A DNA stretch of 63,474 nucleotides, taken from an uncultured Clostridium sp. (GTDB lineage Bacteria > Bacillota > Clostridia > Lachnospirales > Lachnospiraceae). The position numbers and the translations under genes are program-made. The notes beneath the pieces are model-generated. The model saw only the letters and a program-made list of their open reading frames with translations, was not told where the DNA came from and did not search any database. Below, piece by piece: positions 1 through 63,474 of this stretch (position 1 is the stretch's first letter; each line of letters opens with the position of its first letter). The DNA lies in contig CAMNRM010000026.1 in the NCBI GenBank assembly GCA_946553025.1, positions 1-63,474 on the forward strand. The letters are read 5' to 3'.

Positions 1-382
1 CTTTATAGGTAATGACTACTTTTTCCACTCTGCCGTCCAATACTTCATCCAGAAGCCTGAAAAAATCCTTCCTTTTTTCAAAGCTAAGTCCACTGGCTAT
101 ATCGGAATAAATCCCAGATATTCTGTACCCATTGGAAAAACAAAATTGTTTGAGCAGAGCAATCTGATTTTCCAGGTCAGCTTTTTGCTTTGACGTTGAT
201 ACCCTGGCGTATAAATAGGTTTTTCTTTCCACTCCCTTGTTGAATATCTTAAATATATCTTCTTCGTTATAATCATACCTTTTATTTGGGAGTTCGATTA
301 CCCGGATTATCCCCGTTTTTACATATTTCGTAAGGGTTGCACGGGAAATCCCCAATAATTGCAAAACTTCTTTTGACCGCAT
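1..382 (-). CDS. IS607-family serine recombinase, 3' part outside the window
   Basis: This is the transposase of an IS607-type element, a serine recombinase that cuts and rejoins DNA through a phosphoserine link. The visible 127 residues begin with a MerR-like helix-turn-helix (MRSKEVLQLLGISRATL) that recognises DNA. The catalytic N-terminus of the resolvase domain follows, with the motif YARVSTSKQ carrying the nucleophilic Ser, and then conserved SGLSFEKR and FFRLLDEV segments. Family members are about 190-215 residues, so roughly the last third is off the window. The start is the ATG at 380-382, preceded by GAGAGGTG at about 10 bases. A consensus promoter (408-436) lies just upstream, so the gene looks intact and expressible as far as it can be seen. 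Confidence 0.85.
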   Translation of the reverse strand, partial: MRSKEVLQLLGISRATLTKYVKTGIIRVIELPNKRYDYNEEDIFKIFNKGVERKTYLYARVSTSKQKADLENQIALLKQFCFSNGYRISGIYSDIASGLSFEKRKDFFRLLDEVLDGRVEKVVITYK

Positions 383-407
383 GATAATCACCTCTCTTCT
401 TGACATG

Positions 408-436
408 ATTATAATACAATTCAATGAATATTGCAA
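408..436 (-). promoter_or_regulatory. Sigma-A promoter for the recombinase
   Basis: On the minus strand there is a -35 box TTGCAA (431-436) and a perfect -10 box TATAAT (408-413), separated by exactly 17 bases. Transcription would start about 15 bases before the ribosome site of the recombinase gene. Confidence 0.6.
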
Positions 437-489
437 TTATTTATGTTAAAATATTTAATATAGTATTATGTTTTAATTAAATTTATGAA

Positions 490-1422
490 CTATACCATCC
501 TTTCCCCGGTGCCGCAAGCTTCCTTCCTGTACTGTTTGGGCGTCATCCCGTATTTTCGCTTAAATAACCGGTTAAAATAAGAGGTCTGGTCAAAGCCGGT
601 GTTCTGCGCGATTTCCGATATCCCCGCCTCCCCGTGCGCAAGCTGGTGGGAAGCCATAATCAGGCGGTAATCATTCAGGTATTCGACAAAGGAGGTTCCC
701 ATGTGCTGGCGGAAAAACCGCATAAAATGCGAAGGGCTGTAGCCGCAGAGTCCCGCCATCTCCTGAATGGTTAAATTTTCCCCGTAGCGGACTTCGATTT
801 CCTTTAACACCTGCTTAATCTTTTTATTTTGCTTCATTTCCAGAGCATTTCCCTTTTCTCCGAAGAGAGCATCTTCTCCTCCTTCCCGGCTCTGCTGCAT
901 ATTTCCCAATATTAAAAACAAAAGCTGAAAAAAAATCCCCTTAATCGCCAGCGGATAACCGTAAGGGCGGCTGTCCGAAAGATCATCTAAAAAGTCAATA
1001 CTCTTTTTCAGTTTTTCATATTCGCCGCTTCCCTTTTTCCACACAAAGGACTGCGCCCCGTCCTCCGAAAGCAGGGGCATTAAAAACTCCAAAGAACAGT
1101 TATCCGGCAGTGCAGGCATAAGCATATCCAGCCGGAAAATAATATTTTCATATTCCATGGAAAAACCCGGTTTCTGCCTTATACTGTGGAGTTTTCCGGG
1201 AAATACTATCACCAGATCTCCTTCATCGACGGCGCAGGAACACTGTTCCAAGCTGACCATCCCGCTTCCCTTTTTTATGGAAATCAGTTCCATCTCCTGA
1301 TGCCAGTGCAGAGGAACCAGACGAAAATCTTTGGGGATGCTGCAAAGGTAGATATTGTATGGGAATCGCGTATCCGCATGAATCTTTTCTTCACGGCGGT
1401 TTTCATATTGAAGGATATTCAT
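490..1422 (-). CDS. AraC-family transcriptional regulator with N-terminal cupin domain
   Basis: Transcription regulator of about 310 residues. The N-terminal third is a cupin sensor (VPLHWHQEMELI, then a GDLVIVFPGKLHSI strand), the usual small-molecule, often sugar, pocket of this family. The last ~100 residues hold two AraC helix-turn-helices, marked by IQEMAGLCGYSPSHFMRFF and ISEIAQNTGFDQTSYFNRLFK and ending TPKQYRKE. I chose the ATG at 1422 because AAGGAAAGG lies 5-13 bases before it; an in-frame GTG-type extension upstream has no ribosome site. The gene is divergent from glgP with a shared ~190-bp promoter region, so control of glycogen phosphorylase or of its own gene is likely but inferred. 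The ligand is unknown. Confidence 0.85.
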   Translation of the reverse strand: MNILQYENRREEKIHADTRFPYNIYLCSIPKDFRLVPLHWHQEMELISIKKGSGMVSLEQCSCAVDEGDLVIVFPGKLHSIRQKPGFSMEYENIIFRLDMLMPALPDNCSLEFLMPLLSEDGAQSFVWKKGSGEYEKLKKSIDFLDDLSDSRPYGYPLAIKGIFFQLLFLILGNMQQSREGGEDALFGEKGNALEMKQNKKIKQVLKEIEVRYGENLTIQEMAGLCGYSPSHFMRFFRQHMGTSFVEYLNDYRLIMASHQLAHGEAGISEIAQNTGFDQTSYFNRLFKRKYGMTPKQYRKEACGTGERMV

Positions 1423-1446
1423 AAGCTTTTCCTTTCCTTGCCGCAG

Positions 1447-1472
1447 GTTACTGTTCACACATTCACAGTAAC
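1447..1472. repeat. 26-bp dispersed dyad element, copy 1
   Basis: Arms GTTACTGT and ACAGTAAC form a perfect 8-bp inverted repeat around a 10-base centre. Close relatives of the whole 26 bp occur at 44015, 49146 and 50614. Here it lies in the leader of the AraC gene, between that gene and glgP, so it could also serve as an operator. Confidence 0.6.
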
Positions 1473-1499
1473 TGCCGTATTCCTCTGTATCATGATTGT

Positions 1500-1529
1500 A
1501 TTGTACTATTATCGGTCAGGATTTTGCAA
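1500..1529 (-). promoter_or_regulatory. Possible promoter of the AraC gene
   Basis: On the minus strand TTGCAA (1524-1529) and TACAAT (1500-1505) are separated by 18 bases. On the plus strand a TATAAT -10 box for glgP lies at 1551-1556 without a good -35 box, which would fit an activator-dependent promoter. Confidence 0.4.
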
Positions 1530-1610
1530 GTTTTTCTTTTTCTTTTTTTGTATAATGTTTGTATCGTGTTACTATCCAAACATAAACCAGATTAAGGAGG
1601 TATGGATTTC

Positions 1611-3896
1611 ATGACAACAGCACAGCAGACAATGGATAAACAAACCTTAGAAAATACGCTTCGCACCTTATGTAAAAAAGAAATTTCGCAATGCACTGCC
1701 GAGGAACTTTACGGCGGACTTCTCTGCTTAACCCAGGACATGGCGGCCAAACGGGTCAGCACGGAGGGAAAGAAAAAACTTTATTATATTTCCGCCGAAT
1801 TCTTAATCGGCAAACTCCTTTCCAATAACCTGATTAACCTTGGTATTTTTGACCAGGTAAAGGAACTTCTTGCCCAAAACGGAAAATCATTAAGTGAAAT
1901 CGAAGAGATTGAACCGGAACCTTCCCTGGGCAACGGCGGTCTGGGGCGGCTGGCTGCCTGCTTTTTGGATTCCATCGCTACCCTTGGCTTAAACGGCGAC
2001 GGCATCGGATTAAATTATCATTTTGGACTTTTTAAGCAGGTATTTTCCAATAATCTTCAGCAGGAAACACCGAATCCATGGATGGAAAATCCTTCCTGGC
2101 TGACAAAGACCGAGGTAAGCTATCCGATTTCTTTTAAGAACTTTACCTTAACTTCCCGGCTCTACGATATCCAGGTCACCGGCTACAATAACCGCACCAA
2201 TAAGCTGCATCTCTTCGATGTGGAAAGCATTGACGAAAGCCTGGTTTCGGGAGATTCCATCACCTTTGACAAGGAAAATGTTCCAAAGAACCTGACCCTC
2301 TTCCTCTATCCGGACGACAGCGACGAGGCCGGACACCTGCTTCGGATTTACCAGCAGTACTTTATGGTCAGCAATGCTGCCCGCCTGATTTTAGATGAAT
2401 GTACGGCAAAGGGATGCAATCTCTACGATCTTTTCGACTATGCCGCCATCCAGATTAATGACACGCACCCGACCATGGTCATCCCGGAGCTGATCCGCCT
2501 GCTTATGGAAAGGGGCATGGATATGGACAGCGCCATCGATGTCGTATCAAAGACCTGTGCCTACACCAACCACACGATCTTAGCCGAGGCGCTGGAAAAA
2601 TGGCCGATTTCCTACCTAAAGCAGTGTGTTCCGCAGCTCGTCCCGATTATTGAAATCTTAGACGACCGGATTCGCCGCCGTTTTGAAAACGAAGAGGTTG
2701 CCATTATCGACCGCGGGGACAGGGTGCACATGGCACACATCGATATCCACTACGGATTTGCGGTAAACGGCGTTGCTGCCCTGCACACCGATATTTTAAA
2801 GAACAATGAATTAAATGCCTTTTACCGGCTTTACCCGGAGAAATTCTCCAATAAAACCAACGGCATTACCTTCCGCCGCTGGCTTCTGCACTGCAACCCG
2901 AAGCTGACCGCCCTGATCACCGAACTGATTGGCGACGGCTACCGGCAGGATGCAGCCCAGCTGGAAAAATTATGGGAATTCCAGGATGATGAAAAGGTTT
3001 TAAACCGGTTAATGGCGATTAAAAAAGAAAATAAACAGGCGCTTACCGACTATGTACAGGAAAAGCAGGGCCTGGTTCTGGACGCCGATTCCGTATTTGA
3101 TATTCAGGTTAAGCGTCTTCACGAGTACAAACGCCAGCAGTTAAACGCCCTGTACCTGATTCACGAATATCTGGAAATCAAGCGCGGAAAACGCCCGGCT
3201 GCCCCGGTTACGGCAATCTTCGGTGCCAAGGCTGCACCGGCCTACACCATTGCCAAAGATATCATCCACTTAATCCTCTGCCTGCAGGAGCTGACGGAAA
3301 ATGACCCTGAGGTAAGCCCATGGCTGCGGGTTGTGATGGTTGAAAACTATAATGTTACGCTGGCAGAAAAACTCATCCCGGCCTGCGATATCTCCGAACA
3401 GATTTCCTTAGCTTCCAAGGAAGCAAGCGGCACGGGAAATATGAAGTTTATGTTAAACGGAGCCGTTACTTTGGGAACCGACGACGGGGCGAATGTGGAG
3501 ATCCATGAACTGGTCGGCGACGAAAATATTTACATCTTCGGCGATTCCAGCGAAGAAGTAATTAAACGCTACCACGATGCAAGCTACTGTTCCAAGGATT
3601 ATTATGAAAAAGACGAAGAATTAAAAGAAGCCGTAGACTTTATTATCAGCGAAACTATGCTGGAGATTGGCTCCGAAGAACATCTGATGCGGCTGTATAA
3701 GGAACTGTTAAATAAAGACTGGTTTATGACCTTCCCGGATTTTAAGGACTATGTAAAGACCAAAAATCAGGCACTGGCCGACCACCAGGACAAAAAAGCC
3801 TGGGCAAAGAAAATGCTGAAAAACATCAGCCAGGCAGGTTACTTCTCTTCGGATCGGACGATTGAGGAATATAACCGGGATATCTGGAAACTGTAA
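1611..3896 (+). CDS. glgP: Glycogen phosphorylase
   Basis: Cytoplasmic PLP enzyme that releases glucose-1-phosphate from glycogen by phosphorolysis. The ~761-residue protein has the family's fingerprints: [19 protein letters not shown] near the N-terminus, [53 protein letters not shown], and the PLP-binding region [15 protein letters not shown] near residue 600. The length fits the compact bacterial type. The ATG at 1611 is chosen because AAGGAGG ends ten bases before it; the in-frame ATG at 1602 is one base from that site. A terminator follows at once. Together with glgB on the convergent operon it forms a glycogen turnover locus, and the divergent AraC protein may regulate it. Confidence 0.96.
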
Positions 3897-3928
3897 GCAT
3901 CAAAAGAATAAAGCCAAAAAACAAATAA

Positions 3929-3960
3929 AAGGGGCTGAAAAGCCCCTTATCTTATTTTTT
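3929..3960. terminator. Bidirectional terminator between glgP and the MscS gene
   Basis: AAGGGGCT and AGCCCCTT form an 8-bp GC-rich stem with a GAAA loop, with A-rich sequence on one side and T-rich sequence on the other. It serves the convergent genes on both strands and overlaps the stop of the minus-strand gene. Confidence 0.75.
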
Positions 3961-4809
3961 TATACGAACATCCATCTGCTGCACGGGAATAACGATCCCT
4001 TCCCGGTCAAATGCAAGCTTTATCTGTTCTAAAAGTGCAAATTTCGTCGTCCAGTAATCCCCTGTCCTTGTCCAGACACGGGCGCTTAAGCTTATCGCAT
4101 TATCTCCCAGTTCCGTCACAAAAACCTCTGGCATCCGGCCTTCCTCGTGGAATACAGCCGGATGAACATCGATAATGTCAAAAACAATGTTCTTCGCCTT
4201 TAATAAATCGCAGTCATAGCCGATGTTTACCGAAATATCCAGCCTGCGCTGATCTTCTGCCGTGACATTGGTTATGGATGAATTTGCCAGACCTCCGTTG
4301 GGGATAACCGCCATCTTATTATCAAAGGTCAAAAGATGGGTGTAGATTAAACCAATATCCTGCACCGTCCCTTCCAGCGTCGGCGTGACAATGTAATCGC
4401 CCACCTTAAAGGGTTTGCAGACCAGAATAACAATCCCCCCGGCAAAGTTAGAAAGGCTTTCCTGAAGCGAGAGGGCCACGGCTACCCCGGCCGATCCGAT
4501 AACGGCGACAATGGAAGCCGCATTAAAGCCCAGCTTCTCCGCGATAATCAGAGCCAGAAACGTATAAAGACACACCGTAACCAGGGAGATTAAAAACTTA
4601 TGAAGCCCCAGTTCCATCTCCATCCGTTCAAAACTCTTCGAGAGCATGGCTTTCAGCCAGCGGATCAGGCGCAGACCGATAACCAGAAGCAAAAAAATAT
4701 AGAGAAGCTGGCCCCCAAATTTCAGCAGCCCCGGAATCCGGGACTGCATCATCTCACTGATATTCATGGATGGGAGAACCGCCGCAGACGGACGATATAC
4801 CGCCATCAT
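3952..4809 (-). CDS. Small-conductance mechanosensitive channel (MscS family)
   Basis: Membrane channel that opens under tension to release solutes on osmotic downshock. The protein of about 285 residues has an N-terminal hydrophobic segment (residues 30-50), a second (75-100), and the pore-lining helix of the family, rich in Gly and Ala (AVIGSAGVAVALSLQESLSNFAGG), followed by KPFKVGDYI and the beta domain. VIPNGGLANSSITN is the conserved segment before the alpha/beta C-terminal cage. Its ATG overlaps the TGA of glgB by four bases (ATGA), so it is probably translationally coupled to the branching enzyme. A link between glycogen and turgor relief is only suggested by this coupling. Confidence 0.9.
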   Translation of the reverse strand: MMAVYRPSAAVLPSMNISEMMQSRIPGLLKFGGQLLYIFLLLVIGLRLIRWLKAMLSKSFERMEMELGLHKFLISLVTVCLYTFLALIIAEKLGFNAASIVAVIGSAGVAVALSLQESLSNFAGGIVILVCKPFKVGDYIVTPTLEGTVQDIGLIYTHLLTFDNKMAVIPNGGLANSSITNVTAEDQRRLDISVNIGYDCDLLKAKNIVFDIIDVHPAVFHEEGRMPEVFVTELGDNAISLSARVWTRTGDYWTTKFALLEQIKLAFDREGIVIPVQQMDVRIKK

Positions 4810-7367
4810 TTCTTAGCCGCCGACGTTTTTGCCCCTGCAGCCTTCTTCGCCGGTGCGGCCTTCTTCTCCTCTTTTCCTGAAACTTCTGTCTTTGCTGTAC
4901 TTTCTGCTTTGGCTGCACCTGCTGCTTTCGCTGTGCTTCCCGCTGCTGCCTTTGCTGTGCTTCCTGCCTTGGCCGCTGCTGTCTTTGCTGTGCTTCCTGC
5001 CTTTACTGTACTCCCTGCCTTGGCGTCTTTCTTCACTACTTTTGCCTTCGCCGATGATTTTTTCACGGTCTTTGCTTCTGCCAGTTTTTCCGCCGCCTTT
5101 TTCACTGCCGGTTTCTTTTCCTCTAACGGTGTACAGCTAAAGATGGTTACGCTCATCGCCGGAATATGGATTTCTATCGAATAATCCCTTCCGTCCCACT
5201 CCATGGCCTTTGCCGTTTTTGCCCGGGCATTGGCCGAGCCTGCACCACCGAAGCGCTCTTCTTCACTACTGAAAATCTCTTTATATTTCCCGTAGAACGG
5301 CACGCCTACGCGGAAAGCTTCGTGCTCAATATTGTCAAAATTGCAGACAAAGAGCAGGGTTTCTTCCGGTTTTTTGGTCTTGCGCACGAACATGGCAAGG
5401 CTTTCTTCGTGGTAGGTACAGTTGATCCACTGGAAGCCCTCCGGATAATAATCCTCCTGATACATCGCCGGATGTTCACGGTAGAAGGTATTTAACACCT
5501 TGACATAATCCTGAAGCTGTTTGTGTAATGGGAACTGCAGTAAATCCCAGTCCAAATCGTCATTTTCATTCCACTCATGCACCTGGCCGAATTCCTGGCC
5601 CATGAACAGAAGCTTCTTGCCGGGATGGCCCATGTAAAAGCCATAGGCGGCACGCAGGTTCTGTGCCTTTTTCTCTAAGGAATCCCCGGGCATCTTGCCA
5701 ATCATCGAAGCCTTTCCGTGCACCACCTCGTCATGGGAGAATACCAGGATAAAGTCTTCGCTGTAGGCATAGAGCATACTGAAGGTTAAGGAACCGTAAT
5801 TATTCTTGCGGAAATACGGGTCGCACTTCATGTAATTTAAGAAGTCATTCATCCAGCCCATGTTCCACTTATAGTCAAAGCCCAGGCCGCCGTCCTTGGC
5901 TGCCCCGGTGATCTGCGGCCAGGCCGTGGATTCCTCGGCAATCAGAAGCGCTCCGTTTTTGCGCCCTTTAAATACGGTGTTTAAATGCTTTAAGAACTCT
6001 ACGGCTTCCAGGTTTTCGTTCCCGCCGTACATATTCGCCACCCATTCGCCGTCGTTCTTTCCGTAGTCCAGATACAGCATTGAAGCCACGGCGTCCATGC
6101 GGATTCCGTCGGCGTGGAATACCTCTGCCCAGAAGATCGCATTGGCAATCAGGAAGTTGCTCACCTGCGGGCGTCCGTAGTTGTAAATCAGCGTGCCCCA
6201 GTGCGGATGTGCACCCTGCCGCGGATCGGCGTGCTCATAGACACAGGTTCCGTCAAAACAGGCCAGGCCGTGGGCATCCCTTGGGAAATGTGCGGGCACC
6301 CAGTCTAAGATAACACCGATTCCCTGGCTGTGCATATAGTCCATAAAATACATAAAATCATCCGGTGTTCCGTAGCGGCTGGTCGGCGCATAATAGCCCG
6401 TAACCTGATAACCCCAGGAGGCATCCAGGGGATGTTCCATCACCGGGAGAAGTTCGATATGGGTGTAGCCCATCTCCTTCACATAATCCGCCAGCTTCAC
6501 GGCAATCTCACGGTAATTGTAAAACTCGGAACCGGTAACCTCCGTTCCGTCCTCGTCCACCAGGATATTCTTCCGAATCCAGGAGCCAAGATGCACCTCA
6601 TAGATGGATAATGGCTTATCCTTTGTATCCTGCGCGGCCCGATCCTTCATCCACTGCTGATCCGTCCAGGAATACTGGCTTAAATCCCATACCACGGAAG
6701 CATTATTCGGGCGCAGTTCACAGTAATTGCCGTAAGGATCGGCCTTTAACATCGGTTCGCCTTTGCGGTTTTTTATCTCATACTTATAAATGCAGCCTTC
6801 CTTAAGCCCCGGAATAAACAGTTCAAAAATCCCGGAATCGTCCAGCCTGCGCATCTGATGACGACGCCCGTCCCACAGGTTAAAATCGCCGACAACACTT
6901 ACCCGCATGGCACAGGGTGCCCACACGGCAAAGTATACACCGCTTGTCCCCTGCATCGTCATAATGTGCGCACCCATCTTCTCATAGATCATGTAGTGGA
7001 TACCCGCATCAAATTTCTTGATATCGTTCTCGGTTATCGCCGGTGCAAATGCATAGGGATCGGCAAACTCCTCGGTGGTGTCATTATCATAGACCACTTC
7101 ATAGGTGTACTTGGGAACCGTCTTTCCGGGAATAAGCGCCACAAAAACTCCCTGGTAACTGCCGTCCGGATCTGCCTCTTCCATCGCATAATGCTTTCCG
7201 TTCGACAGCTTTATACTCACCTGCTTTGCTGTGGGAATCAATGCCTGGATAAGTATTCCTTCCTCTGTCACATGAGGGCCTAAAAGCCCATGGGGATTGG
7301 CTGATTCTGAATAAACCAGTTCCTCAATCCCCGCCCAATCCAATAAATCGTATACTGTTTTTTCCAT
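4806..7367 (-). CDS. glgB: 1,4-alpha-glucan branching enzyme with an Ala/Lys-rich C-terminal tail
   Basis: Makes alpha-1,6 branches in glycogen (GH13). Domains in order: an N-terminal CBM48-type region, a second CBM48 region (FAVWAPCAMRVSVVGDFN), the TIM barrel with the catalytic Asp in DGIRMDAVASMLYLDYG, the general acid Glu in LLIAEESTAWP and the third carboxylate in FSHDEVVHGK, then the C-terminal beta domain. The enzyme proper ends near residue 748. About 105 further residues consist almost only of Ala, Lys, Ser, Thr, Gly and Glu with AGSTAK-type repeats, like a histone H1 or nucleoid-protein tail. This is not usual for GlgB, which is typically 630-750 residues. The ATG has AAGGGGG eight bases upstream and a good promoter. 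The MscS gene overlaps its stop. Confidence 0.95.
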   Translation of the reverse strand: MEKTVYDLLDWAGIEELVYSESANPHGLLGPHVTEEGILIQALIPTAKQVSIKLSNGKHYAMEEADPDGSYQGVFVALIPGKTVPKYTYEVVYDNDTTEEFADPYAFAPAITENDIKKFDAGIHYMIYEKMGAHIMTMQGTSGVYFAVWAPCAMRVSVVGDFNLWDGRRHQMRRLDDSGIFELFIPGLKEGCIYKYEIKNRKGEPMLKADPYGNYCELRPNNASVVWDLSQYSWTDQQWMKDRAAQDTKDKPLSIYEVHLGSWIRKNILVDEDGTEVTGSEFYNYREIAVKLADYVKEMGYTHIELLPVMEHPLDASWGYQVTGYYAPTSRYGTPDDFMYFMDYMHSQGIGVILDWVPAHFPRDAHGLACFDGTCVYEHADPRQGAHPHWGTLIYNYGRPQVSNFLIANAIFWAEVFHADGIRMDAVASMLYLDYGKNDGEWVANMYGGNENLEAVEFLKHLNTVFKGRKNGALLIAEESTAWPQITGAAKDGGLGFDYKWNMGWMNDFLNYMKCDPYFRKNNYGSLTFSMLYAYSEDFILVFSHDEVVHGKASMIGKMPGDSLEKKAQNLRAAYGFYMGHPGKKLLFMGQEFGQVHEWNENDDLDWDLLQFPLHKQLQDYVKVLNTFYREHPAMYQEDYYPEGFQWINCTYHEESLAMFVRKTKKPEETLLFVCNFDNIEHEAFRVGVPFYGKYKEIFSSEEERFGGAGSANARAKTAKAMEWDGRDYSIEIHIPAMSVTIFSCTPLEEKKPAVKKAAEKLAEAKTVKKSSAKAKVVKKDAKAGSTVKAGSTAKTAAAKAGSTAKAAAGSTAKAAGAAKAESTAKTEVSGKEEKKAAPAKKAAGAKTSAAKK
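4887..5021 (-). repeat. Imperfect repeats encoding AGSTAK units in the glgB tail
   Basis: The coding sequence for GlgB residues about 783-827 is a run of imperfect repeats giving AGSTVK, AGSTAK, AGSTAK, AAGSTAK and AESTAK. The frame remains open, so the repeat is translated. Confidence 0.8.
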
Positions 7368-7417
7368 TATAGTGCCCCCTTACTCCCTTTTTTGGTTAAA
7401 TCCTTTGTATAAGGTAT

Positions 7418-7446
7418 ATTTTACCATTTTTAACGTTGAATAGCAA
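7418..7446 (-). promoter_or_regulatory. Promoter of the glgB operon
   Basis: On the minus strand TTGCTA (7441-7446) and TAAAAT (7418-7423) are 17 bases apart, about 50 bases before the glgB start. This gives glgB a start of its own, separate from the DUF3810 gene upstream. Confidence 0.55.
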
Positions 7447-7484
7447 TGTTTTCTTTCGCTCTTTCTTCGCTCTTTCTTTATTCG

Positions 7485-8600
7485 TTACGGTTCACGTTCC
7501 TTCTCACACCGGCGATAATAAGCCAGCAGCAGATCCACCATCCGTCCATAGCTTTTTACCCCGTCGCTCTGGCTGTTTGCCTTTAAGTACGTATCGTTGA
7601 CCCTGGTGGAAACCTCGGCAACAGGGCCTTCATATTGTTTCCAGAATTGATTGTTTGTATGTAAATCCGTCAATGCACAGTCCGGAAGAAATAAATAAAC
7701 CTCTGCGGCGGCATCCGGATTCTGGCGGTAAAGCGCATTAACCGCATAGATAAAGCCGGAGAGATAACCGCTGTAGCGGGAGAATGCCGCATCCGAGCCG
7801 ACGCAGGCCAGATAACCGATAAAATTTGCCTCATCCTCCCGCATAAACCCTCTTAGATGGGAGAGTTCGTGGCAGGCAGTGTGCGAAATATTATAATCCG
7901 TCATATCCCCGTTATAGTTTGCTTCAATGGTAAACGGCGAATAAATACCGGAAAGCGACTGGTAAGAAAGAATTTCCGACACAAGAAGAGGCTTTGGCCG
8001 TGGATAAAAACCGGAAAGCTGCGGATAATTCTGCCCCAGCTTTTTCATATCTTCCCTGGCCTGGCGGGAGAAAACACTCCTTTTTATCGCTTTGCCTGCC
8101 TGTCTGCTTTCGCCTGCCCCGGGTGCTGTTTTTGATTCTTCTTTCTTTTCAGCCTCTTTATCCATGGCTGCTTCCTTCACTTTTTCGGCGAGAAAGATAC
8201 ATAATTCTTTTAATTCATCCTCCGAAGAAGGGCGGATTTCCAGATTCAAAAAATGGGAAAAGGGAAGGCGGTAATAATTGATTCCGCAATTCATGGTATA
8301 GGAAAATGCCAGAAAACCAAGAAAAAAAACCAGGGACGAAAGCAGGTGAAACGGCTTTTTTCGATGCGTTATTCCATACCCAAGACCAAGGATAAGAAAA
8401 AGATAGAGTAAAATTTCCACGACAGAAAAAGGGACAAGATTCGATAATCCTCCAATCACACAGACAAGCACCGGATAAATCGTGCTTCCATACCACTCGC
8501 CAAAGCCGTGAACATACCTTGCCGCCAGTTGAAAAAAGAACGCCAGAATAAGAAGAAGAATTCCTGCTGCAAATTTTTTCTTTTGTTGTCTGTTTTCCAT
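7485..8600 (-). CDS. DUF3810 membrane protein with a zinc-protease-like HELSH motif
   Basis: About 371 residues. Three hydrophobic helices occupy residues 10-30, 40-75 and 88-105. A Lys/Glu-rich linker (145-190) follows, then a soluble domain with CHELSHLRGFMREDEANF at residues 243-260. HELSH at 244-248 with the downstream Glu in DEANF looks like an HExxH zinc site, so a membrane-anchored metalloprotease is plausible, as for other DUF3810 proteins, though no substrate is known. The start ATG follows AAGGGGG. The gene is divergent from the signal peptidase gene. It precedes glgB, but glgB has its own promoter. Confidence 0.8.
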   Translation of the reverse strand: MENRQQKKKFAAGILLLILAFFFQLAARYVHGFGEWYGSTIYPVLVCVIGGLSNLVPFSVVEILLYLFLILGLGYGITHRKKPFHLLSSLVFFLGFLAFSYTMNCGINYYRLPFSHFLNLEIRPSSEDELKELCIFLAEKVKEAAMDKEAEKKEESKTAPGAGESRQAGKAIKRSVFSRQAREDMKKLGQNYPQLSGFYPRPKPLLVSEILSYQSLSGIYSPFTIEANYNGDMTDYNISHTACHELSHLRGFMREDEANFIGYLACVGSDAAFSRYSGYLSGFIYAVNALYRQNPDAAAEVYLFLPDCALTDLHTNNQFWKQYEGPVAEVSTRVNDTYLKANSQSDGVKSYGRMVDLLLAYYRRCEKEREP

Positions 8601-8740
8601 GGAATTCCCCCTTTTTCCGCAATCTTACTTTCTCTCTTCAGTTTACCTTTTTTTTCATCTTTTTTCCATCCTTTTTTTTCAAAAACTGCTGGTTATTCTT
8701 TCCAATTTTGATAAAAATTCTTAAATTTATGAAAAAAGCC

Positions 8741-8769
8741 TTGCAGAATCAGAAGATCTCCAATATACT
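8741..8769 (+). promoter_or_regulatory. Promoter of the signal peptidase gene
   Basis: TTGCAG (8741-8746) and TATACT (8764-8769) are 17 bases apart. The predicted transcript start near 8776 leaves no room for a ribosome site before the ATG at 8784, which supports the start at 8826. Confidence 0.6.
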
Positions 8770-8825
8770 TTTATGTAGCCCGGATGCATTGCATCCAAAA
8801 AAAGCGAAAATCGAGGATTGATAAG

Positions 8826-9464
8826 ATGAGTTCTGAAATTCGAAGATTAGGCAGTCCAAGGCGAAACGCTCCTGAACAAAAAAATTTTGAACCGGAAAAT
8901 CCCGAACCGGAAGATTTTGAACGCCCGGAAAAAGGAAACAGTCTCAAAGCAGAGATTTTAAGCTGGCTGCAGATTCTGGTGACGGCTGCCTGTATTGCCT
9001 TTGTATTAAACACCTTTATTATTGCCAACAGCAGGGTTCCCAGCGGTTCCATGGAAAATACGATTATGACCAATGACCGGGTTATCGGCTCGCGGCTCTC
9101 CTACCGCTTTTCTTCACCCGATCGCGGGGATATCGCCATCTTCCGCTTTCCGGACGACGAATCTATCTACTATGTCAAGCGGGTTATCGGACTTCCAGGA
9201 GATACGATCGATATTATTGACGGTGCCGTCTATTTAAACGGGTCGGACACACCGTTAGAAGAACCCTATCTGCGTCAGGAAATGGTGCCGGAAGAACCGA
9301 TGCATTTTGAAGTGCCGGAAGACTCTTATTTTATGATGGGCGATAACCGAAACCATTCTTATGATGCCCGGTATTGGATGAACACTTATGTTAAACATGA
9401 CAAGCTGGTCGCCAAGGTATTATTCCGCTACTGGCCGTTAAATCAGATAGGAAAAGTAGAATAA
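8826..9464 (+). CDS. Signal peptidase I
   Basis: Membrane-bound serine/lysine protease that removes signal peptides from exported proteins. The 212-residue protein has a charged N-terminus, one transmembrane helix (WLQILVTAACIAFVLNTFI), the catalytic Ser region NSRVPSGSMENTI, the catalytic Lys region YYVKRVIGLPGDTIDI and the conserved FMMGDNRNHSYDARYW. The ATG at 8826 is chosen over that at 8784 because of a GAGG ribosome site and the position of the promoter. The gene stands alone and ends at a strong terminator. The secreted proteins elsewhere in the window would be typical substrates. Confidence 0.95.
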   Translation: MSSEIRRLGSPRRNAPEQKNFEPENPEPEDFERPEKGNSLKAEILSWLQILVTAACIAFVLNTFIIANSRVPSGSMENTIMTNDRVIGSRLSYRFSSPDRGDIAIFRFPDDESIYYVKRVIGLPGDTIDIIDGAVYLNGSDTPLEEPYLRQEMVPEEPMHFEVPEDSYFMMGDNRNHSYDARYWMNTYVKHDKLVAKVLFRYWPLNQIGKVE

Positions 9465-9513
9465 AGCAAAAGAAATCCGACAGGAAACGTAAAATAAAAC
9501 AAAAGAAACAGAA

Positions 9514-9551
9514 AAAAGGGACTGCCATTCATGGGGCAATCCCTCTTTTTT
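9514..9551. terminator. Bidirectional terminator between the signal peptidase and DUF4250 genes
   Basis: AGGGACTGCC and GGGCAATCCCT form a stem of about ten pairs with one mismatch, flanked by A6 and T6 runs. It lies between convergent genes and can serve both. Confidence 0.7.
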
Positions 9552-9559
9552 ATCTGTTT

Positions 9560-9733
9560 TTATATAAACTGATTGGTTTCGGGGTTATAGACGTATTGTA
9601 TTTTCCCCAATGCGGAAAGAATTTCTTCCTTCTCCACATCCATCGCCCCGCAGAATTCGTCCAGACTGGCATAGTTATCGCGAAGCTGCGTGTTTACATA
9701 GCTTAACAGCATGACTGGGTCTTTGGGAATCAT
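9560..9733 (-). CDS. Small DUF4250 protein, 57 residues
   Basis: A short gene with a strong AAGGAGG site seven bases before its ATG. The product begins MIPKDPVMLLSYVNTQLRD, contains LDEFCGAMDV and ends QYVYNPETNQFI, the pattern of the DUF4250 family of small proteins found in Clostridia and other gut bacteria. The middle looks like a small helix-turn-helix but no function is known. It follows clpB by 58 bases with no clear terminator, so read-through from the clpB promoter is possible. Confidence 0.8.
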   Translation of the reverse strand: MIPKDPVMLLSYVNTQLRDNYASLDEFCGAMDVEKEEILSALGKIQYVYNPETNQFI

Positions 9734-9791
9734 TACATATTCCTCCTTCTGCTCTTTCTTTCTATTATTTTTCTTATCTTTTGCTCCCCCG

Positions 9792-12380
9792 TTATTTTAC
9801 ATAGGCCATCAGTTCTTCCCCATCAAGGCTCACATCCACGACAATCACACTTCCTGCCCGCACATTATCGCCTAAAATCAGACGGGCTGCCAGGGTTTCC
9901 ACATGCTTTTGCAGGTAACGCTTCAACGGACGTGCACCGTAAACCGGATCGTATCCGCGGTCGGCCACGAAGGTTTTTGCCTGGTCGGTCAGGCGGATTT
10001 CCAGTTCTCTTTCTGCCAAGCGGCGGTTGACGTCCGCAAGGAGCAGATCGACGATTCCTCCGATATTATCCCTGGTCAATGGTTTAAAGAGGATGGTTTC
10101 ATCCAGCCGGTTTAAGAACTCCGGTCGGAAATGGGCCTGGAGGTCGTTCATTACCAGGTTTTCCGCCTCGGCTTTAATCTTTCCTTCCTGGTCAATGCCT
10201 TCCAGAAGATACTGGGAGCCGATATTGGAAGTCATAATTAAAATGGTATTTTTAAAGTCAACGGTTCGCCCCTGGGAATCGGTGATTCTTCCGTCGTCAA
10301 GAACCTGCAAAAGCACGTTAAAGACGTCAGGATGGGCTTTTTCCACCTCATCAAACAGTACAACGGAATAGGGCTTGCGGCGAACGGCTTCGGTGAGCTG
10401 ACCGCCTTCATCGTAGCCGACATAGCCTGGAGGCGCTCCAATCAGACGGGATACGGAGTGCTTCTCCATGTATTCACTCATATCGATACGAACCATATTG
10501 GATTCATCGTCAAAAAGGGCTTCGGCAAGCGCCTTTGCCAGTTCGGTTTTCCCTACGCCGGTCGGGCCAAGGAAGAGGAAGGAACCGATGGGCTTTGTGG
10601 GGTCTTTAATTCCGGCCTTCGAGCGGATAATGGCCTCGCTGACCTTTTCCACGCCCTCCTCCTGACCAATCACTCTGCGGTGCAGTTCTTCGTCCAGATG
10701 CAGGGTTTTGCTTCTCTCGCTCTCGGTAAGCTTTGCCACAGGGATTCCCGTCCATTTGGAAATAATCCGGGCAATTTCATCATCGGTCACGCTTTCATGC
10801 ACCAGGCTTAAATCCTGACTGCGCACCTTTTCCTCCTCGGCGGCAAGTTCTTTTTGCAGCTGCGGAAGTTTTCCGTACTGGAGTTCTGCGGCCTTGCTCA
10901 AATCATAGTTCTGCTGCGCTGCCTGGATTTCCCGGTTAACGGTTTCAATCTCCTCGCGCAGGGAAGAAAGACGATCCACCGAAGCTTTTTCGTTCTCCCA
11001 CTGGGCCTTCATGGCGGCAAATTCGTCGTGAAGTTCGGCAAGTTCCTTCTGTAAATCGGCAAGACGATCCTGGCTTAAGCGGTCGGTTTCTTTCTTTAAT
11101 GCGGCCTCTTCGATTTCCAGCTGCATGGTCTTTCTGGAAAGTTCATCCAGTTCGGTCGGCATAGAGTCCAGTTCGGTCTTAATTAATGCACAGGCTTCGT
11201 CCACCAGATCGATGGCCTTATCCGGCAGGAAACGGTCAGAGATATAGCGGGCGGAGAGCGTAGCGGCAGACACCAGGGCAGAGTCCGTGATCTTTACCCC
11301 GTGGAATACTTCATAGCGCTCCTTTAAGCCCCGGAGAATGGAAATCGTGTCCTCCACCGTGGGTTCGTCCACCATAACCGGCTGGAAACGCCGTTCCAGA
11401 GCCGCATCTTTTTCAATGTACTTCCGGTATTCGTCCAGGGTCGTCGCGCCTACGCAGTGAAGTTCGCCGCGGGCCAGCATGGGCTTGAGCATATTGCCCG
11501 CATCCATGGAACCCTCCGTCTTTCCCGCGCCGACAATCGTGTGCAGTTCATCGATAAACAGGATAATCTGCCCCTCGCTCTTCTTTACTTCCTCCAAAAC
11601 AGCCTTTAACCGCTCCTCAAATTCGCCGCGGTACTTCGCCCCGGCAACCAGTGCACCCATATCCAGGGCAAACAGCCGCTTATCTTTCAGTCCCTCCGGC
11701 ACATCGCCCCGGACAATTCTCTGCGCCAATCCTTCCACCACAGCAGTTTTTCCCACGCCGGGTTCACCGATAAGCACAGGGTTATTCTTTGTCTTGCGGG
11801 AAAGGATGCGGATAACGTTGCGAATCTCCGCGTCCCTGCCGATAACCGGGTCAAGCTTCTGGTTCCTTGCCCGATCAACCAGGTCATATCCATATTTTTC
11901 CAGAGTATCGTAGGTTACTTCGGGGTTATCGCTGACTACCCGCTGATTTCCCCGGACACTGGAAAGGGCCTTTAAAAAGTTTTCCCGGGTCAGACCGTAC
12001 TGCTGGAAAAGTTCCTTGATGTTCCGGCTGGGTTCCTTTAACATCGCCAGGAATAAATGCTCGACGGAAACATATTCGTCCCCCATGGCCTTTGCCTCAT
12101 CCTCGCCGTGGATAAGCACCTTATTTAAGTCATTGCTCACATAAAGCTGCCCGCCGCTTACTTTAGGCAGTTTATTTAATGCCTGCTTTACCTCATCTAA
12201 AAACTGATTGCCGTTGATATTCATCTTGGTAATCAGCTTTAAAATCAGGCTGTCCTCCAGCATCAGCAGACTGGCAAGCAGGTGTTCCTGTTCCATTTGC
12301 TGGTTGCCGTATTCGTAGGCCAGCTTTTCGCACGCCTGCACGGCTTCGATGGATTTTTGCGTAAATTTATTAATATTCAT
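9792..12380 (-). CDS. clpB: ATP-dependent disaggregase ClpB
   Basis: Cytoplasmic AAA+ chaperone that works with DnaK to pull proteins out of aggregates. The 862 residues show the Clp N domain repeats (1-145), the first AAA+ module with [14 protein letters not shown] and the Walker [11 protein letters not shown], a coiled-coil middle domain (about 400-530) typical of ClpB rather than ClpC, and the second module with [29 protein letters not shown] and the sensor motif [10 protein letters not shown]. The GGGAGG site is ten bases from the ATG. A sigma-A promoter overlapped by a degenerate CIRCE element lies upstream, so HrcA repression is likely. Confidence 0.97.
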
Positions 12381-12430
12381 AACCTGCGCCTCCCTTGCAG
12401 ATAGAAGTGTTTGTTTTTTGTTCTATGCGT

Positions 12431-12459
12431 AATATAACACTTATTGTTAGCCATGTCAA
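12431..12459 (-). promoter_or_regulatory. Promoter of clpB
   Basis: On the minus strand a perfect -35 box TTGACA (12454-12459) and TATATT (12431-12436) are 17 bases apart. Confidence 0.75.
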
Positions 12460-12473
12460 GAGGCGAGTGCTAA
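12447..12473. promoter_or_regulatory. Degenerate CIRCE operator (HrcA site) overlapping the clpB promoter
   Basis: The known CIRCE sequence is TTAGCACTC, nine bases, GAGTGCTAA. On the plus strand this site reads TTAGCCATG, nine bases, GAGTGCTAA: one perfect half and one half with six of nine matches, at exactly the right spacing. It covers the -35 box, as expected for a repressor site. Confidence 0.65.
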
Positions 12474-12521
12474 AAAATAAAATATTTTCTCTGTTACATA
12501 ATGAAGAAGCTTTTCTAGTGT

Positions 12522-12920
12522 CTATTGGCTTTGAATGTTGAGTTCACTTTTCAATGCAGCTGTCAGAATTGCAGAAAAATTAATCCCTGCTTTTTCAGCT
12601 TCAAAATTGAGCCATGATGGTATTGTACAATTCTTTTTCACTGCCCTCATATCATTTTTTCTGCGATATTCTCCAAAATCAACATCAACAAGAGTTATAA
12701 TATCCGTCGCTGACTCTGCCTTTACCTGTGAAATTACAGTCGGTTCCGGCAGGGCTTCTCCGTCATCTTCCATATCGATTCCTACAACACCTATGGCATC
12801 CCTTGCCATTTCAATCGCGTCTGCAATGTCATTCCCCTGCGTATTAATTTCAAAATCTGGAATATATACCACAATAAATTTTTCTCCCTGCGACAAAATA
12901 ACGGGATAGGCTTGTTTCAT
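12522..12920 (-). CDS. hicB: HicB-family antitoxin
   Basis: Antitoxin of the HicAB type II system. The first ~70 residues form the degraded-RNase-H-like HicB fold (YPVILSQGEKFIVVYIPDFEINTQG, then DAIEMARDAIGVV). The end (TIPSWLNFEAEKAGINFSAILTAALKSEL) looks like a ribbon-helix-helix DNA-binding segment, so it should both block HicA and repress the operon. An AAGGAGG site lies seven bases before the ATG. It follows hicA by 53 bases, the usual toxin-first order of hicAB. Confidence 0.88.
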   Translation of the reverse strand: MKQAYPVILSQGEKFIVVYIPDFEINTQGNDIADAIEMARDAIGVVGIDMEDDGEALPEPTVISQVKAESATDIITLVDVDFGEYRRKNDMRAVKKNCTIPSWLNFEAEKAGINFSAILTAALKSELNIQSQ

Positions 12921-12973
12921 TCTGCTTACCTCCTTAATATATCTTTATCATTCTATCATTACAAGTGTCCAGT

Positions 12974-13147
12974 TTATTTCAGGCCATTTCGTTTAATAAT
13001 TGCCTTTGCTAAATCTTCATCGGTTTCTCTGTGCCGTACAATACTCTCTCTTTTTCCATCTTTTTCATAAACATCATGGTTTCCTCCATGTCGTTTAAAC
13101 TTCCAGCCATTATTTTCTAATAGCTTGATAAGATCTTTTGTTTTCAT
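12974..13147 (-). CDS. hicA: HicA-family mRNA interferase toxin
   Basis: Small toxin of 57 residues (MKTKDLIKLLENNGWKF then RHGGNHDVYEKDG and IVRHRETDEDL). The single conserved His in the GGNHDVY turn is the active residue of this double-stranded-RNA-binding-fold RNase, which cuts mRNA when not bound by HicB. The start at 13147 gives the usual HicA N-terminus; upstream in-frame Met codons would add seven residues without a better ribosome site. A consensus promoter with a palindrome between its boxes lies upstream. Confidence 0.88.
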   Translation of the reverse strand: MKTKDLIKLLENNGWKFKRHGGNHDVYEKDGKRESIVRHRETDEDLAKAIIKRNGLK

Positions 13148-13203
13148 TATTTCCCCCATTCTGTGCACACTTCACAGCACATCATACCTTTTGGGCATAA
13201 ACC

Positions 13204-13232
13204 ATTATACGCCTATTATGCGCATAAATCAA
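13204..13232 (-). promoter_or_regulatory. hicAB promoter with a palindromic operator
   Basis: On the minus strand TTGATT (13227-13232) and TATAAT (13204-13209) are 17 bases apart. The spacer contains the perfect 12-bp palindrome TTATGCGCATAA (13216-13227), a good candidate for HicB autoregulation. Confidence 0.65.
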
Positions 13233-13255
13233 CATTTGATTTCCCTAATCTTTTT

Positions 13256-13798
13256 TCATTCCCTTTGCAATATCTGCGTTAAAAACGAAACAAAGTCCGC
13301 CTCCGCTTCTTCTAGCGTATGGGAATTTTCATAAATAAAATCATAGGGATAGTTCTCCACTTCATCATCGGAAGCATTGCCCCAGCTTTCTGGCCCGTCG
13401 CCTGTGCGCTTAATCAGCAGGGTAATGCACTTCCCCGAAACCTGTGCCTTCAGCTTATCAATCTCACTCCCCTCCCGGATATGTACAAACATCAGTTCTT
13501 CTTCACCAGCTAAAAATTTCTTATACTGCTCGAGAAGATACCGTGTTGGAAGGTCATTGTACCGGGTAAACGCCTCCTTTAAATCTGCCAGAAACCTCCG
13601 GGCTTTCGGTGTTTTTTCTCCCTGCCACCCATGGGCTGCGGCAATCTCTTTAATCGGCGTGATCGAGGATACATTCCTTGCCTGAAAATACCGCCCGGCA
13701 AAGGCGCAGAGTGTATCCTTCCCCACACCCCCTTTTCCGTTGATAATGATCAGTACCTTTTCTTTATGCTTCCATGTTTTTTTACTATTTTCCATCAT
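13256..13798 (-). CDS. P-loop nucleotide kinase-like protein, function unknown
   Basis: About 180 residues. A Walker A loop near the N-terminus (IINGKGGVGKDTLCAFAG) ends in KDT, as in adenylate- and deoxynucleotide-kinase-like proteins rather than the KST of ABC proteins. FVHIREGSEIDKL and CITLLIKR are plausible strands with a LID-like Arg. I do not recognise the subfamily and cannot name the phosphate acceptor. The ATG at 13798 follows AAGGA by seven bases. It precedes hicA on the same strand, but hicA has its own promoter. Confidence 0.6.
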   Translation of the reverse strand: MMENSKKTWKHKEKVLIIINGKGGVGKDTLCAFAGRYFQARNVSSITPIKEIAAAHGWQGEKTPKARRFLADLKEAFTRYNDLPTRYLLEQYKKFLAGEEELMFVHIREGSEIDKLKAQVSGKCITLLIKRTGDGPESWGNASDDEVENYPYDFIYENSHTLEEAEADFVSFLTQILQRE

Positions 13799-13890
13799 CT
13801 GCAATTCCTTTTTTATTTTCTAAACTTTCTTAATTTTCTAAACGTTCATACACCCAATGATTCAAACGCCAAAATTCCACCCCAAGTATA

Positions 13891-15390
13891 CTAATCCCCC
13901 GATTTCCTGTCAATAGACTGCGGGAAAGAAACCCTGTCCCAGAGAAGGAACAGCGCAATTAAATTCGGCAGGGCCAACAATCCGTTAATAATATCCGAAA
14001 ACAGCCAGACCCCGCTCATCGGTGCCAGACATCCAACCGCAACCGCACCGAGATAAAAAAACTGGTACAGCCCGTTTGCCCATACGGCCTTCCCTTCCAT
14101 AAGATACCGCAGAGCCTGACCTCCCAGATAATACCAGCCAATCACCGTGGCAAAGGCAAAGAGCATTAAGGACACCGAAACACTGTATCCGCCCACCTTC
14201 CCCAGATAATGTTCAAAACACCAGGATGCTGCCCCGGCACCGGAGATAGAGGGAATTCCCGCCTGCCCTGTACTTATCCCGCCTTCTGCCGCCTTCATCC
14301 CGCATAAAATCACCAGTCCCGTAACCGTGCAGACCACTATTGTATCAAAAAACACCTCAAACATTGCCCACATTCCCTGAAGCTTTGCGTCTTCTCTTGC
14401 ATCTTCTCCCGGACTGTCGCCGTGGAGTACAGCCATCGTTCCCAATCCGGCTTCGTTAGAGAATACGCCGCGGGCTATACCGTAGCGGAGAGCATTTCCC
14501 ATCCCCCAGCCCGCCGCGGCTCCTGCGCCTGCACGAAAGCGAAAGGCTTCACGAAAGATATCGCCAATCACTTCCCCCACATACTTCCGGCATAGAAAAA
14601 TCACCATACCCGAAAACAGCAGATAAATGCCTGCGGAAACCGGAACCAGACCTGCCGCAGCTTCTCCAATTCGCTTTTGCCCGCCCCGGATAATTATAGC
14701 CGTTACAAGAACCAGTACCACAGCCGTTCCCATCGGCGGCAGGTGAAAGGAAAACCGGGCTGTTTCTGCCAGGGAATTTGCCTGAACCATGGAACCCATT
14801 CCCAGAGAGCCGAGAAGGCATAGAAAAGCATAGGTCATCGCCAGCCCCCGCCGTCCCGCCATCCGATCCAGGTAGATAAACGGGCCGCACAGCCAGCCGC
14901 CGTCCCTTCCTTTTTCTCTGCTTGAAATTCCAAGAAAGACTTCGGCATAGGCGGTCATCATTCCCATCGCCGCCGACAGCCACATCCAGAACAAAGCGCC
15001 CGGGCCTCCGGCAAGAATCGCTGTCGCCACCCCTACAATATTTCCCGTTCCCACGGTAGCTGCCAGCGCTGTACAGGCCGTTTTTAACTGGGCCTTTTTT
15101 CCTTCCTCATGCCTTTTTCTTTCAAACCCATTTCCTTCAAACCCTTTTCTTTCACCTTCTCTTCCCTCGCCCTCTTTTCCTTTCTTTTTTTCTTTTTTCT
15201 CATCCCCCTCTTCTTCTCCAAAAAAACTTCCAACCGTTGCCTTCCACCATATACCGACACCCCAAAACTGAAATCCGCCCGAACGAAACGTATACCACAG
15301 CCCTGCTGCCAGGAAAAATCCCATCAGCCACGGACCCCACACCACGCGATGAACCAGTTCTAATCCTTTCAACTGCCGCCCATCCTCCAT
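13891..15390 (-). CDS. Sodium:alanine/glycine symporter (AGCS family) with a charged insert
   Basis: Membrane carrier that imports alanine or glycine with sodium. About 499 residues with ten or more hydrophobic helices and the AGCS signature ALAATVGTGNIVGVATAI (about residues 108-125), then GPGALFWMWLSAAMGM and RGVFSNEAGLGTMAVLHG. Between the first helix and the signature, residues about 58-100 are a highly charged Glu/Lys/Gly stretch (FFGEEEGDEKKEKKKGKEG and on), far longer than the short linker normal in the family. The frame stays open through it, so it is an insert and not a frameshift. The start ATG has AGAAGG upstream. Confidence 0.9.
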   Translation of the reverse strand: MEDGRQLKGLELVHRVVWGPWLMGFFLAAGLWYTFRSGGFQFWGVGIWWKATVGSFFGEEEGDEKKEKKKGKEGEGREGERKGFEGNGFERKRHEEGKKAQLKTACTALAATVGTGNIVGVATAILAGGPGALFWMWLSAAMGMMTAYAEVFLGISSREKGRDGGWLCGPFIYLDRMAGRRGLAMTYAFLCLLGSLGMGSMVQANSLAETARFSFHLPPMGTAVVLVLVTAIIIRGGQKRIGEAAAGLVPVSAGIYLLFSGMVIFLCRKYVGEVIGDIFREAFRFRAGAGAAAGWGMGNALRYGIARGVFSNEAGLGTMAVLHGDSPGEDAREDAKLQGMWAMFEVFFDTIVVCTVTGLVILCGMKAAEGGISTGQAGIPSISGAGAASWCFEHYLGKVGGYSVSVSLMLFAFATVIGWYYLGGQALRYLMEGKAVWANGLYQFFYLGAVAVGCLAPMSGVWLFSDIINGLLALPNLIALFLLWDRVSFPQSIDRKSGD

Positions 15391-15577
15391 ATTAGCCTTC
15401 TTAATTCCTTTTTATATTGAAAATACCAGGAAATATACCACCATTTTTTCTTCTGGTATGATATGATAGAAGTATCAGAAGGTCTTTTGCCGCTTCTTAA
15501 CGACAGCAGAAAGAAAAGGCCGAACATCGATAAAAATCAATGTACATATCCTGCCGATATTCAGAAAGGAGTACCCT

Positions 15578-16561
15578 ATGCCAGGCTTCACTACGCACTA
15601 TATTTTCGGAATGAAATCCTACAACGATCTCCCCACAAATCAGTTAAAATTTATTATTGCCAAATACCGCTGGCTCTACCAGTTAGGGGTTCAGGGACCC
15701 GATATGTTTTTTTACAATATTCCTGTTCTGCGCCACCGCGATTACCGGAACGTAGGCTCCTACATGCACGAACACCATGTCCAGGACTTTTTTTCCTGCT
15801 GCCTAAAACATCTCTCTTCCATACCCTCCCGCCAGCAGAGGGAACAGGGCATTGCCTATCTGGCTGGATTTTTCTGCCATTACATCGGCGATTATATCTG
15901 CCACCCCTTTGTCTATGGCCGTATCCAGTATGACCCGAAAAAGCCCACCACGCACGCCCACGGCCTTCATGCCCTTTTGGAAAATGATCTGGATGCCCTG
16001 CTTCTTGCCCGCTATAAAAAGAAAAAGCCGTCCCAGTTCAACCAGGCGGCCACCATCTGCCTTAACGGGCTGGAAACACAGTTTATCTCCCGTTTCCTTG
16101 CCGATTGTATTAATGAAACCTATTACCCTTTAAGTTACCGCAATAATTACCAGGTAAGCGCCCGAATGGTTCACCGCTCCATCCTTGCCATGCGTTTTGG
16201 CTGCCGTACCCTGGCCGATCCCCGGGGAAAAAAGAAAACCTGGGTTTCCCGGGTGGAATCGGTTTTTTTGGAAAATCCGATTGCCTCCCAGAAGCTTGTC
16301 ACGGATGAAGTGGAAAATCCAAGGGAAAGCCTGAACTTAGAACACCGCATCTGGACTAACCCCTGGAATACTTCCCTTGCAAGTACTGCGTCCTTTCCTG
16401 AACTCTTCCGGCAATGTCTGGGAAAATGCAATATGGTCTACTATTACCTCAATGCCCTGATAACCAAAGAGGGCCTGCTGGAAGAAGGCTTCCCGGCCCT
16501 TTTGGAAGAATTAGGAAATTATTCGTATCACAGCGGACTTCCGGTCATCGATCAATTTTGA
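15578..16561 (+). CDS. Zinc-dependent phospholipase C family protein
   Basis: About 327 residues starting MPGFTTHYIFG, with GPDMFFYN, YMHEHHVQDFF and AYLAGFFCHYIGDYICHPFVYG, the His/Asp-rich pattern of the zinc-dependent phospholipase C/D fold. There is no signal peptide, so it probably acts inside the cell, and lipase activity is not proven for such Clostridial members. A GAAAGGAG site precedes the ATG. In the 187-bp gap upstream, ATACCAG (15423) and CTGGTAT (15453) form a 7-bp inverted repeat that may be an operator. Confidence 0.85.
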   Translation: MPGFTTHYIFGMKSYNDLPTNQLKFIIAKYRWLYQLGVQGPDMFFYNIPVLRHRDYRNVGSYMHEHHVQDFFSCCLKHLSSIPSRQQREQGIAYLAGFFCHYIGDYICHPFVYGRIQYDPKKPTTHAHGLHALLENDLDALLLARYKKKKPSQFNQAATICLNGLETQFISRFLADCINETYYPLSYRNNYQVSARMVHRSILAMRFGCRTLADPRGKKKTWVSRVESVFLENPIASQKLVTDEVENPRESLNLEHRIWTNPWNTSLASTASFPELFRQCLGKCNMVYYYLNALITKEGLLEEGFPALLEELGNYSYHSGLPVIDQF

Positions 16562-16613
16562 CCCGGTTTAACGGATTAAGGAATTCCCTCACATTAAAAC
16601 AGCCATACTCTTT

Positions 16614-17954
16614 TTATTGAATCACCTGATCTCCGTCCTTAATGCACAGATGGTAGGGAACACCCAGCTGTGCCATCCATTTGCGGGTTTCGATGGTCTT
16701 CCAGTTCCCGGAATCCACACCGCTGCCGCTGTCATTATTCCACAGCCAGCCCGGCGCACCCCACAGGCAGATTTGCGGCGAAAGTATCTTATACACTTCA
16801 AAGCCTACGCCGTTCTGCCCGTGGTGTGCCATCTGGACAATATCACATTTTAGGCTTTCCGGAGAGTTATCGGCGATGAACTGTTTTCCCGCCTCTTCTC
16901 CCATATCGCCTAAAAACAAAGCTTTCTTCCCGTTAATATCCAGCATGTAGGCCACGGAACTGTTATTAATAGAATTCGTGCCAAACAGATATGGCTGGTT
17001 CATCACGGTAATCTTTACATTATCCACCAAAATTTCCTGTCCCTTAACGATATCGCCGTGAAGCGCCTGGGGCGGAAGAATCTGGAAAGCATTCACCAGT
17101 TCTCCGACCAGATCTGCCCGGTAAGCTTCATTATCCTGATACCAGCCCTGGTACTGGAAAGAGTAGTAAATATTTCCAATCGTAACCCCGTACTCGGGAT
17201 GGGTGAGAATATCCTTCAGCGCTCCCACATGATCCGAATGCGGATGAGTGATCAGCCAGGCATCCACATGACCGCCTCTGGCCAGCAGGCTTTCCACCAG
17301 ATGGCCGCTGTCGCCCTCTGTCCCTCCGTCAATCATAATCATCCTTCCGTTATTAGTTTCCACCAGGACGGAAAGCATCTGGGTATTAGTCTGGTTGGCA
17401 AGAAGGGTGAGTTTTGAACCGCCCAGATAACCGGTTATCGGCGCGGTAACGGTCGTCACGGCATCCCACTCTTTTCCAGGCCCTTCTTTCACTTCACTCC
17501 TGCTCCCGGAACGGATTACCCGGGGCGAACTGCCATTGCCTGAGGAATTACTGTTCTGCGCTGCTGCATTAGCCGTGTTTCCTGTCTGCGTTCCGGCATT
17601 AGCCGCATTTCCTGTCTGCGTACCGGTATTAGCCGCATTTCCTGTCTGCGTACCGGTATTAACCGCATTTCCTGTCTGTGAGCCGATATTGCTGCCGGAC
17701 GTTATGGCTGCTGCAGAAGAGCTTCCCACAGTTCCGGCTCCCGAATTCCAGCCCGAGGTTATGGCACCGACATCCATGGCCGTTTCCAAACCCTGTTTTT
17801 TCACAATCAGCCCGTCCGGAATCATCCCCTCCTGTGCCGCCTGCCTGGGCCATCCCAAAAGGCTTTGACGCGCAGTTTCATAGGCACCGGGAAGAAGCGC
17901 GGCGCACACGGCCATTGCACAGGCTTTTTTTGTCAGTAACACCCATCTTTTCAT
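16614..17954 (-). CDS. Secreted metallo-beta-lactamase-fold protein (ComEC C-terminal-like)
   Basis: An N-terminal signal segment (KKACAMAVCAALLPGAYETA) is followed by a low-complexity linker built from ten-residue units (TGTQTGNAAN), then a metallo-beta-lactamase domain with THPHSDHVGAL (the HxHxDH zinc motif), LFLGDMGEEAG and MAHHGQNGVG. The domain most resembles the hydrolase part of ComEC/Rec2, but without the membrane channel, so a wall-side nuclease or phosphodiesterase is likely. The start at 17954 has GGAGG six bases away; the longer frame would run into the preceding lipoprotein gene, whose stop is at 17983. Confidence 0.82.
   Translation of the reverse strand: MKRWVLLTKKACAMAVCAALLPGAYETARQSLLGWPRQAAQEGMIPDGLIVKKQGLETAMDVGAITSGWNSGAGTVGSSSAAAITSGSNIGSQTGNAVNTGTQTGNAANTGTQTGNAANAGTQTGNTANAAAQNSNSSGNGSSPRVIRSGSRSEVKEGPGKEWDAVTTVTAPITGYLGGSKLTLLANQTNTQMLSVLVETNNGRMIMIDGGTEGDSGHLVESLLARGGHVDAWLITHPHSDHVGALKDILTHPEYGVTIGNIYYSFQYQGWYQDNEAYRADLVGELVNAFQILPPQALHGDIVKGQEILVDNVKITVMNQPYLFGTNSINNSSVAYMLDINGKKALFLGDMGEEAGKQFIADNSPESLKCDIVQMAHHGQNGVGFEVYKILSPQICLWGAPGWLWNNDSGSGVDSGNWKTIETRKWMAQLGVPYHLCIKDGDQVIQ
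17551..17700 (-). repeat. 30-bp tandem repeat in the MBL-protein linker, about five units
   Basis: Units beginning CCTGTCTGCG recur every 30 bp at 17581, 17611, 17641 and 17671, with a diverged unit before them. Each encodes ten residues of the Thr/Gly/Asn/Gln linker, so length changes keep the frame. Confidence 0.85.
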
Positions 17955-17982
17955 CTTTTCCTCCAAATATTCATCCTTTTTC

Positions 17983-18504
17983 CTATTCTTCTGTTTTTTC
18001 CAGCCCGACAATCGGTGTATGTTCTCCTGCCAAAACGGTCATATTGACCAGCCAGTCGCTTTCATCATCCTGCGAAAGTTCCGGTATCACCTGTACGGTA
18101 AAGCTGTATTCGTCAAAAAAACTGCCATAGCTGTCGTTGGACGATAAAGATATGGAACCGCCCTGGTCGGCAACCGAATCATTAATATATTTGATTAAAT
18201 CCGAAGCATAGTCTGCTGCCCTTCTTGCACTCACGCTTTCATCCACAAAAAGCTGGGCAATAATCTTCTTTTCCTCATCCTTATGCGCAAAGTTAAAGGT
18301 CAAAAGCCCCGGGTATTCAATATCTTCATAATAACTCATCACCGTTTCGCTGACCATATCCCAGTCAATATTTACCTTATCTACCGGGGTAAAATCCGGC
18401 GCACTTAAAGATGATGGTTCCGGCTTTAAAATATTGCTTTTCGTACATCCGGCAGACAGCAGCAGTACACCGCAAAGTAATGCTGCAAATAATTTCTTCT
18501 TCAT
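17983..18504 (-). CDS. Lipoprotein of unknown function
   Basis: 173 residues with a textbook lipoprotein signal (MKKKLFAALLCGVLLLSAGC, lipid on the Cys), then a mature domain without a motif I recognise; SYYEDIEYPGLLTFNFAHKDEEKKI suggests a compact alpha/beta fold. It ends 28 bases before the secreted metallo-beta-lactamase protein starts, so the two form an operon and are both outside the membrane. Confidence 0.75.
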   Translation of the reverse strand: MKKKLFAALLCGVLLLSAGCTKSNILKPEPSSLSAPDFTPVDKVNIDWDMVSETVMSYYEDIEYPGLLTFNFAHKDEEKKIIAQLFVDESVSARRAADYASDLIKYINDSVADQGGSISLSSNDSYGSFFDEYSFTVQVIPELSQDDESDWLVNMTVLAGEHTPIVGLEKTEE

Positions 18505-18819
18505 TCTGTTCTCCTCTCCGGCCGCATTATTTTCATACCCGTTTTCATGCCTGTTTACGATAATCCGACCGCAATCTCTGTCTTTGCCTTTATGCTGTTA
18601 TTTATGTTTTCTGTATCCTGCATAATCAGCGGCATATCACAGTGTATTATAGCGAAAGCAAAGATTTTTGGGTAGGGGTTTTTTAAAAATGTCAGAAAAT
18701 CTTCACAAATCGTCAAAAATTCCTCTTGCTTTTTTTGGATGTCGGTGTTATGATGTTCAATAAGTTTAAAATATTTATATTTTTGAACACAAGAAATGAC
18801 TTACAGGAGGAAACACAGA
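18505..18819. other. Divergent promoter region, 315 bp without a gene
   Basis: It lies between the lipoprotein gene (minus) and the BCCT gene (plus). The right part holds the BCCT promoter and an inverted repeat. I see no gene or RNA in the rest. Confidence 0.6.
18726..18754 (+). promoter_or_regulatory. Promoter of the BCCT gene
   Basis: TTGCTT (18726-18731) and TATGAT (18749-18754) are 17 bases apart. Directly after it, TGTTCAA (18754-18760) and TTGAACA (18783-18789) form a perfect 7-bp inverted repeat around the predicted transcript start, a candidate repressor site. Confidence 0.6.
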
Positions 18820-20373
18820 ATGAAGAAAAATATAAAAACTTCACATCCTATGAATAAACAGCAGCCGGGCTTTCGCCTGGACTGGGTGACGACATTGATT
18901 CCTTTAGCCGCCATCCTTACTTTATGTTTACTTTTTCTTCTTTTCCCGGAAGGTTCCGCCGGCATCGTCGCTTCCATTCGGTTCTTCCTGGGCGATCAGC
19001 TGGGAAGCTATTACTTAATCCTGGGACTTGGCATATTTTTCTGTTCCCTCTACATTGCTTTTTCGCCTTACGGGACGATTAAACTGGGCGGAAAGGAGAA
19101 GCCGGATTACTCGCCGTTCCAGTGGGGTGCGATGATGTTTACTTCCGGCCTTGCCGCAGACATCCTTTTTTACTCCCTCTGCGAATGGATGCTTTATGCC
19201 AATGAACCGCACATCGCAGAACTGGGCTCGATGCAGGACTGGGCTTCCACCTTTCCTTTATTCCACTGGGGTCCGATTCCCTGGTGTTTTTACCTGGTTT
19301 TGGCGGTTTCTTTCGGCTTTATGCTCCATGTGCGCAAAAGAACCAAACAGAAATACTCCGAAGCCTGCCGCCCCCTGCTTGGGCGTAAAGTTGACGGGTT
19401 TGCCGGCAGGCTTATCGATCTCTGTGCCGTCTTTGCCCTGCTGGCGGGAACGGCGACCACCTTTTCCCTAGCGACCCCTCTTCTTTCCTCTGCCATCAGC
19501 CGGGTATTTTCCATCCCGCAGTCCCATTTTTTAACGATTGGGATTTTAGCGGTTATCGGAATCACCTACACCGTTACCGTCTATTTTGGAATGAAGGGCA
19601 TAGCCAAGCTGGCCACTTCCTGCACCTATCTCTTCTTTGCCCTGCTGGCCTATGTTTTTATCGGCGGCGGGCAGGCCAGATACACCGTCGAAACCGGACT
19701 TACCGCACTGGGAAACCTGGCGCAGAACTTTTTAAGCCTGGCAACCTGGACGGATGCCTCCCGCACATCCTCCTTCCCCCAGAACTGGACGATTTTTTAC
19801 TGGGCCTACTGGATGGTATGGTGTGTGGCAACCCCGTTTTTTATCGGTTCCATCAGCCGCGGACGGACGATTAAGCAGACCATTCTGGGAGGATATTTCT
19901 GGGGATTATCCGGAACCTTTACCTCCTTTATCATCCTGGGCAATTACAGCCTTGGACTTGAGGTACAGAAAAAAGCCGCCTTTCTGGAATTTTACGCTTC
20001 CACCCAGGACTTATACCAGACCATCCTGATGATTATGGAAACGCTTCCTCTGGCAAAATTCGGGCTGATCCTTCTGGCGCTGACCATGATTGCCTTTTAT
20101 GCAACCTCCTTTGACGCGCTCACCCTGGTTGCCTCCACCTATTCCTATAAAGAACTGAAAGCCGATGAAGAACCGGATCGGAAGGTCAAGCTGTTCTGGG
20201 CCGTCCTTTTAATCCTCTTCCCCATCGCCCTGATCTTTAATGACAGCTCCATGGCCAACTTACAGAGCGTATCCATTATTGCCGCCTTTCCCGTCGGGCT
20301 GATTATGATCTTAATTATCGGAAGCTTTTTCCGCGACGCAAAGCAGTACCTTCAGGAAAAATCCGGACAGTGA
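18820..20373 (+). CDS. BCCT-family transporter (betaine/carnitine/choline type)
   Basis: Secondary transporter of about 517 residues with twelve hydrophobic helices. Family features are LDWVTTLIPLAAIL at the start, GAMMFTSGLAADILFYSLCEW in the glycine-rich helix region and NWTIFYWAYWMVWC followed by FFIGSISRGRTIKQ, the conserved BCCT segment. The aromatic substrate box is altered from the common form, so the substrate (betaine, carnitine, choline or another quaternary amine) cannot be fixed. AGGAGG lies seven bases before the ATG at 18820; an ATG at 18796 would overlap this site. It stands alone between its own promoter and terminator. Confidence 0.9.
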   Translation: MKKNIKTSHPMNKQQPGFRLDWVTTLIPLAAILTLCLLFLLFPEGSAGIVASIRFFLGDQLGSYYLILGLGIFFCSLYIAFSPYGTIKLGGKEKPDYSPFQWGAMMFTSGLAADILFYSLCEWMLYANEPHIAELGSMQDWASTFPLFHWGPIPWCFYLVLAVSFGFMLHVRKRTKQKYSEACRPLLGRKVDGFAGRLIDLCAVFALLAGTATTFSLATPLLSSAISRVFSIPQSHFLTIGILAVIGITYTVTVYFGMKGIAKLATSCTYLFFALLAYVFIGGGQARYTVETGLTALGNLAQNFLSLATWTDASRTSSFPQNWTIFYWAYWMVWCVATPFFIGSISRGRTIKQTILGGYFWGLSGTFTSFIILGNYSLGLEVQKKAAFLEFYASTQDLYQTILMIMETLPLAKFGLILLALTMIAFYATSFDALTLVASTYSYKELKADEEPDRKVKLFWAVLLILFPIALIFNDSSMANLQSVSIIAAFPVGLIMILIIGSFFRDAKQYLQEKSGQ

Positions 20374-20386
20374 TTTAACCGACGAT

Positions 20387-20467
20387 CGAGTAGGAAGGTT
20401 ACTTCTCCTACTCGCCGCGCCGCCGATGTGCCACTTTAGTGGCATATTTCCTCTGCATCGGTGGCGC
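20387..20467. other. Two structured hairpins after the BCCT gene
   Basis: CGAGTAGGA and TCCTACTCG (20387-20414) make a 9-bp stem. Then GCGCCGCCGATG (20417-20428) pairs with CATCGGTGGCGC (20456-20467) and encloses a second perfect hairpin, TGCCACT/AGTGGCA (20429-20444). The compound structure precedes the terminator proper and has no T run of its own. Confidence 0.6.
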
Positions 20468-20471
20468 ATAT

Positions 20472-20504
20472 AAAAAACGGCCCTCATCCCGAGTGCCGTT
20501 TTTA
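20472..20504. terminator. Terminator after the BCCT gene
   Basis: AAAAACGGC and GCCGTTTTT form a strong stem, extended by CTC/GAG inside the loop, with T run on the plus strand and A run on the other side. It can also serve the convergent HPr-like gene. Confidence 0.8.
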
Positions 20505-20544
20505 TTGTGTTCCATCCTTGGTTTTCTTTTTCATCTGCTTTTTC

Positions 20545-20796
20545 CTAATTTTCCAATGCCTTTTTTAACCTGTCCCCTGCTGCCACCTCGTCTGCTCCAT
20601 TCAGAAAGAAAACAAGCCGATTACCCTGCGGTTTCCAATCACGCTTCATCTGGTTATAATCTTTAGCATTAATCCTTATCCCTATTCCCTGAATATAAAC
20701 CTCACAGGAACACTGCTGTGCAGTCTGGATAATGTAGGAAATCGGCAATGGACGAGCCGAAGAGCGCCTGGCGACATCAATCTGTTTCGCCAACAT
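20545..20796 (-). CDS. HPr-like protein lacking the phosphorylatable histidine
   Basis: 83 residues that align along HPr of the PTS system: the segment SSARPLPISYIIQTA matches the HPr active-site helix, but the His that carries phosphate from enzyme I is Ser13, while the adjacent Arg and Pro remain. The regulatory Ser46 of HPr corresponds here to Asp46 (INAKDYNQ). It therefore cannot act in ordinary phosphotransfer and may be a regulatory paralogue, in the manner of Crh. The ATG at 20796 follows AAAGGGG; the upstream GTG at 20805 lies inside that site. It is separate from the glycan cluster beside it. Confidence 0.6.
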   Translation of the reverse strand: MLAKQIDVARRSSARPLPISYIIQTAQQCSCEVYIQGIGIRINAKDYNQMKRDWKPQGNRLVFFLNGADEVAAGDRLKKALEN

Positions 20797-20930
20797 AGTC
20801 TTCACCCCTTTGTTTTTACATGCCCATAAGTTCCTTTTCTAAAAACTGTACAAAGCCATTTGCTACTATTGCTCTAGTATACTCCTTTTTCGTTCAAAAG
20901 ACAAGTGATTTTGTGAAATTTGACGAAATT

Positions 20931-21938
20931 TTATGCGTTTTTCTCCGTATTTTTCTCTATGTACTTTCCAATTTTATCCATTTTCTGTATATTTCGGGTC
21001 TGGGACACAATATAGACCGGACGATCCTTCAATTCGGTAAATAGAATGGCAATATATTCACCAATAATTCCCACAATAACAAACAGCATGGCGAACATAA
21101 AGCAAATCAGCACAACAATGGTGGAATAACCGCTGGGTGCCCCCTTCCGGGTAAACAGTGTATAGATCATCACCACGGCACCTAAAAATGCAGAAAACAT
21201 CCCGGTATAAATCCCCAGTTTTAGCGGCATATTGGAGAAGCAGAGAATCGTATTTACCGAAAAAACAAACAGCTTTTTCAGACTGTACTTGCTCTCCCCG
21301 GCAATCCTTGGCCTGGCTTCATAGGTAAGCGTCGTTTTTTTAAAGCCCACGTTCTGGACATAGCCCCGCAGAAAGCGAACCTTTTCCCGGTAATGCCGCT
21401 GAAGAACATCCGCCACCTGCCGATCCACGGCAAAAAAATCCGAGGCATTCGGCTCAAAATGCACATCCGAGATAGCATTAATCAGATGATAAAAGGCAGC
21501 AGAGGTAAGATTTTTTACCAGTCCCGCGTCCCTGTTTTTCGTGCGGACCATGTTGATTACCTGCCATCCCTCATCAAAGCAGCGGACAATCTCCGGCAGA
21601 CATTCCGGCGGATGCTGTAAGTCTGCGTCCATGCATACGATGCCGTCCCCGCGGCTGTAATCCAGCCCGGCAATCATGGCCGCCTCGTGTCCGAAATTCC
21701 GTGACAGGCAAATCAGCTTTACCCGGACATCCTTTCCGGAAAGCTCCTCCAAAACCGCCAGACTGTTATCCCGGCTTCCGTCATTAACAAACACCAGTTC
21801 GTAATTCCAGTCCAATGTTTTTAAGATCCTGCTGATTTCCCGGTAAAATTCTTCTAATGCCTGCTCTTCATTATACACAGATACAACTACGGAAAGAAGC
21901 TTTTTTTCCTGCTTCTTTCCCTCCTGATCCTGGGTCAT
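20931..21938 (-). CDS. Polyprenyl-phosphate-type glycosyltransferase, family 2 (GtrB/DPM-like)
   Basis: About 335 residues. The GT-A domain starts at LLSVVVSVYNEEQ and has VFVNDGSRDNS and CMDADLQHPPE, the pattern of enzymes that place a sugar on undecaprenyl phosphate. Two C-terminal helices (about 240-300) anchor it in the membrane. The ATG at 21938 follows AAAGGA, 46 bases beyond the stop of licD; the longer frame overlaps licD. It is the last gene of the large cluster. Its product would donate sugar outside the membrane, perhaps to the GT-C-like proteins encoded upstream. Confidence 0.88.
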   Translation of the reverse strand: MTQDQEGKKQEKKLLSVVVSVYNEEQALEEFYREISRILKTLDWNYELVFVNDGSRDNSLAVLEELSGKDVRVKLICLSRNFGHEAAMIAGLDYSRGDGIVCMDADLQHPPECLPEIVRCFDEGWQVINMVRTKNRDAGLVKNLTSAAFYHLINAISDVHFEPNASDFFAVDRQVADVLQRHYREKVRFLRGYVQNVGFKKTTLTYEARPRIAGESKYSLKKLFVFSVNTILCFSNMPLKLGIYTGMFSAFLGAVVMIYTLFTRKGAPSGYSTIVVLICFMFAMLFVIVGIIGEYIAILFTELKDRPVYIVSQTRNIQKMDKIGKYIEKNTEKNA

Positions 21939-21984
21939 CGTTTCTGTCCTTTCTTTGCTGCTGTTTCTGCTTTCCTGCCGGATG

Positions 21985-22833
21985 TTATATCCCGTTCTCA
22001 TCCCAAATCTGAATTTTCTCCGTACAATGGCTGGGAACACGCTTTTCCTTTGGCGGAAGCTTCCGGTAATCCCCATAAACCTCGGTTAAAACCTTATGCC
22101 ACTCTTTCGGACACATCAGCTTCGTTCCGGCAAAGGGCAGTTCTGTCACGTTCATGCTCCACGCCTTGGGAATGGTAACATACAAAAAATCGGGCTGATA
22201 GTTGCTGTAATACATACGTTTTGTCTTTTTCTTCTGATCTTTAACCGCAAGCTTCTGCTGCACGGCATAAATCTGCTTCATCGGAATCAGCCGTCCTGCC
22301 GCAGCTAAAACTCCCACCGCCAGTTTTGCCGGAAGGGAGTACTTCTCATAGTCGAGCCGGTATCGGTGTCCCATGGCAAGCCCGTAGATTACCGCCTGAA
22401 GCCCCTTGGTCAAAAGGGCATTTACTCTGCCGTCCGGAAGGTTGTCCAGGACGAAAATATCCACCCAGAGATGGTTTATCTTTCCTTCATAGAATACCAT
22501 CTCCGGATCGTCTTTTTTATGGGTGCTGCTGTTCTTATAGATAATCCTCGGCGTAAAATCATAAAAGCCCTTTCCCCCATGGTACTCGTCCGGCATCACC
22601 AGTTCCATCTCCGGGGGAAGTTCACGGGGCGCTGCCTTTAAAAATGCGTCAAAATTTTTCCTGGTCATCGCCACATCGGCATCATCGTCCCAGGGAATAA
22701 ATCCCCGGTGCCGGACAGCCCCAATCAACGTTCCTGCATCCAGCACATAGTTCAGCCGGTGCTTTCTGCAAATCCGGTCGATTTCCTTTAACATCTGAAG
22801 ATTTACCTGGTGCACCCTGGTTAAATCATCCAT
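21985..22833 (-). CDS. LicD-family phosphotransferase
   Basis: 282 residues with the LicD signature: LDAGTLIGAVRHRGFIPWDDD near residue 30 and MTRKNFDAFLKAAP after it. LicD proteins transfer phosphocholine or related phosphodiester groups onto sugars of teichoic acids and capsules. No choline uptake or activation genes (licA, licB, licC) are in the cluster, so the donated group is unknown. GGAGG precedes the ATG. It lies between rfbH and a polyprenyl-phosphate glycosyltransferase. Confidence 0.9.
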   Translation of the reverse strand: MDDLTRVHQVNLQMLKEIDRICRKHRLNYVLDAGTLIGAVRHRGFIPWDDDADVAMTRKNFDAFLKAAPRELPPEMELVMPDEYHGGKGFYDFTPRIIYKNSSTHKKDDPEMVFYEGKINHLWVDIFVLDNLPDGRVNALLTKGLQAVIYGLAMGHRYRLDYEKYSLPAKLAVGVLAAAGRLIPMKQIYAVQQKLAVKDQKKKTKRMYYSNYQPDFLYVTIPKAWSMNVTELPFAGTKLMCPKEWHKVLTEVYGDYRKLPPKEKRVPSHCTEKIQIWDENGI

Positions 22834-22879
22834 TTCTGTCCTCCCTTTCTTTACCCATGATGGTTTTTCTGCTGACGGG

Positions 22880-24208
22880 TTAAAGCGCTTCCCGGATAGC
22901 CTTTGCCATATAGGAAAGCATCTCGTCCGTCATTCCCGGATAGACGCCTACCCAGAAAGAATCCTTCATAATCCGGTCGGTAACGTCAAGGTTTCCGGCA
23001 ATGCGGTAGCCCGCACCGCTTTCTCTCATCTGGTCAAAACAGGGGTGCTTGGTCAGATTCCCCGCAAAAAGCATACGGGTCTGCACACCCTTTTTCTCGA
23101 TTGCCCGCACAAGCTTTGTCCGATCCGTGCCCTCCTTGCAGGTGATTAAAAAGCCAAACCAGCTCGGGTCCGAGTCCGGGCAGGCTTCGGGAAGAATCAG
23201 CTTTTCCTGTGTTTCCTCCAATGCCCTGTACAGATAGGAAAAATTATGGCGGCGCTTCTTTGCAAAGCCCGGGAACTTTTCCAGTTGGGCGCAGCCAATC
23301 GCGGCCTGCATATCGGTAGCCTTTAAATTATAGCCAAAATGTGAGTAAACATACTTGTGATCATAGCCTAAAGGAAGCTGCCCGTACTGACGATCAAAGC
23401 GATGCCCGCAGAGATTGTCCTTCCCGGACGGACAGCTGCAGTCCCTTCCCCAGTCCCGCAGGGAGCGGACGATTTTGTGCAGCAGCGGATTATCCGTATA
23501 GACCGCGCCTCCCTCGCCCATCGTCATATGGTGGGGCGGATAGAAGCTTGAAGTTCCCAGATCGCCCACGGTTCCCGTAAACTTCTCTTCCCCGTTCATG
23601 GTATAGCGGCTTCCCAGGGCGTCGCAGTTATCCTCAACCAGCCAAAGACCATGGCGATCGCAGAACTCCTTTACGCTTTTTAAGTCAAAAGGATTGCCCA
23701 GGGTGTGGGCCAGCATAACCGCCTTTGTCTTTTCGGACAATGCCCCCTCTAAGCGCTGAACATCGATATTATACTGCGGAATGGTCACATCCACAAACAC
23801 CGGAACTGCCCCGTACTGAATCATCGGCGTTACCGTGGTCGGGAATCCGGCGGCAACCGTAATAATCTCGTCCCCGCGCCGGATCTGCCGCTCGCCTAAA
23901 AGCGGTGAGGTCAGCGCCATAAAGGCCAGAAGATTTGCCGACGACCCGGAATTCACCAGACTGCAGCAGCGGATACCCAGGTACTGTGCCAGCTTTTGTT
24001 CAAATGCATCCGTATAGCGGCCGGAAGTGAGCCAGAACTCCAGCGCGGAATCCACAAGGTTTACCATCTCCCGCTCATCGTACACCCGGGAAGCATAGGG
24101 GATTCTCTGCCCTTCCTCAAATGCGGGCTTTTGATGATAAGTTCTGCAGTACTCTGCCACCTTATCGAGAATCTCCTGATGTGCCTCTTCTCTTGTTTTC
24201 TTTTCCAT
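22880..24208 (-). CDS. rfbH: CDP-4-keto-6-deoxy-D-glucose 3-dehydrase (E1)
   Basis: Removes the C3 hydroxyl of CDP-4-keto-6-deoxyglucose in the pathway to 3,6-dideoxyhexoses. The 442-residue protein has the DegT aminotransferase fold but the PLP-binding Lys is replaced by His in SSFYPPHHMTMGEGG, the mark of the E1 dehydrase. The iron-sulphur ligands are visible as CSCPSGKDNLC with a further Cys about 60 residues before. E1 normally takes electrons from a flavo-iron-sulphur reductase (E3, rfbI/ascD), which is not in this window. Position after rfbF and rfbG supports the call. Confidence 0.93.
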   Translation of the reverse strand: MEKKTREEAHQEILDKVAEYCRTYHQKPAFEEGQRIPYASRVYDEREMVNLVDSALEFWLTSGRYTDAFEQKLAQYLGIRCCSLVNSGSSANLLAFMALTSPLLGERQIRRGDEIITVAAGFPTTVTPMIQYGAVPVFVDVTIPQYNIDVQRLEGALSEKTKAVMLAHTLGNPFDLKSVKEFCDRHGLWLVEDNCDALGSRYTMNGEEKFTGTVGDLGTSSFYPPHHMTMGEGGAVYTDNPLLHKIVRSLRDWGRDCSCPSGKDNLCGHRFDRQYGQLPLGYDHKYVYSHFGYNLKATDMQAAIGCAQLEKFPGFAKKRRHNFSYLYRALEETQEKLILPEACPDSDPSWFGFLITCKEGTDRTKLVRAIEKKGVQTRMLFAGNLTKHPCFDQMRESGAGYRIAGNLDVTDRIMKDSFWVGVYPGMTDEMLSYMAKAIREAL

Positions 24209-24227
24209 GCGTTATTTTTCCCTCCAT

Positions 24228-24302
24228 ACTGTGTCGATTTCCCGAAACTGTATCCATTTCTTAAAACCGTATCGATTTTTTTAACTGTATCGATTTATCA
24301 GA
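24228..24302. repeat. 19-bp tandem repeat between rfbG and rfbH, four units
   Basis: Units ACTGTGTCGATTT, ACTGTATCCATTT, ACCGTATCGATTT and ACTGTATCGATTT follow each other every 18-19 bp. The tract fills most of the 107-bp junction. Confidence 0.8.
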
Positions 24303-24315
24303 TAATTCCGTTGTT

Positions 24316-25386
24316 TCATCTGGAAAAAAATTCCATAATCTGCCGATCCATAACCTCCCGAACATCTTCTCCTGCCAGATAGGACTTTGCCCATTCCACG
24401 GTTTTCTCTACGGCCTCCTGCACATGGTAGCGGGGCTTCCATCCGAAAACGGATTTCAGCTTCGAGCAGTCCAGTTTTAAAAAGTTTGCTTCATGAGGGC
24501 CGCCCGCATCCTGATTTTCCCAGGAACATCCCCCGCCCCAGGCATGGCAGAACAAATCGGTCAGTTCCCCGGTGGTCACGCAGTCCGAATCCTCCGGCCC
24601 CACATTATAATAGCCACAGAAGCGCTCATCTTCAAGCTGCTTTGCCGCAATCATCAGATATGCGCCCAAAGGCTCTAAAACATGCTGATAAGGCCGGGTA
24701 GAATAAGGATTTCTTACCGGGATCTTTTTTCCTGCCGAAGCGGCACGGATGCAGTCCGGAATAATCCGATCCGCGGCAAAATCCCCACCGCCGATAACAT
24801 TGCCCGCCCGGGCCGTGGAAATCCTTACATGGCCGTCGGCAAAAAAGGACTTTTTATAGCTGTGCGTCACCAGCTCCGAACACGACTTACTGTTGGAATA
24901 GGGATCGTAGCCGTCGAGCGGATCACACTCCCGGTAGCCGTACTCCCATTCGCGGTTTTCGTAAACCTTATCGGTTGTGACATTTACAAATGATTTCACC
25001 GACGGCGTCTGGCGGATACATTCCAGCATATGCACGGTTCCCATCACATTGGTTTCATAGGTGTAAACCGGATTCTTATAGGATTCCCGGACAATCGGCT
25101 GTGCAGCCAGATGAAACACAATCTCCGGCTTTTCCCGGGCAAATACGGCCTTTAAATCTTCCAGGCTTCGGATATCGCCTTCCACCGAATGCATCGATTC
25201 TTCGATTCCTGCCGCATAGAAAAGACTTGGGCTGGTGGGCGGCTTTAGCGCATAGCCGGTTAGTTCTGCCCCGAAAAGTTCCAGTATCCGGCACAGCCAG
25301 CTTCCCTTAAACCCGGTGTGCCCGGTCACCAGAACACGCTTGCCTTCATAGGCTTTTTTAAGACAGGCAAAATCTATATTTTCCAT
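24316..25386 (-). CDS. rfbG: CDP-glucose 4,6-dehydratase
   Basis: Extended short-chain dehydrogenase of about 356 residues that converts CDP-glucose to CDP-4-keto-6-deoxyglucose. The NAD loop is VLVTGHTGFKGSWL near residue 20, and the catalytic Tyr/Lys pair is in YSNSKSCSELV. VTTDKVYENREW and AGNVIGGGDFAADRIIPD are typical of this subgroup. The start at 25386 lies nine bases after GGAGGA; the upstream ATG at 25395 is only two bases from it. It sits between rfbF and rfbH, as in Salmonella and Yersinia dideoxyhexose loci. Confidence 0.94.
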   Translation of the reverse strand: MENIDFACLKKAYEGKRVLVTGHTGFKGSWLCRILELFGAELTGYALKPPTSPSLFYAAGIEESMHSVEGDIRSLEDLKAVFAREKPEIVFHLAAQPIVRESYKNPVYTYETNVMGTVHMLECIRQTPSVKSFVNVTTDKVYENREWEYGYRECDPLDGYDPYSNSKSCSELVTHSYKKSFFADGHVRISTARAGNVIGGGDFAADRIIPDCIRAASAGKKIPVRNPYSTRPYQHVLEPLGAYLMIAAKQLEDERFCGYYNVGPEDSDCVTTGELTDLFCHAWGGGCSWENQDAGGPHEANFLKLDCSKLKSVFGWKPRYHVQEAVEKTVEWAKSYLAGEDVREVMDRQIMEFFSR

Positions 25387-25428
25387 AGGTTTCATTCCTC
25401 CGTTTTGGCATGTTTCCGTTTGCATGGC

Positions 25429-26199
25429 TTACCAGTTTTTCCACGGCGCATTGCCCGACTGCCACAGCTTTTCAAGCTCCTGCTTATCTCTCTGGTTATC
25501 CATGCATTTCCAGAAACCGCTGTGGAAGAAGGCCATCATCTCCCCGTCCCGGGCCAGCCTGCGGAAGGGTTCCTTTTCAAGAACCGTTTCATCCCCTTCC
25601 AGATAGTCAAAAATTCCCGGGTTCATCACCATAAAGCCCCCGTTAATCAGCGCCCCGTCCATACACTCCTTTTCCCGGAACGACCGAACCTGTCCGCCCT
25701 CCTGGATATCCAAAACACCGAAGCGCTGGCCTACATTGACGCTGGTAAGGGTTGCGATTTTTCCGTGTTCCCGGTGAAACCTCTCGAGTTCGGTAAGATT
25801 AATATCCCCCACGCCGTCACCGTAAGTCAGCATAAAGGTTTCCCCTTCCACATAGGGGCGAATCCTTCTTACCCTGCCTCCGGTCATGGTATTTAACCCC
25901 GTATCCACCAGCGTAACCTTCCACGGCTCTGCATAATTATTATGCACCTCCATCCGGTTATTCGCCAGATCAAAGGTCACATCGGAGGTGTGCAGGAAGT
26001 AGTCGGCAAAAAACTCCTTCACAATGTACTGCTTATAACCCAGACAGATAATAAACTCATGAAACCCAAACTGGGAATAATACTTCATAATATGCCATAA
26101 AATCGGCTTTTCTCCAATTTCAATCATGGGCTTTGGCTTTAAATGACTTTCCTCACTGATTCGTGTGCCAAAACCTCCTGCCAAAAGAACTACCTTCAT
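25429..26199 (-). CDS. rfbF: Glucose-1-phosphate cytidylyltransferase
   Basis: Makes CDP-glucose from CTP and glucose-1-phosphate, the first step of the dideoxyhexose route. 256 residues with the nucleotide loop LAGGFGTRISEESHLKPKPM, then IGEKPILWHIMKYY and FMLTYGDGVGDI. Length and motifs match RfbF closely. An AAGGGG site lies before the ATG. GlgP could supply glucose-1-phosphate, but that link is speculative. Confidence 0.95.
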   Translation of the reverse strand: MKVVLLAGGFGTRISEESHLKPKPMIEIGEKPILWHIMKYYSQFGFHEFIICLGYKQYIVKEFFADYFLHTSDVTFDLANNRMEVHNNYAEPWKVTLVDTGLNTMTGGRVRRIRPYVEGETFMLTYGDGVGDINLTELERFHREHGKIATLTSVNVGQRFGVLDIQEGGQVRSFREKECMDGALINGGFMVMNPGIFDYLEGDETVLEKEPFRRLARDGEMMAFFHSGFWKCMDNQRDKQELEKLWQSGNAPWKNW

Positions 26200-26240
26200 C
26201 TTTTTTCCCCTTCTTTTTACGATTGTCCGGCAAATGCCGC

Positions 26241-27671
26241 TTAATTGCGAAAAACATTCCAGCCCTGCTCCTCTAAAATCCCCAGGGCACGGCGGATTTT
26301 CTCCGGCCCGTGGCGGTACTGAAACCGGGCTTCCAGTTCATCGTCCGGCACATCACGGTAGTGCAGAGCCATGTTCTCAACCTCCCGGGCATATTCCTTG
26401 CGGTAGGGTGCCGTCTTTATCTCCCGCCAGGTGGTACAGCAGTTTCCCGCAAAAAGGATTCCGCTGATGCCAAACGCCGCCAGCCAGCAGGCCCTCTGCG
26501 CTGCCTTTTTTTCTACAAGTTTCCATTTTTTTACTATGGCAAAAGTGAGCAGGATTCCGAAAATCCCCACCTGATACTGCAGGGCATAGCGGGAACTCAT
26601 CCCATAGCTGCTTTTCTCAAAAATCCACCTTGCCGCTAAAACCAGAAGGTGGTTACATCCGCCCCAGAGAATAAACATCAGCGGCAGCGCCGTTTTCTGA
26701 TAAATCCTATAGCGGATCTGCATCCACAACGCCAGAAAATACCCGGCCAGCACCAGAAGGCCGAGAAGATATCCCAGGGCCATCCCCATATTCAGTCTGG
26801 TCAGGTAATCCATCATCACTTCCTCGCCCAGCACCATCGAAGAAAAGCTTTTGATTAAAAACTTGGGAAATAATGCGGCATTATCCCCCAGAACCTCTCC
26901 GATGCTCCGCCCGGTAGCCCCCGCATACTCCTGCACGGTAAATGCATTGCTGACCAGATAGAGAAGAAGCGGTGCCAAAACGTGAGAACCATAGATCCCG
27001 TACCGCCAGTCCGGCTTTTTTTCTTCCTTCCAGTCCAGGAAAAATGCCGCCGCACAGGCAAAAAGCAAAACCGCCGAATACGCCCCGCAGTAAGGCCCCG
27101 CCGTGCCCAGGGTGAGCAGCCAAGGGAGCCAGCAAAGCATTCTCCGGTCTTTTTGGTCTTTTTTCTTTTCCTCTTCGGAAAGAAGCCCCGCCCTTTCCTG
27201 CTTCCTTCTCTCCCACACCCGGTCAAACACCAGATAATGGAAATAAAATCCAAAAAAGGCAAGAAAATGACACCAGCCCGTCCCGTTGGTAAGCATTTCC
27301 CATTTATTTAAACTAAACAGCAGAAACATCAGAAGAAGATACCAGAAAACACCGATTTCCTTTCTCCTGCAATAAGCCGCAAGCACAACACCGGAACCGC
27401 CCAGGCATAAGACGCCCAGAACCATATCAAAGGTCGCCGAATAGCCAAACAGCGATGTATTGATAATACGGCCCAGGTAATTCACCGGAATCCGCACCAG
27501 CACATCCGCCACAAAAAACTTTTTCGGATTCCATACATCCGGAAGATAACTGTTAATCAGCCGGATATAATCTGAATATACCACAGATTTTGTTGCCGCT
27601 GCAATATAAATCATGCAAAGTACCGTCCCCAGCAGCGGAACGAGATACCAGAGTTTTTTCCTGCTCTCCAT
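26241..27671 (-). CDS. Polytopic membrane protein, GT-C-like, unknown specificity
   Basis: About 476 residues with ten or so hydrophobic helices (for example WYLVPLLGTVLCMIYIAA and FWYLLLMFLLFSLN) and a short soluble C-terminus. Between helices near residue 35 is SVVYSDYIRLINSYLPDVW, an acidic loop of the kind seen in GT-C sugar transferases that use polyprenyl-phosphate sugars. I do not recognise a defined family. It is the third of three consecutive large membrane proteins in the cluster. A charged loop (RRKQERAGLLSEEEKKKDQK) is probably cytoplasmic. Confidence 0.6.
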   Translation of the reverse strand: MESRKKLWYLVPLLGTVLCMIYIAAATKSVVYSDYIRLINSYLPDVWNPKKFFVADVLVRIPVNYLGRIINTSLFGYSATFDMVLGVLCLGGSGVVLAAYCRRKEIGVFWYLLLMFLLFSLNKWEMLTNGTGWCHFLAFFGFYFHYLVFDRVWERRKQERAGLLSEEEKKKDQKDRRMLCWLPWLLTLGTAGPYCGAYSAVLLFACAAAFFLDWKEEKKPDWRYGIYGSHVLAPLLLYLVSNAFTVQEYAGATGRSIGEVLGDNAALFPKFLIKSFSSMVLGEEVMMDYLTRLNMGMALGYLLGLLVLAGYFLALWMQIRYRIYQKTALPLMFILWGGCNHLLVLAARWIFEKSSYGMSSRYALQYQVGIFGILLTFAIVKKWKLVEKKAAQRACWLAAFGISGILFAGNCCTTWREIKTAPYRKEYAREVENMALHYRDVPDDELEARFQYRHGPEKIRRALGILEEQGWNVFRN

Positions 27672-27746
27672 CCTGATTCCTTCTTTCTTTTTATGGAATG
27701 GTTCCTGTGGAATATCTTTTACCGAACATCCTTTATCAACTATCTT

Positions 27747-29726
27747 TTATGGACTCTCTTCTTCACCCGCTTCTTCCTCGGTTTCCATCGCTTCTTCCTC
27801 GGTTTCAATTTCAAGAAGGGCGGTCAGGTGCTTCTCTCCCCGCTGTTCCAGGGCATTTTCCACATAAAAGTTGCTTTTTATCTCTACATCCAACGTCTGG
27901 TAAGGGTTGGACAAAATCTCTGCCACATAGATGTTTTCCCTTACCGAAATCCGCTGCTGTAAGTTTCCGTCAACATAAATCTCCGTCTGTTCATCCCCGT
28001 AAAGCTCCCCGGGGTATAAAAACCGAAGCCGGATTTTTCCTGTGCTTCCGCTTAAGATGGTAAACCTGCACTCTTCATCCATCCAGCCGTCCGCATAAAT
28101 CCCGTAAGCAGGGTTAAACTTTAATTCCCTGACAAACTGCGTGACATCCTGAAAAACCCCGTTTTCCTTATCCAGATAAAGCAGAAGCATCTGCTGGTTC
28201 ACCAGCCCGATATCCCGGATACTGTCGATGCAAATCAGTTTTATTTTCGATTCTTTTTTCTTTCCTGCAAATGTTTCAAAGAAAATCTCTGCTGTCCGCT
28301 CATCGACTGCATCATCATCGCCAAGAAGATAAATCGTTTTTCCAAAAATCCCCTCTTTGTATTTCCCGTAAGTTTCCCTGGCCAGGGAATTTACCTTTAC
28401 CTGTCTTTCCCAGAAATACAAGTTGTTATAATGGCTTCTGAAGAACAGCTCCGCCGGCAGCATAAGCACCAGATAAAGCACGGCACCGCCGCACAGCACC
28501 CATTTTCCATAACGCTTTTTCTGTGCCTGCTGGTGGGCGTGCTGGGAGAGAAAATTCGCCTCTGCACCGTCGCCGCCGGGAGCATTTCCCGACCATCCGC
28601 CCGCTGCAGCGTGACTTTCTCCCTGCCCCTCTTCCGGCAAAAGCACTGCGCCGCACAGATACATCATAAGCAGTAAAAATCCGCCATAGGAAACATAGAC
28701 CCACGGCACTTCCACCTGCCGGGAAAAGCTGCTGGAAAGTATGCACAGCCCGATAAACACAAGAAACAAAAGGCTTTCGGCAAGGCGCTGCACCCGCTCT
28801 TCTTTTTCTTTTACTGCCCTGACAAGGAATGCTGCCGCCAGGAAAACCAGCAAAATATCCGCGCCGTAAACCAGCCCGTGAATCAGCCCGGGAGCATCGT
28901 TCCAGGAAAGGGCGTTTAAGTGCTTTGGGCCCATATTAAGGCCCAAAAGATAAGCCGCCTGCTGCGCCCCATGGAAAAGTACTTCTTTTAGCGAAACACC
29001 TTCCCCTTTTATCCCCTGCACGATTCCGTCAAAAGACGACCTGCCCATGGCCAGAAAACGGATAAGGACGACCAGAAGAAGCTGGCGCAGAGGCCAGAAC
29101 CATTTGCGAAGCTGATAGCGCTTTTTTAAGATTAAAACCAGATAAAACAATAAAACCAGCACCATAAACCGCTCGTGAACGAAGCAAAGGGCAAAATAAA
29201 GGATGCACGCCCCATGGAAATACCATATTTTTTCCTGTTTTTCATGAAAATATACATAAAGGCAGTAAAATAATCCAATAGCCAGAAAACAAACCATGGT
29301 TTCCAAAAGCCCCATCACCTGGCCAATCTGATAAAAGGCCATGCGCGACGCCAAAAACAAAATCCCGGCAAAAAAGCCTAAAATCTTCCTTCCGGAAAGC
29401 CTTCCTCCCAGATAATACAAAAACCCTGCCAGAATGCTGTTAAGGATGATATTGATCAACCGCATCCATTCGATTCTCGTCCCCGCAAGGGTAAATTCCA
29501 GCCAGGAAGCCAGGTAATAAAGGCATCGAAAATTTGTCCCTCCAACCGGAAAAACATACCGGAAAAAAGAAGTTTCGCTAAAACCTGCCCATAAATACAG
29601 ATCGTCTTCTGCCAGTCCGCATATCGCTATCCCGCGGTTTACCCAAAAACAAAAACCAAAAAGAAGCAGTATCGCTGCCACATCATTATTGAATTTTAAC
29701 CTTTGTTCCATAGAAAGTGGTTTCAC
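27747..29726 (-). CDS. Membrane glycosyltransferase-like protein, GT-C-like, 659 residues
   Basis: A hydrophobic N-terminal part of about 11 helices (residues 10-430) with the acidic loop LAEDDLYLWAGFSE after the first helix, as in GT39/GT83-type transferases where Asp/Glu here bind the polyprenyl-phosphate sugar. A soluble domain of about 200 residues follows, likely outside the cell. It ends in a short repeat (ETEEEAM, ETEEEAG) made by a 21-bp duplication. The GTG at 29726 is the start: GAGGAGG lies eight bases before it, while the next ATG is too far. Substrate unknown. Confidence 0.65.
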   Translation of the reverse strand: MKPLSMEQRLKFNNDVAAILLLFGFCFWVNRGIAICGLAEDDLYLWAGFSETSFFRYVFPVGGTNFRCLYYLASWLEFTLAGTRIEWMRLINIILNSILAGFLYYLGGRLSGRKILGFFAGILFLASRMAFYQIGQVMGLLETMVCFLAIGLFYCLYVYFHEKQEKIWYFHGACILYFALCFVHERFMVLVLLFYLVLILKKRYQLRKWFWPLRQLLLVVLIRFLAMGRSSFDGIVQGIKGEGVSLKEVLFHGAQQAAYLLGLNMGPKHLNALSWNDAPGLIHGLVYGADILLVFLAAAFLVRAVKEKEERVQRLAESLLFLVFIGLCILSSSFSRQVEVPWVYVSYGGFLLLMMYLCGAVLLPEEGQGESHAAAGGWSGNAPGGDGAEANFLSQHAHQQAQKKRYGKWVLCGGAVLYLVLMLPAELFFRSHYNNLYFWERQVKVNSLARETYGKYKEGIFGKTIYLLGDDDAVDERTAEIFFETFAGKKKESKIKLICIDSIRDIGLVNQQMLLLYLDKENGVFQDVTQFVRELKFNPAYGIYADGWMDEECRFTILSGSTGKIRLRFLYPGELYGDEQTEIYVDGNLQQRISVRENIYVAEILSNPYQTLDVEIKSNFYVENALEQRGEKHLTALLEIETEEEAMETEEEAGEEESP

Positions 29727-29765
29727 GGCTCACGCCTCCTCTTTATCCTCTGCATACCCCGCCAG

Positions 29766-32408
29766 TCAGTTTTCCAAAACCTTCATCCCTATCTGCTGAT
29801 AAAACGTTTCCGCCTCCCCTTCAGGATCAGAAGGAAGCTTCCCGTCCAGATTCACCTTCCCCAGCATATTTCCCTCTTCAAAATAAAGCTGCACAAGGCT
29901 TCCCTCCTCAATCAGATAGCGAACCACGTCATAAACCCGGCTTCCCTCCTCCAGATATCCGGCTTCCACATAGATATATTCGGTTTTCGCAAAACGGAGA
30001 AAGGCTTTAAAATCCTCCAATGTCTTTACCAGGCGGACATTTCCCCCGCTTCCGGTAACATCATAATAACTCTGCACATTACAGGGAAACTGCAAAACCA
30101 TGGGATGTTCCCCCGCGGCAATCACCCGCGTTTCGGGATTTTGCGAAAGAATCTGCCATATCTGTTGGTTTCCGGACGCACATTTTTCGGCATAGCGTTC
30201 CTGCTGGTGATTCACTACTCCGCCATGCAGAAACTTTATCGGTGTAAATCCCTTCGTCCCCGCCCAGTTCGTCCCCAGGATAAGCCCGGTCTGGATAAGG
30301 ACAAATCCGGCAAAGACCAGAGGCACAAGATACGCCATGCCGCAGGAAGGTTCCTGTTTCCTGCATCCGCTATCTTCCTGCTCCCGGTTCCGATTCCTGT
30401 ATCCGTTATCTTTCCGTTCCCTGTTTCGGCTTTCGTTATCCTCCCGCCCCCAAAAACCTGCATTTTCCAGCGAAAAACTCCCTGCCATCGCCGCAAGCAC
30501 ATAAAAGAGCATGTAATAGTTTCCGTCCACCTGCCAGAGCAGATAAAGGCTTAACAGGTTAAACAATCCTAAAACAATTATGGATACCTTCAGGCATCTT
30601 TTTTCCTTTTCCCTTCCCATCCCCCAAAACACCCAGGCCGCCAGACCCAGAAATACAATCGAACTTCCCCAGGCCAGGCGGACATGAAACATATCGTCCC
30701 CTGTCGGGGCAAATAACACACCGAACAGACGCTTCAGCAAAAAGGAAATGCTCTCCCACACGCCCATCTGCATCCCTTCATTGGGAATTGAAGAAAAAGC
30801 ATAGGGCCATTTGACCGAAAATCCCAGTTTCTCCCAGATAGAAGTAAATACCGACGTCGTCAAAACCCCGGTCATCCTCCAGGTGCGAATCCACATCCCC
30901 GCCAGTGCCCCGGCGCAGGGAAGTACCGGCATAAGCAGCACAGACAGCGAAAAAACGCTCTTTAAACGTCCATCTGCCTGTTTCTCTTCCTGTTTCTTTC
31001 CTGCCCGTTTTCTCCCTTCTGGCTTTCCTTCATCCCGTGTTCTTTCCGTTTCCGGCAAAAATCCCCCGCCAAGCACTAACGTCCCCAGACATCCCAAGGC
31101 AAGCAAACTTGAAAAGACCAGCGAAGTCGGCTTTAATGCAAAGCTGAACAGACACGCTCCCAGGGCAATGCCAAACCACCCGCTTTTTTCCTCTGCCCGC
31201 GAAATTTTAAAGATTTCCACCGCCGCCCATAAGATACAGAGCTGACAGACCAGGGTGAGCAGATCGCTTTTTGCCGTTATCCCCATATTCATTATTCCAG
31301 GAATCAGGGAGATAAGCATCCCGCAGAAAAGCCCGGTCGTTCTTCTGCGGCTGATCCGAAAAACCAGTCCTGCACAGAGCACCACCACAAGCACAGCCAT
31401 CCAGAGATTAAAGCAAAGCTGGAATCCGTAGGTGATTGTCCCGCTTAAGGGAAAAGTAAGGACTTCCCACCCCTTAGAATAGGTGTAGACAAGGTGGATA
31501 TTGCCCAAATCTTCATAAATTCCATGCCCTGCATCCAAAATATAGTGCGAGCGAAGCCCGTAATGCAGGGAATCATAGTCGGGCATTAAATTAATCCGGG
31601 CAAGCTGAACAAAAACCATGGTCAGGATCACCGCAAGAAAAAATTTCTCTGCACGGTTAAAACTGCCTGCCTTTTTTAAAAACCTCTCTGCACCGTTAAA
31701 ACTGCCTACCTTTTTTAAAAACCTCTCTGCACCGTTAAAACTGCCTGCCTCTTTTAAAAACTGCCCGGCATCGTTAAAGCCTTCTGCCTCTTTTGGCTCT
31801 TCTGCCCGCTTTCCCGCTCTTCCTTCACTTACGGCTCTGCCCCGCATTTCAACCCCGGTTTCTAAAGCTGCCGCCAAAACCAGCACGGCGGCAATCCCCC
31901 GCATCCGGCCCACACCGCCGATGCGAAATGCAGAAAGAACACAGACCAGACAAATCCAGCACCCGCTTCCCATAAGAAAATCGGCAAGCAGGCGGAAATA
32001 TATATTGTCCATCTTCTTATTCAACACAGAATGGCGAAAAATAACATCCCCAAAAAGCAGCAGACCGGCCAGCCAGCACCCGGCAGCCAGAAAGGGAACC
32101 AGTATCTGATGACACCAAAGCCCTAATCCCAGCCAGAAAAACACTCCTGCGGCCCGCACAACCCTTTCCCTTCCCCGGGGCAATTTATGCAAAAACCATT
32201 TCGGCGGGAAGAAAAAAAATAACTGCCCGGCAAAGATAAGCAGGGTTTCCCCCAGCATCTGCCTTCCTTCCGGGCCAAACAGCTTTTCTTTCATTGGCGC
32301 GGAGGAAAAAAAGGCCCCCATGCCAGATACCAGGCAAACTGCGGTCAGCACCAGAAAAAGCCAAAGCCGGAACTTATCGTCCTTTCTGCCTGTTTTTTCT
32401 CTCAACAT
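29766..32408 (-). CDS. Large polytopic membrane protein with an internal 13-residue repeat
   Basis: 880 residues with more than a dozen hydrophobic helices. The loop RINLMPDYDSLHYGLRSHYI near residue 280 has the acidic GT-C pattern, so a lipid-linked-sugar transferase or polymerase is likely. Before it is a cytoplasmic-type loop with 13-residue repeats (FNGAERFLKKAGS), and a later loop with Arg/Asn/Glu repeats (RNREQEDSGCRKQE). The soluble C-terminus ends near residue 880. The start ATG follows AGGAG. It overlaps no neighbour, and a family-2 transferase gene precedes it by 34 bases. Confidence 0.6.
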   Translation of the reverse strand: MLREKTGRKDDKFRLWLFLVLTAVCLVSGMGAFFSSAPMKEKLFGPEGRQMLGETLLIFAGQLFFFFPPKWFLHKLPRGRERVVRAAGVFFWLGLGLWCHQILVPFLAAGCWLAGLLLFGDVIFRHSVLNKKMDNIYFRLLADFLMGSGCWICLVCVLSAFRIGGVGRMRGIAAVLVLAAALETGVEMRGRAVSEGRAGKRAEEPKEAEGFNDAGQFLKEAGSFNGAERFLKKVGSFNGAERFLKKAGSFNRAEKFFLAVILTMVFVQLARINLMPDYDSLHYGLRSHYILDAGHGIYEDLGNIHLVYTYSKGWEVLTFPLSGTITYGFQLCFNLWMAVLVVVLCAGLVFRISRRRTTGLFCGMLISLIPGIMNMGITAKSDLLTLVCQLCILWAAVEIFKISRAEEKSGWFGIALGACLFSFALKPTSLVFSSLLALGCLGTLVLGGGFLPETERTRDEGKPEGRKRAGKKQEEKQADGRLKSVFSLSVLLMPVLPCAGALAGMWIRTWRMTGVLTTSVFTSIWEKLGFSVKWPYAFSSIPNEGMQMGVWESISFLLKRLFGVLFAPTGDDMFHVRLAWGSSIVFLGLAAWVFWGMGREKEKRCLKVSIIVLGLFNLLSLYLLWQVDGNYYMLFYVLAAMAGSFSLENAGFWGREDNESRNRERKDNGYRNRNREQEDSGCRKQEPSCGMAYLVPLVFAGFVLIQTGLILGTNWAGTKGFTPIKFLHGGVVNHQQERYAEKCASGNQQIWQILSQNPETRVIAAGEHPMVLQFPCNVQSYYDVTGSGGNVRLVKTLEDFKAFLRFAKTEYIYVEAGYLEEGSRVYDVVRYLIEEGSLVQLYFEEGNMLGKVNLDGKLPSDPEGEAETFYQQIGMKVLEN
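31645..31800 (-). repeat. 39-bp tandem repeat inside the 880-residue membrane protein
   Basis: Units containing GCACCGTTAAAACTGCC recur every 39 bp near 31651, 31690, 31729 and 31768. They encode 13 residues each (FNGAERFLKKAGS) in a cytoplasmic-type loop and keep the frame. Confidence 0.85.
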
Positions 32409-32442
32409 TCCCTTCTGCTCCTTCTGCCAAAAATAGTACTGT

Positions 32443-33258
32443 TCACACGCTTTTTCCGGTTTTTATACGCACAGATGAAGCGCCGTTTCCGGAATACGCA
32501 CCATAAGCCCCGCAGTAAGCGTGCATCAGCCACTTTGCCATCCGTTTATTCCAGATTTTCCCAAATATTTTTTCTTCCTCCTGTGCCCTTTTACAGTTAT
32601 CCATACAGGAAACCGTCGCTGCATCCGGATGAATCCGATGGAAGATCAGCGCCTCTTCTGCACAGATAAACCGCCCCGGCTTTTTCGCCAGCGCAAGCAG
32701 GTTATCCCAGTCCAGCGCAAACTGAAATTCCGAGGAAAATAAAACTTCCCCCAAAGCTTCCTTATGATAGGTACATGCCGGACAGCAGACGGAATTTCCA
32801 AAGATAAGGGCGCTCTTTTTTACCCAGGACAAATGATTAGCGTAAGGGCTTCGCAGGGGAAGGCGAAGAAGCTTTTTCACCAGCCGAAGCCTTTCTAATG
32901 GCTGCGGATGTCCGTCCTTCACGGTAATGGCATCCGATGCAAATACGGTCATATCCGGAAACCGACGGAAGGCATTAACCATCGCCTGCACATAGCCTGC
33001 GCGGTAACAGTCGTCCTGGTGGGCAATCGTAACCAGCCGTGCATCCGCCATCCGGTAGGCAAAGTTCCAGTCGTCCCTAATATTGCTCTTTCCTTCCCGG
33101 ACGTAATAAGGCAGGTTATATTTTTTTGCCAGACCTTCGATAAACCTGCTGGGCGTCGATGTGCAGATTATCGCCTTTGTCGGATAGTTCTGCCCCAGAA
33201 CCGAACGGATACAGGCTTCCAGATAGGGCGAATCCTTATAGGCACAGATAGCAAACAT
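32443..33258 (-). CDS. Glycosyltransferase family 2
   Basis: About 271 residues. A GT-A start (FAICAYKDSPYLEACIRSVL) and the acidic metal site in VTIAHQDDCYRAGYV near residue 85 are clear. FALDWDNLLAL and FHRIHPDAATVS are later conserved acceptor-side segments. The ATG at 33258 has AAGGA seven bases before it; the only upstream in-frame start is a TTG inside that site. It lies between the acyltransferase and the 880-residue membrane protein. Sugar and acceptor unknown. Confidence 0.82.
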   Translation of the reverse strand: MFAICAYKDSPYLEACIRSVLGQNYPTKAIICTSTPSRFIEGLAKKYNLPYYVREGKSNIRDDWNFAYRMADARLVTIAHQDDCYRAGYVQAMVNAFRRFPDMTVFASDAITVKDGHPQPLERLRLVKKLLRLPLRSPYANHLSWVKKSALIFGNSVCCPACTYHKEALGEVLFSSEFQFALDWDNLLALAKKPGRFICAEEALIFHRIHPDAATVSCMDNCKRAQEEEKIFGKIWNKRMAKWLMHAYCGAYGAYSGNGASSVRIKTGKSV

Positions 33259-33279
33259 GTGTAATTCCTTCAATGTCCG

Positions 33280-34326
33280 TCACACCCCTTTCTTCTTTTT
33301 TAAAAGCATTGCTGCAAACAGACTGAGCAGGGAGATGGTCACAAAGCTGTAGCTCACCCCTATCCAGTTTTTAACCATAAAATTTTCTTTAATCACCTGG
33401 GGCATTAACGGCGTAATCACCCCGTCCATCCATATCAGCACAGGCACATGGACGGCCATAATTGCCATGCTGTTTTCCCCAAAAAGCGAGAACAGCCAGG
33501 CAAGCGGCCTGCACTTTGCCGTTAAAAACGCGGCAAACAGCAAAAGATAACACCCGGCAAATGCCGCCAGATAGCAGCTCCAAAGCCCCGTATTTCCAAA
33601 CCAGTCCGCATTCAGGTCAATCCGTCCGTTTAACCTTACGCAGATAAGCCAGACGGCAAATGCCGGAAGCAGCATAAGCACCAGAATCCTTTTTTGTTTT
33701 GCCAAAACCCTTCCCTCCGGAAAAAACCGTTCCTCGCCAATCCTCCACAGATGTCCCGCAAAGAAAAATCCCTGAATAATCAACGAAAGTTCAAATCCCC
33801 AGGGCAGACGGCTGAACGGATCATTGATCATTAAACCCACAGCCATCAACACGGCCACAGCCCCGGCCTCCAAAAGAAGCTGCTCTTTAAGATTCCTTCC
33901 TTTTTTCCCGAGAAGAAGCGCCAGGTAAAACCAGCAGTTGGCCAGAAAAAACATGGGAAGAAACCAGATAGGAAGATTGGGAAGGTAATCATTGATGCCG
34001 ATTCCCCAGAGCAGTCCGCTAAAATAATGCACAAACCCTTCCTGATTCCCCGGCCAGGCATAAATAATGGATAAGAAACCATAAAAGAAATAGGGCTGCA
34101 AAAGGCGGTAAAACTTTTTGGTAAAGAACTGTCCCGGGCTTTCCCCGTCCTTCACCCGCATCCAGTAACCGCCGACGATCAGAAACAGGGGAAGCTGGAC
34201 GCTGTAAACCACCTGCATCAATCTTCCCTCATAAGCAAAAAACCGGTTCATATGCCCCAGGATCACAAGAAGAATCGCAAATCCCTTGGCTACGTCAATG
34301 TATACTTTCCTTGTTTTTCCATTCAC
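33280..34326 (-). CDS. Acyltransferase family 3 membrane protein (sugar O-acetylation)
   Basis: Polytopic protein with about ten helices and the family start KVYIDVAKGFAILLVILGHMNRF, where the His belongs to the conserved acyl-transfer region. Such enzymes acetylate sugars of surface glycans. I take the GTG at 34326, which has GGGAG eight bases upstream and gives a normal N-terminus. A GTG at 34398 would add 24 residues encoded by a partly duplicated junction sequence and has only a poor site. It follows gmhA. Confidence 0.8.
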   Translation of the reverse strand: MNGKTRKVYIDVAKGFAILLVILGHMNRFFAYEGRLMQVVYSVQLPLFLIVGGYWMRVKDGESPGQFFTKKFYRLLQPYFFYGFLSIIYAWPGNQEGFVHYFSGLLWGIGINDYLPNLPIWFLPMFFLANCWFYLALLLGKKGRNLKEQLLLEAGAVAVLMAVGLMINDPFSRLPWGFELSLIIQGFFFAGHLWRIGEERFFPEGRVLAKQKRILVLMLLPAFAVWLICVRLNGRIDLNADWFGNTGLWSCYLAAFAGCYLLLFAAFLTAKCRPLAWLFSLFGENSMAIMAVHVPVLIWMDGVITPLMPQVIKENFMVKNWIGVSYSFVTISLLSLFAAMLLKKKKGV

Positions 34327-34440
34327 TGCTTTTTCTCCCGTCAAACGGCTGAAGGTCTGCCCTTTTCGTTCATCTGCAAAATTCTTTTCCGCCTTCACTT
34401 CCCGTTGATCCGCAAAATTTCCTTCTGTTCTGCCTTTTCG

Positions 34441-35097
34441 TCACTCCGAAAAAAATCTCTCTTCCAGCATCAGGCATAGGGTATGGTAGACCGGAAGATG
34501 AAGTTCCTGGATCTGATAGGTTTCCTTTTCCGGAACCACAATAACTGCGTCCGCCGCATTCCGAAGTTCTCCGCCGTCCTTTCCGGTCAGTCCGATAACC
34601 TTCATCCCTTTTGCCCTGGCGGCAGCGGCGGCATACAGTACATTTTTTGCATTTCCGGAGGTTGAAATTCCCAAAAATACATCGCCAGATTTCCCATAGC
34701 CGTAAACCTGCTGCGCATAAATCAGTTCCCCGTCCACATCATTTAAAAAAGCCGTAGAAAGTCCGGGATGACCGGTCAGTGATATCGCAGGAAGCGCTCC
34801 CTGAAGTCCGGCGGCAAGAATCTTTCCCCGCTTGGGGTCAATTTCTTCCAGTGCCCTGGCAAAATCCGCCGGAACAGGACGTTTCTTGCAAAATCCCTTC
34901 ATCAATTCCCCCACCATGTGCTCGCTGTCCGCGCAGCTTCCCCCGTTGCCGGCAACCAGAAGCTTATTGCCCTGCAGAAAACATTCCTCCAAAATCCGGT
35001 AAGCCCCGTCGATATCTTCCCTTACCGAAGCCAGAATGGGGTAGCGCCGTATTAATAGCTCCAGTTGTTCATTCACCCTTGTATTTCTATCCATCAT
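34441..35097 (-). CDS. gmhA: Sedoheptulose-7-phosphate isomerase
   Basis: SIS-domain enzyme of about 218 residues that turns sedoheptulose-7-phosphate into D-glycero-D-manno-heptose-7-phosphate. The phosphate loop is LLVAGNGGSCADSEHMVGEL near residue 45-65, and the second SIS segment is GDVFLGISTSGNAKNVLYA. FARALEEIDPKRG resembles the family's inserted catalytic loop. GAGG lies eight bases before the ATG. Together with hddA, gmhB and hddC it completes the GDP-heptose route. Confidence 0.92.
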   Translation of the reverse strand: MMDRNTRVNEQLELLIRRYPILASVREDIDGAYRILEECFLQGNKLLVAGNGGSCADSEHMVGELMKGFCKKRPVPADFARALEEIDPKRGKILAAGLQGALPAISLTGHPGLSTAFLNDVDGELIYAQQVYGYGKSGDVFLGISTSGNAKNVLYAAAAARAKGMKVIGLTGKDGGELRNAADAVIVVPEKETYQIQELHLPVYHTLCLMLEERFFSE

Positions 35098-35149
35098 CCG
35101 TCATCCTCTATCTTCTTATTCCCGGTCAGGCATTGCCTGCTTCCTGCAA

Positions 35150-35235
35150 GAAACTGCCTGTCCTCTGTCAGAAACCGCCTGCTCCCCTGCTGGAAACTTC
35201 CTGTCCTCTGTCAGAAACCGCCTGCTCCCTGTCTA
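35150..35235. repeat. 43-bp direct repeat at the gmhB end
   Basis: CTGTCCTCTGTCAGAAACCG starts at 35158 and again at 35201. The stop codon of gmhB (35168-35170) lies in the first copy, so the second is translated into its repetitive tail (SDRGQEVSSRG). Confidence 0.75.
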
Positions 35236-35902
35236 AGATCCACCGTGCCACATCCAAAAGCGTATCGCCAAAGTAACCAAGCCCTTCCTTCGCCGCTTCC
35301 GTTCTGCCCTGAACCTTATCCCTATTCTGATATTCGTCAAACATCTCTTTTCCATACCCGGTTCCCACCAAAGCCGTCGTCAGCCCAAAGCGAAATCCGG
35401 ACTCAATATCAATCCACTTATCTCCAATCATATAGGAATGTTCTTTATCCACCGCCTCATCCTGTTCTGCCTGTTCAAACATCCCTGTATCCGGTTTTCG
35501 GCAGCGGCATTGCTTTTTATACGCTCCCACACCGTGCTCCGGATGGTGCGGACAATAGTAAAACTGGTCAATATGCGCTTCCTCAGCGGCAAGAAGGCGG
35601 TTCATATATTCGTGAAGTTTCCGAACATCTTCTTCACTGTAATAACCTCTTGCCACCCCGGCCTGATTCGTCACCACGACAACCCGAAACCCGGCCTGGT
35701 TCCAGAGCCGCAGCGCTTCGACAACCGTAGGCAGAAAGCGAAGATCCGCTGTCCGGTGAAGGTAGTGAACCTCCTCATTCAAGGTTCCGTCCCGGTCTAA
35801 GAATATCGTTGCCCTTCCTGCCCCGCAGCTTTTTCCTGCCCCACAGTTTTTCCCCGCCGTGCATATTTTTCCTGTCATCCCTGTTTTCCCCGCCCTACAC
35901 AT
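35168..35902 (-). CDS. gmhB: D-glycero-D-manno-heptose-1,7-bisphosphate 7-phosphatase with repeat tails
   Basis: HAD-IIIA phosphatase that removes the 7-phosphate after HddA has acted. The HAD core begins at residue 32 (TIFLDRDGTLNEEVHYLHR, both catalytic Asp present), with VVVTNQAGVARGYYSEED and CPHHPEHGVGAYKKQCRCRKP, where the zinc ligands Cys-His-Cys-Cys are visible, and SYMIGDKWIDIESG. The first ~30 residues are six-residue repeats (AGKNCG, AGKSCG, AGRATI) and the end is also repetitive; both are absent from usual 175-190-residue GmhB. No start codon lies between repeat and core, so the repeat must be translated. Its start overlaps hddA by eight bases. Confidence 0.92.
   Translation of the reverse strand: MCRAGKTGMTGKICTAGKNCGAGKSCGAGRATIFLDRDGTLNEEVHYLHRTADLRFLPTVVEALRLWNQAGFRVVVVTNQAGVARGYYSEEDVRKLHEYMNRLLAAEEAHIDQFYYCPHHPEHGVGAYKKQCRCRKPDTGMFEQAEQDEAVDKEHSYMIGDKWIDIESGFRFGLTTALVGTGYGKEMFDEYQNRDKVQGRTEAAKEGLGYFGDTLLDVARWILDREQAVSDRGQEVSSRGAGGF
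35812..35900 (-). repeat. 18-bp tandem repeat at the gmhB start, about five units
   Basis: Units of the form TTTTTCCTGCCCCACAG recur about every 18 bp. They encode the AGKxCG hexapeptides at the N-terminus of GmhB. Confidence 0.7.
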
Positions 35903-36965
35903 CGAAACTATACTCCCCGTGCGTGGTCACGACATTGACTTTGTGGTAATCCCAGCGCAGATCATCCGAAATCCAGCTCTGTGCGCCGCGAAGTTCAAAA
36001 TTCCAGTCGGTAAGCTGTCCTCCGGCGGCCTCCAGGCGCTCGGCAACTTTATGGCGCACATTGTAGGGGCAGTACATCAGCAGATAACCACCGCCGCCCG
36101 CACCCAGAAGCTTTCCGCCCAGTGCTCCCGCCTCCATGGCTTCGTTGTAGAGGGCATCCACCTGGGGATTGGTAATCTTCGTACTCATCCGCTTTTTGCT
36201 CTCCCAGCTGATATTTAAAAGGCGGCCAAAGGCGTAGAGGTTTCCTTTCAGCAGTTCATCCTTCATGGCATAGGCCAGGGCCTTTACCTCACACATGGCA
36301 TTAAAGGCGTCCACCTTTTTATAGTTGCTGACCTGATCCTGAATAATATTCGCCGAAACATGGACATTTCCGGTATAGCACAAAAGCAGGTTATACTGCA
36401 GCTCGTGCAGGATATCTTTTTTAATGCGCAGGGGGTTGACCACCACGTTATTGCGCCCGTGAAATTCGATAAAATTAATCCCGCCAAAGGTCGCCGCATA
36501 CTGATCCTGGTAGCCGCCGGAAATCTTTAAATCCTCCCGCTCAACCTGGTAGGCAAGATCGGCAAGCTGATAGCCGTCCATCTCCATTCCCTTCCACCGG
36601 GCCATGGCAATCAGCATTGCCACCATAACCGTCGATGAAGTCCCAAGGCCGGAACCGGGCGGCGCATCGCACTGTAAGTAAACCTCACAGCCCTTATTAA
36701 TCTTCATGGCCTTTAACGCAGCCTTAACCAAATCAAGCTTTCCATCATAGACATAGTTTTTCTTGGTATTATATTTTACCGTCATATCAAAATCCAGGGA
36801 ATGAACCACAATCTGGTTATCCTCTCTGGGTACGATCGAACAGTACGCATATTTATTAATCGTACTTCCGATAATCGCCCCGCCCTGTTCCACACAAAAA
36901 GGGGCTACATCCGTTCCTCCGCCGCCAAAACTCACCCGAAGCGGCGCTCGTCCTCTGATTACCAT
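35895..36965 (-). CDS. hddA: D-glycero-D-manno-heptose-7-phosphate 1-kinase
   Basis: GHMP-family kinase of 356 residues that phosphorylates C1 of heptose-7-phosphate in the alpha form used for GDP-heptose. It starts IRGRAPLRVSFGGGGTDV, has the ATP loop PPGSGLGTSSTVMVAML near residue 100, and KLLGAGGGGYLLMYC near the end. The ATG overlaps the stop of hddC by seven bases and its own stop overlaps gmhB by eight, so three heptose genes are translationally coupled. Confidence 0.93.
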   Translation of the reverse strand: MVIRGRAPLRVSFGGGGTDVAPFCVEQGGAIIGSTINKYAYCSIVPREDNQIVVHSLDFDMTVKYNTKKNYVYDGKLDLVKAALKAMKINKGCEVYLQCDAPPGSGLGTSSTVMVAMLIAMARWKGMEMDGYQLADLAYQVEREDLKISGGYQDQYAATFGGINFIEFHGRNNVVVNPLRIKKDILHELQYNLLLCYTGNVHVSANIIQDQVSNYKKVDAFNAMCEVKALAYAMKDELLKGNLYAFGRLLNISWESKKRMSTKITNPQVDALYNEAMEAGALGGKLLGAGGGGYLLMYCPYNVRHKVAERLEAAGGQLTDWNFELRGAQSWISDDLRWDYHKVNVVTTHGEYSFDV

Positions 36966-37675
36966 ACCACAACTCCTTTTCTTACGTCCTCCTGAAAGCG
37001 GAAATAGTCCTCCGGCACACCGATATCGATAAAATAGCCGTCGTTCACCATCCCGCCCAGGCGATAGCCGGACTTTTCCCGGTCAAGCCATCGGGGAATC
37101 ATCTCATTTTCCAGGGAAACCTTTCCCGCCGGGATCTCCTCCAGAAGCTTTTTATGCATCAGATACACCCCGCCGTTAATCGTTCCCGGAACCGGCTCGG
37201 TTGTCTTTTCATTAAATTCCACCAGCATATCCTGCACCAGCACGGCGCGGCCATAACGGGATACATCCGGCACCCGGCGAAGCACCAGAGCAAAATCCAG
37301 GTTTTTCTCATCCCGCAGCTTTAACAGCCGATGATAATCCAATTGATAAAACGTATCTGCATTTAAAACAAAAAACCAGTCTTCATGGATGTGCTTTCCT
37401 GCATTTTTTATCGCCCCGGCAGTTCCTAAAAGTTCTTCTTCATAGGCATAGGAAGCCTTTATCCCATAAGCGCTTCCGTCGCCGAAATATTCCTCCACCA
37501 TAGAGCCCTTATAGCCTACGGCAAATACAATATCCCGAATTCCATAGCGGGAAAGTTCATGGACAACATACTCCATAAACGGCTTACCTTCGATTAACGC
37601 CATGGGCTTTGGACGGTCGCTGACCACCGTGCGCAGCCGCGTTCCCAAGCCCCCGGCCAGTAAAATTGCCTGCAT
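36959..37675 (-). CDS. hddC: D-glycero-D-manno-heptose-1-phosphate guanylyltransferase
   Basis: Nucleotidyltransferase of 238 residues that joins GTP and heptose-1-phosphate to give GDP-heptose. The loop is LLAGGLGTRLRTVVSDRPKP, followed by PFMEYVVHELSRYGIRDIV and FFVLNADTFYQLD. Sequence type alone could fit other sugar-1-phosphates, but the overlapping neighbours hddA, gmhB and gmhA define the product. AGGAGG lies nine bases before the ATG. Confidence 0.92.
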   Translation of the reverse strand: MQAILLAGGLGTRLRTVVSDRPKPMALIEGKPFMEYVVHELSRYGIRDIVFAVGYKGSMVEEYFGDGSAYGIKASYAYEEELLGTAGAIKNAGKHIHEDWFFVLNADTFYQLDYHRLLKLRDEKNLDFALVLRRVPDVSRYGRAVLVQDMLVEFNEKTTEPVPGTINGGVYLMHKKLLEEIPAGKVSLENEMIPRWLDREKSGYRLGGMVNDGYFIDIGVPEDYFRFQEDVRKGVVVW

Positions 37676-37699
37676 CTTCTCTCTGCCTCCTGTGTAAAT

Positions 37700-40600
37700 T
37701 TAAGAAAAATCCTCCTCAATCACCTTCCAGGCCGCATCCACGCTGAAATGCTCCCGGATATAGGTCTGCGTCCTGCGGCACATGGCAAGGAGCCTGTCCT
37801 TATCCTCATAAAGTTCGGCTGTCTTTACGGCAAAATCATCCGGATCGTCGGCAATCTCCAGCACGGTTTCCACGCCGGGGATTCCCTCTGCGCCCACAGA
37901 GGTCGTGACAATGGGTGCACCGTTATAAATTGCTTCCACAATCTTTCCCTTCACCCCTGCACCGTAGCGAAGCGGTGCCACGACAATCCGGCAGGAAGCA
38001 TACAGACCTGCCAGTTCTTCTTCGGTAACAAATCCTTTAATGATTATACCGTTTTCTTCGGAATGCAGGGCCTGAATCTCCTCCGTAACCTTCGAGCCTA
38101 CGACATAGAACCTTATCCCCGGTATGCGCTCGCGGATGTGCGGGAAGACATCCTTTGCAAACCAGAGCACGGCGTCGGCATTCGGCGGATGGGCAAAGCC
38201 GCCGACAAACAGCAAGCCTTCCCGCTTTGCAAAGTCCTCCGGAATATTTTCCAGAAACTCCTCATAGACATAGGCCGTAATCGCCTTTAACGGAATCTCC
38301 GGGTCAATCTTATGGATGGCTTCAACCTCCACATTCGACGGATAATAGGAAACCGCCGCCTTATACATCATGGAAAATTCCACGGACTTCCAGTAATCGG
38401 AGTCCCGCTTTTCCTTTAAATCGCCGGTCAGCTCATACTCGCGGCGCTTGCGCAGAAAATGCAGGTCGTGGCCGTAGTAAATCAGCCGGCTGCTGGTATT
38501 ATTTTTAATATAGTCAATGTACTTGCTGGCAATGTGCGGGCGGTTTAAGTAGATATAGTTAATCTCATCCCCGTTTTCTTTCAGCCAGTCCCAGATCCTT
38601 GTCTGGTAATCCGGGCCGTACAGGACCTCTATCCCCATCTGCATTAAGGTTGTGGCGTAGGGCTCTTCTCTGCTGAAATTATCCCCCAAAAACTTGACCA
38701 CATAGCCTTTTTTCAAAAACATTTTTAAATACTGGAAGGTGGTCTTCGAGCCTGCGTCGCGGTCGTAGGTGGGCACATAGTGGTCGATCACCAGAATCAC
38801 CGGCTTTCCCACCGAGCGCTCCCTGGCCCGGAAAGGATTAGGGCTTCCCGTATTGACGCACTGCTTTTTAAATTCGTCCTTCCATTTTTCCTTCAGCTTT
38901 TCGCTGTTTTCCACCTGATAGCGCTTAAGTCCCGTGCCTTCCACATCGGTTCCGTTGGAAATCCCCTCAAAATGAATTACCGTGGAAAGCGGCTGGTAAA
39001 CCACCCGGTATCCGGCCTTTCTCACTTCAAAGGCAAGGTCGGAATCCTCGCAGTAAGCGGGGGCAAACCGCTCGTCAAAGCCGCCAATCTGCTTCCACAG
39101 CTCATTCGATAAAAGAATCGCCGCGCCGGAAATATAGTCTACATCCTTAACATAATTATATTCTGCCTTATCCGGATCGTCCAGACGCCCGTAGTTCCAG
39201 CCCGAACCGTCGCTCCAGATAATTCCCCCGGCCTCCTGTAGCCTTCCGTCAGGATAAACTAACTTGGAACCAACCATGCCAATCGAAGGGTCGGAGGTAA
39301 TCAGGCTGACCAGCGAACTCAGCCAGCCTTCGGTGACCTTGGTATCGTTATTTAAAAACATCAGATAGCGGCCTCTGGCTTTTGCCGCCGCCTGGTTGCA
39401 GTTGCGCAGAAATCCCTGGTTTTCACTGTTGCGGCTGATCACCAGGTTTTCCGAGTAAAGCCCCAGATCCTTTGTCGCATCCGTAGACACGTCGTCCGCG
39501 ATAATCACCTCATAGGTAACATCCTTTGTAAACTCCAGGATAGATTCCAGGCAGGCATAGGTATAGTGAATCTGGTTGTACACGGGGATAATAATGGATA
39601 CCATGGGCTGAACATCCCCCAGTGCAGGAAAGATAAGCTTCCCCTTTTCCAGGTAATCGTTGCCGATAGCAAAGTCGCCCGCAATACGGTTCCTGCCCAT
39701 CTCGGTCAGATACAGCTTTCCGTAACGAATGGGATGCTTTACGGTATTTATCCCATAGTCCAGAATCTTTCTTTTTTTGCTTCCCTTGGGAAAATGGCTG
39801 CGGATCTTATCCATAATCCTTCTCTTCGTTCGGTTGAGCATGGACTCGTGCTTTTCCAGATAAGCAATTAAGATTCTCATCTCATCAATATCATGACGAA
39901 GCTGCTTAATCATCCCTTCAAGGTTCGCGATATGATTATTGGAAAGGCGCTGAACTTCGTTTCGCTTGGTAATCTCCACCTCTTTCGTGCCCAGGGTTTC
40001 CTCAAGCATGGCATACTTGATGTTCAGCCCCTTGTGCTTATCCTGCAGATCCTCCAGCACGATTTCTTTGGAAAGCAGGGTATCCACGGTTTCCACCGGC
40101 TGCTGGTAGCGGCGCAGATAGCCCTGGCTGCTGTCGCCGTGGACAAAGGTCTGAAAGCTCTCCTCCATAGCCCCGTACTGCTTACAAAGTTCTTCATCCA
40201 TGCCAAACAGGCCAAAAAACGCATAGAGATCCTGCCAGCCAAAGGAACTTTTAAAACGTTCATAAAAATAATATAAAATTCTGTATTTTAAGTAGCCATA
40301 CGGAACAGGAAAATCAAAAACCCACTCGTAGTCCATCACCCATGTTCCGTCCTGCGTGATCATCAGATTTTCAAACAGCCCGTCCACATTGGAAACCGAA
40401 AAACTCTGATCGGCAATCTCCGGCGCTTCTCCAAACACCCGGCGAAATTCGTCGGTCGGCACAAAAGCCTTATCCGGCTGCCCCGGTGAAATCCCAAGAC
40501 CCTCCTCTAAAACCGCCGCTACCGGTTCTCCTGCCTGAATCCTTTTCGCCAGCCGCTCGGCCAGTGTTTCCCCCTGTAAAAAGCGAAAACGGGCGTAGAC

Positions 40601-40819
40601 GGCTTCTTCGGAAAATATCGGCTCCAGCACCTTTATTTCCGGGTTCTGTCCGGAAAGCGCCTCCCTCTTTTTCGCCAGCGACCGGATATGGGACTCTCCT
40701 TCGGGGCAGAGCGGCGTTTTCTCCACATAGCGCACACCGTCTTCCTCGATAATACTTGTCCGGATCTGATACTGCGGCTTTCTGGTTCGGTTGTATTTTA
40801 CAAATAATGTCTGTTTCAT
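37700..40819 (-). CDS. Fusion protein: kinase-like domain, coiled coil, GT2 and GT4 glycosyltransferases
   Basis: About 1039 residues in four parts. Residues 1-240 look like a degenerate protein-kinase-like fold: NVDGLFENLMI (near 145-153) and VMDYEWVFDFP (near 161-171) match the catalytic and metal-binding loops of the sugar-kinase half of WbdD-like proteins. Residues 245-345 form a coiled coil (LLSKEIVLEDLQDKHKG onward). Residues 405-650 are a GT2 with VSIIIPVYNQIHYTYACLES, IIADDVSTDAT and MFLNNDTKV. Residues 700-1039 are a GT4 with the nucleotide-sugar segment YGAGVKGKIVEAIYNGAPIV. The ATG overlaps the stop of the methyltransferase gene by four bases, so the two are coupled. It may add sugars and cap or measure chains; activity of the kinase-like part is inferred only. 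Confidence 0.85.
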   Translation of the reverse strand: MKQTLFVKYNRTRKPQYQIRTSIIEEDGVRYVEKTPLCPEGESHIRSLAKKREALSGQNPEIKVLEPIFSEEAVYARFRFLQGETLAERLAKRIQAGEPVAAVLEEGLGISPGQPDKAFVPTDEFRRVFGEAPEIADQSFSVSNVDGLFENLMITQDGTWVMDYEWVFDFPVPYGYLKYRILYYFYERFKSSFGWQDLYAFFGLFGMDEELCKQYGAMEESFQTFVHGDSSQGYLRRYQQPVETVDTLLSKEIVLEDLQDKHKGLNIKYAMLEETLGTKEVEITKRNEVQRLSNNHIANLEGMIKQLRHDIDEMRILIAYLEKHESMLNRTKRRIMDKIRSHFPKGSKKRKILDYGINTVKHPIRYGKLYLTEMGRNRIAGDFAIGNDYLEKGKLIFPALGDVQPMVSIIIPVYNQIHYTYACLESILEFTKDVTYEVIIADDVSTDATKDLGLYSENLVISRNSENQGFLRNCNQAAAKARGRYLMFLNNDTKVTEGWLSSLVSLITSDPSIGMVGSKLVYPDGRLQEAGGIIWSDGSGWNYGRLDDPDKAEYNYVKDVDYISGAAILLSNELWKQIGGFDERFAPAYCEDSDLAFEVRKAGYRVVYQPLSTVIHFEGISNGTDVEGTGLKRYQVENSEKLKEKWKDEFKKQCVNTGSPNPFRARERSVGKPVILVIDHYVPTYDRDAGSKTTFQYLKMFLKKGYVVKFLGDNFSREEPYATTLMQMGIEVLYGPDYQTRIWDWLKENGDEINYIYLNRPHIASKYIDYIKNNTSSRLIYYGHDLHFLRKRREYELTGDLKEKRDSDYWKSVEFSMMYKAAVSYYPSNVEVEAIHKIDPEIPLKAITAYVYEEFLENIPEDFAKREGLLFVGGFAHPPNADAVLWFAKDVFPHIRERIPGIRFYVVGSKVTEEIQALHSEENGIIIKGFVTEEELAGLYASCRIVVAPLRYGAGVKGKIVEAIYNGAPIVTTSVGAEGIPGVETVLEIADDPDDFAVKTAELYEDKDRLLAMCRRTQTYIREHFSVDAAWKVIEEDFS

Positions 40820-41661
40820 ATCGATTTCTCCCATAGCAGCAAAAACGAATTGGCAAACTGCGCAAAGCCCCCGGCCTCGCAGAGCGCACTGTAAGCGGCA
40901 TCTTCAGAAAACAGCCTGTGCCGCGGTTTTTCATACGCCGCAAACATCGCCGGGATCTCCCCTTTCGCCGGCGGATAGATATCCGAATAAATCGCGGAAG
41001 GCAGCTTATAATCCGGAAGCGGATAATACATCTCTTTCTTTTTTCCATGCAGGCTGTCCACAATCGTATTCAGTTCCGTTAATGCCACCGTCAGCTCCTC
41101 GGTATCCGGTTTATCGCCGGACCACACCCGCATCGAATGGGTGTTGGGAAATGCCAGCACCATATGTCCCCCCGGGCGGGTCAGCTCGGCGGCCCTGCGG
41201 ATCTTTTCAATCACGGTAATCCGCTGCTCCTCCTGCTTATCCCAGTTATCCTTTGCCCTGCTTATGCCAAAAACCGCCTCGTTCGTTTCGGGACCGATTA
41301 AGAATACCCAGTCAAACTGCTGCCCGGTTAAGTCCTTATCCTCCCCCTCCTGGTAGCGGATATTTGTGAAGTTTTTATGACGTCTTTTGCTGACCTCCAG
41401 GTTTTCCACCCGGGGATCGATAACCAGAACCTCCCCGGCCTTCCTTGCCAGTGCACCCGTAACCGCCCCGTAACCGGAACCAATCTGCAAAACCTTCTCA
41501 TCTTCTCCAATGGCCATCCATTCCACCAGATTTTCCCGAATCGGCGATAAGGCCATCAGAACCTCCGGCGCGGTCTGGCTTTCCAGAATACGGTTAATCC
41601 CCGCCGCATCTGCCCCATATTCCTCCATAAGATCTAAAATATCGTAGCTGATATCTTTCAT
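40816..41661 (-). CDS. SAM-dependent methyltransferase
   Basis: 281 residues of class I Rossmann type. Motif I is VLQIGSGYGAVTGALARKA (about residues 59-77), VLVIDPRVENLEVSK binds the SAM ribose, and LTRPGGHMVLAFPNTHSMRVW is the later motif. It is a free-standing domain with no membrane part. GGAGG precedes the ATG. Coupling by ATGA overlap to the kinase-like/coiled-coil glycosyltransferase suggests methylation of a sugar or sugar phosphate at a chain end, as WbdD does in one polypeptide. Confidence 0.85.
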   Translation of the reverse strand: MKDISYDILDLMEEYGADAAGINRILESQTAPEVLMALSPIRENLVEWMAIGEDEKVLQIGSGYGAVTGALARKAGEVLVIDPRVENLEVSKRRHKNFTNIRYQEGEDKDLTGQQFDWVFLIGPETNEAVFGISRAKDNWDKQEEQRITVIEKIRRAAELTRPGGHMVLAFPNTHSMRVWSGDKPDTEELTVALTELNTIVDSLHGKKKEMYYPLPDYKLPSAIYSDIYPPAKGEIPAMFAAYEKPRHRLFSEDAAYSALCEAGGFAQFANSFLLLWEKSI

Positions 41662-41698
41662 TCTTTCCTCCGTTTAATGCCTGTTTCAAAACACCCCG

Positions 41699-41797
41699 TA
41701 CCCGGTTCGTGCAGTGCTTTTCTAACCCCAAAACGATGAATCCGGCAGCCCTTACACCTGTACCCAAAACCCGTGCAGTGCTTTGCCAACCCAAAAA
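41699..41797. repeat. 61-bp direct duplication between wzt and the methyltransferase gene
   Basis: GTACCC followed by CGTGCAGTGCTTT and AACCCAAAA is found at 41699-41734 and again at 41760-41797 in the 144-bp junction. Confidence 0.7.
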
Positions 41798-41805
41798 TCC
41801 ATCCA

Positions 41806-43239
41806 TCAGTTTCCGCGCTTCACTGCCTTCACCTGGGATTCCATATCGTAGACGCCCACCGTATTCTTATTGGATATCACGGTGATATTCGCCACATCGT
41901 ACAGGCGGTGGTAGACCACATGCTCTCCGTGTTCAAATCCCGTACAGCTCATGGACAGCAGATATTCCCCTCCCTGCAGGGTCATCTTCTGCGTAAATTC
42001 CACCTGGTACTCGTCGCCGCTTTTTACGGGCTGAATCTCCGTGCCCTCATACATCGTATTCGTACCGGAAAGCTCCGTACCTTTTTTATCCTTAATTGTA
42101 TAGGTAAAGATCGGTGCCTCAATCGCGGACGCAAAGCGGATGCACTCCCGGATGGTAAACAATTCTCCTTTAAGCAGAAGGTTGGTTAAATTCCCCCGCT
42201 GGTCAAAAAGCCCCAGATCATAAATCTCTGCCCGCCCGTCGCCGTACTCCGTCCGGTTCTCATTAATCGTAATCTGCTCCTTCATCAGTCCGTCATGGAT
42301 TCCCCCGGAAAAATCCGACATGGAAATCCCGCCGCCTTCCTCAGAACCCCTGTCGCCTTCTTTCGTATTCCCGCTGCCCGTTTTTGTATTCCCGCCTTCT
42401 TCCAGAGCCTTTTCAGCCTCCTGCGCCTTAGAACCCACAGCATTTAATACCTGTTCCCTCTCATGCTGTAATTCTTCCATCAGAGAATCCAATTTCCCGG
42501 CAAGGATTTTTTTATATAAATCCACCATGTGTCCGGCGCTTCCCTCGGCAATAAACTCTCCTTTATTTAAAAGCACGACCTTATCACAGTACTTGATAAT
42601 ACTGCCCATATCGTGCGTAACCATTAATATCGTCGTCCCGCTCTTGCGGATCTCTTCCATGCGCCGGTAACACTTCGCCTGGAAAAATACGTCGCCCACG
42701 GACAATGCTTCGTCCACAATTAAAATCTCCGGCTCCACATTAATCGCCAGGGCAAAGGCAAGGCGCACAAACATACCGCTGGAATAGGTTTTTACAGGCT
42801 GATACACAAAATCCCCGATTTCCGCAAAGTCCAAGATCTCCTGAAGCTTTGCATCCATCTCCCTGCGCGAATAGCCCATCATCGTCCCATTCATATAGAT
42901 ATTTTCAATACCGGTGTAGTCCATGTTAAAGCCTGCCCCCAGTTCCAGAAGGGCGGAGATCTTTCCCTTCACCTCCACCTGTCCCGAGGTCGGCGTAAGC
43001 ACACCGGTAATAATTTTCAAAATCGTAGATTTTCCTGAACCGTTCGTCCCGATAATTCCCACCGTCTGCCCTTTTTCCACCGTAAAAGAAATCGTATTTA
43101 AGGCAAAAAAATCCTTGTGATAGCTTTTATGGGTCAGACTTAAGGATTCCTTTAAGCGGTCAATCGGTTTATCATACAAACGGTAAATTTTTGTCACATC
43201 ATTTACCGCTATGGCACATTCCTTTTTTTCTTCTGACAT
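41806..43239 (-). CDS. wzt: Polysaccharide ABC exporter, ATP-binding subunit with C-terminal glycan-binding domain
   Basis: About 477 residues. The ATPase half has Walker A GIIGTNGSGKSTILK (near 61-75), the signature YSSGMFVRLAFALA and Walker B ILIVDEALSVGD. A charged, repetitive linker (EEGGNTKTGSGNTKEGDRGS) leads to a C-terminal beta-sandwich (about 320-470) of the Wzt_C type, which in E. coli O8/O9a recognises the capped end of the chain. Such a domain implies a modified terminal residue, which fits the methyltransferase gene directly downstream. Partner permease is wzm, separated by the metallopeptidase gene. Confidence 0.93.
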   Translation of the reverse strand: MSEEKKECAIAVNDVTKIYRLYDKPIDRLKESLSLTHKSYHKDFFALNTISFTVEKGQTVGIIGTNGSGKSTILKIITGVLTPTSGQVEVKGKISALLELGAGFNMDYTGIENIYMNGTMMGYSRREMDAKLQEILDFAEIGDFVYQPVKTYSSGMFVRLAFALAINVEPEILIVDEALSVGDVFFQAKCYRRMEEIRKSGTTILMVTHDMGSIIKYCDKVVLLNKGEFIAEGSAGHMVDLYKKILAGKLDSLMEELQHEREQVLNAVGSKAQEAEKALEEGGNTKTGSGNTKEGDRGSEEGGGISMSDFSGGIHDGLMKEQITINENRTEYGDGRAEIYDLGLFDQRGNLTNLLLKGELFTIRECIRFASAIEAPIFTYTIKDKKGTELSGTNTMYEGTEIQPVKSGDEYQVEFTQKMTLQGGEYLLSMSCTGFEHGEHVVYHRLYDVANITVISNKNTVGVYDMESQVKAVKRGN

Positions 43240-43260
43240 CTCTTCCTCCTGTCAGCAATC

Positions 43261-43334
43261 GGTTACGGTTTCGATGCTTTCACCGCCAGCCTGCAGCACC
43301 TGCCCGGCACGGATCTTCATTTTTCACCGTAACC
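43261..43334. repeat. Long inverted repeat in front of wzt
   Basis: GGTTACGGT (43261-43269) and ACCGTAACC (43326-43334) are perfect 9-bp arms 56 bases apart in the 120-bp junction. The arms resemble the ends of the 26-bp dispersed element (GTTACTGT, TTCACAGTAAC). Confidence 0.55.
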
Positions 43335-43359
43335 ACAGTATAGCATACTCTCCGCAGTT

Positions 43360-43959
43360 TTACACGCCCTGTCCGTAAGTTTTCAGCCACCTTCTCCTCT
43401 CCTGGTAGTCAGGAAGGATTTTTTTGACCTCGGCCCAAAACGTAGGAGAATGATTCATTTCCTTTCGGTGGGCCAGTTCATGAACCACCACATAGTCCAA
43501 AACCTCCGGCGGCATCAGCACCAGCTTCCAGTGAAAATTTAAGTTTCCCCTGCCGCTGCAGCTTCCCCACCGTGTCTTTGCTGCGCGGACAGTAATCTTT
43601 CCATAGCTTACCCCCATAAGGCGGGCAAAATACGCCGTCCTCTGCTGAAGCTTCTCCCTGGCCTGCCTGCGGTATCGGTTTTCCAGCGCCGGATATTTTA
43701 CATAGTCCGGCACCCCTTTTTCCTGTTCTTCCTTCTGCCGGGCCTCCATCTTTAAGACATTTTGGACAATCCACGCCTTCTTTTCTTCCACCATCTGCCG
43801 AATCGCCCGCTCCGGAGCCCTTAACGGTGCACGCACACGCACCAGCCCCTCCCGGTCAACCTCCAGCCCCAGGGTTTTCCTCGCCGAATACACCACCTGG
43901 ATTTCCAGCTTCCGCATTTTTTGTCCGTCAGAAAAATCCAAAAGCAGCTTTTCCAGCAT
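43360..43959 (-). CDS. YgjP-like (DUF45) zinc metallopeptidase
   Basis: About 199 residues. The zinc motif is VVHELAHRKEMNHSPTFWAEV near residue 155, with HELAH and the later His as ligands. TRWGSCSGRGNLNFHWKLVLMP is the conserved stretch before it. The family is soluble and cytoplasmic and its substrates are unknown. The start at 43959 is chosen from GGAGGA six bases before it. It lies between the permease and the ATPase of the glycan exporter, an unusual place for this usually solitary gene. Confidence 0.88.
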   Translation of the reverse strand: MLEKLLLDFSDGQKMRKLEIQVVYSARKTLGLEVDREGLVRVRAPLRAPERAIRQMVEEKKAWIVQNVLKMEARQKEEQEKGVPDYVKYPALENRYRRQAREKLQQRTAYFARLMGVSYGKITVRAAKTRWGSCSGRGNLNFHWKLVLMPPEVLDYVVVHELAHRKEMNHSPTFWAEVKKILPDYQERRRWLKTYGQGV

Positions 43960-44014
43960 ACGCATTCCTCCATCCTGTTCCTGTTTCCATGGTTCACCGC
44001 AGCAGGCAAAATCC

Positions 44015-44040
44015 ATCCCTGTTCACACATTCACCATAGC
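44015..44040. repeat. 26-bp dispersed element, diverged copy
   Basis: The 16-base core CTGTTCACACATTCAC (44019-44034) is identical to that of the copy at 1447, while the outer arms have decayed. It lies in the junction between wzm and the metallopeptidase gene. Confidence 0.55.
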
Positions 44041-44059
44041 GGACAAAAATCCATTATCC

Positions 44060-44872
44060 CTACAGAACATCCGAAAAATGAGGTCTTAACCGCTTAAACA
44101 CCTTCAGTCCCGCAAGCATCAGCACAATCGTAACGCCCCAGAAATACAGCGTCAGCGTGGGCCTTTCCCAGAACCAGTTTCCGGTCAGCATACTGTCCCG
44201 GTAGCCGACCACAATATAATAAAAAGGATTCAGCTTAAAGACCATCTCCAGCGCCGGAAGCTTCTCGGTAAACATCCCCTCGTCATACATAATCGGCACC
44301 ATCCACATCCCAAACTGCAGGGCAATCCCCACAATCTGCGACATATCCTTAAAAAACACATGGATGGCACAGGTCAGATAGCTGATGGCCAGGGCAAGCA
44401 TCGCCGCGGCAAACGAATAGTAAATCACCTGAATCCAGGTCATTAACGGCAGCCATCCATAGCAGAAATACAGCCCGAACATGATCAGGATAAAGAATGC
44501 GTGAACCATCATACAGGAAAAAAGCTTAATCAGCGGCAGAACCTCCACCCGAAACACCACTTTTTTCACCAGATAGCTGTATTCCTGCAGGCAGCCCGTC
44601 CCGGTATTTAACGCCTCGCTGAAGAAAAACCAGGGAACAATCCCGGGAACCAGCCAGAGGACGTAGGGCGCGGGAACCGGCGGCTCCGATTTAAACCCAT
44701 AAGGCCCGAAGATCATAAAGTAAATCAGCACCGTTACAATCGGCTGGACAAACATCCACACAATGCCAAAATATGACCCGACAAAGCGCTTGCGGAAATC
44801 CGCCTTCCCCAGGTCGAATATCATCTTTCTTTTTTTAACAATCTCCTTGACAAGAGATAAGACATAATTCAT
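44060..44872 (-). CDS. wzm: Polysaccharide ABC exporter, permease subunit
   Basis: 270 residues of the ABC-2 type with six helices. RKRFVGSYFGIVWMFVQPIVTV near the N-terminus and FKLNPFYYIVVGYRDSML near residue 220 are typical of O-antigen and teichoic-acid exporters (Wzm, TagG). It pairs with the Wzt-type ATPase to carry a lipid-linked glycan across the membrane. GGAGAAAGC precedes the ATG. The C-terminus ends shortly after the sixth helix. Confidence 0.93.
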   Translation of the reverse strand: MNYVLSLVKEIVKKRKMIFDLGKADFRKRFVGSYFGIVWMFVQPIVTVLIYFMIFGPYGFKSEPPVPAPYVLWLVPGIVPWFFFSEALNTGTGCLQEYSYLVKKVVFRVEVLPLIKLFSCMMVHAFFILIMFGLYFCYGWLPLMTWIQVIYYSFAAAMLALAISYLTCAIHVFFKDMSQIVGIALQFGMWMVPIMYDEGMFTEKLPALEMVFKLNPFYYIVVGYRDSMLTGNWFWERPTLTLYFWGVTIVLMLAGLKVFKRLRPHFSDVL

Positions 44873-44884
44873 GCTTTCTCCATT

Positions 44885-44977
44885 CTGTGCACACCTTGCC
44901 GCATATCGGCAGGTTCCAAACGCACCTTATCTGTGCACGCCTTACCGCATAAAAGGCAGGTCCCAGATGCACCTTAT
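44885..44977. repeat. 46-bp tandem duplication between rfbC and wzm
   Basis: Two units starting CTGTGCAC at 44885 and 44931 and ending GCACCTTAT fill the junction. The rfbC stop codon (44978-44980) abuts the last unit. Confidence 0.8.
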
Positions 44978-45532
44978 CTAAAAACGGAATCCATCCTTAA
45001 TCCCGCCCCACTTCTGGTCTTTTTCCGATAAAATCAGTTCCATCCCCTCCGGAATCGGCCAGTTAATCCCGATATCCGGGTCATTCCATGCCAGTCCGCC
45101 CTCATCTCCGGGGTGGTAAAAATCCGTACACTTGTAGACAAACTCGGCCTCGTCGGAGAGCACCAAAAAGCCGTGTGCAAACCCCTCCGGAATATAAAAC
45201 TGCTTCTTATTCTCTGCCGTCAGTTCCACGCCGAACCATTTCCCAAAGGTTTTTGAATCCGAGCGCAGATCCACAGCCACATCAAAAACCGCCCCGCGGA
45301 TCACCCGGACAAGCTTTCCCTGGGGATACTGTTTCTGAAAATGCAGTCCCCGCAGAACACCCTTCACCGACATGGACTGGTTATCCTGGACAAACTTCAT
45401 CATCAGACCTTCCTCGTGAAAGTCCTGCTCATTATAGGTTTCCATAAAATATCCCCTTGCATCGGGAAATACCTTCGGCTCAATCACATACAAACCTTCA
45501 ATTTCATTGGTCGTCACTTTAATCTTGCTCAT
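44978..45532 (-). CDS. rfbC: dTDP-4-dehydrorhamnose 3,5-epimerase
   Basis: Cupin-type epimerase of about 184 residues in dTDP-L-rhamnose synthesis. VFPDARGYFMETYNEQDF, GVLRGLHFQKQYPQGKLVRV with the catalytic His, and YIPEGFAHGFLVLSDEAEF are clear. The start at 45532 follows GGAGGAAAAG; a longer open frame runs back through a 42-bp tandem repeat and is unlikely to be used. The partners rmlA, rmlB and rmlD are not in the window. Confidence 0.95.
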   Translation of the reverse strand: MSKIKVTTNEIEGLYVIEPKVFPDARGYFMETYNEQDFHEEGLMMKFVQDNQSMSVKGVLRGLHFQKQYPQGKLVRVIRGAVFDVAVDLRSDSKTFGKWFGVELTAENKKQFYIPEGFAHGFLVLSDEAEFVYKCTDFYHPGDEGGLAWNDPDIGINWPIPEGMELILSEKDQKWGGIKDGFRF

Positions 45533-45563
45533 CTTTTCCTCCATTTTGTGCGTTTTACAGTCC

Positions 45564-45647
45564 GGCATACTCTTTGTGTACAACCAGGCATATGCTTCGC
45601 AGCCCGGCATACTCTTCGTGTACAGCCAGATATATGCTTCACAGCAT
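45564..45647. repeat. 42-bp tandem duplication upstream of rfbC
   Basis: Two units starting GGCATACTCTT at 45564 and 45606. The unit is 14 codons and would read CEAYIWLYTKSMPG if translated in the rfbC frame, but the ribosome site lies after it. Confidence 0.8.
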
Positions 45648-45678
45648 AACATACGCTATCAGGTACTGCCAGATATTC

Positions 45679-47682
45679 CTACATACACATTGGTACAATC
45701 ACCGTCATCCACATCGTTGTCAGCAAAAGTCCTGCACTGGCGGCTAATACTCCCGTATGATACCACATATTTTTCATATGCGCAACGACCAGACGGGAAT
45801 TCACCAGCAAATACAGAAGATACAGTATCGGAAGATAGTACCTTCCCTGCACCCCGGCAATCACCACCTGCCCCGGAACGGTGTAGGCAATGTACATCGA
45901 AGTCCACACCAGAAGGACACTGGCCCCCAGCATCAAAAAGATCCAAAACTTCTGCCAAAGCTTTAACTCCGCCTGCACAGTCGTCCGGGTATCCGTAATC
46001 ACCGTGTAGGCGACAAGGCCCATGGCAAACCAGGTATAAGGGCTGTCCGCTAAATGGCCCTGAATCGAAAATATATCTTTTCCAAAGACCATCTTGGGGA
46101 GGTTGGCAAAAATATTGTAAAATAAGATCTGCAGATAGCCGAAGAAATGCCCCAGGACATAACTCATCTGCCCGACCTCGCTGGTCGCTCCTCCCCGGGC
46201 ATCCCCTGTAGCCTTGGGCGCAATCAGCACCGGAAGGACGAAGGAAGCCATCAGCCCCAGAAAGAGAAGGACGATTTCTCCCCGCATCAGCCATTTCTGC
46301 CGCTCATCCTTAAACTTTCCGGCGGGAAGCAAAAGCATAATCAGCACCACCGGCGCATAAACCGCCTTTGCACTGCAGCCCAGAAGGAAGCATAAAAGCA
46401 TCCCCCCGTAGGAGGCCAGGCTGATTTTCTTTTCCGGCGTCAGCAGTTCCTTTAAAAAACAGGCCGCTCCCAGGTACAGCCACCCCATCACCCACGGGTC
46501 ATAGGAATAGGTGCAGGCCATAAACAGCGAACTGGGCAAAAGCCCGATAACGCTCATCATTACCTTCCCCACCGGCGTCCGCTTAATCGCCTCATACATC
46601 AGCAGTCCGTACACCAGAAGATTTCCAAGTTTTCCCAGAGTAAACATAATCCCCCAGGGAAAACTGAAGCCTTTGCAGAGTTTCAGCACCAGAGCCATGG
46701 GCAGATAGGAGGCTATGGTCATGGCAGGCATATCGGCATCAACGAAGATGGAACCTGCCTTGTAATCGCTGTTTTCGTTTAAATACTCCCGCAAAGCCTG
46801 CTGTTCCATGGCAGAACCCGGCTGATTCTTCGGCCAGGTATCCACACTGGGCTGCATAAAATTAAAGATGGTCTGGTTAATATTCATCCCCTGGGGAAAA
46901 CTTGCAAGCCCCATCACCCGGTAAAGATGAACTTCTTCATCATAGCCAATCTTATTCACCGGAAGGGCGTAGATCATCAATATCCCCACGCTCAGACAAA
47001 CCGCCAGAAACCCGGCTTCCACATGCCGCCCCAGATACCCCCGAAACAGCCAGAAAAATGCGCCCAGCCCCAGAACCACCCAGAAGAACCCCAGACGATA
47101 CCAGTTAAACGCCGGAACATTCTCTACCGAAAACCCGGTAAATAAAAGCGGCGACATCTCTTTCCCGTCCTCTTTTTCAAGCCCCTCCAAAAGCGCCCGA
47201 TCAACGGATAACACAATGGACTCGGTTTTTTTGCCGATTTTTAAGCTGGAAGAATCCACACATCGGGGATTAAAATCCTCCAGCAAAAGATCCTGCCCGG
47301 GATCGGCCTCGCCATAGGCATTATAATAGCAGATATAGGCTTTTAAATTCAGCAGATAATCATAGGCAAAGGAATAGACGAACCGATCCACGTAAGCACC
47401 GTCCAATGCTATCGTAAGCTTCCCCACATCCTCCGTCAGCAAAAATCCTTCCTCCGTCCGCGTAAAGCCCTCGGCAATCACCGTATCCATGGAGATTTCC
47501 CGGATACCCCGGTTCTGTCTTTTTAATACGGGAACATTGCAGAAATACTCCAGACCAAAGCCCAGGACAACGACCAGAAGAAAGGCAATCCCATATTTCA
47601 GCCAGTGTTCCCCGCCCGCAGCCTTCCGGGATTTTAACCCCTTTTTGGCCCCGTGCAGCACCGATTCTTTTTTCTCACTCAT
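45679..47682 (-). CDS. DUF2142 membrane protein
   Basis: About 667 residues: a basic cytoplasmic start, one helix (HWLKYGIAFLLVVVLGFGLE), an outer soluble domain of about 170 residues, then ten or more helices. GYDEEVHLYRVMGLASFPQG after a helix, with acidic residues, is characteristic of DUF2142 proteins, which are found in surface-glycan loci and are thought to be GT-C-like. GGGGAGG precedes the ATG at 47682, which overlaps the DUF2304 stop by eight bases. Confidence 0.85.
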   Translation of the reverse strand: MSEKKESVLHGAKKGLKSRKAAGGEHWLKYGIAFLLVVVLGFGLEYFCNVPVLKRQNRGIREISMDTVIAEGFTRTEEGFLLTEDVGKLTIALDGAYVDRFVYSFAYDYLLNLKAYICYYNAYGEADPGQDLLLEDFNPRCVDSSSLKIGKKTESIVLSVDRALLEGLEKEDGKEMSPLLFTGFSVENVPAFNWYRLGFFWVVLGLGAFFWLFRGYLGRHVEAGFLAVCLSVGILMIYALPVNKIGYDEEVHLYRVMGLASFPQGMNINQTIFNFMQPSVDTWPKNQPGSAMEQQALREYLNENSDYKAGSIFVDADMPAMTIASYLPMALVLKLCKGFSFPWGIMFTLGKLGNLLVYGLLMYEAIKRTPVGKVMMSVIGLLPSSLFMACTYSYDPWVMGWLYLGAACFLKELLTPEKKISLASYGGMLLCFLLGCSAKAVYAPVVLIMLLLPAGKFKDERQKWLMRGEIVLLFLGLMASFVLPVLIAPKATGDARGGATSEVGQMSYVLGHFFGYLQILFYNIFANLPKMVFGKDIFSIQGHLADSPYTWFAMGLVAYTVITDTRTTVQAELKLWQKFWIFLMLGASVLLVWTSMYIAYTVPGQVVIAGVQGRYYLPILYLLYLLVNSRLVVAHMKNMWYHTGVLAASAGLLLTTMWMTVIVPMCM

Positions 47683-48064
47683 CTTCTTCCTCCCCACAGG
47701 CCCCTTCTTCTTTCTTTGTCCCTTTTTCCCTCTGTTCCAGCTCGTAGAGGGCAAGCTTCTGCGCCAGCTCCTTTAACTTGGTTTCCTGCTGGGACATACG
47801 GATCGTCATGGAAAACACCCGCATTAACAACAGAAAAATCATAAGAAGGAACAAAAAGTTTACCGTCGCATAGATCCCCAGCAAATGTGCCAGGAAATCC
47901 GCCACCGGCGGAAAAAGACTGAACAGCACGAACATAAAGGAAACCAGCACCCAGAAAATCGAATCCTCAATCTGCAGCTTTGCCTTTCTAATCTTTTGTA
48001 TCATCATTATCATCGTTGCGGCAGATACCAGAATCAGCACCACACGAAGCATCATTGTCATCAT
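47675..48064 (-). CDS. DUF2304 small membrane protein
   Basis: 129 residues: three hydrophobic helices (LRVVLILVSAATMIMMIQ, IFWVLVSFMFVLFSLFPPVADFLA and VNFLFLLMIFLLLMRVFSM), then a coiled, charged C-terminus (QQETKLKELAQKLALYELEQ). DUF2304 proteins accompany family 2 transferases in glycan clusters and may act as their membrane partners. The ATG overlaps the stop of the preceding transferase (ATGA), a strong sign of coupling. Confidence 0.88.
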   Translation of the reverse strand: MMTMMLRVVLILVSAATMIMMIQKIRKAKLQIEDSIFWVLVSFMFVLFSLFPPVADFLAHLLGIYATVNFLFLLMIFLLLMRVFSMTIRMSQQETKLKELAQKLALYELEQREKGTKKEEGACGEEEDE

Positions 48065-49104
48065 CTTACTTCCCTGCTTTCTTTCGACAAAGACTTTCTT
48101 TTATCCTTCTTACACCCATGTTTTTCGTTCTTGTGTTTTTTTGCCGCAAAACCGCCGATACTTTCCCAGTACGTCGGATTCATGGTACAGCACCGAATAA
48201 CCCAGCCGGGAAGACTGCGGTAATGCTTTCCCAGAAGATAACCCGCATACTTGCAGCCGCTTTTTATCACCAGGTCAAAAAGCAGCCAGGGCTTTTTGCT
48301 TCTTATCAGATAACGGGCCGTCTGCTTCACCAGGCGGATTCCCTCTCCTTCCGAGGGAACACCAAAAAACACATCCGGATAATCCGCCTGGGATACCCCC
48401 AGATCAAAATTTCGGTGAAACTGCTGCCTGCCGCTGTAGTTATGGGCGTGGATAACCCTTGCCCCGCCCTGATAAACCACGGCATAGCCCGCCTGCACCG
48501 CCCTTCCGGCAAAAACCATATCCTCATTAAAAATCGCCGGATAAACAAAACCGCCCTGCCGGTCATAGATTTCCCGGCGGTAGGCACAGCAGACATTCGA
48601 GGCCATATAAGTTTTTATCCCAAGACGGGGAAGATCTGCCATCGTTTTAACCAGATCCTTGTTCGGATAGCTGAAATGCCTGGTGTAGCGCTCTATCGGC
48701 CCGCTCGTCTTATCGGGAAGCTGCCTGGCATACACAACCGCCGGGACTTCCCCCAAAGGCCCGCGAAGCGAAAACCCTTCCATAATTCTTTCGATAAGAT
48801 GCGTATCCGCGGGGACGGCATCATCGGTCATGCACAAAAAAACATCCGCCGTTGACAACTCCACCCCCTGCCGCCTGGTCTTCCCATGGTCAAACTCTTC
48901 TTTTTTAATATGGCGAAGAACTAAATTCTGCAGCTTTTTCTCCCATGCGCCGTTCCAGTATTTTTCTTCGGTATTAAGCACAATGATTTGATTTACCGGA
49001 TAGGTCTGTTTTTGAAGCATCGCAAGAAGCTTACGGAATTTTTCCCCCGGCTTATAGACCGGAATAATCACATCAATGGTCAGTTTCCTTTTCTCGGTTT
49101 CCAT
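48061..49104 (-). CDS. Glycosyltransferase family 2 (rhamnosyltransferase-like)
   Basis: About 347 residues. IDVIIPVYKPGEKFRKLLAML at the start, FLCMTDDAVPADTHLIERI with the acidic metal site, and FNEDMVFAGRAVQAGYAVVY with the ED motif are GT-A features of bacterial rhamnosyltransferases. Rhamnose as donor would fit rfbC nearby, but this is inference. The ATG at 49104 follows GGGAGG. The end is very basic (KKHKNEKHGCKKDKRKS). Confidence 0.85.
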   Translation of the reverse strand: METEKRKLTIDVIIPVYKPGEKFRKLLAMLQKQTYPVNQIIVLNTEEKYWNGAWEKKLQNLVLRHIKKEEFDHGKTRRQGVELSTADVFLCMTDDAVPADTHLIERIMEGFSLRGPLGEVPAVVYARQLPDKTSGPIERYTRHFSYPNKDLVKTMADLPRLGIKTYMASNVCCAYRREIYDRQGGFVYPAIFNEDMVFAGRAVQAGYAVVYQGGARVIHAHNYSGRQQFHRNFDLGVSQADYPDVFFGVPSEGEGIRLVKQTARYLIRSKKPWLLFDLVIKSGCKYAGYLLGKHYRSLPGWVIRCCTMNPTYWESIGGFAAKKHKNEKHGCKKDKRKSLSKESREVR

Positions 49105-49145
49105 GTTTTCCTCCCTTCTATGCACGCTTTTTAATAACGCAGAAC

Positions 49146-49196
49146 GTTACTGTTCACACGTTCACAGCAAGTACGCAGACCTACGTGAACAGTAAC
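49146..49196. repeat. Dispersed element copy with 12-bp inverted arms
   Basis: GTTACTGTTCAC (49146-49157) and GTGAACAGTAAC (49185-49196) are a perfect 12-bp inverted repeat with a 27-base loop. The first 26 bases match the copy at 1447 with three changes. It fills the junction between the flippase and the next transferase and has no T run. Confidence 0.75.
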
Positions 49197-49206
49197 CGCA
49201 GAACAT

Positions 49207-50529
49207 CTATTCATTGTCAGGCTTTCGCCAAAGTTCCCAGGCAACACATCCGCCAAACCCTAAAAGTTCCACGCCCATCAGCCCGCCGTACACCGCCGCC
49301 GCCCCGGGGATAGCAAAACGGGCCACCAGTGCAGGAGCCGCAAAAAGGGCAATCCCTGCCGTCAGAAGATACACCGCAAAAATCCGTTTTTGTCTGCGCA
49401 TAACCACCAGGCTGTAATAGCACAGGTTGGCAAAGGCATAAATCCCGCCGCCAAAGACAATCCCGGTAAAGCTTCCCCGGTAGAGGGAAAGGGTTCCCCG
49501 AAAAGCTGTGCCAAGCAGCATTTCCATCAGGGAAAGAACGAACGGGCCGATAAACCAGGCCCCGCCCACCGCCAGCACGGTAAGGCCCGCGATAATCCCG
49601 CCGATTTTTTTCATCAGCCCTGAAAATGCCCTTCGATCCCCCGTTTCCCAGCAGGCAGTCATCTTCGTTAAAAACGGGCGGATAACGAAATTAGCCACCA
49701 GGTAAATCACGGACGTCGGCATGAACAGCAAATTAAAGTAACCGGAAGCCGCATCATTTAACTGGCTGTCAATCGCATACTTGGCCGAGGAAAAAATATA
49801 AAAATCCAAAAATACGGAAATAAACAGCAGTCCTCCCTGAACAGACAACCGCCGGATTTCTCCCCGCCGCACCGACCAGTCAACACCGTAAAGCTCCCGG
49901 ATAACACCAAAATCAAACAAAAAAAATCCCAAAACCTGAGCCAGCACCGCCGACACACAGGCCAAAAGAAGGTCTTTTTTCCAAAGCAGCGCCAGCAAAA
50001 ACACCGTTACGGATAAGATGGTCCGAAACGTATTGGCCTTTCCCGTCAGGTAAAGACTTCCCCGGCGCTGAAACTCCGACTCATACACATCCGCATAGCC
50101 GTCAATAATTTTATACACCGCAAGCAAAAACACCGCCGTCGCCTTTGCCCCGCCGTAAGCGCCCGAAAAAACCATCCATGCAGAAAATCCCGCAGCCATC
50201 AAAAGCGCCGCCGCAGACGTAAGCTTCCGGTGCCTTAGGTATTCCCCAAAAGAATAGCCTCCGCTTTCCTTCCCCGCATCCGTAGCCTGAAACGGGCGAA
50301 GGCCGTAGTAGGCCACGGTAAACATCTGCTGGCCCACCGTACTGAATCCCACGGCAAACACGCCGCTGGCATCCGCCCCGGCAATCCGCATAACCAGAAA
50401 GGACAAAACCATGCTGGCCGCCGCATAGACAAAGCTGCCCAGCATGTTCCAGATCATGTTCTGCCGCTCCGGCCTTTCCCCCTTATACAAAAAGAGCCGA
50501 AAAAACCGGCGAAATCGTTTCTCTGTCAT
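49207..50529 (-). CDS. Wzx-like flippase / polysaccharide biosynthesis membrane protein
   Basis: About 440 residues with 12 hydrophobic helices, for example NMIWNMLGSFVYAAASMVLS at the start and DAASGYFNLLFMPTSVIYLV in the middle, the pattern of the MATE/MOP flippases that turn lipid-linked sugars across the membrane. The start at 50529 has AGGAG seven bases before it. It is a second export protein in a cluster that also has an ABC exporter, so it may serve a lipid-linked side sugar or a second polymer. Confidence 0.8.
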   Translation of the reverse strand: MTEKRFRRFFRLFLYKGERPERQNMIWNMLGSFVYAAASMVLSFLVMRIAGADASGVFAVGFSTVGQQMFTVAYYGLRPFQATDAGKESGGYSFGEYLRHRKLTSAAALLMAAGFSAWMVFSGAYGGAKATAVFLLAVYKIIDGYADVYESEFQRRGSLYLTGKANTFRTILSVTVFLLALLWKKDLLLACVSAVLAQVLGFFLFDFGVIRELYGVDWSVRRGEIRRLSVQGGLLFISVFLDFYIFSSAKYAIDSQLNDAASGYFNLLFMPTSVIYLVANFVIRPFLTKMTACWETGDRRAFSGLMKKIGGIIAGLTVLAVGGAWFIGPFVLSLMEMLLGTAFRGTLSLYRGSFTGIVFGGGIYAFANLCYYSLVVMRRQKRIFAVYLLTAGIALFAAPALVARFAIPGAAAVYGGLMGVELLGFGGCVAWELWRKPDNE

Positions 50530-50613
50530 CGCTCTGCTCCTGCACTGTCCATTTCCAAACCTTAGAGAACCTGCCGCACGCAAAGACCTGCACACCTGCG
50601 GCCTGTCCTCTGC

Positions 50614-50639
50614 GTTCCTGTTCACATATTCACCGCAAC
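50614..50639. repeat. 26-bp dispersed element, copy
   Basis: Aligns over 26 bases with the copy at 1447 with four changes. The core CTGTTCACATATTCAC is kept. It lies between the flippase gene and the transferase gene ending at 50644. Confidence 0.65.
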
Positions 50640-50643
50640 CCCG

Positions 50644-51333
50644 CTACTGCCGCAGGCGGAAATTTTGAATTAAAAAGATGGAAATCAGCATCCTCACCAT
50701 ATATTTTGCCGCCACCAGGGGCTTTAAATAGCTTTCCCCGGCCAGACGCTCGCCAATCTCCACCTGAACCTCGGCAACCTTTGCTCCCTGCTTCAGCAGA
50801 AAAGAAATGGTATCCGGCTCCGGCCCATAGTTTAAATTCAAGGCAAACTCCCGAATCATCTCCCGGTTAAACATCCGCATACCCGAAGTAGGATCAGAAA
50901 TCCTCACCCCCGTAGTCAGCCGGATAGCCAGGGCCAATATACGGCTTCCCAGCATACGCATACCGCCCCCCTTGGGGCATTCCACAAAGCGGGAGCCAAT
51001 CACGATATCGTAGCCTTCCACTATTTTTTCATAAATTTTTTCAATATATTCCGGCCGGTGCTGCCCGTCGCCGTCAAACTGAATCGCATAGGGATAGCCT
51101 TTTTCATAGGCATACTTCATCCCCGCCTGAAAGCACCCGGCAAGTCCCAAATTTACCGGAAGGTTTAACATATGATAGCCCTTTTCCCGGCAGATCTGCG
51201 CCGTCCGATCGGTGGAGCCGTCATTGACCACCAGATAGTCCAGACGGGGAAAATGTTCCTTAATCTCCCCGACAACCCGTTCAATATTTTTCTCTTCATT
51301 GTACGAAGGAATAATCAGCAAAACATCCTGCAT
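50644..51333 (-). CDS. Glycosyltransferase family 2 (DPM1-like)
   Basis: About 229 residues without helices at the C-terminus. VLLIIPSYNEEKNIERVVGEI, YLVVNDGSTDRTAQICREKG and AIQFDGDGQHRPEYI are typical of dolichol/undecaprenyl-phosphate sugar synthases, and FRLRQ ends the protein. GGAGGAAAG precedes the ATG at 51333. It may prime the lipid carrier; the sugar is unknown. A DUF2304 protein downstream in the operon is a common partner for such enzymes. Confidence 0.85.
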   Translation of the reverse strand: MQDVLLIIPSYNEEKNIERVVGEIKEHFPRLDYLVVNDGSTDRTAQICREKGYHMLNLPVNLGLAGCFQAGMKYAYEKGYPYAIQFDGDGQHRPEYIEKIYEKIVEGYDIVIGSRFVECPKGGGMRMLGSRILALAIRLTTGVRISDPTSGMRMFNREMIREFALNLNYGPEPDTISFLLKQGAKVAEVQVEIGERLAGESYLKPLVAAKYMVRMLISIFLIQNFRLRQ

Positions 51334-51366
51334 AAGTCTTTCCTCCACACGCAAAACTGCGCAAAT

Positions 51367-52488
51367 TTATTTCCGGAGAATGATCCGGCAGATTTCATCT
51401 ACGGTTTCCAAGGCCAGATCCGCATACAGCGGCAGGGTTAAAATCTCCCTGGATACCTTCCCGGCAATGGGTGTGTCCTCCGGCGAAAAGCGATCCCGGT
51501 AGCACTGGTAAGCATTGATACAGGGATAAAAATACTTTCGCGGATGAATATTTTCCTCCAAAAGCTGCGCCATCACCTGATCCCGGTTCTTAAAAGAATC
51601 CTTAAAGGCCACCGGCATATAGCTGTAGTTTCGCCTTAAGCCCTCCGGCTCCGGACATAAGACAATTCCCGGATGCCCCGAAAGATTTTCCCGGTAGCGC
51701 AGATAAAGCTTTTTGCGCTTTTCCATCTCCTGGGCAATGTGCTTTAGATTACACAGACCCATCGCCGCCTGAAACTCGTTCATCTTGCCGTTGCCGCCCA
51801 CCAGCTCCACGGTTTCCTCGTCCATAATGCCGAAGTTTTTAAGACCGTTTAGCGCATGTTCCAAAGCCCCGTCCTTAAACGCCACGGCACCGCCCTCGAT
51901 GGTGTGGAAAACCTTCGTGGCATGAAAGCTGAACATGCTGGCATCCCCAAAGGAGGCCGCGCTCTCCCCGTTAAATGCTTCCCCAAAAGCATGGGCAGCA
52001 TCATAAATCACCTTCAGCCCGTGGCGGCCGGCAATTTCCTCAATCTCCTTCACCTTACAGATATTTCCATAAACATGTACCGGAAGAATGGCTGTGGTCT
52101 TTTCGGTAATCTTCTCCTCGATTTTTTCCGGGTCAAGCGTATAGTCGTCCGGCCGGATATCGGCAAATACCGGGGTAAGCCCGTTCTGCACGATGGCATG
52201 GGTGGTCGAGGCAAAGCTAAATGGCGTGGTAATCACTTCCCCGGACAATTCAAATGCCCGCAGGACACACTCTAGGGCCATGTGTCCGTTTATAAACAGC
52301 GTAAGCCCCGGCGTGTCCAAGTAAGCCTTGAGTTCACGCTCCAGGCGCTGGTGGAAATCTCCCATATTCGTCAGCCACCGGCTCTCCCACAATTCTTTAA
52401 TCAGTTCACTGTACTCCTCAAAAGGCGGCATGGAGGATCGCGTCACCAAAACCGGTGCCTTCCCCGTAACCGGCATCTCTTCTTTCAT
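51367..52488 (-). CDS. DegT/DnrJ/EryC1/StrS sugar aminotransferase
   Basis: PLP enzyme of about 373 residues that aminates a keto-sugar nucleotide. The PLP Lys is in ASMFSFHATKVFHTIEGGAV near residue 185, so unlike RfbH this is a real aminotransferase. VITTPFSFASTTHAIVQNG and YDAAHAFGE are further family motifs. AAAGGTG lies before the ATG at 52488. It is the first gene of the large minus-strand cluster. Its keto-sugar substrate is not made by any identified neighbour other than the CDP-4-keto sugars or a product made elsewhere. Confidence 0.9.
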   Translation of the reverse strand: MKEEMPVTGKAPVLVTRSSMPPFEEYSELIKELWESRWLTNMGDFHQRLERELKAYLDTPGLTLFINGHMALECVLRAFELSGEVITTPFSFASTTHAIVQNGLTPVFADIRPDDYTLDPEKIEEKITEKTTAILPVHVYGNICKVKEIEEIAGRHGLKVIYDAAHAFGEAFNGESAASFGDASMFSFHATKVFHTIEGGAVAFKDGALEHALNGLKNFGIMDEETVELVGGNGKMNEFQAAMGLCNLKHIAQEMEKRKKLYLRYRENLSGHPGIVLCPEPEGLRRNYSYMPVAFKDSFKNRDQVMAQLLEENIHPRKYFYPCINAYQCYRDRFSPEDTPIAGKVSREILTLPLYADLALETVDEICRIILRK

Positions 52489-52597
52489 CGGCTGCACCTT
52501 TACCTTTTCTTTGCTTCTTCTAATCTCTAATCATTACATTTTTCAGTCATAATCGTTACGATTTTACAATATTGCCAATTAAAAGTAAAGCTTCTCT

Positions 52598-52626
52598 TGC
52601 TTTTTTTCCTCAAATATATTAAATTA
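52598..52626 (+). promoter_or_regulatory. Possible promoter of the L,D-transpeptidase gene
   Basis: TTGCTT (52598-52603) and TAAATT (52621-52626) are 17 bases apart, predicting a leader of about 135 bases. The same 280-bp region must hold the start of the large minus-strand cluster; ATCGTTACGAT (an 11-base palindrome near 52548) lies there and may be an operator. Confidence 0.45.
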
Positions 52627-52642
52627 ATAGTGATGTCCCATG

Positions 52643-52684
52643 GCAGCTTGGCTTCTTTCGCAGGTAATGCCAAAACTTCTGCCG
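52643..52684 (+). promoter_or_regulatory. Hairpin in the leader of the L,D-transpeptidase gene
   Basis: GGCAG/CTGCC encloses TTGGC/GCCAA, a two-part stem, followed by a second small hairpin with arms CATTC/GAATG just before the ribosome site. I cannot match it to a known riboswitch. Confidence 0.35.
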
Positions 52685-52768
52685 GACTCAATTGAGGAAC
52701 AATAATGTTTACCTATCAGCCAGACGTTCATTCTTTCGCTGAATGGTAAGTGAACAGGAGGAAAAACC

Positions 52769-54508
52769 ATGCACAAATTAACACGTATCACTGCTGCTGT
52801 GCTCTTATCCCTCTCCATGGCATCTACGGGGATGTTGACGGCATATGCAGATGAAACCACTGCTGCACCGGCAGGCCCCGGCTACACGGCACCGGAAGTT
52901 CCGGCTCCTGATGCCGCTTCCGATCCTGCACAGGCACCTGTCACACCGACAGATACACAGCTGCCCCAGGCCCCGGCTGAAACACAGCCGCAGGATGCAC
53001 AGCCGACGGAAACACCGACGGATTCGGCCGCACTGCCGACGGAGGCTCTGCCCCAGACACCGGCTGCACCGTCCTCTGCCTACCCGCCACCTGTTTTTAA
53101 CTCCGATGCGGAAGCTGCGCAGCGGGCTGTAGTCAAGACGGTTGAATTTGGCGAAACCATCCCTTACATTGCCGGCAGCGTATGCAAGATCGATCAGCAC
53201 TGGCAGCCGACCTTTATTACCGATGACACCATGCATAACCATGGAAACGGCTGGTACTCCATGCAGATGATTATCCGCAACGAACTTGGAAACCTGTTTT
53301 ACCGTACATATTCCAGTACCGCAGGCTGGTCTGCCTGGGCGATGAACGGCACGGAAACCACACACTTAACCGACGGTTCCGCCGTAGAAGCGGTTCAGGT
53401 TCGTATGGCCGGCGTTATCACGAATGAATACGATATTTACTACCGCGCAACCCTTTCCGACGGCACGGAATTAGACTGGGCGAAAAACGGACAAACCTCC
53501 GGAACCATGGGAACCGGAAAGTGGATGATTGCTTTTAAGATGATGCTTCATCCCAAGGCTACCGTATTCCCCTATTCCACGGCAAATACCATGGATACCC
53601 TGACCGGAACAGACGGCATCCAGTTCCATGCGAATGCCCTTCCTACCTACAAGGACGGTTCCGGCGTTCCCTACACCGGATGGGCCTGGGATAATAACCA
53701 GAGATATTATTTTATCAATGATCAGGCAGCAACCGGCTGGCAGTATATTGACGGATACAAGTATTATTTTGAAGAAACCACAGGAAAACTCATATCCGAC
53801 CTGCGGGATATGTTAGGCTATGTAGGACCGTACATGTTAAAAATCAACCGTGTTACCGACACGCTGACGGTCTATGCCCAGGACGGCGCTAACGGCTACA
53901 TCCTGCCGATCGTATCCTTCCTGACCACCACCGGCGACGATACGCCTTACGGAACCTTTAAGATTCCGGAAAAATACCGCTGGCGTCTGATGTACGGTGA
54001 TGTTTATACCCAGTATGCCATGCGTTTAAAGGACGGATTCATGGTTCATTCGGTTATCTTCAACAGACAGAACCCTTATACGCTGGATACCATTACCTAC
54101 AACAACCTTGGTATCGGCCGTTCCCATGGCTGTACAAGGTTAAAAACCGGAGAAGTAAAGTGGATTTATGACAACTGCCCGGTAGGAACTACCGTACAGA
54201 TCTACGACTCCCCGATTAACGGGCCGTTCGAGCCTCCGGTTCTGGATGCTTTGATTCCTGCGGATATGACCTTCGATCCCACCGATCCGACGGTTCCCGA
54301 AGCCGTAGCCTACAGCGCAACCATACAGGCACAAAGACAGGCACAGGAACAGGCATGGGCAGAAGCTGAAGCCGGTGCAAAAGCCCAGCGCGACGCAGAA
54401 TCTCAGTTCCTTGGCGGAAGCGGTTCCATCACCGTAGAACCAAACACCTTGCCGGTACAGGATGTTCCGTCCGTTCAGGATATCCAGCCAGGTGAGCCAA
54501 TTGCTTAA
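52769..54508 (+). CDS. L,D-transpeptidase with wall-binding repeats
   Basis: Secreted enzyme that makes 3-3 cross-links in peptidoglycan or attaches proteins to it. About 579 residues: signal peptide (1-27, ending AYADE), a Pro/Ala/Thr linker (30-105), two ChW-like segments (about 155-260, GWSAWAMNG and LDWAKNGQTSG), a choline-binding-type repeat (about 300-345, GWAWDNNQRYYFIN), and the YkuD domain (about 355-478) with HSVIF and the catalytic Cys455 in SHGCTRL. A coiled Gln/Ala tail follows. AGGAGG precedes the ATG. It is divergent from the glycan cluster and followed by glf. Confidence 0.92.
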   Translation: MHKLTRITAAVLLSLSMASTGMLTAYADETTAAPAGPGYTAPEVPAPDAASDPAQAPVTPTDTQLPQAPAETQPQDAQPTETPTDSAALPTEALPQTPAAPSSAYPPPVFNSDAEAAQRAVVKTVEFGETIPYIAGSVCKIDQHWQPTFITDDTMHNHGNGWYSMQMIIRNELGNLFYRTYSSTAGWSAWAMNGTETTHLTDGSAVEAVQVRMAGVITNEYDIYYRATLSDGTELDWAKNGQTSGTMGTGKWMIAFKMMLHPKATVFPYSTANTMDTLTGTDGIQFHANALPTYKDGSGVPYTGWAWDNNQRYYFINDQAATGWQYIDGYKYYFEETTGKLISDLRDMLGYVGPYMLKINRVTDTLTVYAQDGANGYILPIVSFLTTTGDDTPYGTFKIPEKYRWRLMYGDVYTQYAMRLKDGFMVHSVIFNRQNPYTLDTITYNNLGIGRSHGCTRLKTGEVKWIYDNCPVGTTVQIYDSPINGPFEPPVLDALIPADMTFDPTDPTVPEAVAYSATIQAQRQAQEQAWAEAEAGAKAQRDAESQFLGGSGSITVEPNTLPVQDVPSVQDIQPGEPIA

Positions 54509-54518
54509 AAAAATGGTG

Positions 54519-54548
54519 AAAGAGTCTGGGTTTCCAGGCTCTTTTGCT
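54519..54548 (+). terminator. Terminator after the L,D-transpeptidase gene
   Basis: AAAGAGTCTGG and CCAGGCTCTTT form an interrupted stem with a GTTT loop and a T-rich end. Since glf starts 23 bases further, it may only attenuate read-through. Confidence 0.65.
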
Positions 54549-54570
54549 TTAAAAAAAGAAAGGAAAATCC

Positions 54571-55677
54571 ATGATGAAACAATACGATTATATCCTTGTG
54601 GGAAGCGGCCTGTATAACGGCGTCTTTGCCTGGTATGCCGCAAGGGCGGGAAAAACCTGCCTGGTTCTGGAAAAGCGAAACCACCTCGGCGGAAATATTT
54701 ACTGTGAAACCATCGAAGATATCCATGTGCACAAATACGGGGCGCACATCTTCCACACCAGCGACCGGAAAGTCTGGGATTTTGTCCATCAATTTGCCGA
54801 ATTTAACCGCTATACCAACAGCCCGGTCGCCAATTACCATGGAGAAATGTACAATATGCCCTTTAACATGAACACCTTCAGCAAGATGTGGGGCATTTCC
54901 ACCCCGGCAGAGGCAAAAGCAAAAATTGAAGAACAGAGGGCAGGAATCACCGGAGAGCCAAAAAACTTAGAAGAGCAGGCCATCCGCCTGGTAGGAAGGG
55001 ATATCTACGAAAAACTGGTCAAAGGCTACACCGAAAAACAGTGGGGCCGGGACTGCAAAGACCTTCCCGCCTTTATCATCAAACGCCTTCCCGTGCGCTA
55101 CACCTACGACAACAACTACTTCAACGATTTATACCAGGGAATCCCTGTCGGCGGCTATAATGTCATTATTGATAAGCTTTTTGCCGGATGTGACGTTGAA
55201 ACCGGCACGGATTACCTGAAAAACCGTGAAAAATATGATGCCATGGGCAATAAAATCGTTTACACCGGGATGATTGACGCCTTTTACCAGTACAGCTTCG
55301 GAAAGCTGGAATACCGCAGCCTTAAATTTGAAAATGAAGTTCTTGACGAAGAAAACCACCAGGGCGTGGCCGTAGTCAATTATACGGCAAGAGAGGTCCC
55401 CTACACGCGGGTAATCGAACACAAACATTTTGAATTCGGCACACAGCCAAAAACCGTAATCACCCGGGAGTATCCGACCGACTGGCAGGAAGGAATGGAA
55501 CCCTATTATCCGGTCAATGACGAGAAAAATCAGACATTATACCAAAAATACGCCGAACTTGCCAAAAAAGAGGAAAAGGTTTTATTCGGCGGACGTCTGG
55601 GAGAATATAAGTACTATGATATGGATAAGGTAATTGCTTCTGCAATGCAGGCGGCAGAGAGGGAATTTGCTGTCTGA
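54571..55677 (+). CDS. glf: UDP-galactopyranose mutase
   Basis: FAD enzyme of about 368 residues that converts UDP-galactopyranose to the furanose form used in surface glycans. The FAD loop is YILVGSGLYNGVFAWYAARA, followed by VLEKRNHLGGNIYCE, and EKQWGRDCKDLPAFIIKRLP and the C-terminal LFGGRLGEYKYYDMD are family features. An AAAGGAAAA site precedes two adjacent ATG codons. A galactofuranosyltransferase should exist; the transferases downstream or in the main cluster are candidates. Confidence 0.96.
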   Translation: MMKQYDYILVGSGLYNGVFAWYAARAGKTCLVLEKRNHLGGNIYCETIEDIHVHKYGAHIFHTSDRKVWDFVHQFAEFNRYTNSPVANYHGEMYNMPFNMNTFSKMWGISTPAEAKAKIEEQRAGITGEPKNLEEQAIRLVGRDIYEKLVKGYTEKQWGRDCKDLPAFIIKRLPVRYTYDNNYFNDLYQGIPVGGYNVIIDKLFAGCDVETGTDYLKNREKYDAMGNKIVYTGMIDAFYQYSFGKLEYRSLKFENEVLDEENHQGVAVVNYTAREVPYTRVIEHKHFEFGTQPKTVITREYPTDWQEGMEPYYPVNDEKNQTLYQKYAELAKKEEKVLFGGRLGEYKYYDMDKVIASAMQAAEREFAV

Positions 55678-55806
55678 ACTGCTGTCCGGTGATGACTTCA
55701 GAAATAGGCATCCAGAAACAAAAAACGATTTTTTCAGGAAAATGGAACAAAAAAATTTACCAGGAAAAGTATCAGAAAAAGTATCAGAAAAAGGAAGGGG
55801 TATTTT

Positions 55807-56799
55807 ATGGATGTGGTTTTTGCTTCTAATGATAATTATGCCCGGCATCTGGCCGTTGCCATGTATTCGCTGATGGATCATAACCAGGTTGCCGATCGAA
55901 TCCGCATATTTATTCTGTCCGTGGATATCAGCAGGGAAAACCAGGAAAAACTCTCAGCGGTTGCCCGGAAGTTTGCACGGGAAATCGTCTTTATCCCCAT
56001 GGGAAATCTCAAAGAAAAGTTCCCCTACGACATCGAAACCGGGGGATTTGATATCACCACTATGAGCCGCTTATTTATCGGAACCATGCTTCCCGAGGAT
56101 GTTGAACGGGTGTTGTATCTGGACTGTGACACGGTGGTTCTCGGGTCGCTGAAAAGGCTTTGGAATCTGGATTTGCAGGGAAAAGTCATGGGTGCAGTGC
56201 TTGAACCAACCATCTATAATTCACTGAAACCAGCCCTTGGACTTCGGGAAAATGACCCTTATTTCAATGCCGGAGTGCTGCTTATCGACCTGAAAAACTG
56301 GCGAAAAAAGCATATTGAAGCACAGATTTTATCCTTCTATCAGAAGCTTGGCGGGCAGACCTTTGGATGTGATCAGGATCTGCTAAACGGCACATTAAAA
56401 GGAAAAATCTGCGTACTTTCACCCCGCTATAACTTCTTTACCAACTATCGATATTTCCGCTATAACGCCCTGGTAAAACACTCGCCTTCCTATGCAGTAG
56501 TGACCAAAAAAGCATTTAATCAGGCAAAAAAACACCCGGTAATCCTGCATTTTGCCGGAGATGAACGCCCCTGGAAAGCCGGAAATTTAAACCACTACCG
56601 CAAAGCCTACGAACAATATCTGGCCATGACGCCGTGGCAGAGAACGAAAAAAGAAGGGGATGAAAAGCAGATAATTTACCTATTTGCCTATCACATGATG
56701 GACTGGATCACCTGGTTTTTCCCCTCCGTCCGCTGGTGGATTAGCCGGAAATTTGGGATGAAAGTTGTGGAGAACAGGAAAAAGGGGCAGGAAAATTAA
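55807..56799 (+). CDS. Glycosyltransferase family 8
   Basis: About 330 residues. FASNDNYARHLAVAMYSLMDH, VLYLDCDTVVLGSLKRLW (the DxD metal site), FNAGVLLIDLKNWRKKHI, CDQDLLNGTLKGK and ILHFAGDERPWK are classic GT8 motifs, so it is a retaining glucosyl- or galactosyltransferase. AAGGAAGGGG precedes the ATG. The last codons are part of the first unit of a 15-bp tandem repeat, which also supplies the stop codon. Confidence 0.93.
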   Translation: MDVVFASNDNYARHLAVAMYSLMDHNQVADRIRIFILSVDISRENQEKLSAVARKFAREIVFIPMGNLKEKFPYDIETGGFDITTMSRLFIGTMLPEDVERVLYLDCDTVVLGSLKRLWNLDLQGKVMGAVLEPTIYNSLKPALGLRENDPYFNAGVLLIDLKNWRKKHIEAQILSFYQKLGGQTFGCDQDLLNGTLKGKICVLSPRYNFFTNYRYFRYNALVKHSPSYAVVTKKAFNQAKKHPVILHFAGDERPWKAGNLNHYRKAYEQYLAMTPWQRTKKEGDEKQIIYLFAYHMMDWITWFFPSVRWWISRKFGMKVVENRKKGQEN

Positions 56800-56954
56800 A
56801 AACCGGAAACTTAAAAGTTGGAAAATTAAAGGCCAGAAACTTAAAAGTCGGAAAATTAAAAGTCGGAAAATTAAAAGCTGGAAAATTAAAAGTTGGAAAA
56901 TTAAAAGTTGAGAGTTTAAAAGCTAGAAGTTTAGAAGCAGGAAATCAAGAAAAG
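56790..56954 (+). repeat. 15-bp tandem repeat, eleven units, at the end of the GT8 gene
   Basis: Units of the type GGAAAATTAAAAGTC follow one another at 56790, 56805, 56820 and on to 56940, some with changes. The unit includes the TAA that ends the GT8 frame. In another frame the same unit is open and would give a five-residue repeat. The tract fills the 191-bp junction. Confidence 0.9.
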
Positions 56955-56990
56955 ACCAGATACCCTGAAATGAGGAGGAAAGCGGTTACT

Positions 56991-57929
56991 ATGACACACG
57001 AAAACACCGAAACTCATTCCTATCACACCTTTTCATTACCCCATATTAGTTGTGTGATTTTAAATTATAATGATGCTGCCACAGTAGAAAAACTGGTTCG
57101 GAAAATTTATCACTATACAGTTTTTCGTTACATTGTACTGGTGGATAATTGTTCTTCAGATAATTCTCTGACGGATTTAAAGAAACTGGCTGAAGAATTA
57201 AACCAAAAATCAGAGAAAATTATCGTCCTTTCCGCGAAAAAAAACGGGGGTTACGGCGCAGGAAATAATGTAGGAATTCGTTATTCTTATGATATTTTAC
57301 ACATGGATTATGTTCTGATTGCCAATCCCGATGTGGATTTTTCTGAGCAATTAATCATTAAATTATGCAGAATGTTTAAGCATCATTCGGAACTTGGTAC
57401 AGCCTCCGCATGTATGAACGATCCGGTGTTTGGAAAACAGAGAAACGGTTGGCCGCTTTTTGGTTTCTGGCATGAACTGGCACGCTGCGGGCCGCTGTGC
57501 CGACGAATTTTCAAGCCATTTTTAGAATATCCTGAACGATATTTTCGGGGTAAAAAAGCTGTTTATGTTGATGCTGTTCATGGTTCTCTGCTGATGGTCG
57601 ATGCAAAAAAAATGATGGAATGCGGCGGTTATGATGAAGGACTTTTTCTCTATCAGGAAGAAGCTGTCCTTGGCAGCCGGATGAAAAATGCAGGATATCA
57701 GACGGCCCTGCTTCTCACGGATTCCTATAATCACCTGCACTCCACCAGCATTTCCCGCACCTATCATAATACATGGGAAAGACAGAAACTTCGGAATAAA
57801 AGCTGTATGTATTACTATAAAAAATACTTAAAAATCAACCCTATGCAAAAAATTTCGGCTACCGTTTTCTTTGAAATTATTCATCTGGAAATCTGGTTTT
57901 GCAGGAAAATATTAGGAATGTGTCTGTGA
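56991..57929 (+). CDS. Glycosyltransferase family 2
   Basis: About 312 residues. ISCVILNYNDAATVEKLVRKI, IVLVDNCSSDNSL, YVLIANPDVDFSEQLI and LFLYQEEAVLGSRMKNAGYQ mark a GT-A transferase of the rhamnosyl/galactofuranosyl type; the latter would fit glf two genes upstream. GAGGAGG lies before the ATG at 56991. The gene is visibly richer in A and T than the main cluster, which suggests a different origin. Confidence 0.87.
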   Translation: MTHENTETHSYHTFSLPHISCVILNYNDAATVEKLVRKIYHYTVFRYIVLVDNCSSDNSLTDLKKLAEELNQKSEKIIVLSAKKNGGYGAGNNVGIRYSYDILHMDYVLIANPDVDFSEQLIIKLCRMFKHHSELGTASACMNDPVFGKQRNGWPLFGFWHELARCGPLCRRIFKPFLEYPERYFRGKKAVYVDAVHGSLLMVDAKKMMECGGYDEGLFLYQEEAVLGSRMKNAGYQTALLLTDSYNHLHSTSISRTYHNTWERQKLRNKSCMYYYKKYLKINPMQKISATVFFEIIHLEIWFCRKILGMCL

Positions 57930-58001
57930 AATATTCTGTAGTACTGCAAATACTGCAAATAAAAAAAGACAAACTGCCTGTTTATTTTTCTCCATAAAAA
58001 T

Positions 58002-58036
58002 GCCCCGGAAAGCAACCCTTCCAGGGCTTTTCTTTT
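58002..58036. terminator. Terminator between GT2 and the Rpn gene
   Basis: GCCCCGGAA and TTCCAGGGC form a 9-bp stem with one mismatch, followed on the plus strand by a T-rich run. It ends the glf-GT8-GT2 operon. Confidence 0.65.
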
Positions 58037-58127
58037 ATCATTATAAATTTGCAAATCTGCTATGTTTTTAGATTTGAAGAGTTGAAAATTTATCGATTCT
58101 TAGCGCTATTATTGCTTATATCCCCTC

Positions 58128-59153
58128 TTAATCTTCCAAACCATATTCTATAAATAATTGTTCCTGATATTTCCTGTCCTTTGCTGCCTTTATAATATCA
58201 TTAGTACGGCCATCTTCAGAAAGAGATACAACCAGCCGGTTTACTTTATTGATGCCCTCTGCCTTTCCTTCCTGTCTTCCCTCACGTCTTCCTTCTTGTC
58301 TTCCCTCACGTCTTCCTTCTTGCCTTCCTTCACGTCTTCCTTTGGCCTTACCCCTCGCCTCAATATAATCTAATGTTGCATCCATAGATACTCCCCCTTC
58401 CAATTCTTCATCCGAAACTGTATTAATATATTCAATATACCTTTTATCACCTTTAATCGCACCTACAGTATACCATGTTTCACGATGCCTGGCAACGATC
58501 GACTTTAACTGTTTTGGATTATAGCGTTTTCTAAGCATCAGAAAAAACGCCTTAAGATCGCCGCTGAACTCTGCAATCTCTTTATCACTCATATGCTTTA
58601 CATCGATCAGTTTCATCGGATAATCAGGAATCACTGACTTCATTTTTTCTTTTACATCATCAGAAATATCCAGCATATCATACACACTTAACGGGCCATC
58701 CCAGACCTTGCTTCCATAGTAAAATACAAGTGTTACTACAGGAATAATCTTAGCCCCCTTTGGAACTCCGTCGGAATATTTCTTTAATTTCTCCTTTTCC
58801 TTTGCCTTTTCGGAAATCTTTCTGCACTGGTAGGTGTAAGTCAATGCATCCAGTTCCATACAGCGAACCGGCATATAATAATTTACTCCGGATTGATTTT
58901 CCACGCCCAAAATAATCTGAAAATTTACTTGTTCACCAAAAACTTTTGCTATCTTCTGTACATCCCGCAAACGCTCCAGGCTTTTTAACTGGCCTTTAGC
59001 TATTTTCACTGTTTCCTGACTTACCGAATCCTGTTCCTGTAACTTATCCGGATCAATCAGACACTTCCCGCCAAATACTCCCTGGTTGAATAACTGGGCA
59101 AATACAGAATCAATTTTAATAAAGTTTTTCAAGCGAATATCAATTTCCCCCAT
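58128..59153 (-). CDS. Rpn-family recombination-promoting nuclease (PD-(D/E)XK type)
   Basis: About 341 residues. KNFIKIDSVFAQLFNQGVFGG at the start, and FQIILGVENQSGVNYYMPVRCMELDALTY with Glu and Gln of the restriction-like nuclease core, fit the Rpn/transposase_31 family. IIPVVTLVFYYGSKVWDGP is the family's later conserved block. The end has an eight-residue repeat (GRREGRQE). Such genes are mobile and vary in length by repeat change. A consensus promoter precedes it. Confidence 0.85.
   Translation of the reverse strand: MGEIDIRLKNFIKIDSVFAQLFNQGVFGGKCLIDPDKLQEQDSVSQETVKIAKGQLKSLERLRDVQKIAKVFGEQVNFQIILGVENQSGVNYYMPVRCMELDALTYTYQCRKISEKAKEKEKLKKYSDGVPKGAKIIPVVTLVFYYGSKVWDGPLSVYDMLDISDDVKEKMKSVIPDYPMKLIDVKHMSDKEIAEFSGDLKAFFLMLRKRYNPKQLKSIVARHRETWYTVGAIKGDKRYIEYINTVSDEELEGGVSMDATLDYIEARGKAKGRREGRQEGRREGRQEGRREGRQEGKAEGINKVNRLVVSLSEDGRTNDIIKAAKDRKYQEQLFIEYGLED
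58266..58345 (-). repeat. 24-bp tandem repeat in the Rpn gene
   Basis: Units with CACGTCTTCC recur every 24 bp at 58283, 58307 and 58331 and encode GRREGRQE. Confidence 0.85.
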
Positions 59154-59240
59154 GTAGTTTCCTTTCTTTTATTTTTGCTGCTGTTTTTTCTTACTGAATC
59201 ATTAGGATAATCAAAATTTGATTTCCATATTTTTCCAATA

Positions 59241-59269
59241 TTATATCTTATTTTGGCGAAAAATGCAAG
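59241..59269 (-). promoter_or_regulatory. Promoter of the Rpn gene
   Basis: On the minus strand TTGCAT (59264-59269) and TATAAT (59241-59246) are 17 bases apart. The rest of the 291-bp gap holds the terminator of the next gene and no other gene. Confidence 0.65.
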
Positions 59270-59342
59270 GCATTGTTTAAATAAATGGTAAATAATGGGA
59301 GATTACAGATGATGCATAGAATAAAAAACAGGAAAGTATTTT

Positions 59343-59385
59343 ATAAAAAACAATGCCTGCCAGCTTTTTCCTGCTGACAGACATT
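59343..59385 (-). terminator. Terminator of the 710-residue surface-protein gene
   Basis: As minus-strand RNA, the arms at 59373-59385 and 59352-59364 pair over 13 positions with two G-U pairs, then a run of U (59343-59351). On the plus strand the two wobble positions become mismatches, so it works for the minus strand. Confidence 0.75.
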
Positions 59386-59444
59386 ATTCCAAACTATTAT
59401 TCGTTTGTGGTGTTCTTCTTTATCTTATTGCATATTGTTCAGGT

Positions 59445-61577
59445 TTAGTTTCCAGGAACCCATGCACCGTCGGCACCAAGATAGTAACCGTCAACGTATG
59501 TACCGGACAATAAAGCACCTGTTACATGAACGCCGTCATTAACTGGGCTGAAGTAATACCAGTTTGCACCAACCTGATACCAACCAGTTACCATAGCACC
59601 GCTTGCATCAGCGTAGAAGTATGCATTGTAAAGCGGATCAAGGATTACGCCGGTAAGCATAGCACCCTGAAGGCTTCCCTCTGCCGGGTTCAGGCAATAC
59701 CACTTGCCATTGATAAACTGCCATCCAGTCATCATGTTTCCATTTGCGTCAAAGTAATAGTACTGGCCGTTGATCCAACCCCAGGTATTTGCTGCTAACT
59801 GTCCATCGCTCTTTACGAAAGTCCAGCCATTAGCACCCATTACCCAGTTGCCAGTCATGCTGTAGCTGTTCGTGGAAGAACCGCCGCCAACGACGTGTCT
59901 TCTGGAACCGCCACCACCGCCGGAACCGGAGCTACTACTACTTGTGTTATCATCATCTTTTACTACTTCTTCTGAGAATCCACTAACTTCAAATGGGCTG
60001 AAAGATTTAGCTTTAATTGTAATATACTTCTTGCCATTTTCCCTCGTAATAGGAGTAGGATATTTATCTATCGGATTCTTATCACCCTCCTTCGCAAAAT
60101 GTTTTACTGTGGCAGAATTCCATGTATCTTTAATTCCCTGTGCCGGAAGCGGAACCTTGATGCTGATTTCCGTTTCGTTATTTCCCATTACACCATGCGG
60201 TAATTCATCACCATCATCAGTAACTACAGCAATATTAAACACAAGCTGCTTAACAACTACTACCGGATTGCCATCTTCACCTACTACTGGCTTACCATCT
60301 GCATCTTTTTCAATTTCTACTTCTGCATTAACAGAGATCAGCTTCACTTCACTACCTTCTGGAATTGCTTCAATAGCGTTAAAGATAGCTTCGGTATCTG
60401 TCGTAACTTCAGCTTCTTTAGCAGCCTCATTAACTTTATCACGAATTTCTTCGGTCTGCTGAGTAATTGATTCTGCTGCTTGTTCAGGAGCTTCAAATTG
60501 ATCAACCACTTCTTGTAAATCTGCAGGAGGCTCTATCTTTACCACCAGAGGTTTCACCTCTACTGCAAATTCATTTTTACTCCACTGGCTTACTTTTCCT
60601 TGCGCATCTGCCAGTTGTCCCCAAACTCTGTAAATAACCTTTCCTGGTTTCAATGCTTCAATCTTAATTGTCTTTCCCGTTTTATCCTCAGCATCTTTTG
60701 TGACATTAACAATGCCTTCTTCACCATCGAGAAGCCCAAAGTGCCCATCTTCTTCTGTCCAAACTGTATGACCCTCTGGTCCCTCAAGCGTAATTGTAGC
60801 TGTATTGCCCTCTATTAAGGTAAGACTTTCCTTATTGATGATCGTTTTTGGTATTACCTCAACTTTAAAGCTGGATACTTCTGGAGTTACTACTTTGCCA
60901 TCTACAGTGGCTGTTGCAGCTATATCTGTTACTCCTAACTCTTTGCCAGTTATTATATCGCCATCCAAATCTAAAAATTCTTTGTTACCTACACTCCATT
61001 CGATCCTGGAATTTGGTACTGGTTCACCATCTTTATTAAGAACAGCATCGATCTTGAAAGACTCTCCAACCAAAAGATATAACCGACCTTTATCCAGTTC
61101 AATAGTATATTTGCCTTCTTCTGGTTTTGGATCTTCTGAGTTAGTTGCAGCCTTCACATTTACAGTAAATGTAACAGAAGAATCATATCCTACAGCCTTA
61201 GCAATTACTTTAACAACTTCATCTGCTGATAAGTTTCCTTTGCGTGTTACCTCACAACGCCATCCATCCTCTAAAAGTTCGACACTATCTGCATCTGTTT
61301 TCCATGTAATTTCAGCCTTTTCCAATGCCTCCGCACTGGTTGCTTTATTTGTAACCGATTTTGTTGAGGTCAAATCAACTGCCTTTACCTCAAGTGTTAC
61401 ACTTTCCTCATTTGCTGCTAAATCTACGGTTTCATTTTCAGCCTGCAACTCACCATAAGATATTTTCTCATCTCCAGCCCGAGTTGCCGCCAACGAAGTA
61501 AACGCCGAACTCGTCAGCATCAGGGAAACGATCAGCAATGCTGCGATCCGCCGCATTACCATTTTTTTCTTGCCCAT
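59445..61577 (-). CDS. Secreted surface protein with C-terminal cell-wall-binding repeats
   Basis: 710 residues. Signal peptide (MRRIAALLIVSLMLTSSAFTSLAA), then several beta-type domains of about 90 residues that resemble bacterial Ig-like repeats, a region rich in Glu, Ala and Val (about 350-540), a Ser/Gly linker (SSSSSGSGGGGGSRRHVVGG), and 130 residues of choline-binding/glucan-binding-type repeats (GWTFVKSDGQLAANTWGWIN, YYYFDANGNMMTGWQ, GAMVTGWYQVGANWYYFS). It is thus attached noncovalently to wall polymers, possibly the glycans made by this region. A paralogue follows upstream. The ribosome site GGAGAAGGA precedes the ATG. Confidence 0.85.
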   Translation of the reverse strand: MGKKKMVMRRIAALLIVSLMLTSSAFTSLAATRAGDEKISYGELQAENETVDLAANEESVTLEVKAVDLTSTKSVTNKATSAEALEKAEITWKTDADSVELLEDGWRCEVTRKGNLSADEVVKVIAKAVGYDSSVTFTVNVKAATNSEDPKPEEGKYTIELDKGRLYLLVGESFKIDAVLNKDGEPVPNSRIEWSVGNKEFLDLDGDIITGKELGVTDIAATATVDGKVVTPEVSSFKVEVIPKTIINKESLTLIEGNTATITLEGPEGHTVWTEEDGHFGLLDGEEGIVNVTKDAEDKTGKTIKIEALKPGKVIYRVWGQLADAQGKVSQWSKNEFAVEVKPLVVKIEPPADLQEVVDQFEAPEQAAESITQQTEEIRDKVNEAAKEAEVTTDTEAIFNAIEAIPEGSEVKLISVNAEVEIEKDADGKPVVGEDGNPVVVVKQLVFNIAVVTDDGDELPHGVMGNNETEISIKVPLPAQGIKDTWNSATVKHFAKEGDKNPIDKYPTPITRENGKKYITIKAKSFSPFEVSGFSEEVVKDDDNTSSSSSGSGGGGGSRRHVVGGGSSTNSYSMTGNWVMGANGWTFVKSDGQLAANTWGWINGQYYYFDANGNMMTGWQFINGKWYCLNPAEGSLQGAMLTGVILDPLYNAYFYADASGAMVTGWYQVGANWYYFSPVNDGVHVTGALLSGTYVDGYYLGADGAWVPGN

Positions 61578-61634
61578 AATTTCCTTCTCCTTCCTTTCTT
61601 AATTTTTCTTTAATTTTTTTTGAAGAACATCCCC

Positions 61635-61663
61635 ATTATACCCCCATTTCCTTAATATTTCAA
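61635..61663 (-). promoter_or_regulatory. Promoter of the 710-residue surface-protein gene
   Basis: On the minus strand TTGAAA (61658-61663) and TATAAT (61635-61640) are 17 bases apart, giving a leader of about 50 bases. The structured segment at 61893 therefore lies outside this transcript. Confidence 0.7.
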
Positions 61664-61854
61664 CTCTTTTTTCCAAATGTTTTTAATTTATACAAATTTT
61701 CAAAAAAATCTCATAAAATGTCAAAAATATCCATTCCTCAAAAAACAGTGCAAATATTTATTCATTTCATCATTATAGTCCTAAAATACAATATTATTCC
61801 TATCCTAATCTGTTTATTTGTTTAGAATTATTCTATAAATCTCCACTTCAGGAA

Positions 61855-61882
61855 ATTACAAACACATCACATTTACTATAAT
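61855..61882 (+). promoter_or_regulatory. Promoter in front of the candidate RNA
   Basis: TATAAT at 61877-61882 with ATTACA (61855-61860, four of six matches to TTGACA) 16 bases before it. The expected transcript start at 61889-61893 coincides with the first base of the outer stem. Confidence 0.5.
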
Positions 61883-61888
61883 CATTTT

Positions 61889-62038
61889 TTATGGCGCAAC
61901 TTACAAGTGAGAACTTCTACCGGGAACCACCCCTGCAAGCACAGTTCTTCATTCGTTTTAAGTAACCGCACCCAATCTGTTTTCGCAGGTGCGCCGAATG
62001 ATGTTTAAAAAAGAGCGAATAAAATTACATTCGCTTTT
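61889..62038 (+). ncRNA. Candidate free-standing structured RNA of about 150 nt, family unknown
   Basis: No open frame fits here. GGCGCA (61893-61898) can pair with TGCGCC (61990-61995), enclosing a stem GAGAAC/GTTCTTC (61909-61914 with 61943-61949) with a small GGG/CCC hairpin inside. Alternatively CGCACC (61968-61973) pairs with GGTGCG (61988-61993), which excludes the outer stem. An intrinsic terminator follows at once, and no plus-strand gene lies downstream, so it would be a separate RNA rather than a leader. I could not match it to 6S, SRP, tmRNA or a riboswitch class. Confidence 0.35.
62015..62038 (+). terminator. Terminator of the candidate RNA
   Basis: GCGAAT and ATTCGC form a perfect 6-bp stem with an 8-base loop, followed by TTTT on the plus strand. 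The minus strand also has a T run (from AAAAAA at 62007-62012), so it may be bidirectional. Confidence 0.6.
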
Positions 62039-62100
62039 AATATTAAAATCATGTTCGTAGCCCTTTTGGCCAATGCTGTAACATCTTCAGGAACAAAGAC

Positions 62101-62140
62101 AAAAGCCTGTCTTCTACATTCAAGTAGAATGACAGGCTTT
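62101..62140 (-). terminator. Terminator of the partial surface-protein gene
   Basis: AAAGCCTGTC and GACAGGCTTT form a 10-bp stem, continued by TTCTAC/GTAGAA with one bulged base, one of the strongest hairpins in the window. It lies about 85 bases after the stop of the minus-strand gene. Confidence 0.75.
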
Positions 62141-62224
62141 GTCGTTATGCAAGTCGAATTTTTAAATATAACTTTTTACTACTACAATTTTATATTGCTT
62201 TATTGCTCTTCTTTTACTTTGACT

Positions 62225-63474
62225 TTAGTTTGTCGGAACCCATGCTCCGTCAGCGCCTAAGTAATAACCGTCAACATATGTACCAGATAATAACTGACCT
62301 GTTACATGAACACCATCATTCACCGGGCTGAAGTAGTACCAGTTTGCACCAACCTGATACCAGCCGGTTACCATAGCGCCGCTTGTATCAGAGTAGAAGT
62401 ATGCATTATAAGCCGGGTCAAAGATTACGCCGGTAAGCATAGCACCCTGAACGTTTTCTGTGGACGGATTCAGGTAATACCAATGCCCATTGATAAACTG
62501 CCATCCGGTTGCCATCCGTCCGGCTGCATCAAAGTAGTAATATCTTCCATTAATCCACCCCCAAGTATTCGCTGCTTTCTGACCATCACTCTTTACGAAA
62601 GTCCAGCCATTTGCATCTGCTGCCCAGGTTCCGGTCATGCTGTAGCTGTTTGCGGAAGAACCGCCACCAATGACATGTCTTCTGCTGCCACCGCCAGAAC
62701 TTGAACCGCCGCCGGAACTGGTATTTCCGCCAGGAGTTGTCGGTTCAGGATTTTCTACAGAAAATTCCATAACAAACGGGCTGAATGATGTTGCCGTAAT
62801 GGTAACATATCTGTCTGTTTCACCTTTAATAGCAGAATAAAGAGTTTCTAACAGATTCTTGCATTCATCGTCTGCGTAATGCTTAATCGTAGCATATTTC
62901 CACTCCTTTTTAATTCCCTGTGCCGGAAGCGGAACATCAACGCTGATCTCTTTCTTATTATCTTTCAGTTTCTCATGTGATACTATGGTATTATCATCTC
63001 TAACAACAGCAATATTATAAGTCATTGTTTTAACAACAACTACCGGTTTGCCGTTTTCGTCTACTACAGGCTTGCCGTCTGCATCCATTTCAACTTCCAC
63101 TACTGGCTTTACAGAGAGAAGCTTTAATTCGCTGTTTTCCGGAATTTCTTCAATATCCGCAAAAACCTTCTTTGTGTCTTCGGTTGTTGTAAGATTATCC
63201 TTGACAGCTTCTTTCACTGCTTCCTGAATCTGTGTTGTCTGTTCAGAAATGGACTGTCTTGCTTCCTCAACATTTTCAAATACACCTTCCATCTCATCAT
63301 CAGAAATTTCCGGTTCTTCAACTGGATGAACATCCGGTTCTGCTGGAGCTATCGGATTTTCTGGTTCAGTTGGACCTTCTGATTCACCTGGCGTTTCCGA
63401 TTCACTTGGTTTCTCGGATTCACCTGGCGTTTCTGATTCACTTGGTTTTTCTGACTCACCTGGCGTTTCTGATT
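62225..63474 (-). CDS. Second surface protein with cell-wall-binding repeats, 5' part outside the window
   Basis: The frame is open to the window edge, giving 416 codons including the stop. The visible part begins with a Ser/Glu/Pro linker of 12-residue repeats (SETPGESEKPSE), then a region parallel to that of the 710-residue paralogue (LPAQGIKKEWKYATIKHYA compares with LPAQGIKDTWNSATVKHFA), a Ser/Gly linker, and the same C-terminal wall-binding repeats (GWTFVKSDGQKAANTWGWIN). A start at an internal Met (63292) would discard the linker and signal peptide and is not likely. The pair probably arose by duplication. Confidence 0.88.
   Translation of the reverse strand, partial: SETPGESEKPSESETPGESEKPSESETPGESEGPTEPENPIAPAEPDVHPVEEPEISDDEMEGVFENVEEARQSISEQTTQIQEAVKEAVKDNLTTTEDTKKVFADIEEIPENSELKLLSVKPVVEVEMDADGKPVVDENGKPVVVVKTMTYNIAVVRDDNTIVSHEKLKDNKKEISVDVPLPAQGIKKEWKYATIKHYADDECKNLLETLYSAIKGETDRYVTITATSFSPFVMEFSVENPEPTTPGGNTSSGGGSSSGGGSRRHVIGGGSSANSYSMTGTWAADANGWTFVKSDGQKAANTWGWINGRYYYFDAAGRMATGWQFINGHWYYLNPSTENVQGAMLTGVIFDPAYNAYFYSDTSGAMVTGWYQVGANWYYFSPVNDGVHVTGQLLSGTYVDGYYLGADGAWVPTN
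63381..63474 (-). repeat. 36-bp tandem repeat in the partial surface-protein gene
   Basis: Units beginning GATTCACCTGGCG recur every 36 bp at 63381, 63417 and 63453 and run to the window edge. They encode SETPGESEKPSE. Confidence 0.85.

Follow-up and report, generated by a model that had tools for sequence, protein, structure and literature searches.

The window (the whole stretch of 63,474 nucleotides that was analysed) carries on its reverse strand a wzm-wzt transporter, a class I methyltransferase (MT) gene and a gene for one polypeptide in which a kinase-like domain is followed by a coiled coil and by GT2 and GT4 modules (Table 1). Pfam searches assigned the C-terminus of Wzt (residues 329-466) to PF14524 (E 1.9e-40), and this product was the sole Wzt_C match when the window's own genome was scanned. 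The MT product matched Methyltransf_25 above the cut-off (E 6.3e-7), while the fusion protein matched PF00535 (E 2e-22) and PF13692 (E 4.6e-24) and contained the motifs NVDGLFENLMI and VMDYEW. The ATGA overlap is made of the MT stop codon and the ATG of Met6 of the fusion gene, at or near which the homologues begin, and the two genes may be translationally coupled through it. The Wzt_C-type domain, the overlap and the presence of the coil and both transferases on the kinase polypeptide had all been read by an earlier note, and all were borne out. The genes directly downstream of the fusion gene, for which the named models were the best or near-best matches and of which gmhB alone passed the curated cut-off (TIGR00213), likely specify the GDP-D-glycero-D-manno-heptose route.

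Table 1. Features of the terminator locus and its surroundings in the window.
Feature	Position	Strand	Remark
wzt: ABC ATPase with C-terminal Wzt_C glycan-binding domain	41806..43239	(-)	Pfam
Wzt_C portion of wzt	41842-42255	(-)	PF14524
Class I methyltransferase (MT) gene	40816..41661	(-)	Homologous to O7-type terminator MTs
ATGA stop/start overlap, MT gene and kinase-GT gene	40816..40819	(-)	Start by homology
Kinase-coil-GT2-GT4 fusion gene	37700-40834	(-)	1044 aa
Kinase domain (KIN), residues 6-239; K39, D151, N156, D168, E170	40118..40819	(-)	
Coiled coil, residues ~250-347, proposed molecular ruler	39794..40087	(-)	
GT2 module, ~residues 410-680	38795..39607	(-)	PF00535
GT4 module, ~residues 681-1044, and stop	37700..38794	(-)	PF13692
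wzm: ABC-2 permease, likely partner of wzt	44060..44872	(-)	
hddC, hddA, gmhB and gmhA-like genes	34441..37675	(-)	Glycan context

The gene order and the catalytic residues recurred in more than 100 loci when the same arrangement was sought elsewhere, and because of this recurrence we regard the arrangement as more than chance. The kinase was found in 219 of 397 genomes drawn from the window's family, which we take from its gene content to belong to the Clostridia, while a scan of viral contigs with queries A1 and P0001 (the fusion protein) returned zero relatives. Spo0A was present and LpxC absent in the window's own genome, and for that genome the Gram-positive setting supposed by the earlier note is probable.

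The kinase-like fold proposed for residues 1-240 was examined by profile, model and alignment. Pfam kinase families matched none of 29 relatives (window included) at E <= 1. AlphaFold modelled the domain as a kinase (pLDDT 81, pTM 0.76), the rows in the alignment of this model being only 13-23% identical to the window. Kinase-fold proteins made up all 50 structure matches listed for the model (the best 50 of 1175), counting some, such as PRPK, LicA, Cph001, Rv3910 and 5j7b, whose titles omit the word kinase and which we take to have this fold; these best 50 were individually weak (best E 0.006, TM <= 0.43, none at E <= 0.001). Profile matches to JAK1 and JAK2 (E 0.12-1.4) were too weak for use. 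The earlier note had staked its reading on the conservation of the catalytic Asp and Asn, and D151, N156 and E170 were invariant across 62 aligned sequences (the window and 61 of O7 type). The kinase K/D/N/D/E set was complete in all 46 separate, GT-fused members, and D/N/D was missing from 3 of 122 kinase domains, all kinds pooled. The model and the alignments support a predicted kinase-like fold with a catalytic Asp at the N-terminus of the fusion, and on fold and Asp/Asn conservation the reading of the earlier note withstood the refuting conditions it had set.

We then compared both proteins with the terminator ORF6 of Klebsiella pneumoniae O7, using Pseudomonas asturiensis P0007 and its relatives as a proxy for the Klebsiella sequence itself. 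All six SAM residues of P0007 stand where the published ORF6-O7 numbering has them. Its catalytic Asp, which is residue 443 rather than the published 441, aligned with the D151 position of the family, as did that of 61 relatives. A window-type kinase profile (12 relatives, 11 used, the window's own row absent) aligned by hhalign with 78 O7-type sequences at Prob 98.2 (E 4.4e-14, 195 columns), and a wider-family profile (41 of 42 rows) did so at Prob 99.4 (E 1.1e-21). For the MT, 16 rows of window type (the window among them) set against 80 of O7 type gave Prob 100 (E 2.2e-39), while the crossed controls gave Prob 2.3 and 1.2. The kinase profile also found P. asturiensis at E 5.9e-9 in a two-sequence search; its match to C. 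braakii (E 0.015) was unconvincing. On these profile comparisons, made through the proxy, the window's kinase and MT are homologous to O7 ORF6-type terminators.

ORF6 is described in the available text of PMC11231755 as MT-kinase-CBM-coil-GT2-GT2, with demonstrated activity and a methyl-phosphate terminator. Besides the homologous MT and kinase and the catalytic Asp (published as D441), the window shares with it the coil, two C-terminal GT modules and a wzm-wzt pair in the same cluster. ORF6 is a single polypeptide that ends in GT2+GT2 and acts on a Gram-negative O antigen, whereas the window has two genes and GT2+GT4. No CBM was found between kinase and coil in the window: a post-kinase-domain profile from 25 fused relatives (hmmsearch, E < 0.01) matched 12 of 44 O7-type and 1 of 35 window-type spacers, and hhalign runs on this domain linked the CBM to neither set of spacers.

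Comparison of gene structures across the family showed that a single polypeptide carries both MT and kinase in 47 of 123 loci and that neighbouring genes encode them in 74, in a sample whose ratio of separate to fused forms is tilted towards window-like forms because 80 loci were high-scoring matches from a genome search. The starred branches of a quick tree (LG+G4 with SH-aLRT support only; 131 rows, built on kinase segments of at least 180 residues) forced at least 8-9 changes between the fused and separate states. Three loci (L211, L227 and L244) encode MT, kinase, spacer, GT2 and GT4 in a single protein. The earlier note had considered the division of the parts over two coupled genes to be a new arrangement; the two overlapping genes are there, but with neighbouring genes in 74 of the 123 loci and fusion in 47 the split is not unique. 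Likewise, the fusion of a ruler to polymerising transferases is present in the window, but was already published for O7 ORF6 and O12 WbbB (PMC11231755, available text). The Lcin_0519 kinase-MTase family, judged by its described composition, neighbours and taxa, is very probably of the same line as the O7 type; in the available text of PMC9758233 its MTase is fused in 96% and Proteobacteria are the largest groups, and that text includes no separate Clostridia genes and no occurrence of 'Firmicutes' or 'Clostridia'.

A capping and length-control module beside a Wzt_C transporter, as the earlier note had it, is probable. We consider it likely that a kinase-driven terminator, held on a coiled spacer fused to a polymerase, both terminates and measures a lipid-linked glycan of the cell surface prior to export, with the MT as its partner and a phosphate without methyl as the most likely cap. 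The GT2 and GT4 modules would lengthen the lipid-linked chain until it reached the kinase, which sits in the same protein at the opposite end of the coil and would then phosphorylate the non-reducing end and so stop growth. The capped end would be recognised by Wzt_C, and Wzm/Wzt would then export the glycan. The MT, made just upstream, may dock on the kinase, by analogy with the Lcin_0519 model (PMC9758233, available text); where relatives have kept the pocket intact, its role would be to supply the methyl group of a methyl-phosphate cap.

The window's MT lacks Y28, Y66, Y158 and H206 (P. asturiensis numbering), whereas ORF6 has Y28, Y66, G91, G93, E112 and Y158 in its SAM pocket (PMC11231755, available text); G91 and G93 are retained and E112 is replaced by Asp. 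MT states were scored in 112 sequences (the window and 111 loci), omitting contig-edge ORFs, fused ORFs with a kinase start before residue 241 and loci with no called upstream MT. Y28, Y158 and H206 were all kept in 69 sequences, all absent from 41 and mixed in 2. Each was kept in 20 of 20 O7-type sequences, and the three were lost in 30 of 30 scored members of the window clade (3 rows unscored); an alignment-free check agreed with this scoring. On its well-supported branches the quick tree required five or more switches between the kept and lost states, most simply accounted for by repeated loss. MT dN/dS was 0.13-0.25 in five of eight pairs (the other three being saturated), the signature in these sequences of purifying selection on the MT of the window clade. 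Pocket loss under purifying selection next to an intact kinase is new here; a literature search, with most subscription papers outside it, found no account of pocket loss or of separate MT and kinase terminators in Clostridia.

Because the clade has lost these conserved residues, a methyl-phosphate cap is doubtful and a phosphate without methyl is its most likely cap, the MT more likely being a retained structural partner, possibly a pseudoenzyme, or having changed its activity. It is quite possible, though short of probable, that the clade's terminator is kinase-only, with the MT preserved as a pseudoenzyme on which the kinase depends for its fold or position, and with a bare, perhaps cyclised, phosphate read by Wzt_C. 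A rather less probable reading is that the MT is active despite its altered pocket and that the split pair makes a methyl-phosphate cap in the manner of O7 ORF6 and WbdD. In the clade members examined, the MT either adjoins the kinase or is fused to it; it is under purifying selection, and in the window it still could bind SAM because the GxGxG glycines (as GSGYG) and one acidic residue are kept. Most of the other fused relatives have their pocket complete. Against an active MT stand the joint absence of Y28, Y158 and H206 throughout the scored clade and the replacement of G93 by Asp in 18 of its 30 members.

Wzt_C was also compared with MT state. At equal ATPase identity, lost-kept pairs were slightly below kept-kept pairs (0.538 vs 0.572 in the 0.80 bin), and since this gap is only slight no co-change is claimed. 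As a separate observation, loci that had lost the pocket varied less in Wzt_C (0.81 vs 0.60 in the 0.85 bin).

The coil of about 97 residues was delimited by a home-made heptad score, and AlphaFold placed helices at residues 250-281 and 283-346. The spacer measured 165-173 residues in 30 of 35 cases, but its gap rate (9.0 gap columns per 100 residues) was no lower than that of the equally diverged kinase domain (8.2), so a constraint on its length is not demonstrated, and coil length was dropped as proof of a ruler. This result suits an improbable alternative in which the kinase phosphorylates a target other than the chain end, such as an intermediate or a sugar on a branch, with the coil serving only as a tether or oligomeriser. 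Four relatives (L084, L238, L237 and L060) suit it too, since they have no GT and end 40-76 residues after the kinase. The homology to an enzyme with in vitro chain-end phosphorylation (PMC11231755, available text) argues against it, as does a Wzt_C gene at most four genes away in 106 of 123 loci. That the two genes together form a genuine WbdD homologue, the likeness claimed by the earlier note, is very improbable and largely refuted at the sequence level: the parts are of the same kinds and WbdD (4azt) ranked 15 in one Foldseek list, but WbdD was absent from the sequence and profile matches listed for the kinase (PDB sequences included) and from the best 50 of 1175 structure matches of the better (pLDDT 81) model, whereas kinase and MT strongly matched the O7-type family.

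The likely terminator on a coiled spacer would work like Escherichia coli O9a/O8 WbdD, with a kinase, an MT and a coil (in the window a putative ruler) and with a capped end that export requires; WbdD joins MT and kinase in one chain, with the polymerase WbdA a separate protein (PMC3482155, PMC5082667, available texts), and its kinase has no detectable sequence homology to that of the window. K. pneumoniae O12 WbbB also unites terminator, coil and polymerase, but its terminator is a Kdo transferase (PMC11231755, available text). Geobacillus stearothermophilus WsaE is likewise Gram-positive, served by Wzm/Wzt and fused to two GTs; as described in the available text of PMC2943079, its MT makes a 2-O-methyl cap with no kinase, whereas the window has a free-standing MT, its place in the fusion being taken by a kinase. 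The Clostridium difficile Ox247 S-layer glycan is Gram-positive, ABC-exported and phosphorylated on its terminal rhamnose, with a cyclic form suggested; the available text of PMC6254364 reports no native methyl on the cap and names no capping enzyme.

These results place kinase-based chain termination, whose published enzymology comes from Gram-negative O antigens as far as the available texts go, in a large family of bacteria that includes a member of Gram-positive type, and they suggest what type of enzyme might make phosphate caps like that of the Ox247 glycan. Within the family, terminators that are fused, separate or GT-fused, and whose MT pocket is either retained or gone, form a natural series; with it, what phosphorylation, methylation and the coil each contribute to chain length and to the licence for export may be told apart one at a time.

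The genes on the minus strand between 37700 and 44872 follow one another in the order wzm, YgjP-like, wzt, methyltransferase (MT) and fusion. Two claims of the earlier note were confirmed, that a wzt with a Wzt_C domain lies near the MT gene (Wzt_C was found in the predicted product) and that the MT gene overlaps the kinase-fusion gene by ATGA, the MT stop overlapping the Met6 codon of the 1044-aa fusion. The fusion likely starts at 40819 because its relatives begin at Met6.

Genes of the transporter, methyltransferase and fusion segment
Feature	Coordinates	Strand	Domain
wzm	44060-44872	-	ABC2_membrane
YgjP-like metallopeptidase gene	43360-44016	-	
wzt	41806-43239	-	Wzt_C
class I methyltransferase (MT)	40816-41661	-	
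1044-aa fusion gene	37700-40834	-	

Genes like hddC, hddA, gmhB and gmhA lie directly downstream of the fusion gene and, farther on, a glucose-1-phosphate cytidylyltransferase, a CDP-glucose dehydratase and RfbH, all three above the curated cut-off. CDP-glucose/RfbH-type deoxysugar and GDP-D-glycero-D-manno-heptose-like routes both lie in one glycan locus (22880-26199 and 34441-37675). Three large proteins, membrane-type by eye (26241-27671, 27747-29726 and 29766-32408), had no Pfam match at E <= 0.001, and the 144-bp gap between wzt and MT (41662-41805) holds a short imperfect direct repeat around AAGCACTGCACG. The window's own genome gave no match to LpxC, contains Spo0A and carries one copy of the kinase.

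Residues 6-239 of the fusion matched no Pfam family at E <= 1. The AlphaFold model of the kinase domain, built with 61 distant homologues (pLDDT 81, pTM 0.76), showed strands at 9-15, 24-31 and 34-41, with K39 in the third, followed by a helix at 44-60. The proposal that residues 1-240 fold as a kinase stood in part: the 50 Foldseek matches listed were kinase-like folds, some of them with titles that do not name a kinase, but each was individually weak and none reached E 0.001. When the coil was included the 50 matches listed were again kinase-like, with WbdD (4azt) at rank 15. The conservation of the catalytic Asp and Asn was borne out, K39, N156, D168 and E170 being invariant in 29 aligned domains and D151 present in at least 90%. 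Every one of the 46 separate, GT-fused members retained the full K/D/N/D/E set, and D/N/D was absent from 3 of 122 kinase domains of all kinds. One relative with no MT called beside it (L036, ORF 460-3702) has its catalytic Asp and Asn replaced by S and E and is possibly a pseudokinase; in L088, a fused MT-kinase, changes affect the MT pocket as well as both Asp residues of the kinase. Sequence searches detected relatives in 34 of 98 related genomes; with a profile, 219 of 397 genomes sampled from the family had one, as did 11 of 398 sampled across the phylum.

A tblastn search with two fused relatives (L042 and L039) led to plasmid records of Pseudomonas asturiensis and Citrobacter braakii, in which each protein directly follows ABC permease and ATPase genes. 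These O7-type terminators, of the kind of Klebsiella pneumoniae O7 ORF6, lie at L078:7821-12194 and L079:7944-9893, respectively; the C. braakii plasmid is predicted to be conjugative and carries dTDP-rhamnose genes. Y28, Y66, G91, G93, E112 and Y158 of the P. asturiensis protein fall at exactly the numbers published for ORF6, and its catalytic residue is Asp443 versus the published D441 (PMC11231755). The family kinase profile matched P. asturiensis at E 5.9e-9 and C. braakii only at 0.015, in a two-sequence search. A scan of named genomes gave at least 589 relatives, of which the best 80, from Pseudomonas, Nitrosomonas, Nitrospira, Acidobacteria, Bacteroidota and others, were used. Comparison of window-type profiles with these best 80 of at least 589 gave E 4.4e-14 for the kinases and E 2.2e-39 for the MTs. 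The crossed controls were clean. On this comparison both halves are placed in the O7-type line, and the WbdD kinship first proposed for them was not upheld. The O7-type line is probably also the Lcin_0519 family, as judged from the description in PMC9758233.

The 125 loci fetched, a sample that leans to window-like loci, gave 123 kinase genes. The MT was N-terminal in the same polypeptide in 47 of these and the next gene in 74 (73 called plus L206), and none was called for 2; a Wzt_C gene lay at most four genes away in 106. After the kinase, the tail could be as short as 40 residues or as long as a spacer followed by two GTs. MT, kinase and GT similarity occurred together on a single chain in seven fused proteins (1174-1356 aa), and L211, L227 and L244 among these had both GT2 and GT4 of window type. 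The fused or separate state changed 26 times on a quick kinase tree, with a minimum of 8-9 forced by well-supported branches. We take this pattern to indicate that MT and kinase work as a single functional unit. The post-kinase domain of 25 fused relatives matched 12 of 44 O7-type versus 1 of 35 window-type spacers by hmmsearch, and hhalign gave no link between this domain and the O7-type one; by hmmsearch only, it appears to resemble the O7-type domain and to be missing from the window type.

As judged from sequence, the METHYLTRANSFERASE has changed, the pocket residues being lost in the window's clade. Y28, Y158 and H206 (P. asturiensis numbering) were all kept in 69 of 112 MTs, all lost in 41 and mixed in 2. 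In the supported clade of the window (33 rows, 3 unscored) they were lost in 30 of 30, and the three fused MT-kinase-GT2-GT4 proteins had lost them too. Outside the GT2+GT4 type, 11 of 78 had lost all three, while 4 of 34 GT2+GT4 members kept them. Alignment-free searches agreed with this: they found an EDH-type motif in 69 of 71 MTs keeping any of the three residues and 2 of 41 that had lost them all, while LIGxxEY occurred in 67 of the former 71 and in none of the latter 41. Kept and lost states required 8-9 changes on the tree (minimum forced by well-supported branches, 5-6). The window MT also has Met for Y66 and retains its glycine loop, and R72, L88, G95, R124, G184, N192, P248 and P250 were unchanged in 30 of 30 of the GT2+GT4 set with lost pockets. 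In the five pairs, of eight, that were not saturated, dN/dS was 0.13-0.25 for the MT versus 0.07-0.20 for the kinase. H206 is, from its conservation, putatively catalytic, and methylation by the window MT has likely been lost.

Among window-type relatives, coil length was no more constrained than that of the kinase. RL(S/T)xNHxxNLE is conserved within the variable coil of most GT2+GT4-type proteins (residues ~296-306 of the fusion). In window-type loci, mean identity across genera was 82% for GT2 and 46-47% for kinase and spacer; GT2 and Wzt_C stay uniform and kinase and spacer diverge faster, though a common chain end would be expected as the target of all of them. Near wzm-wzt, seven congeners (L047, L050-L054 and L058) encode a membrane protein of 400-432 aa that by eye looks like an acyltransferase; none was found between wzm and wzt of the window.

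In published accounts, phosphorylation suffices to end the O9a chain (PMC3482155), the distance being set by the coil (PMC5082667), whereas O7 ORF6 first phosphorylates the terminal rhamnose and methylates it in a second step (PMC11231755). The kinase N-lobe sheet of the published Lcin_0519 model runs into the MT sheet (PMC9758233). In the window, GT2 and GT4 would extend the chain, the kinase, which 97 residues at 1.5 A would place ~14 nm away, would phosphorylate its end, and Wzt_C would read the phosphorylated end. If the Lcin_0519 arrangement holds here, the separate MT must dock non-covalently on the kinase; this would account for the ATGA coupling as well as for the retention of a damaged MT.
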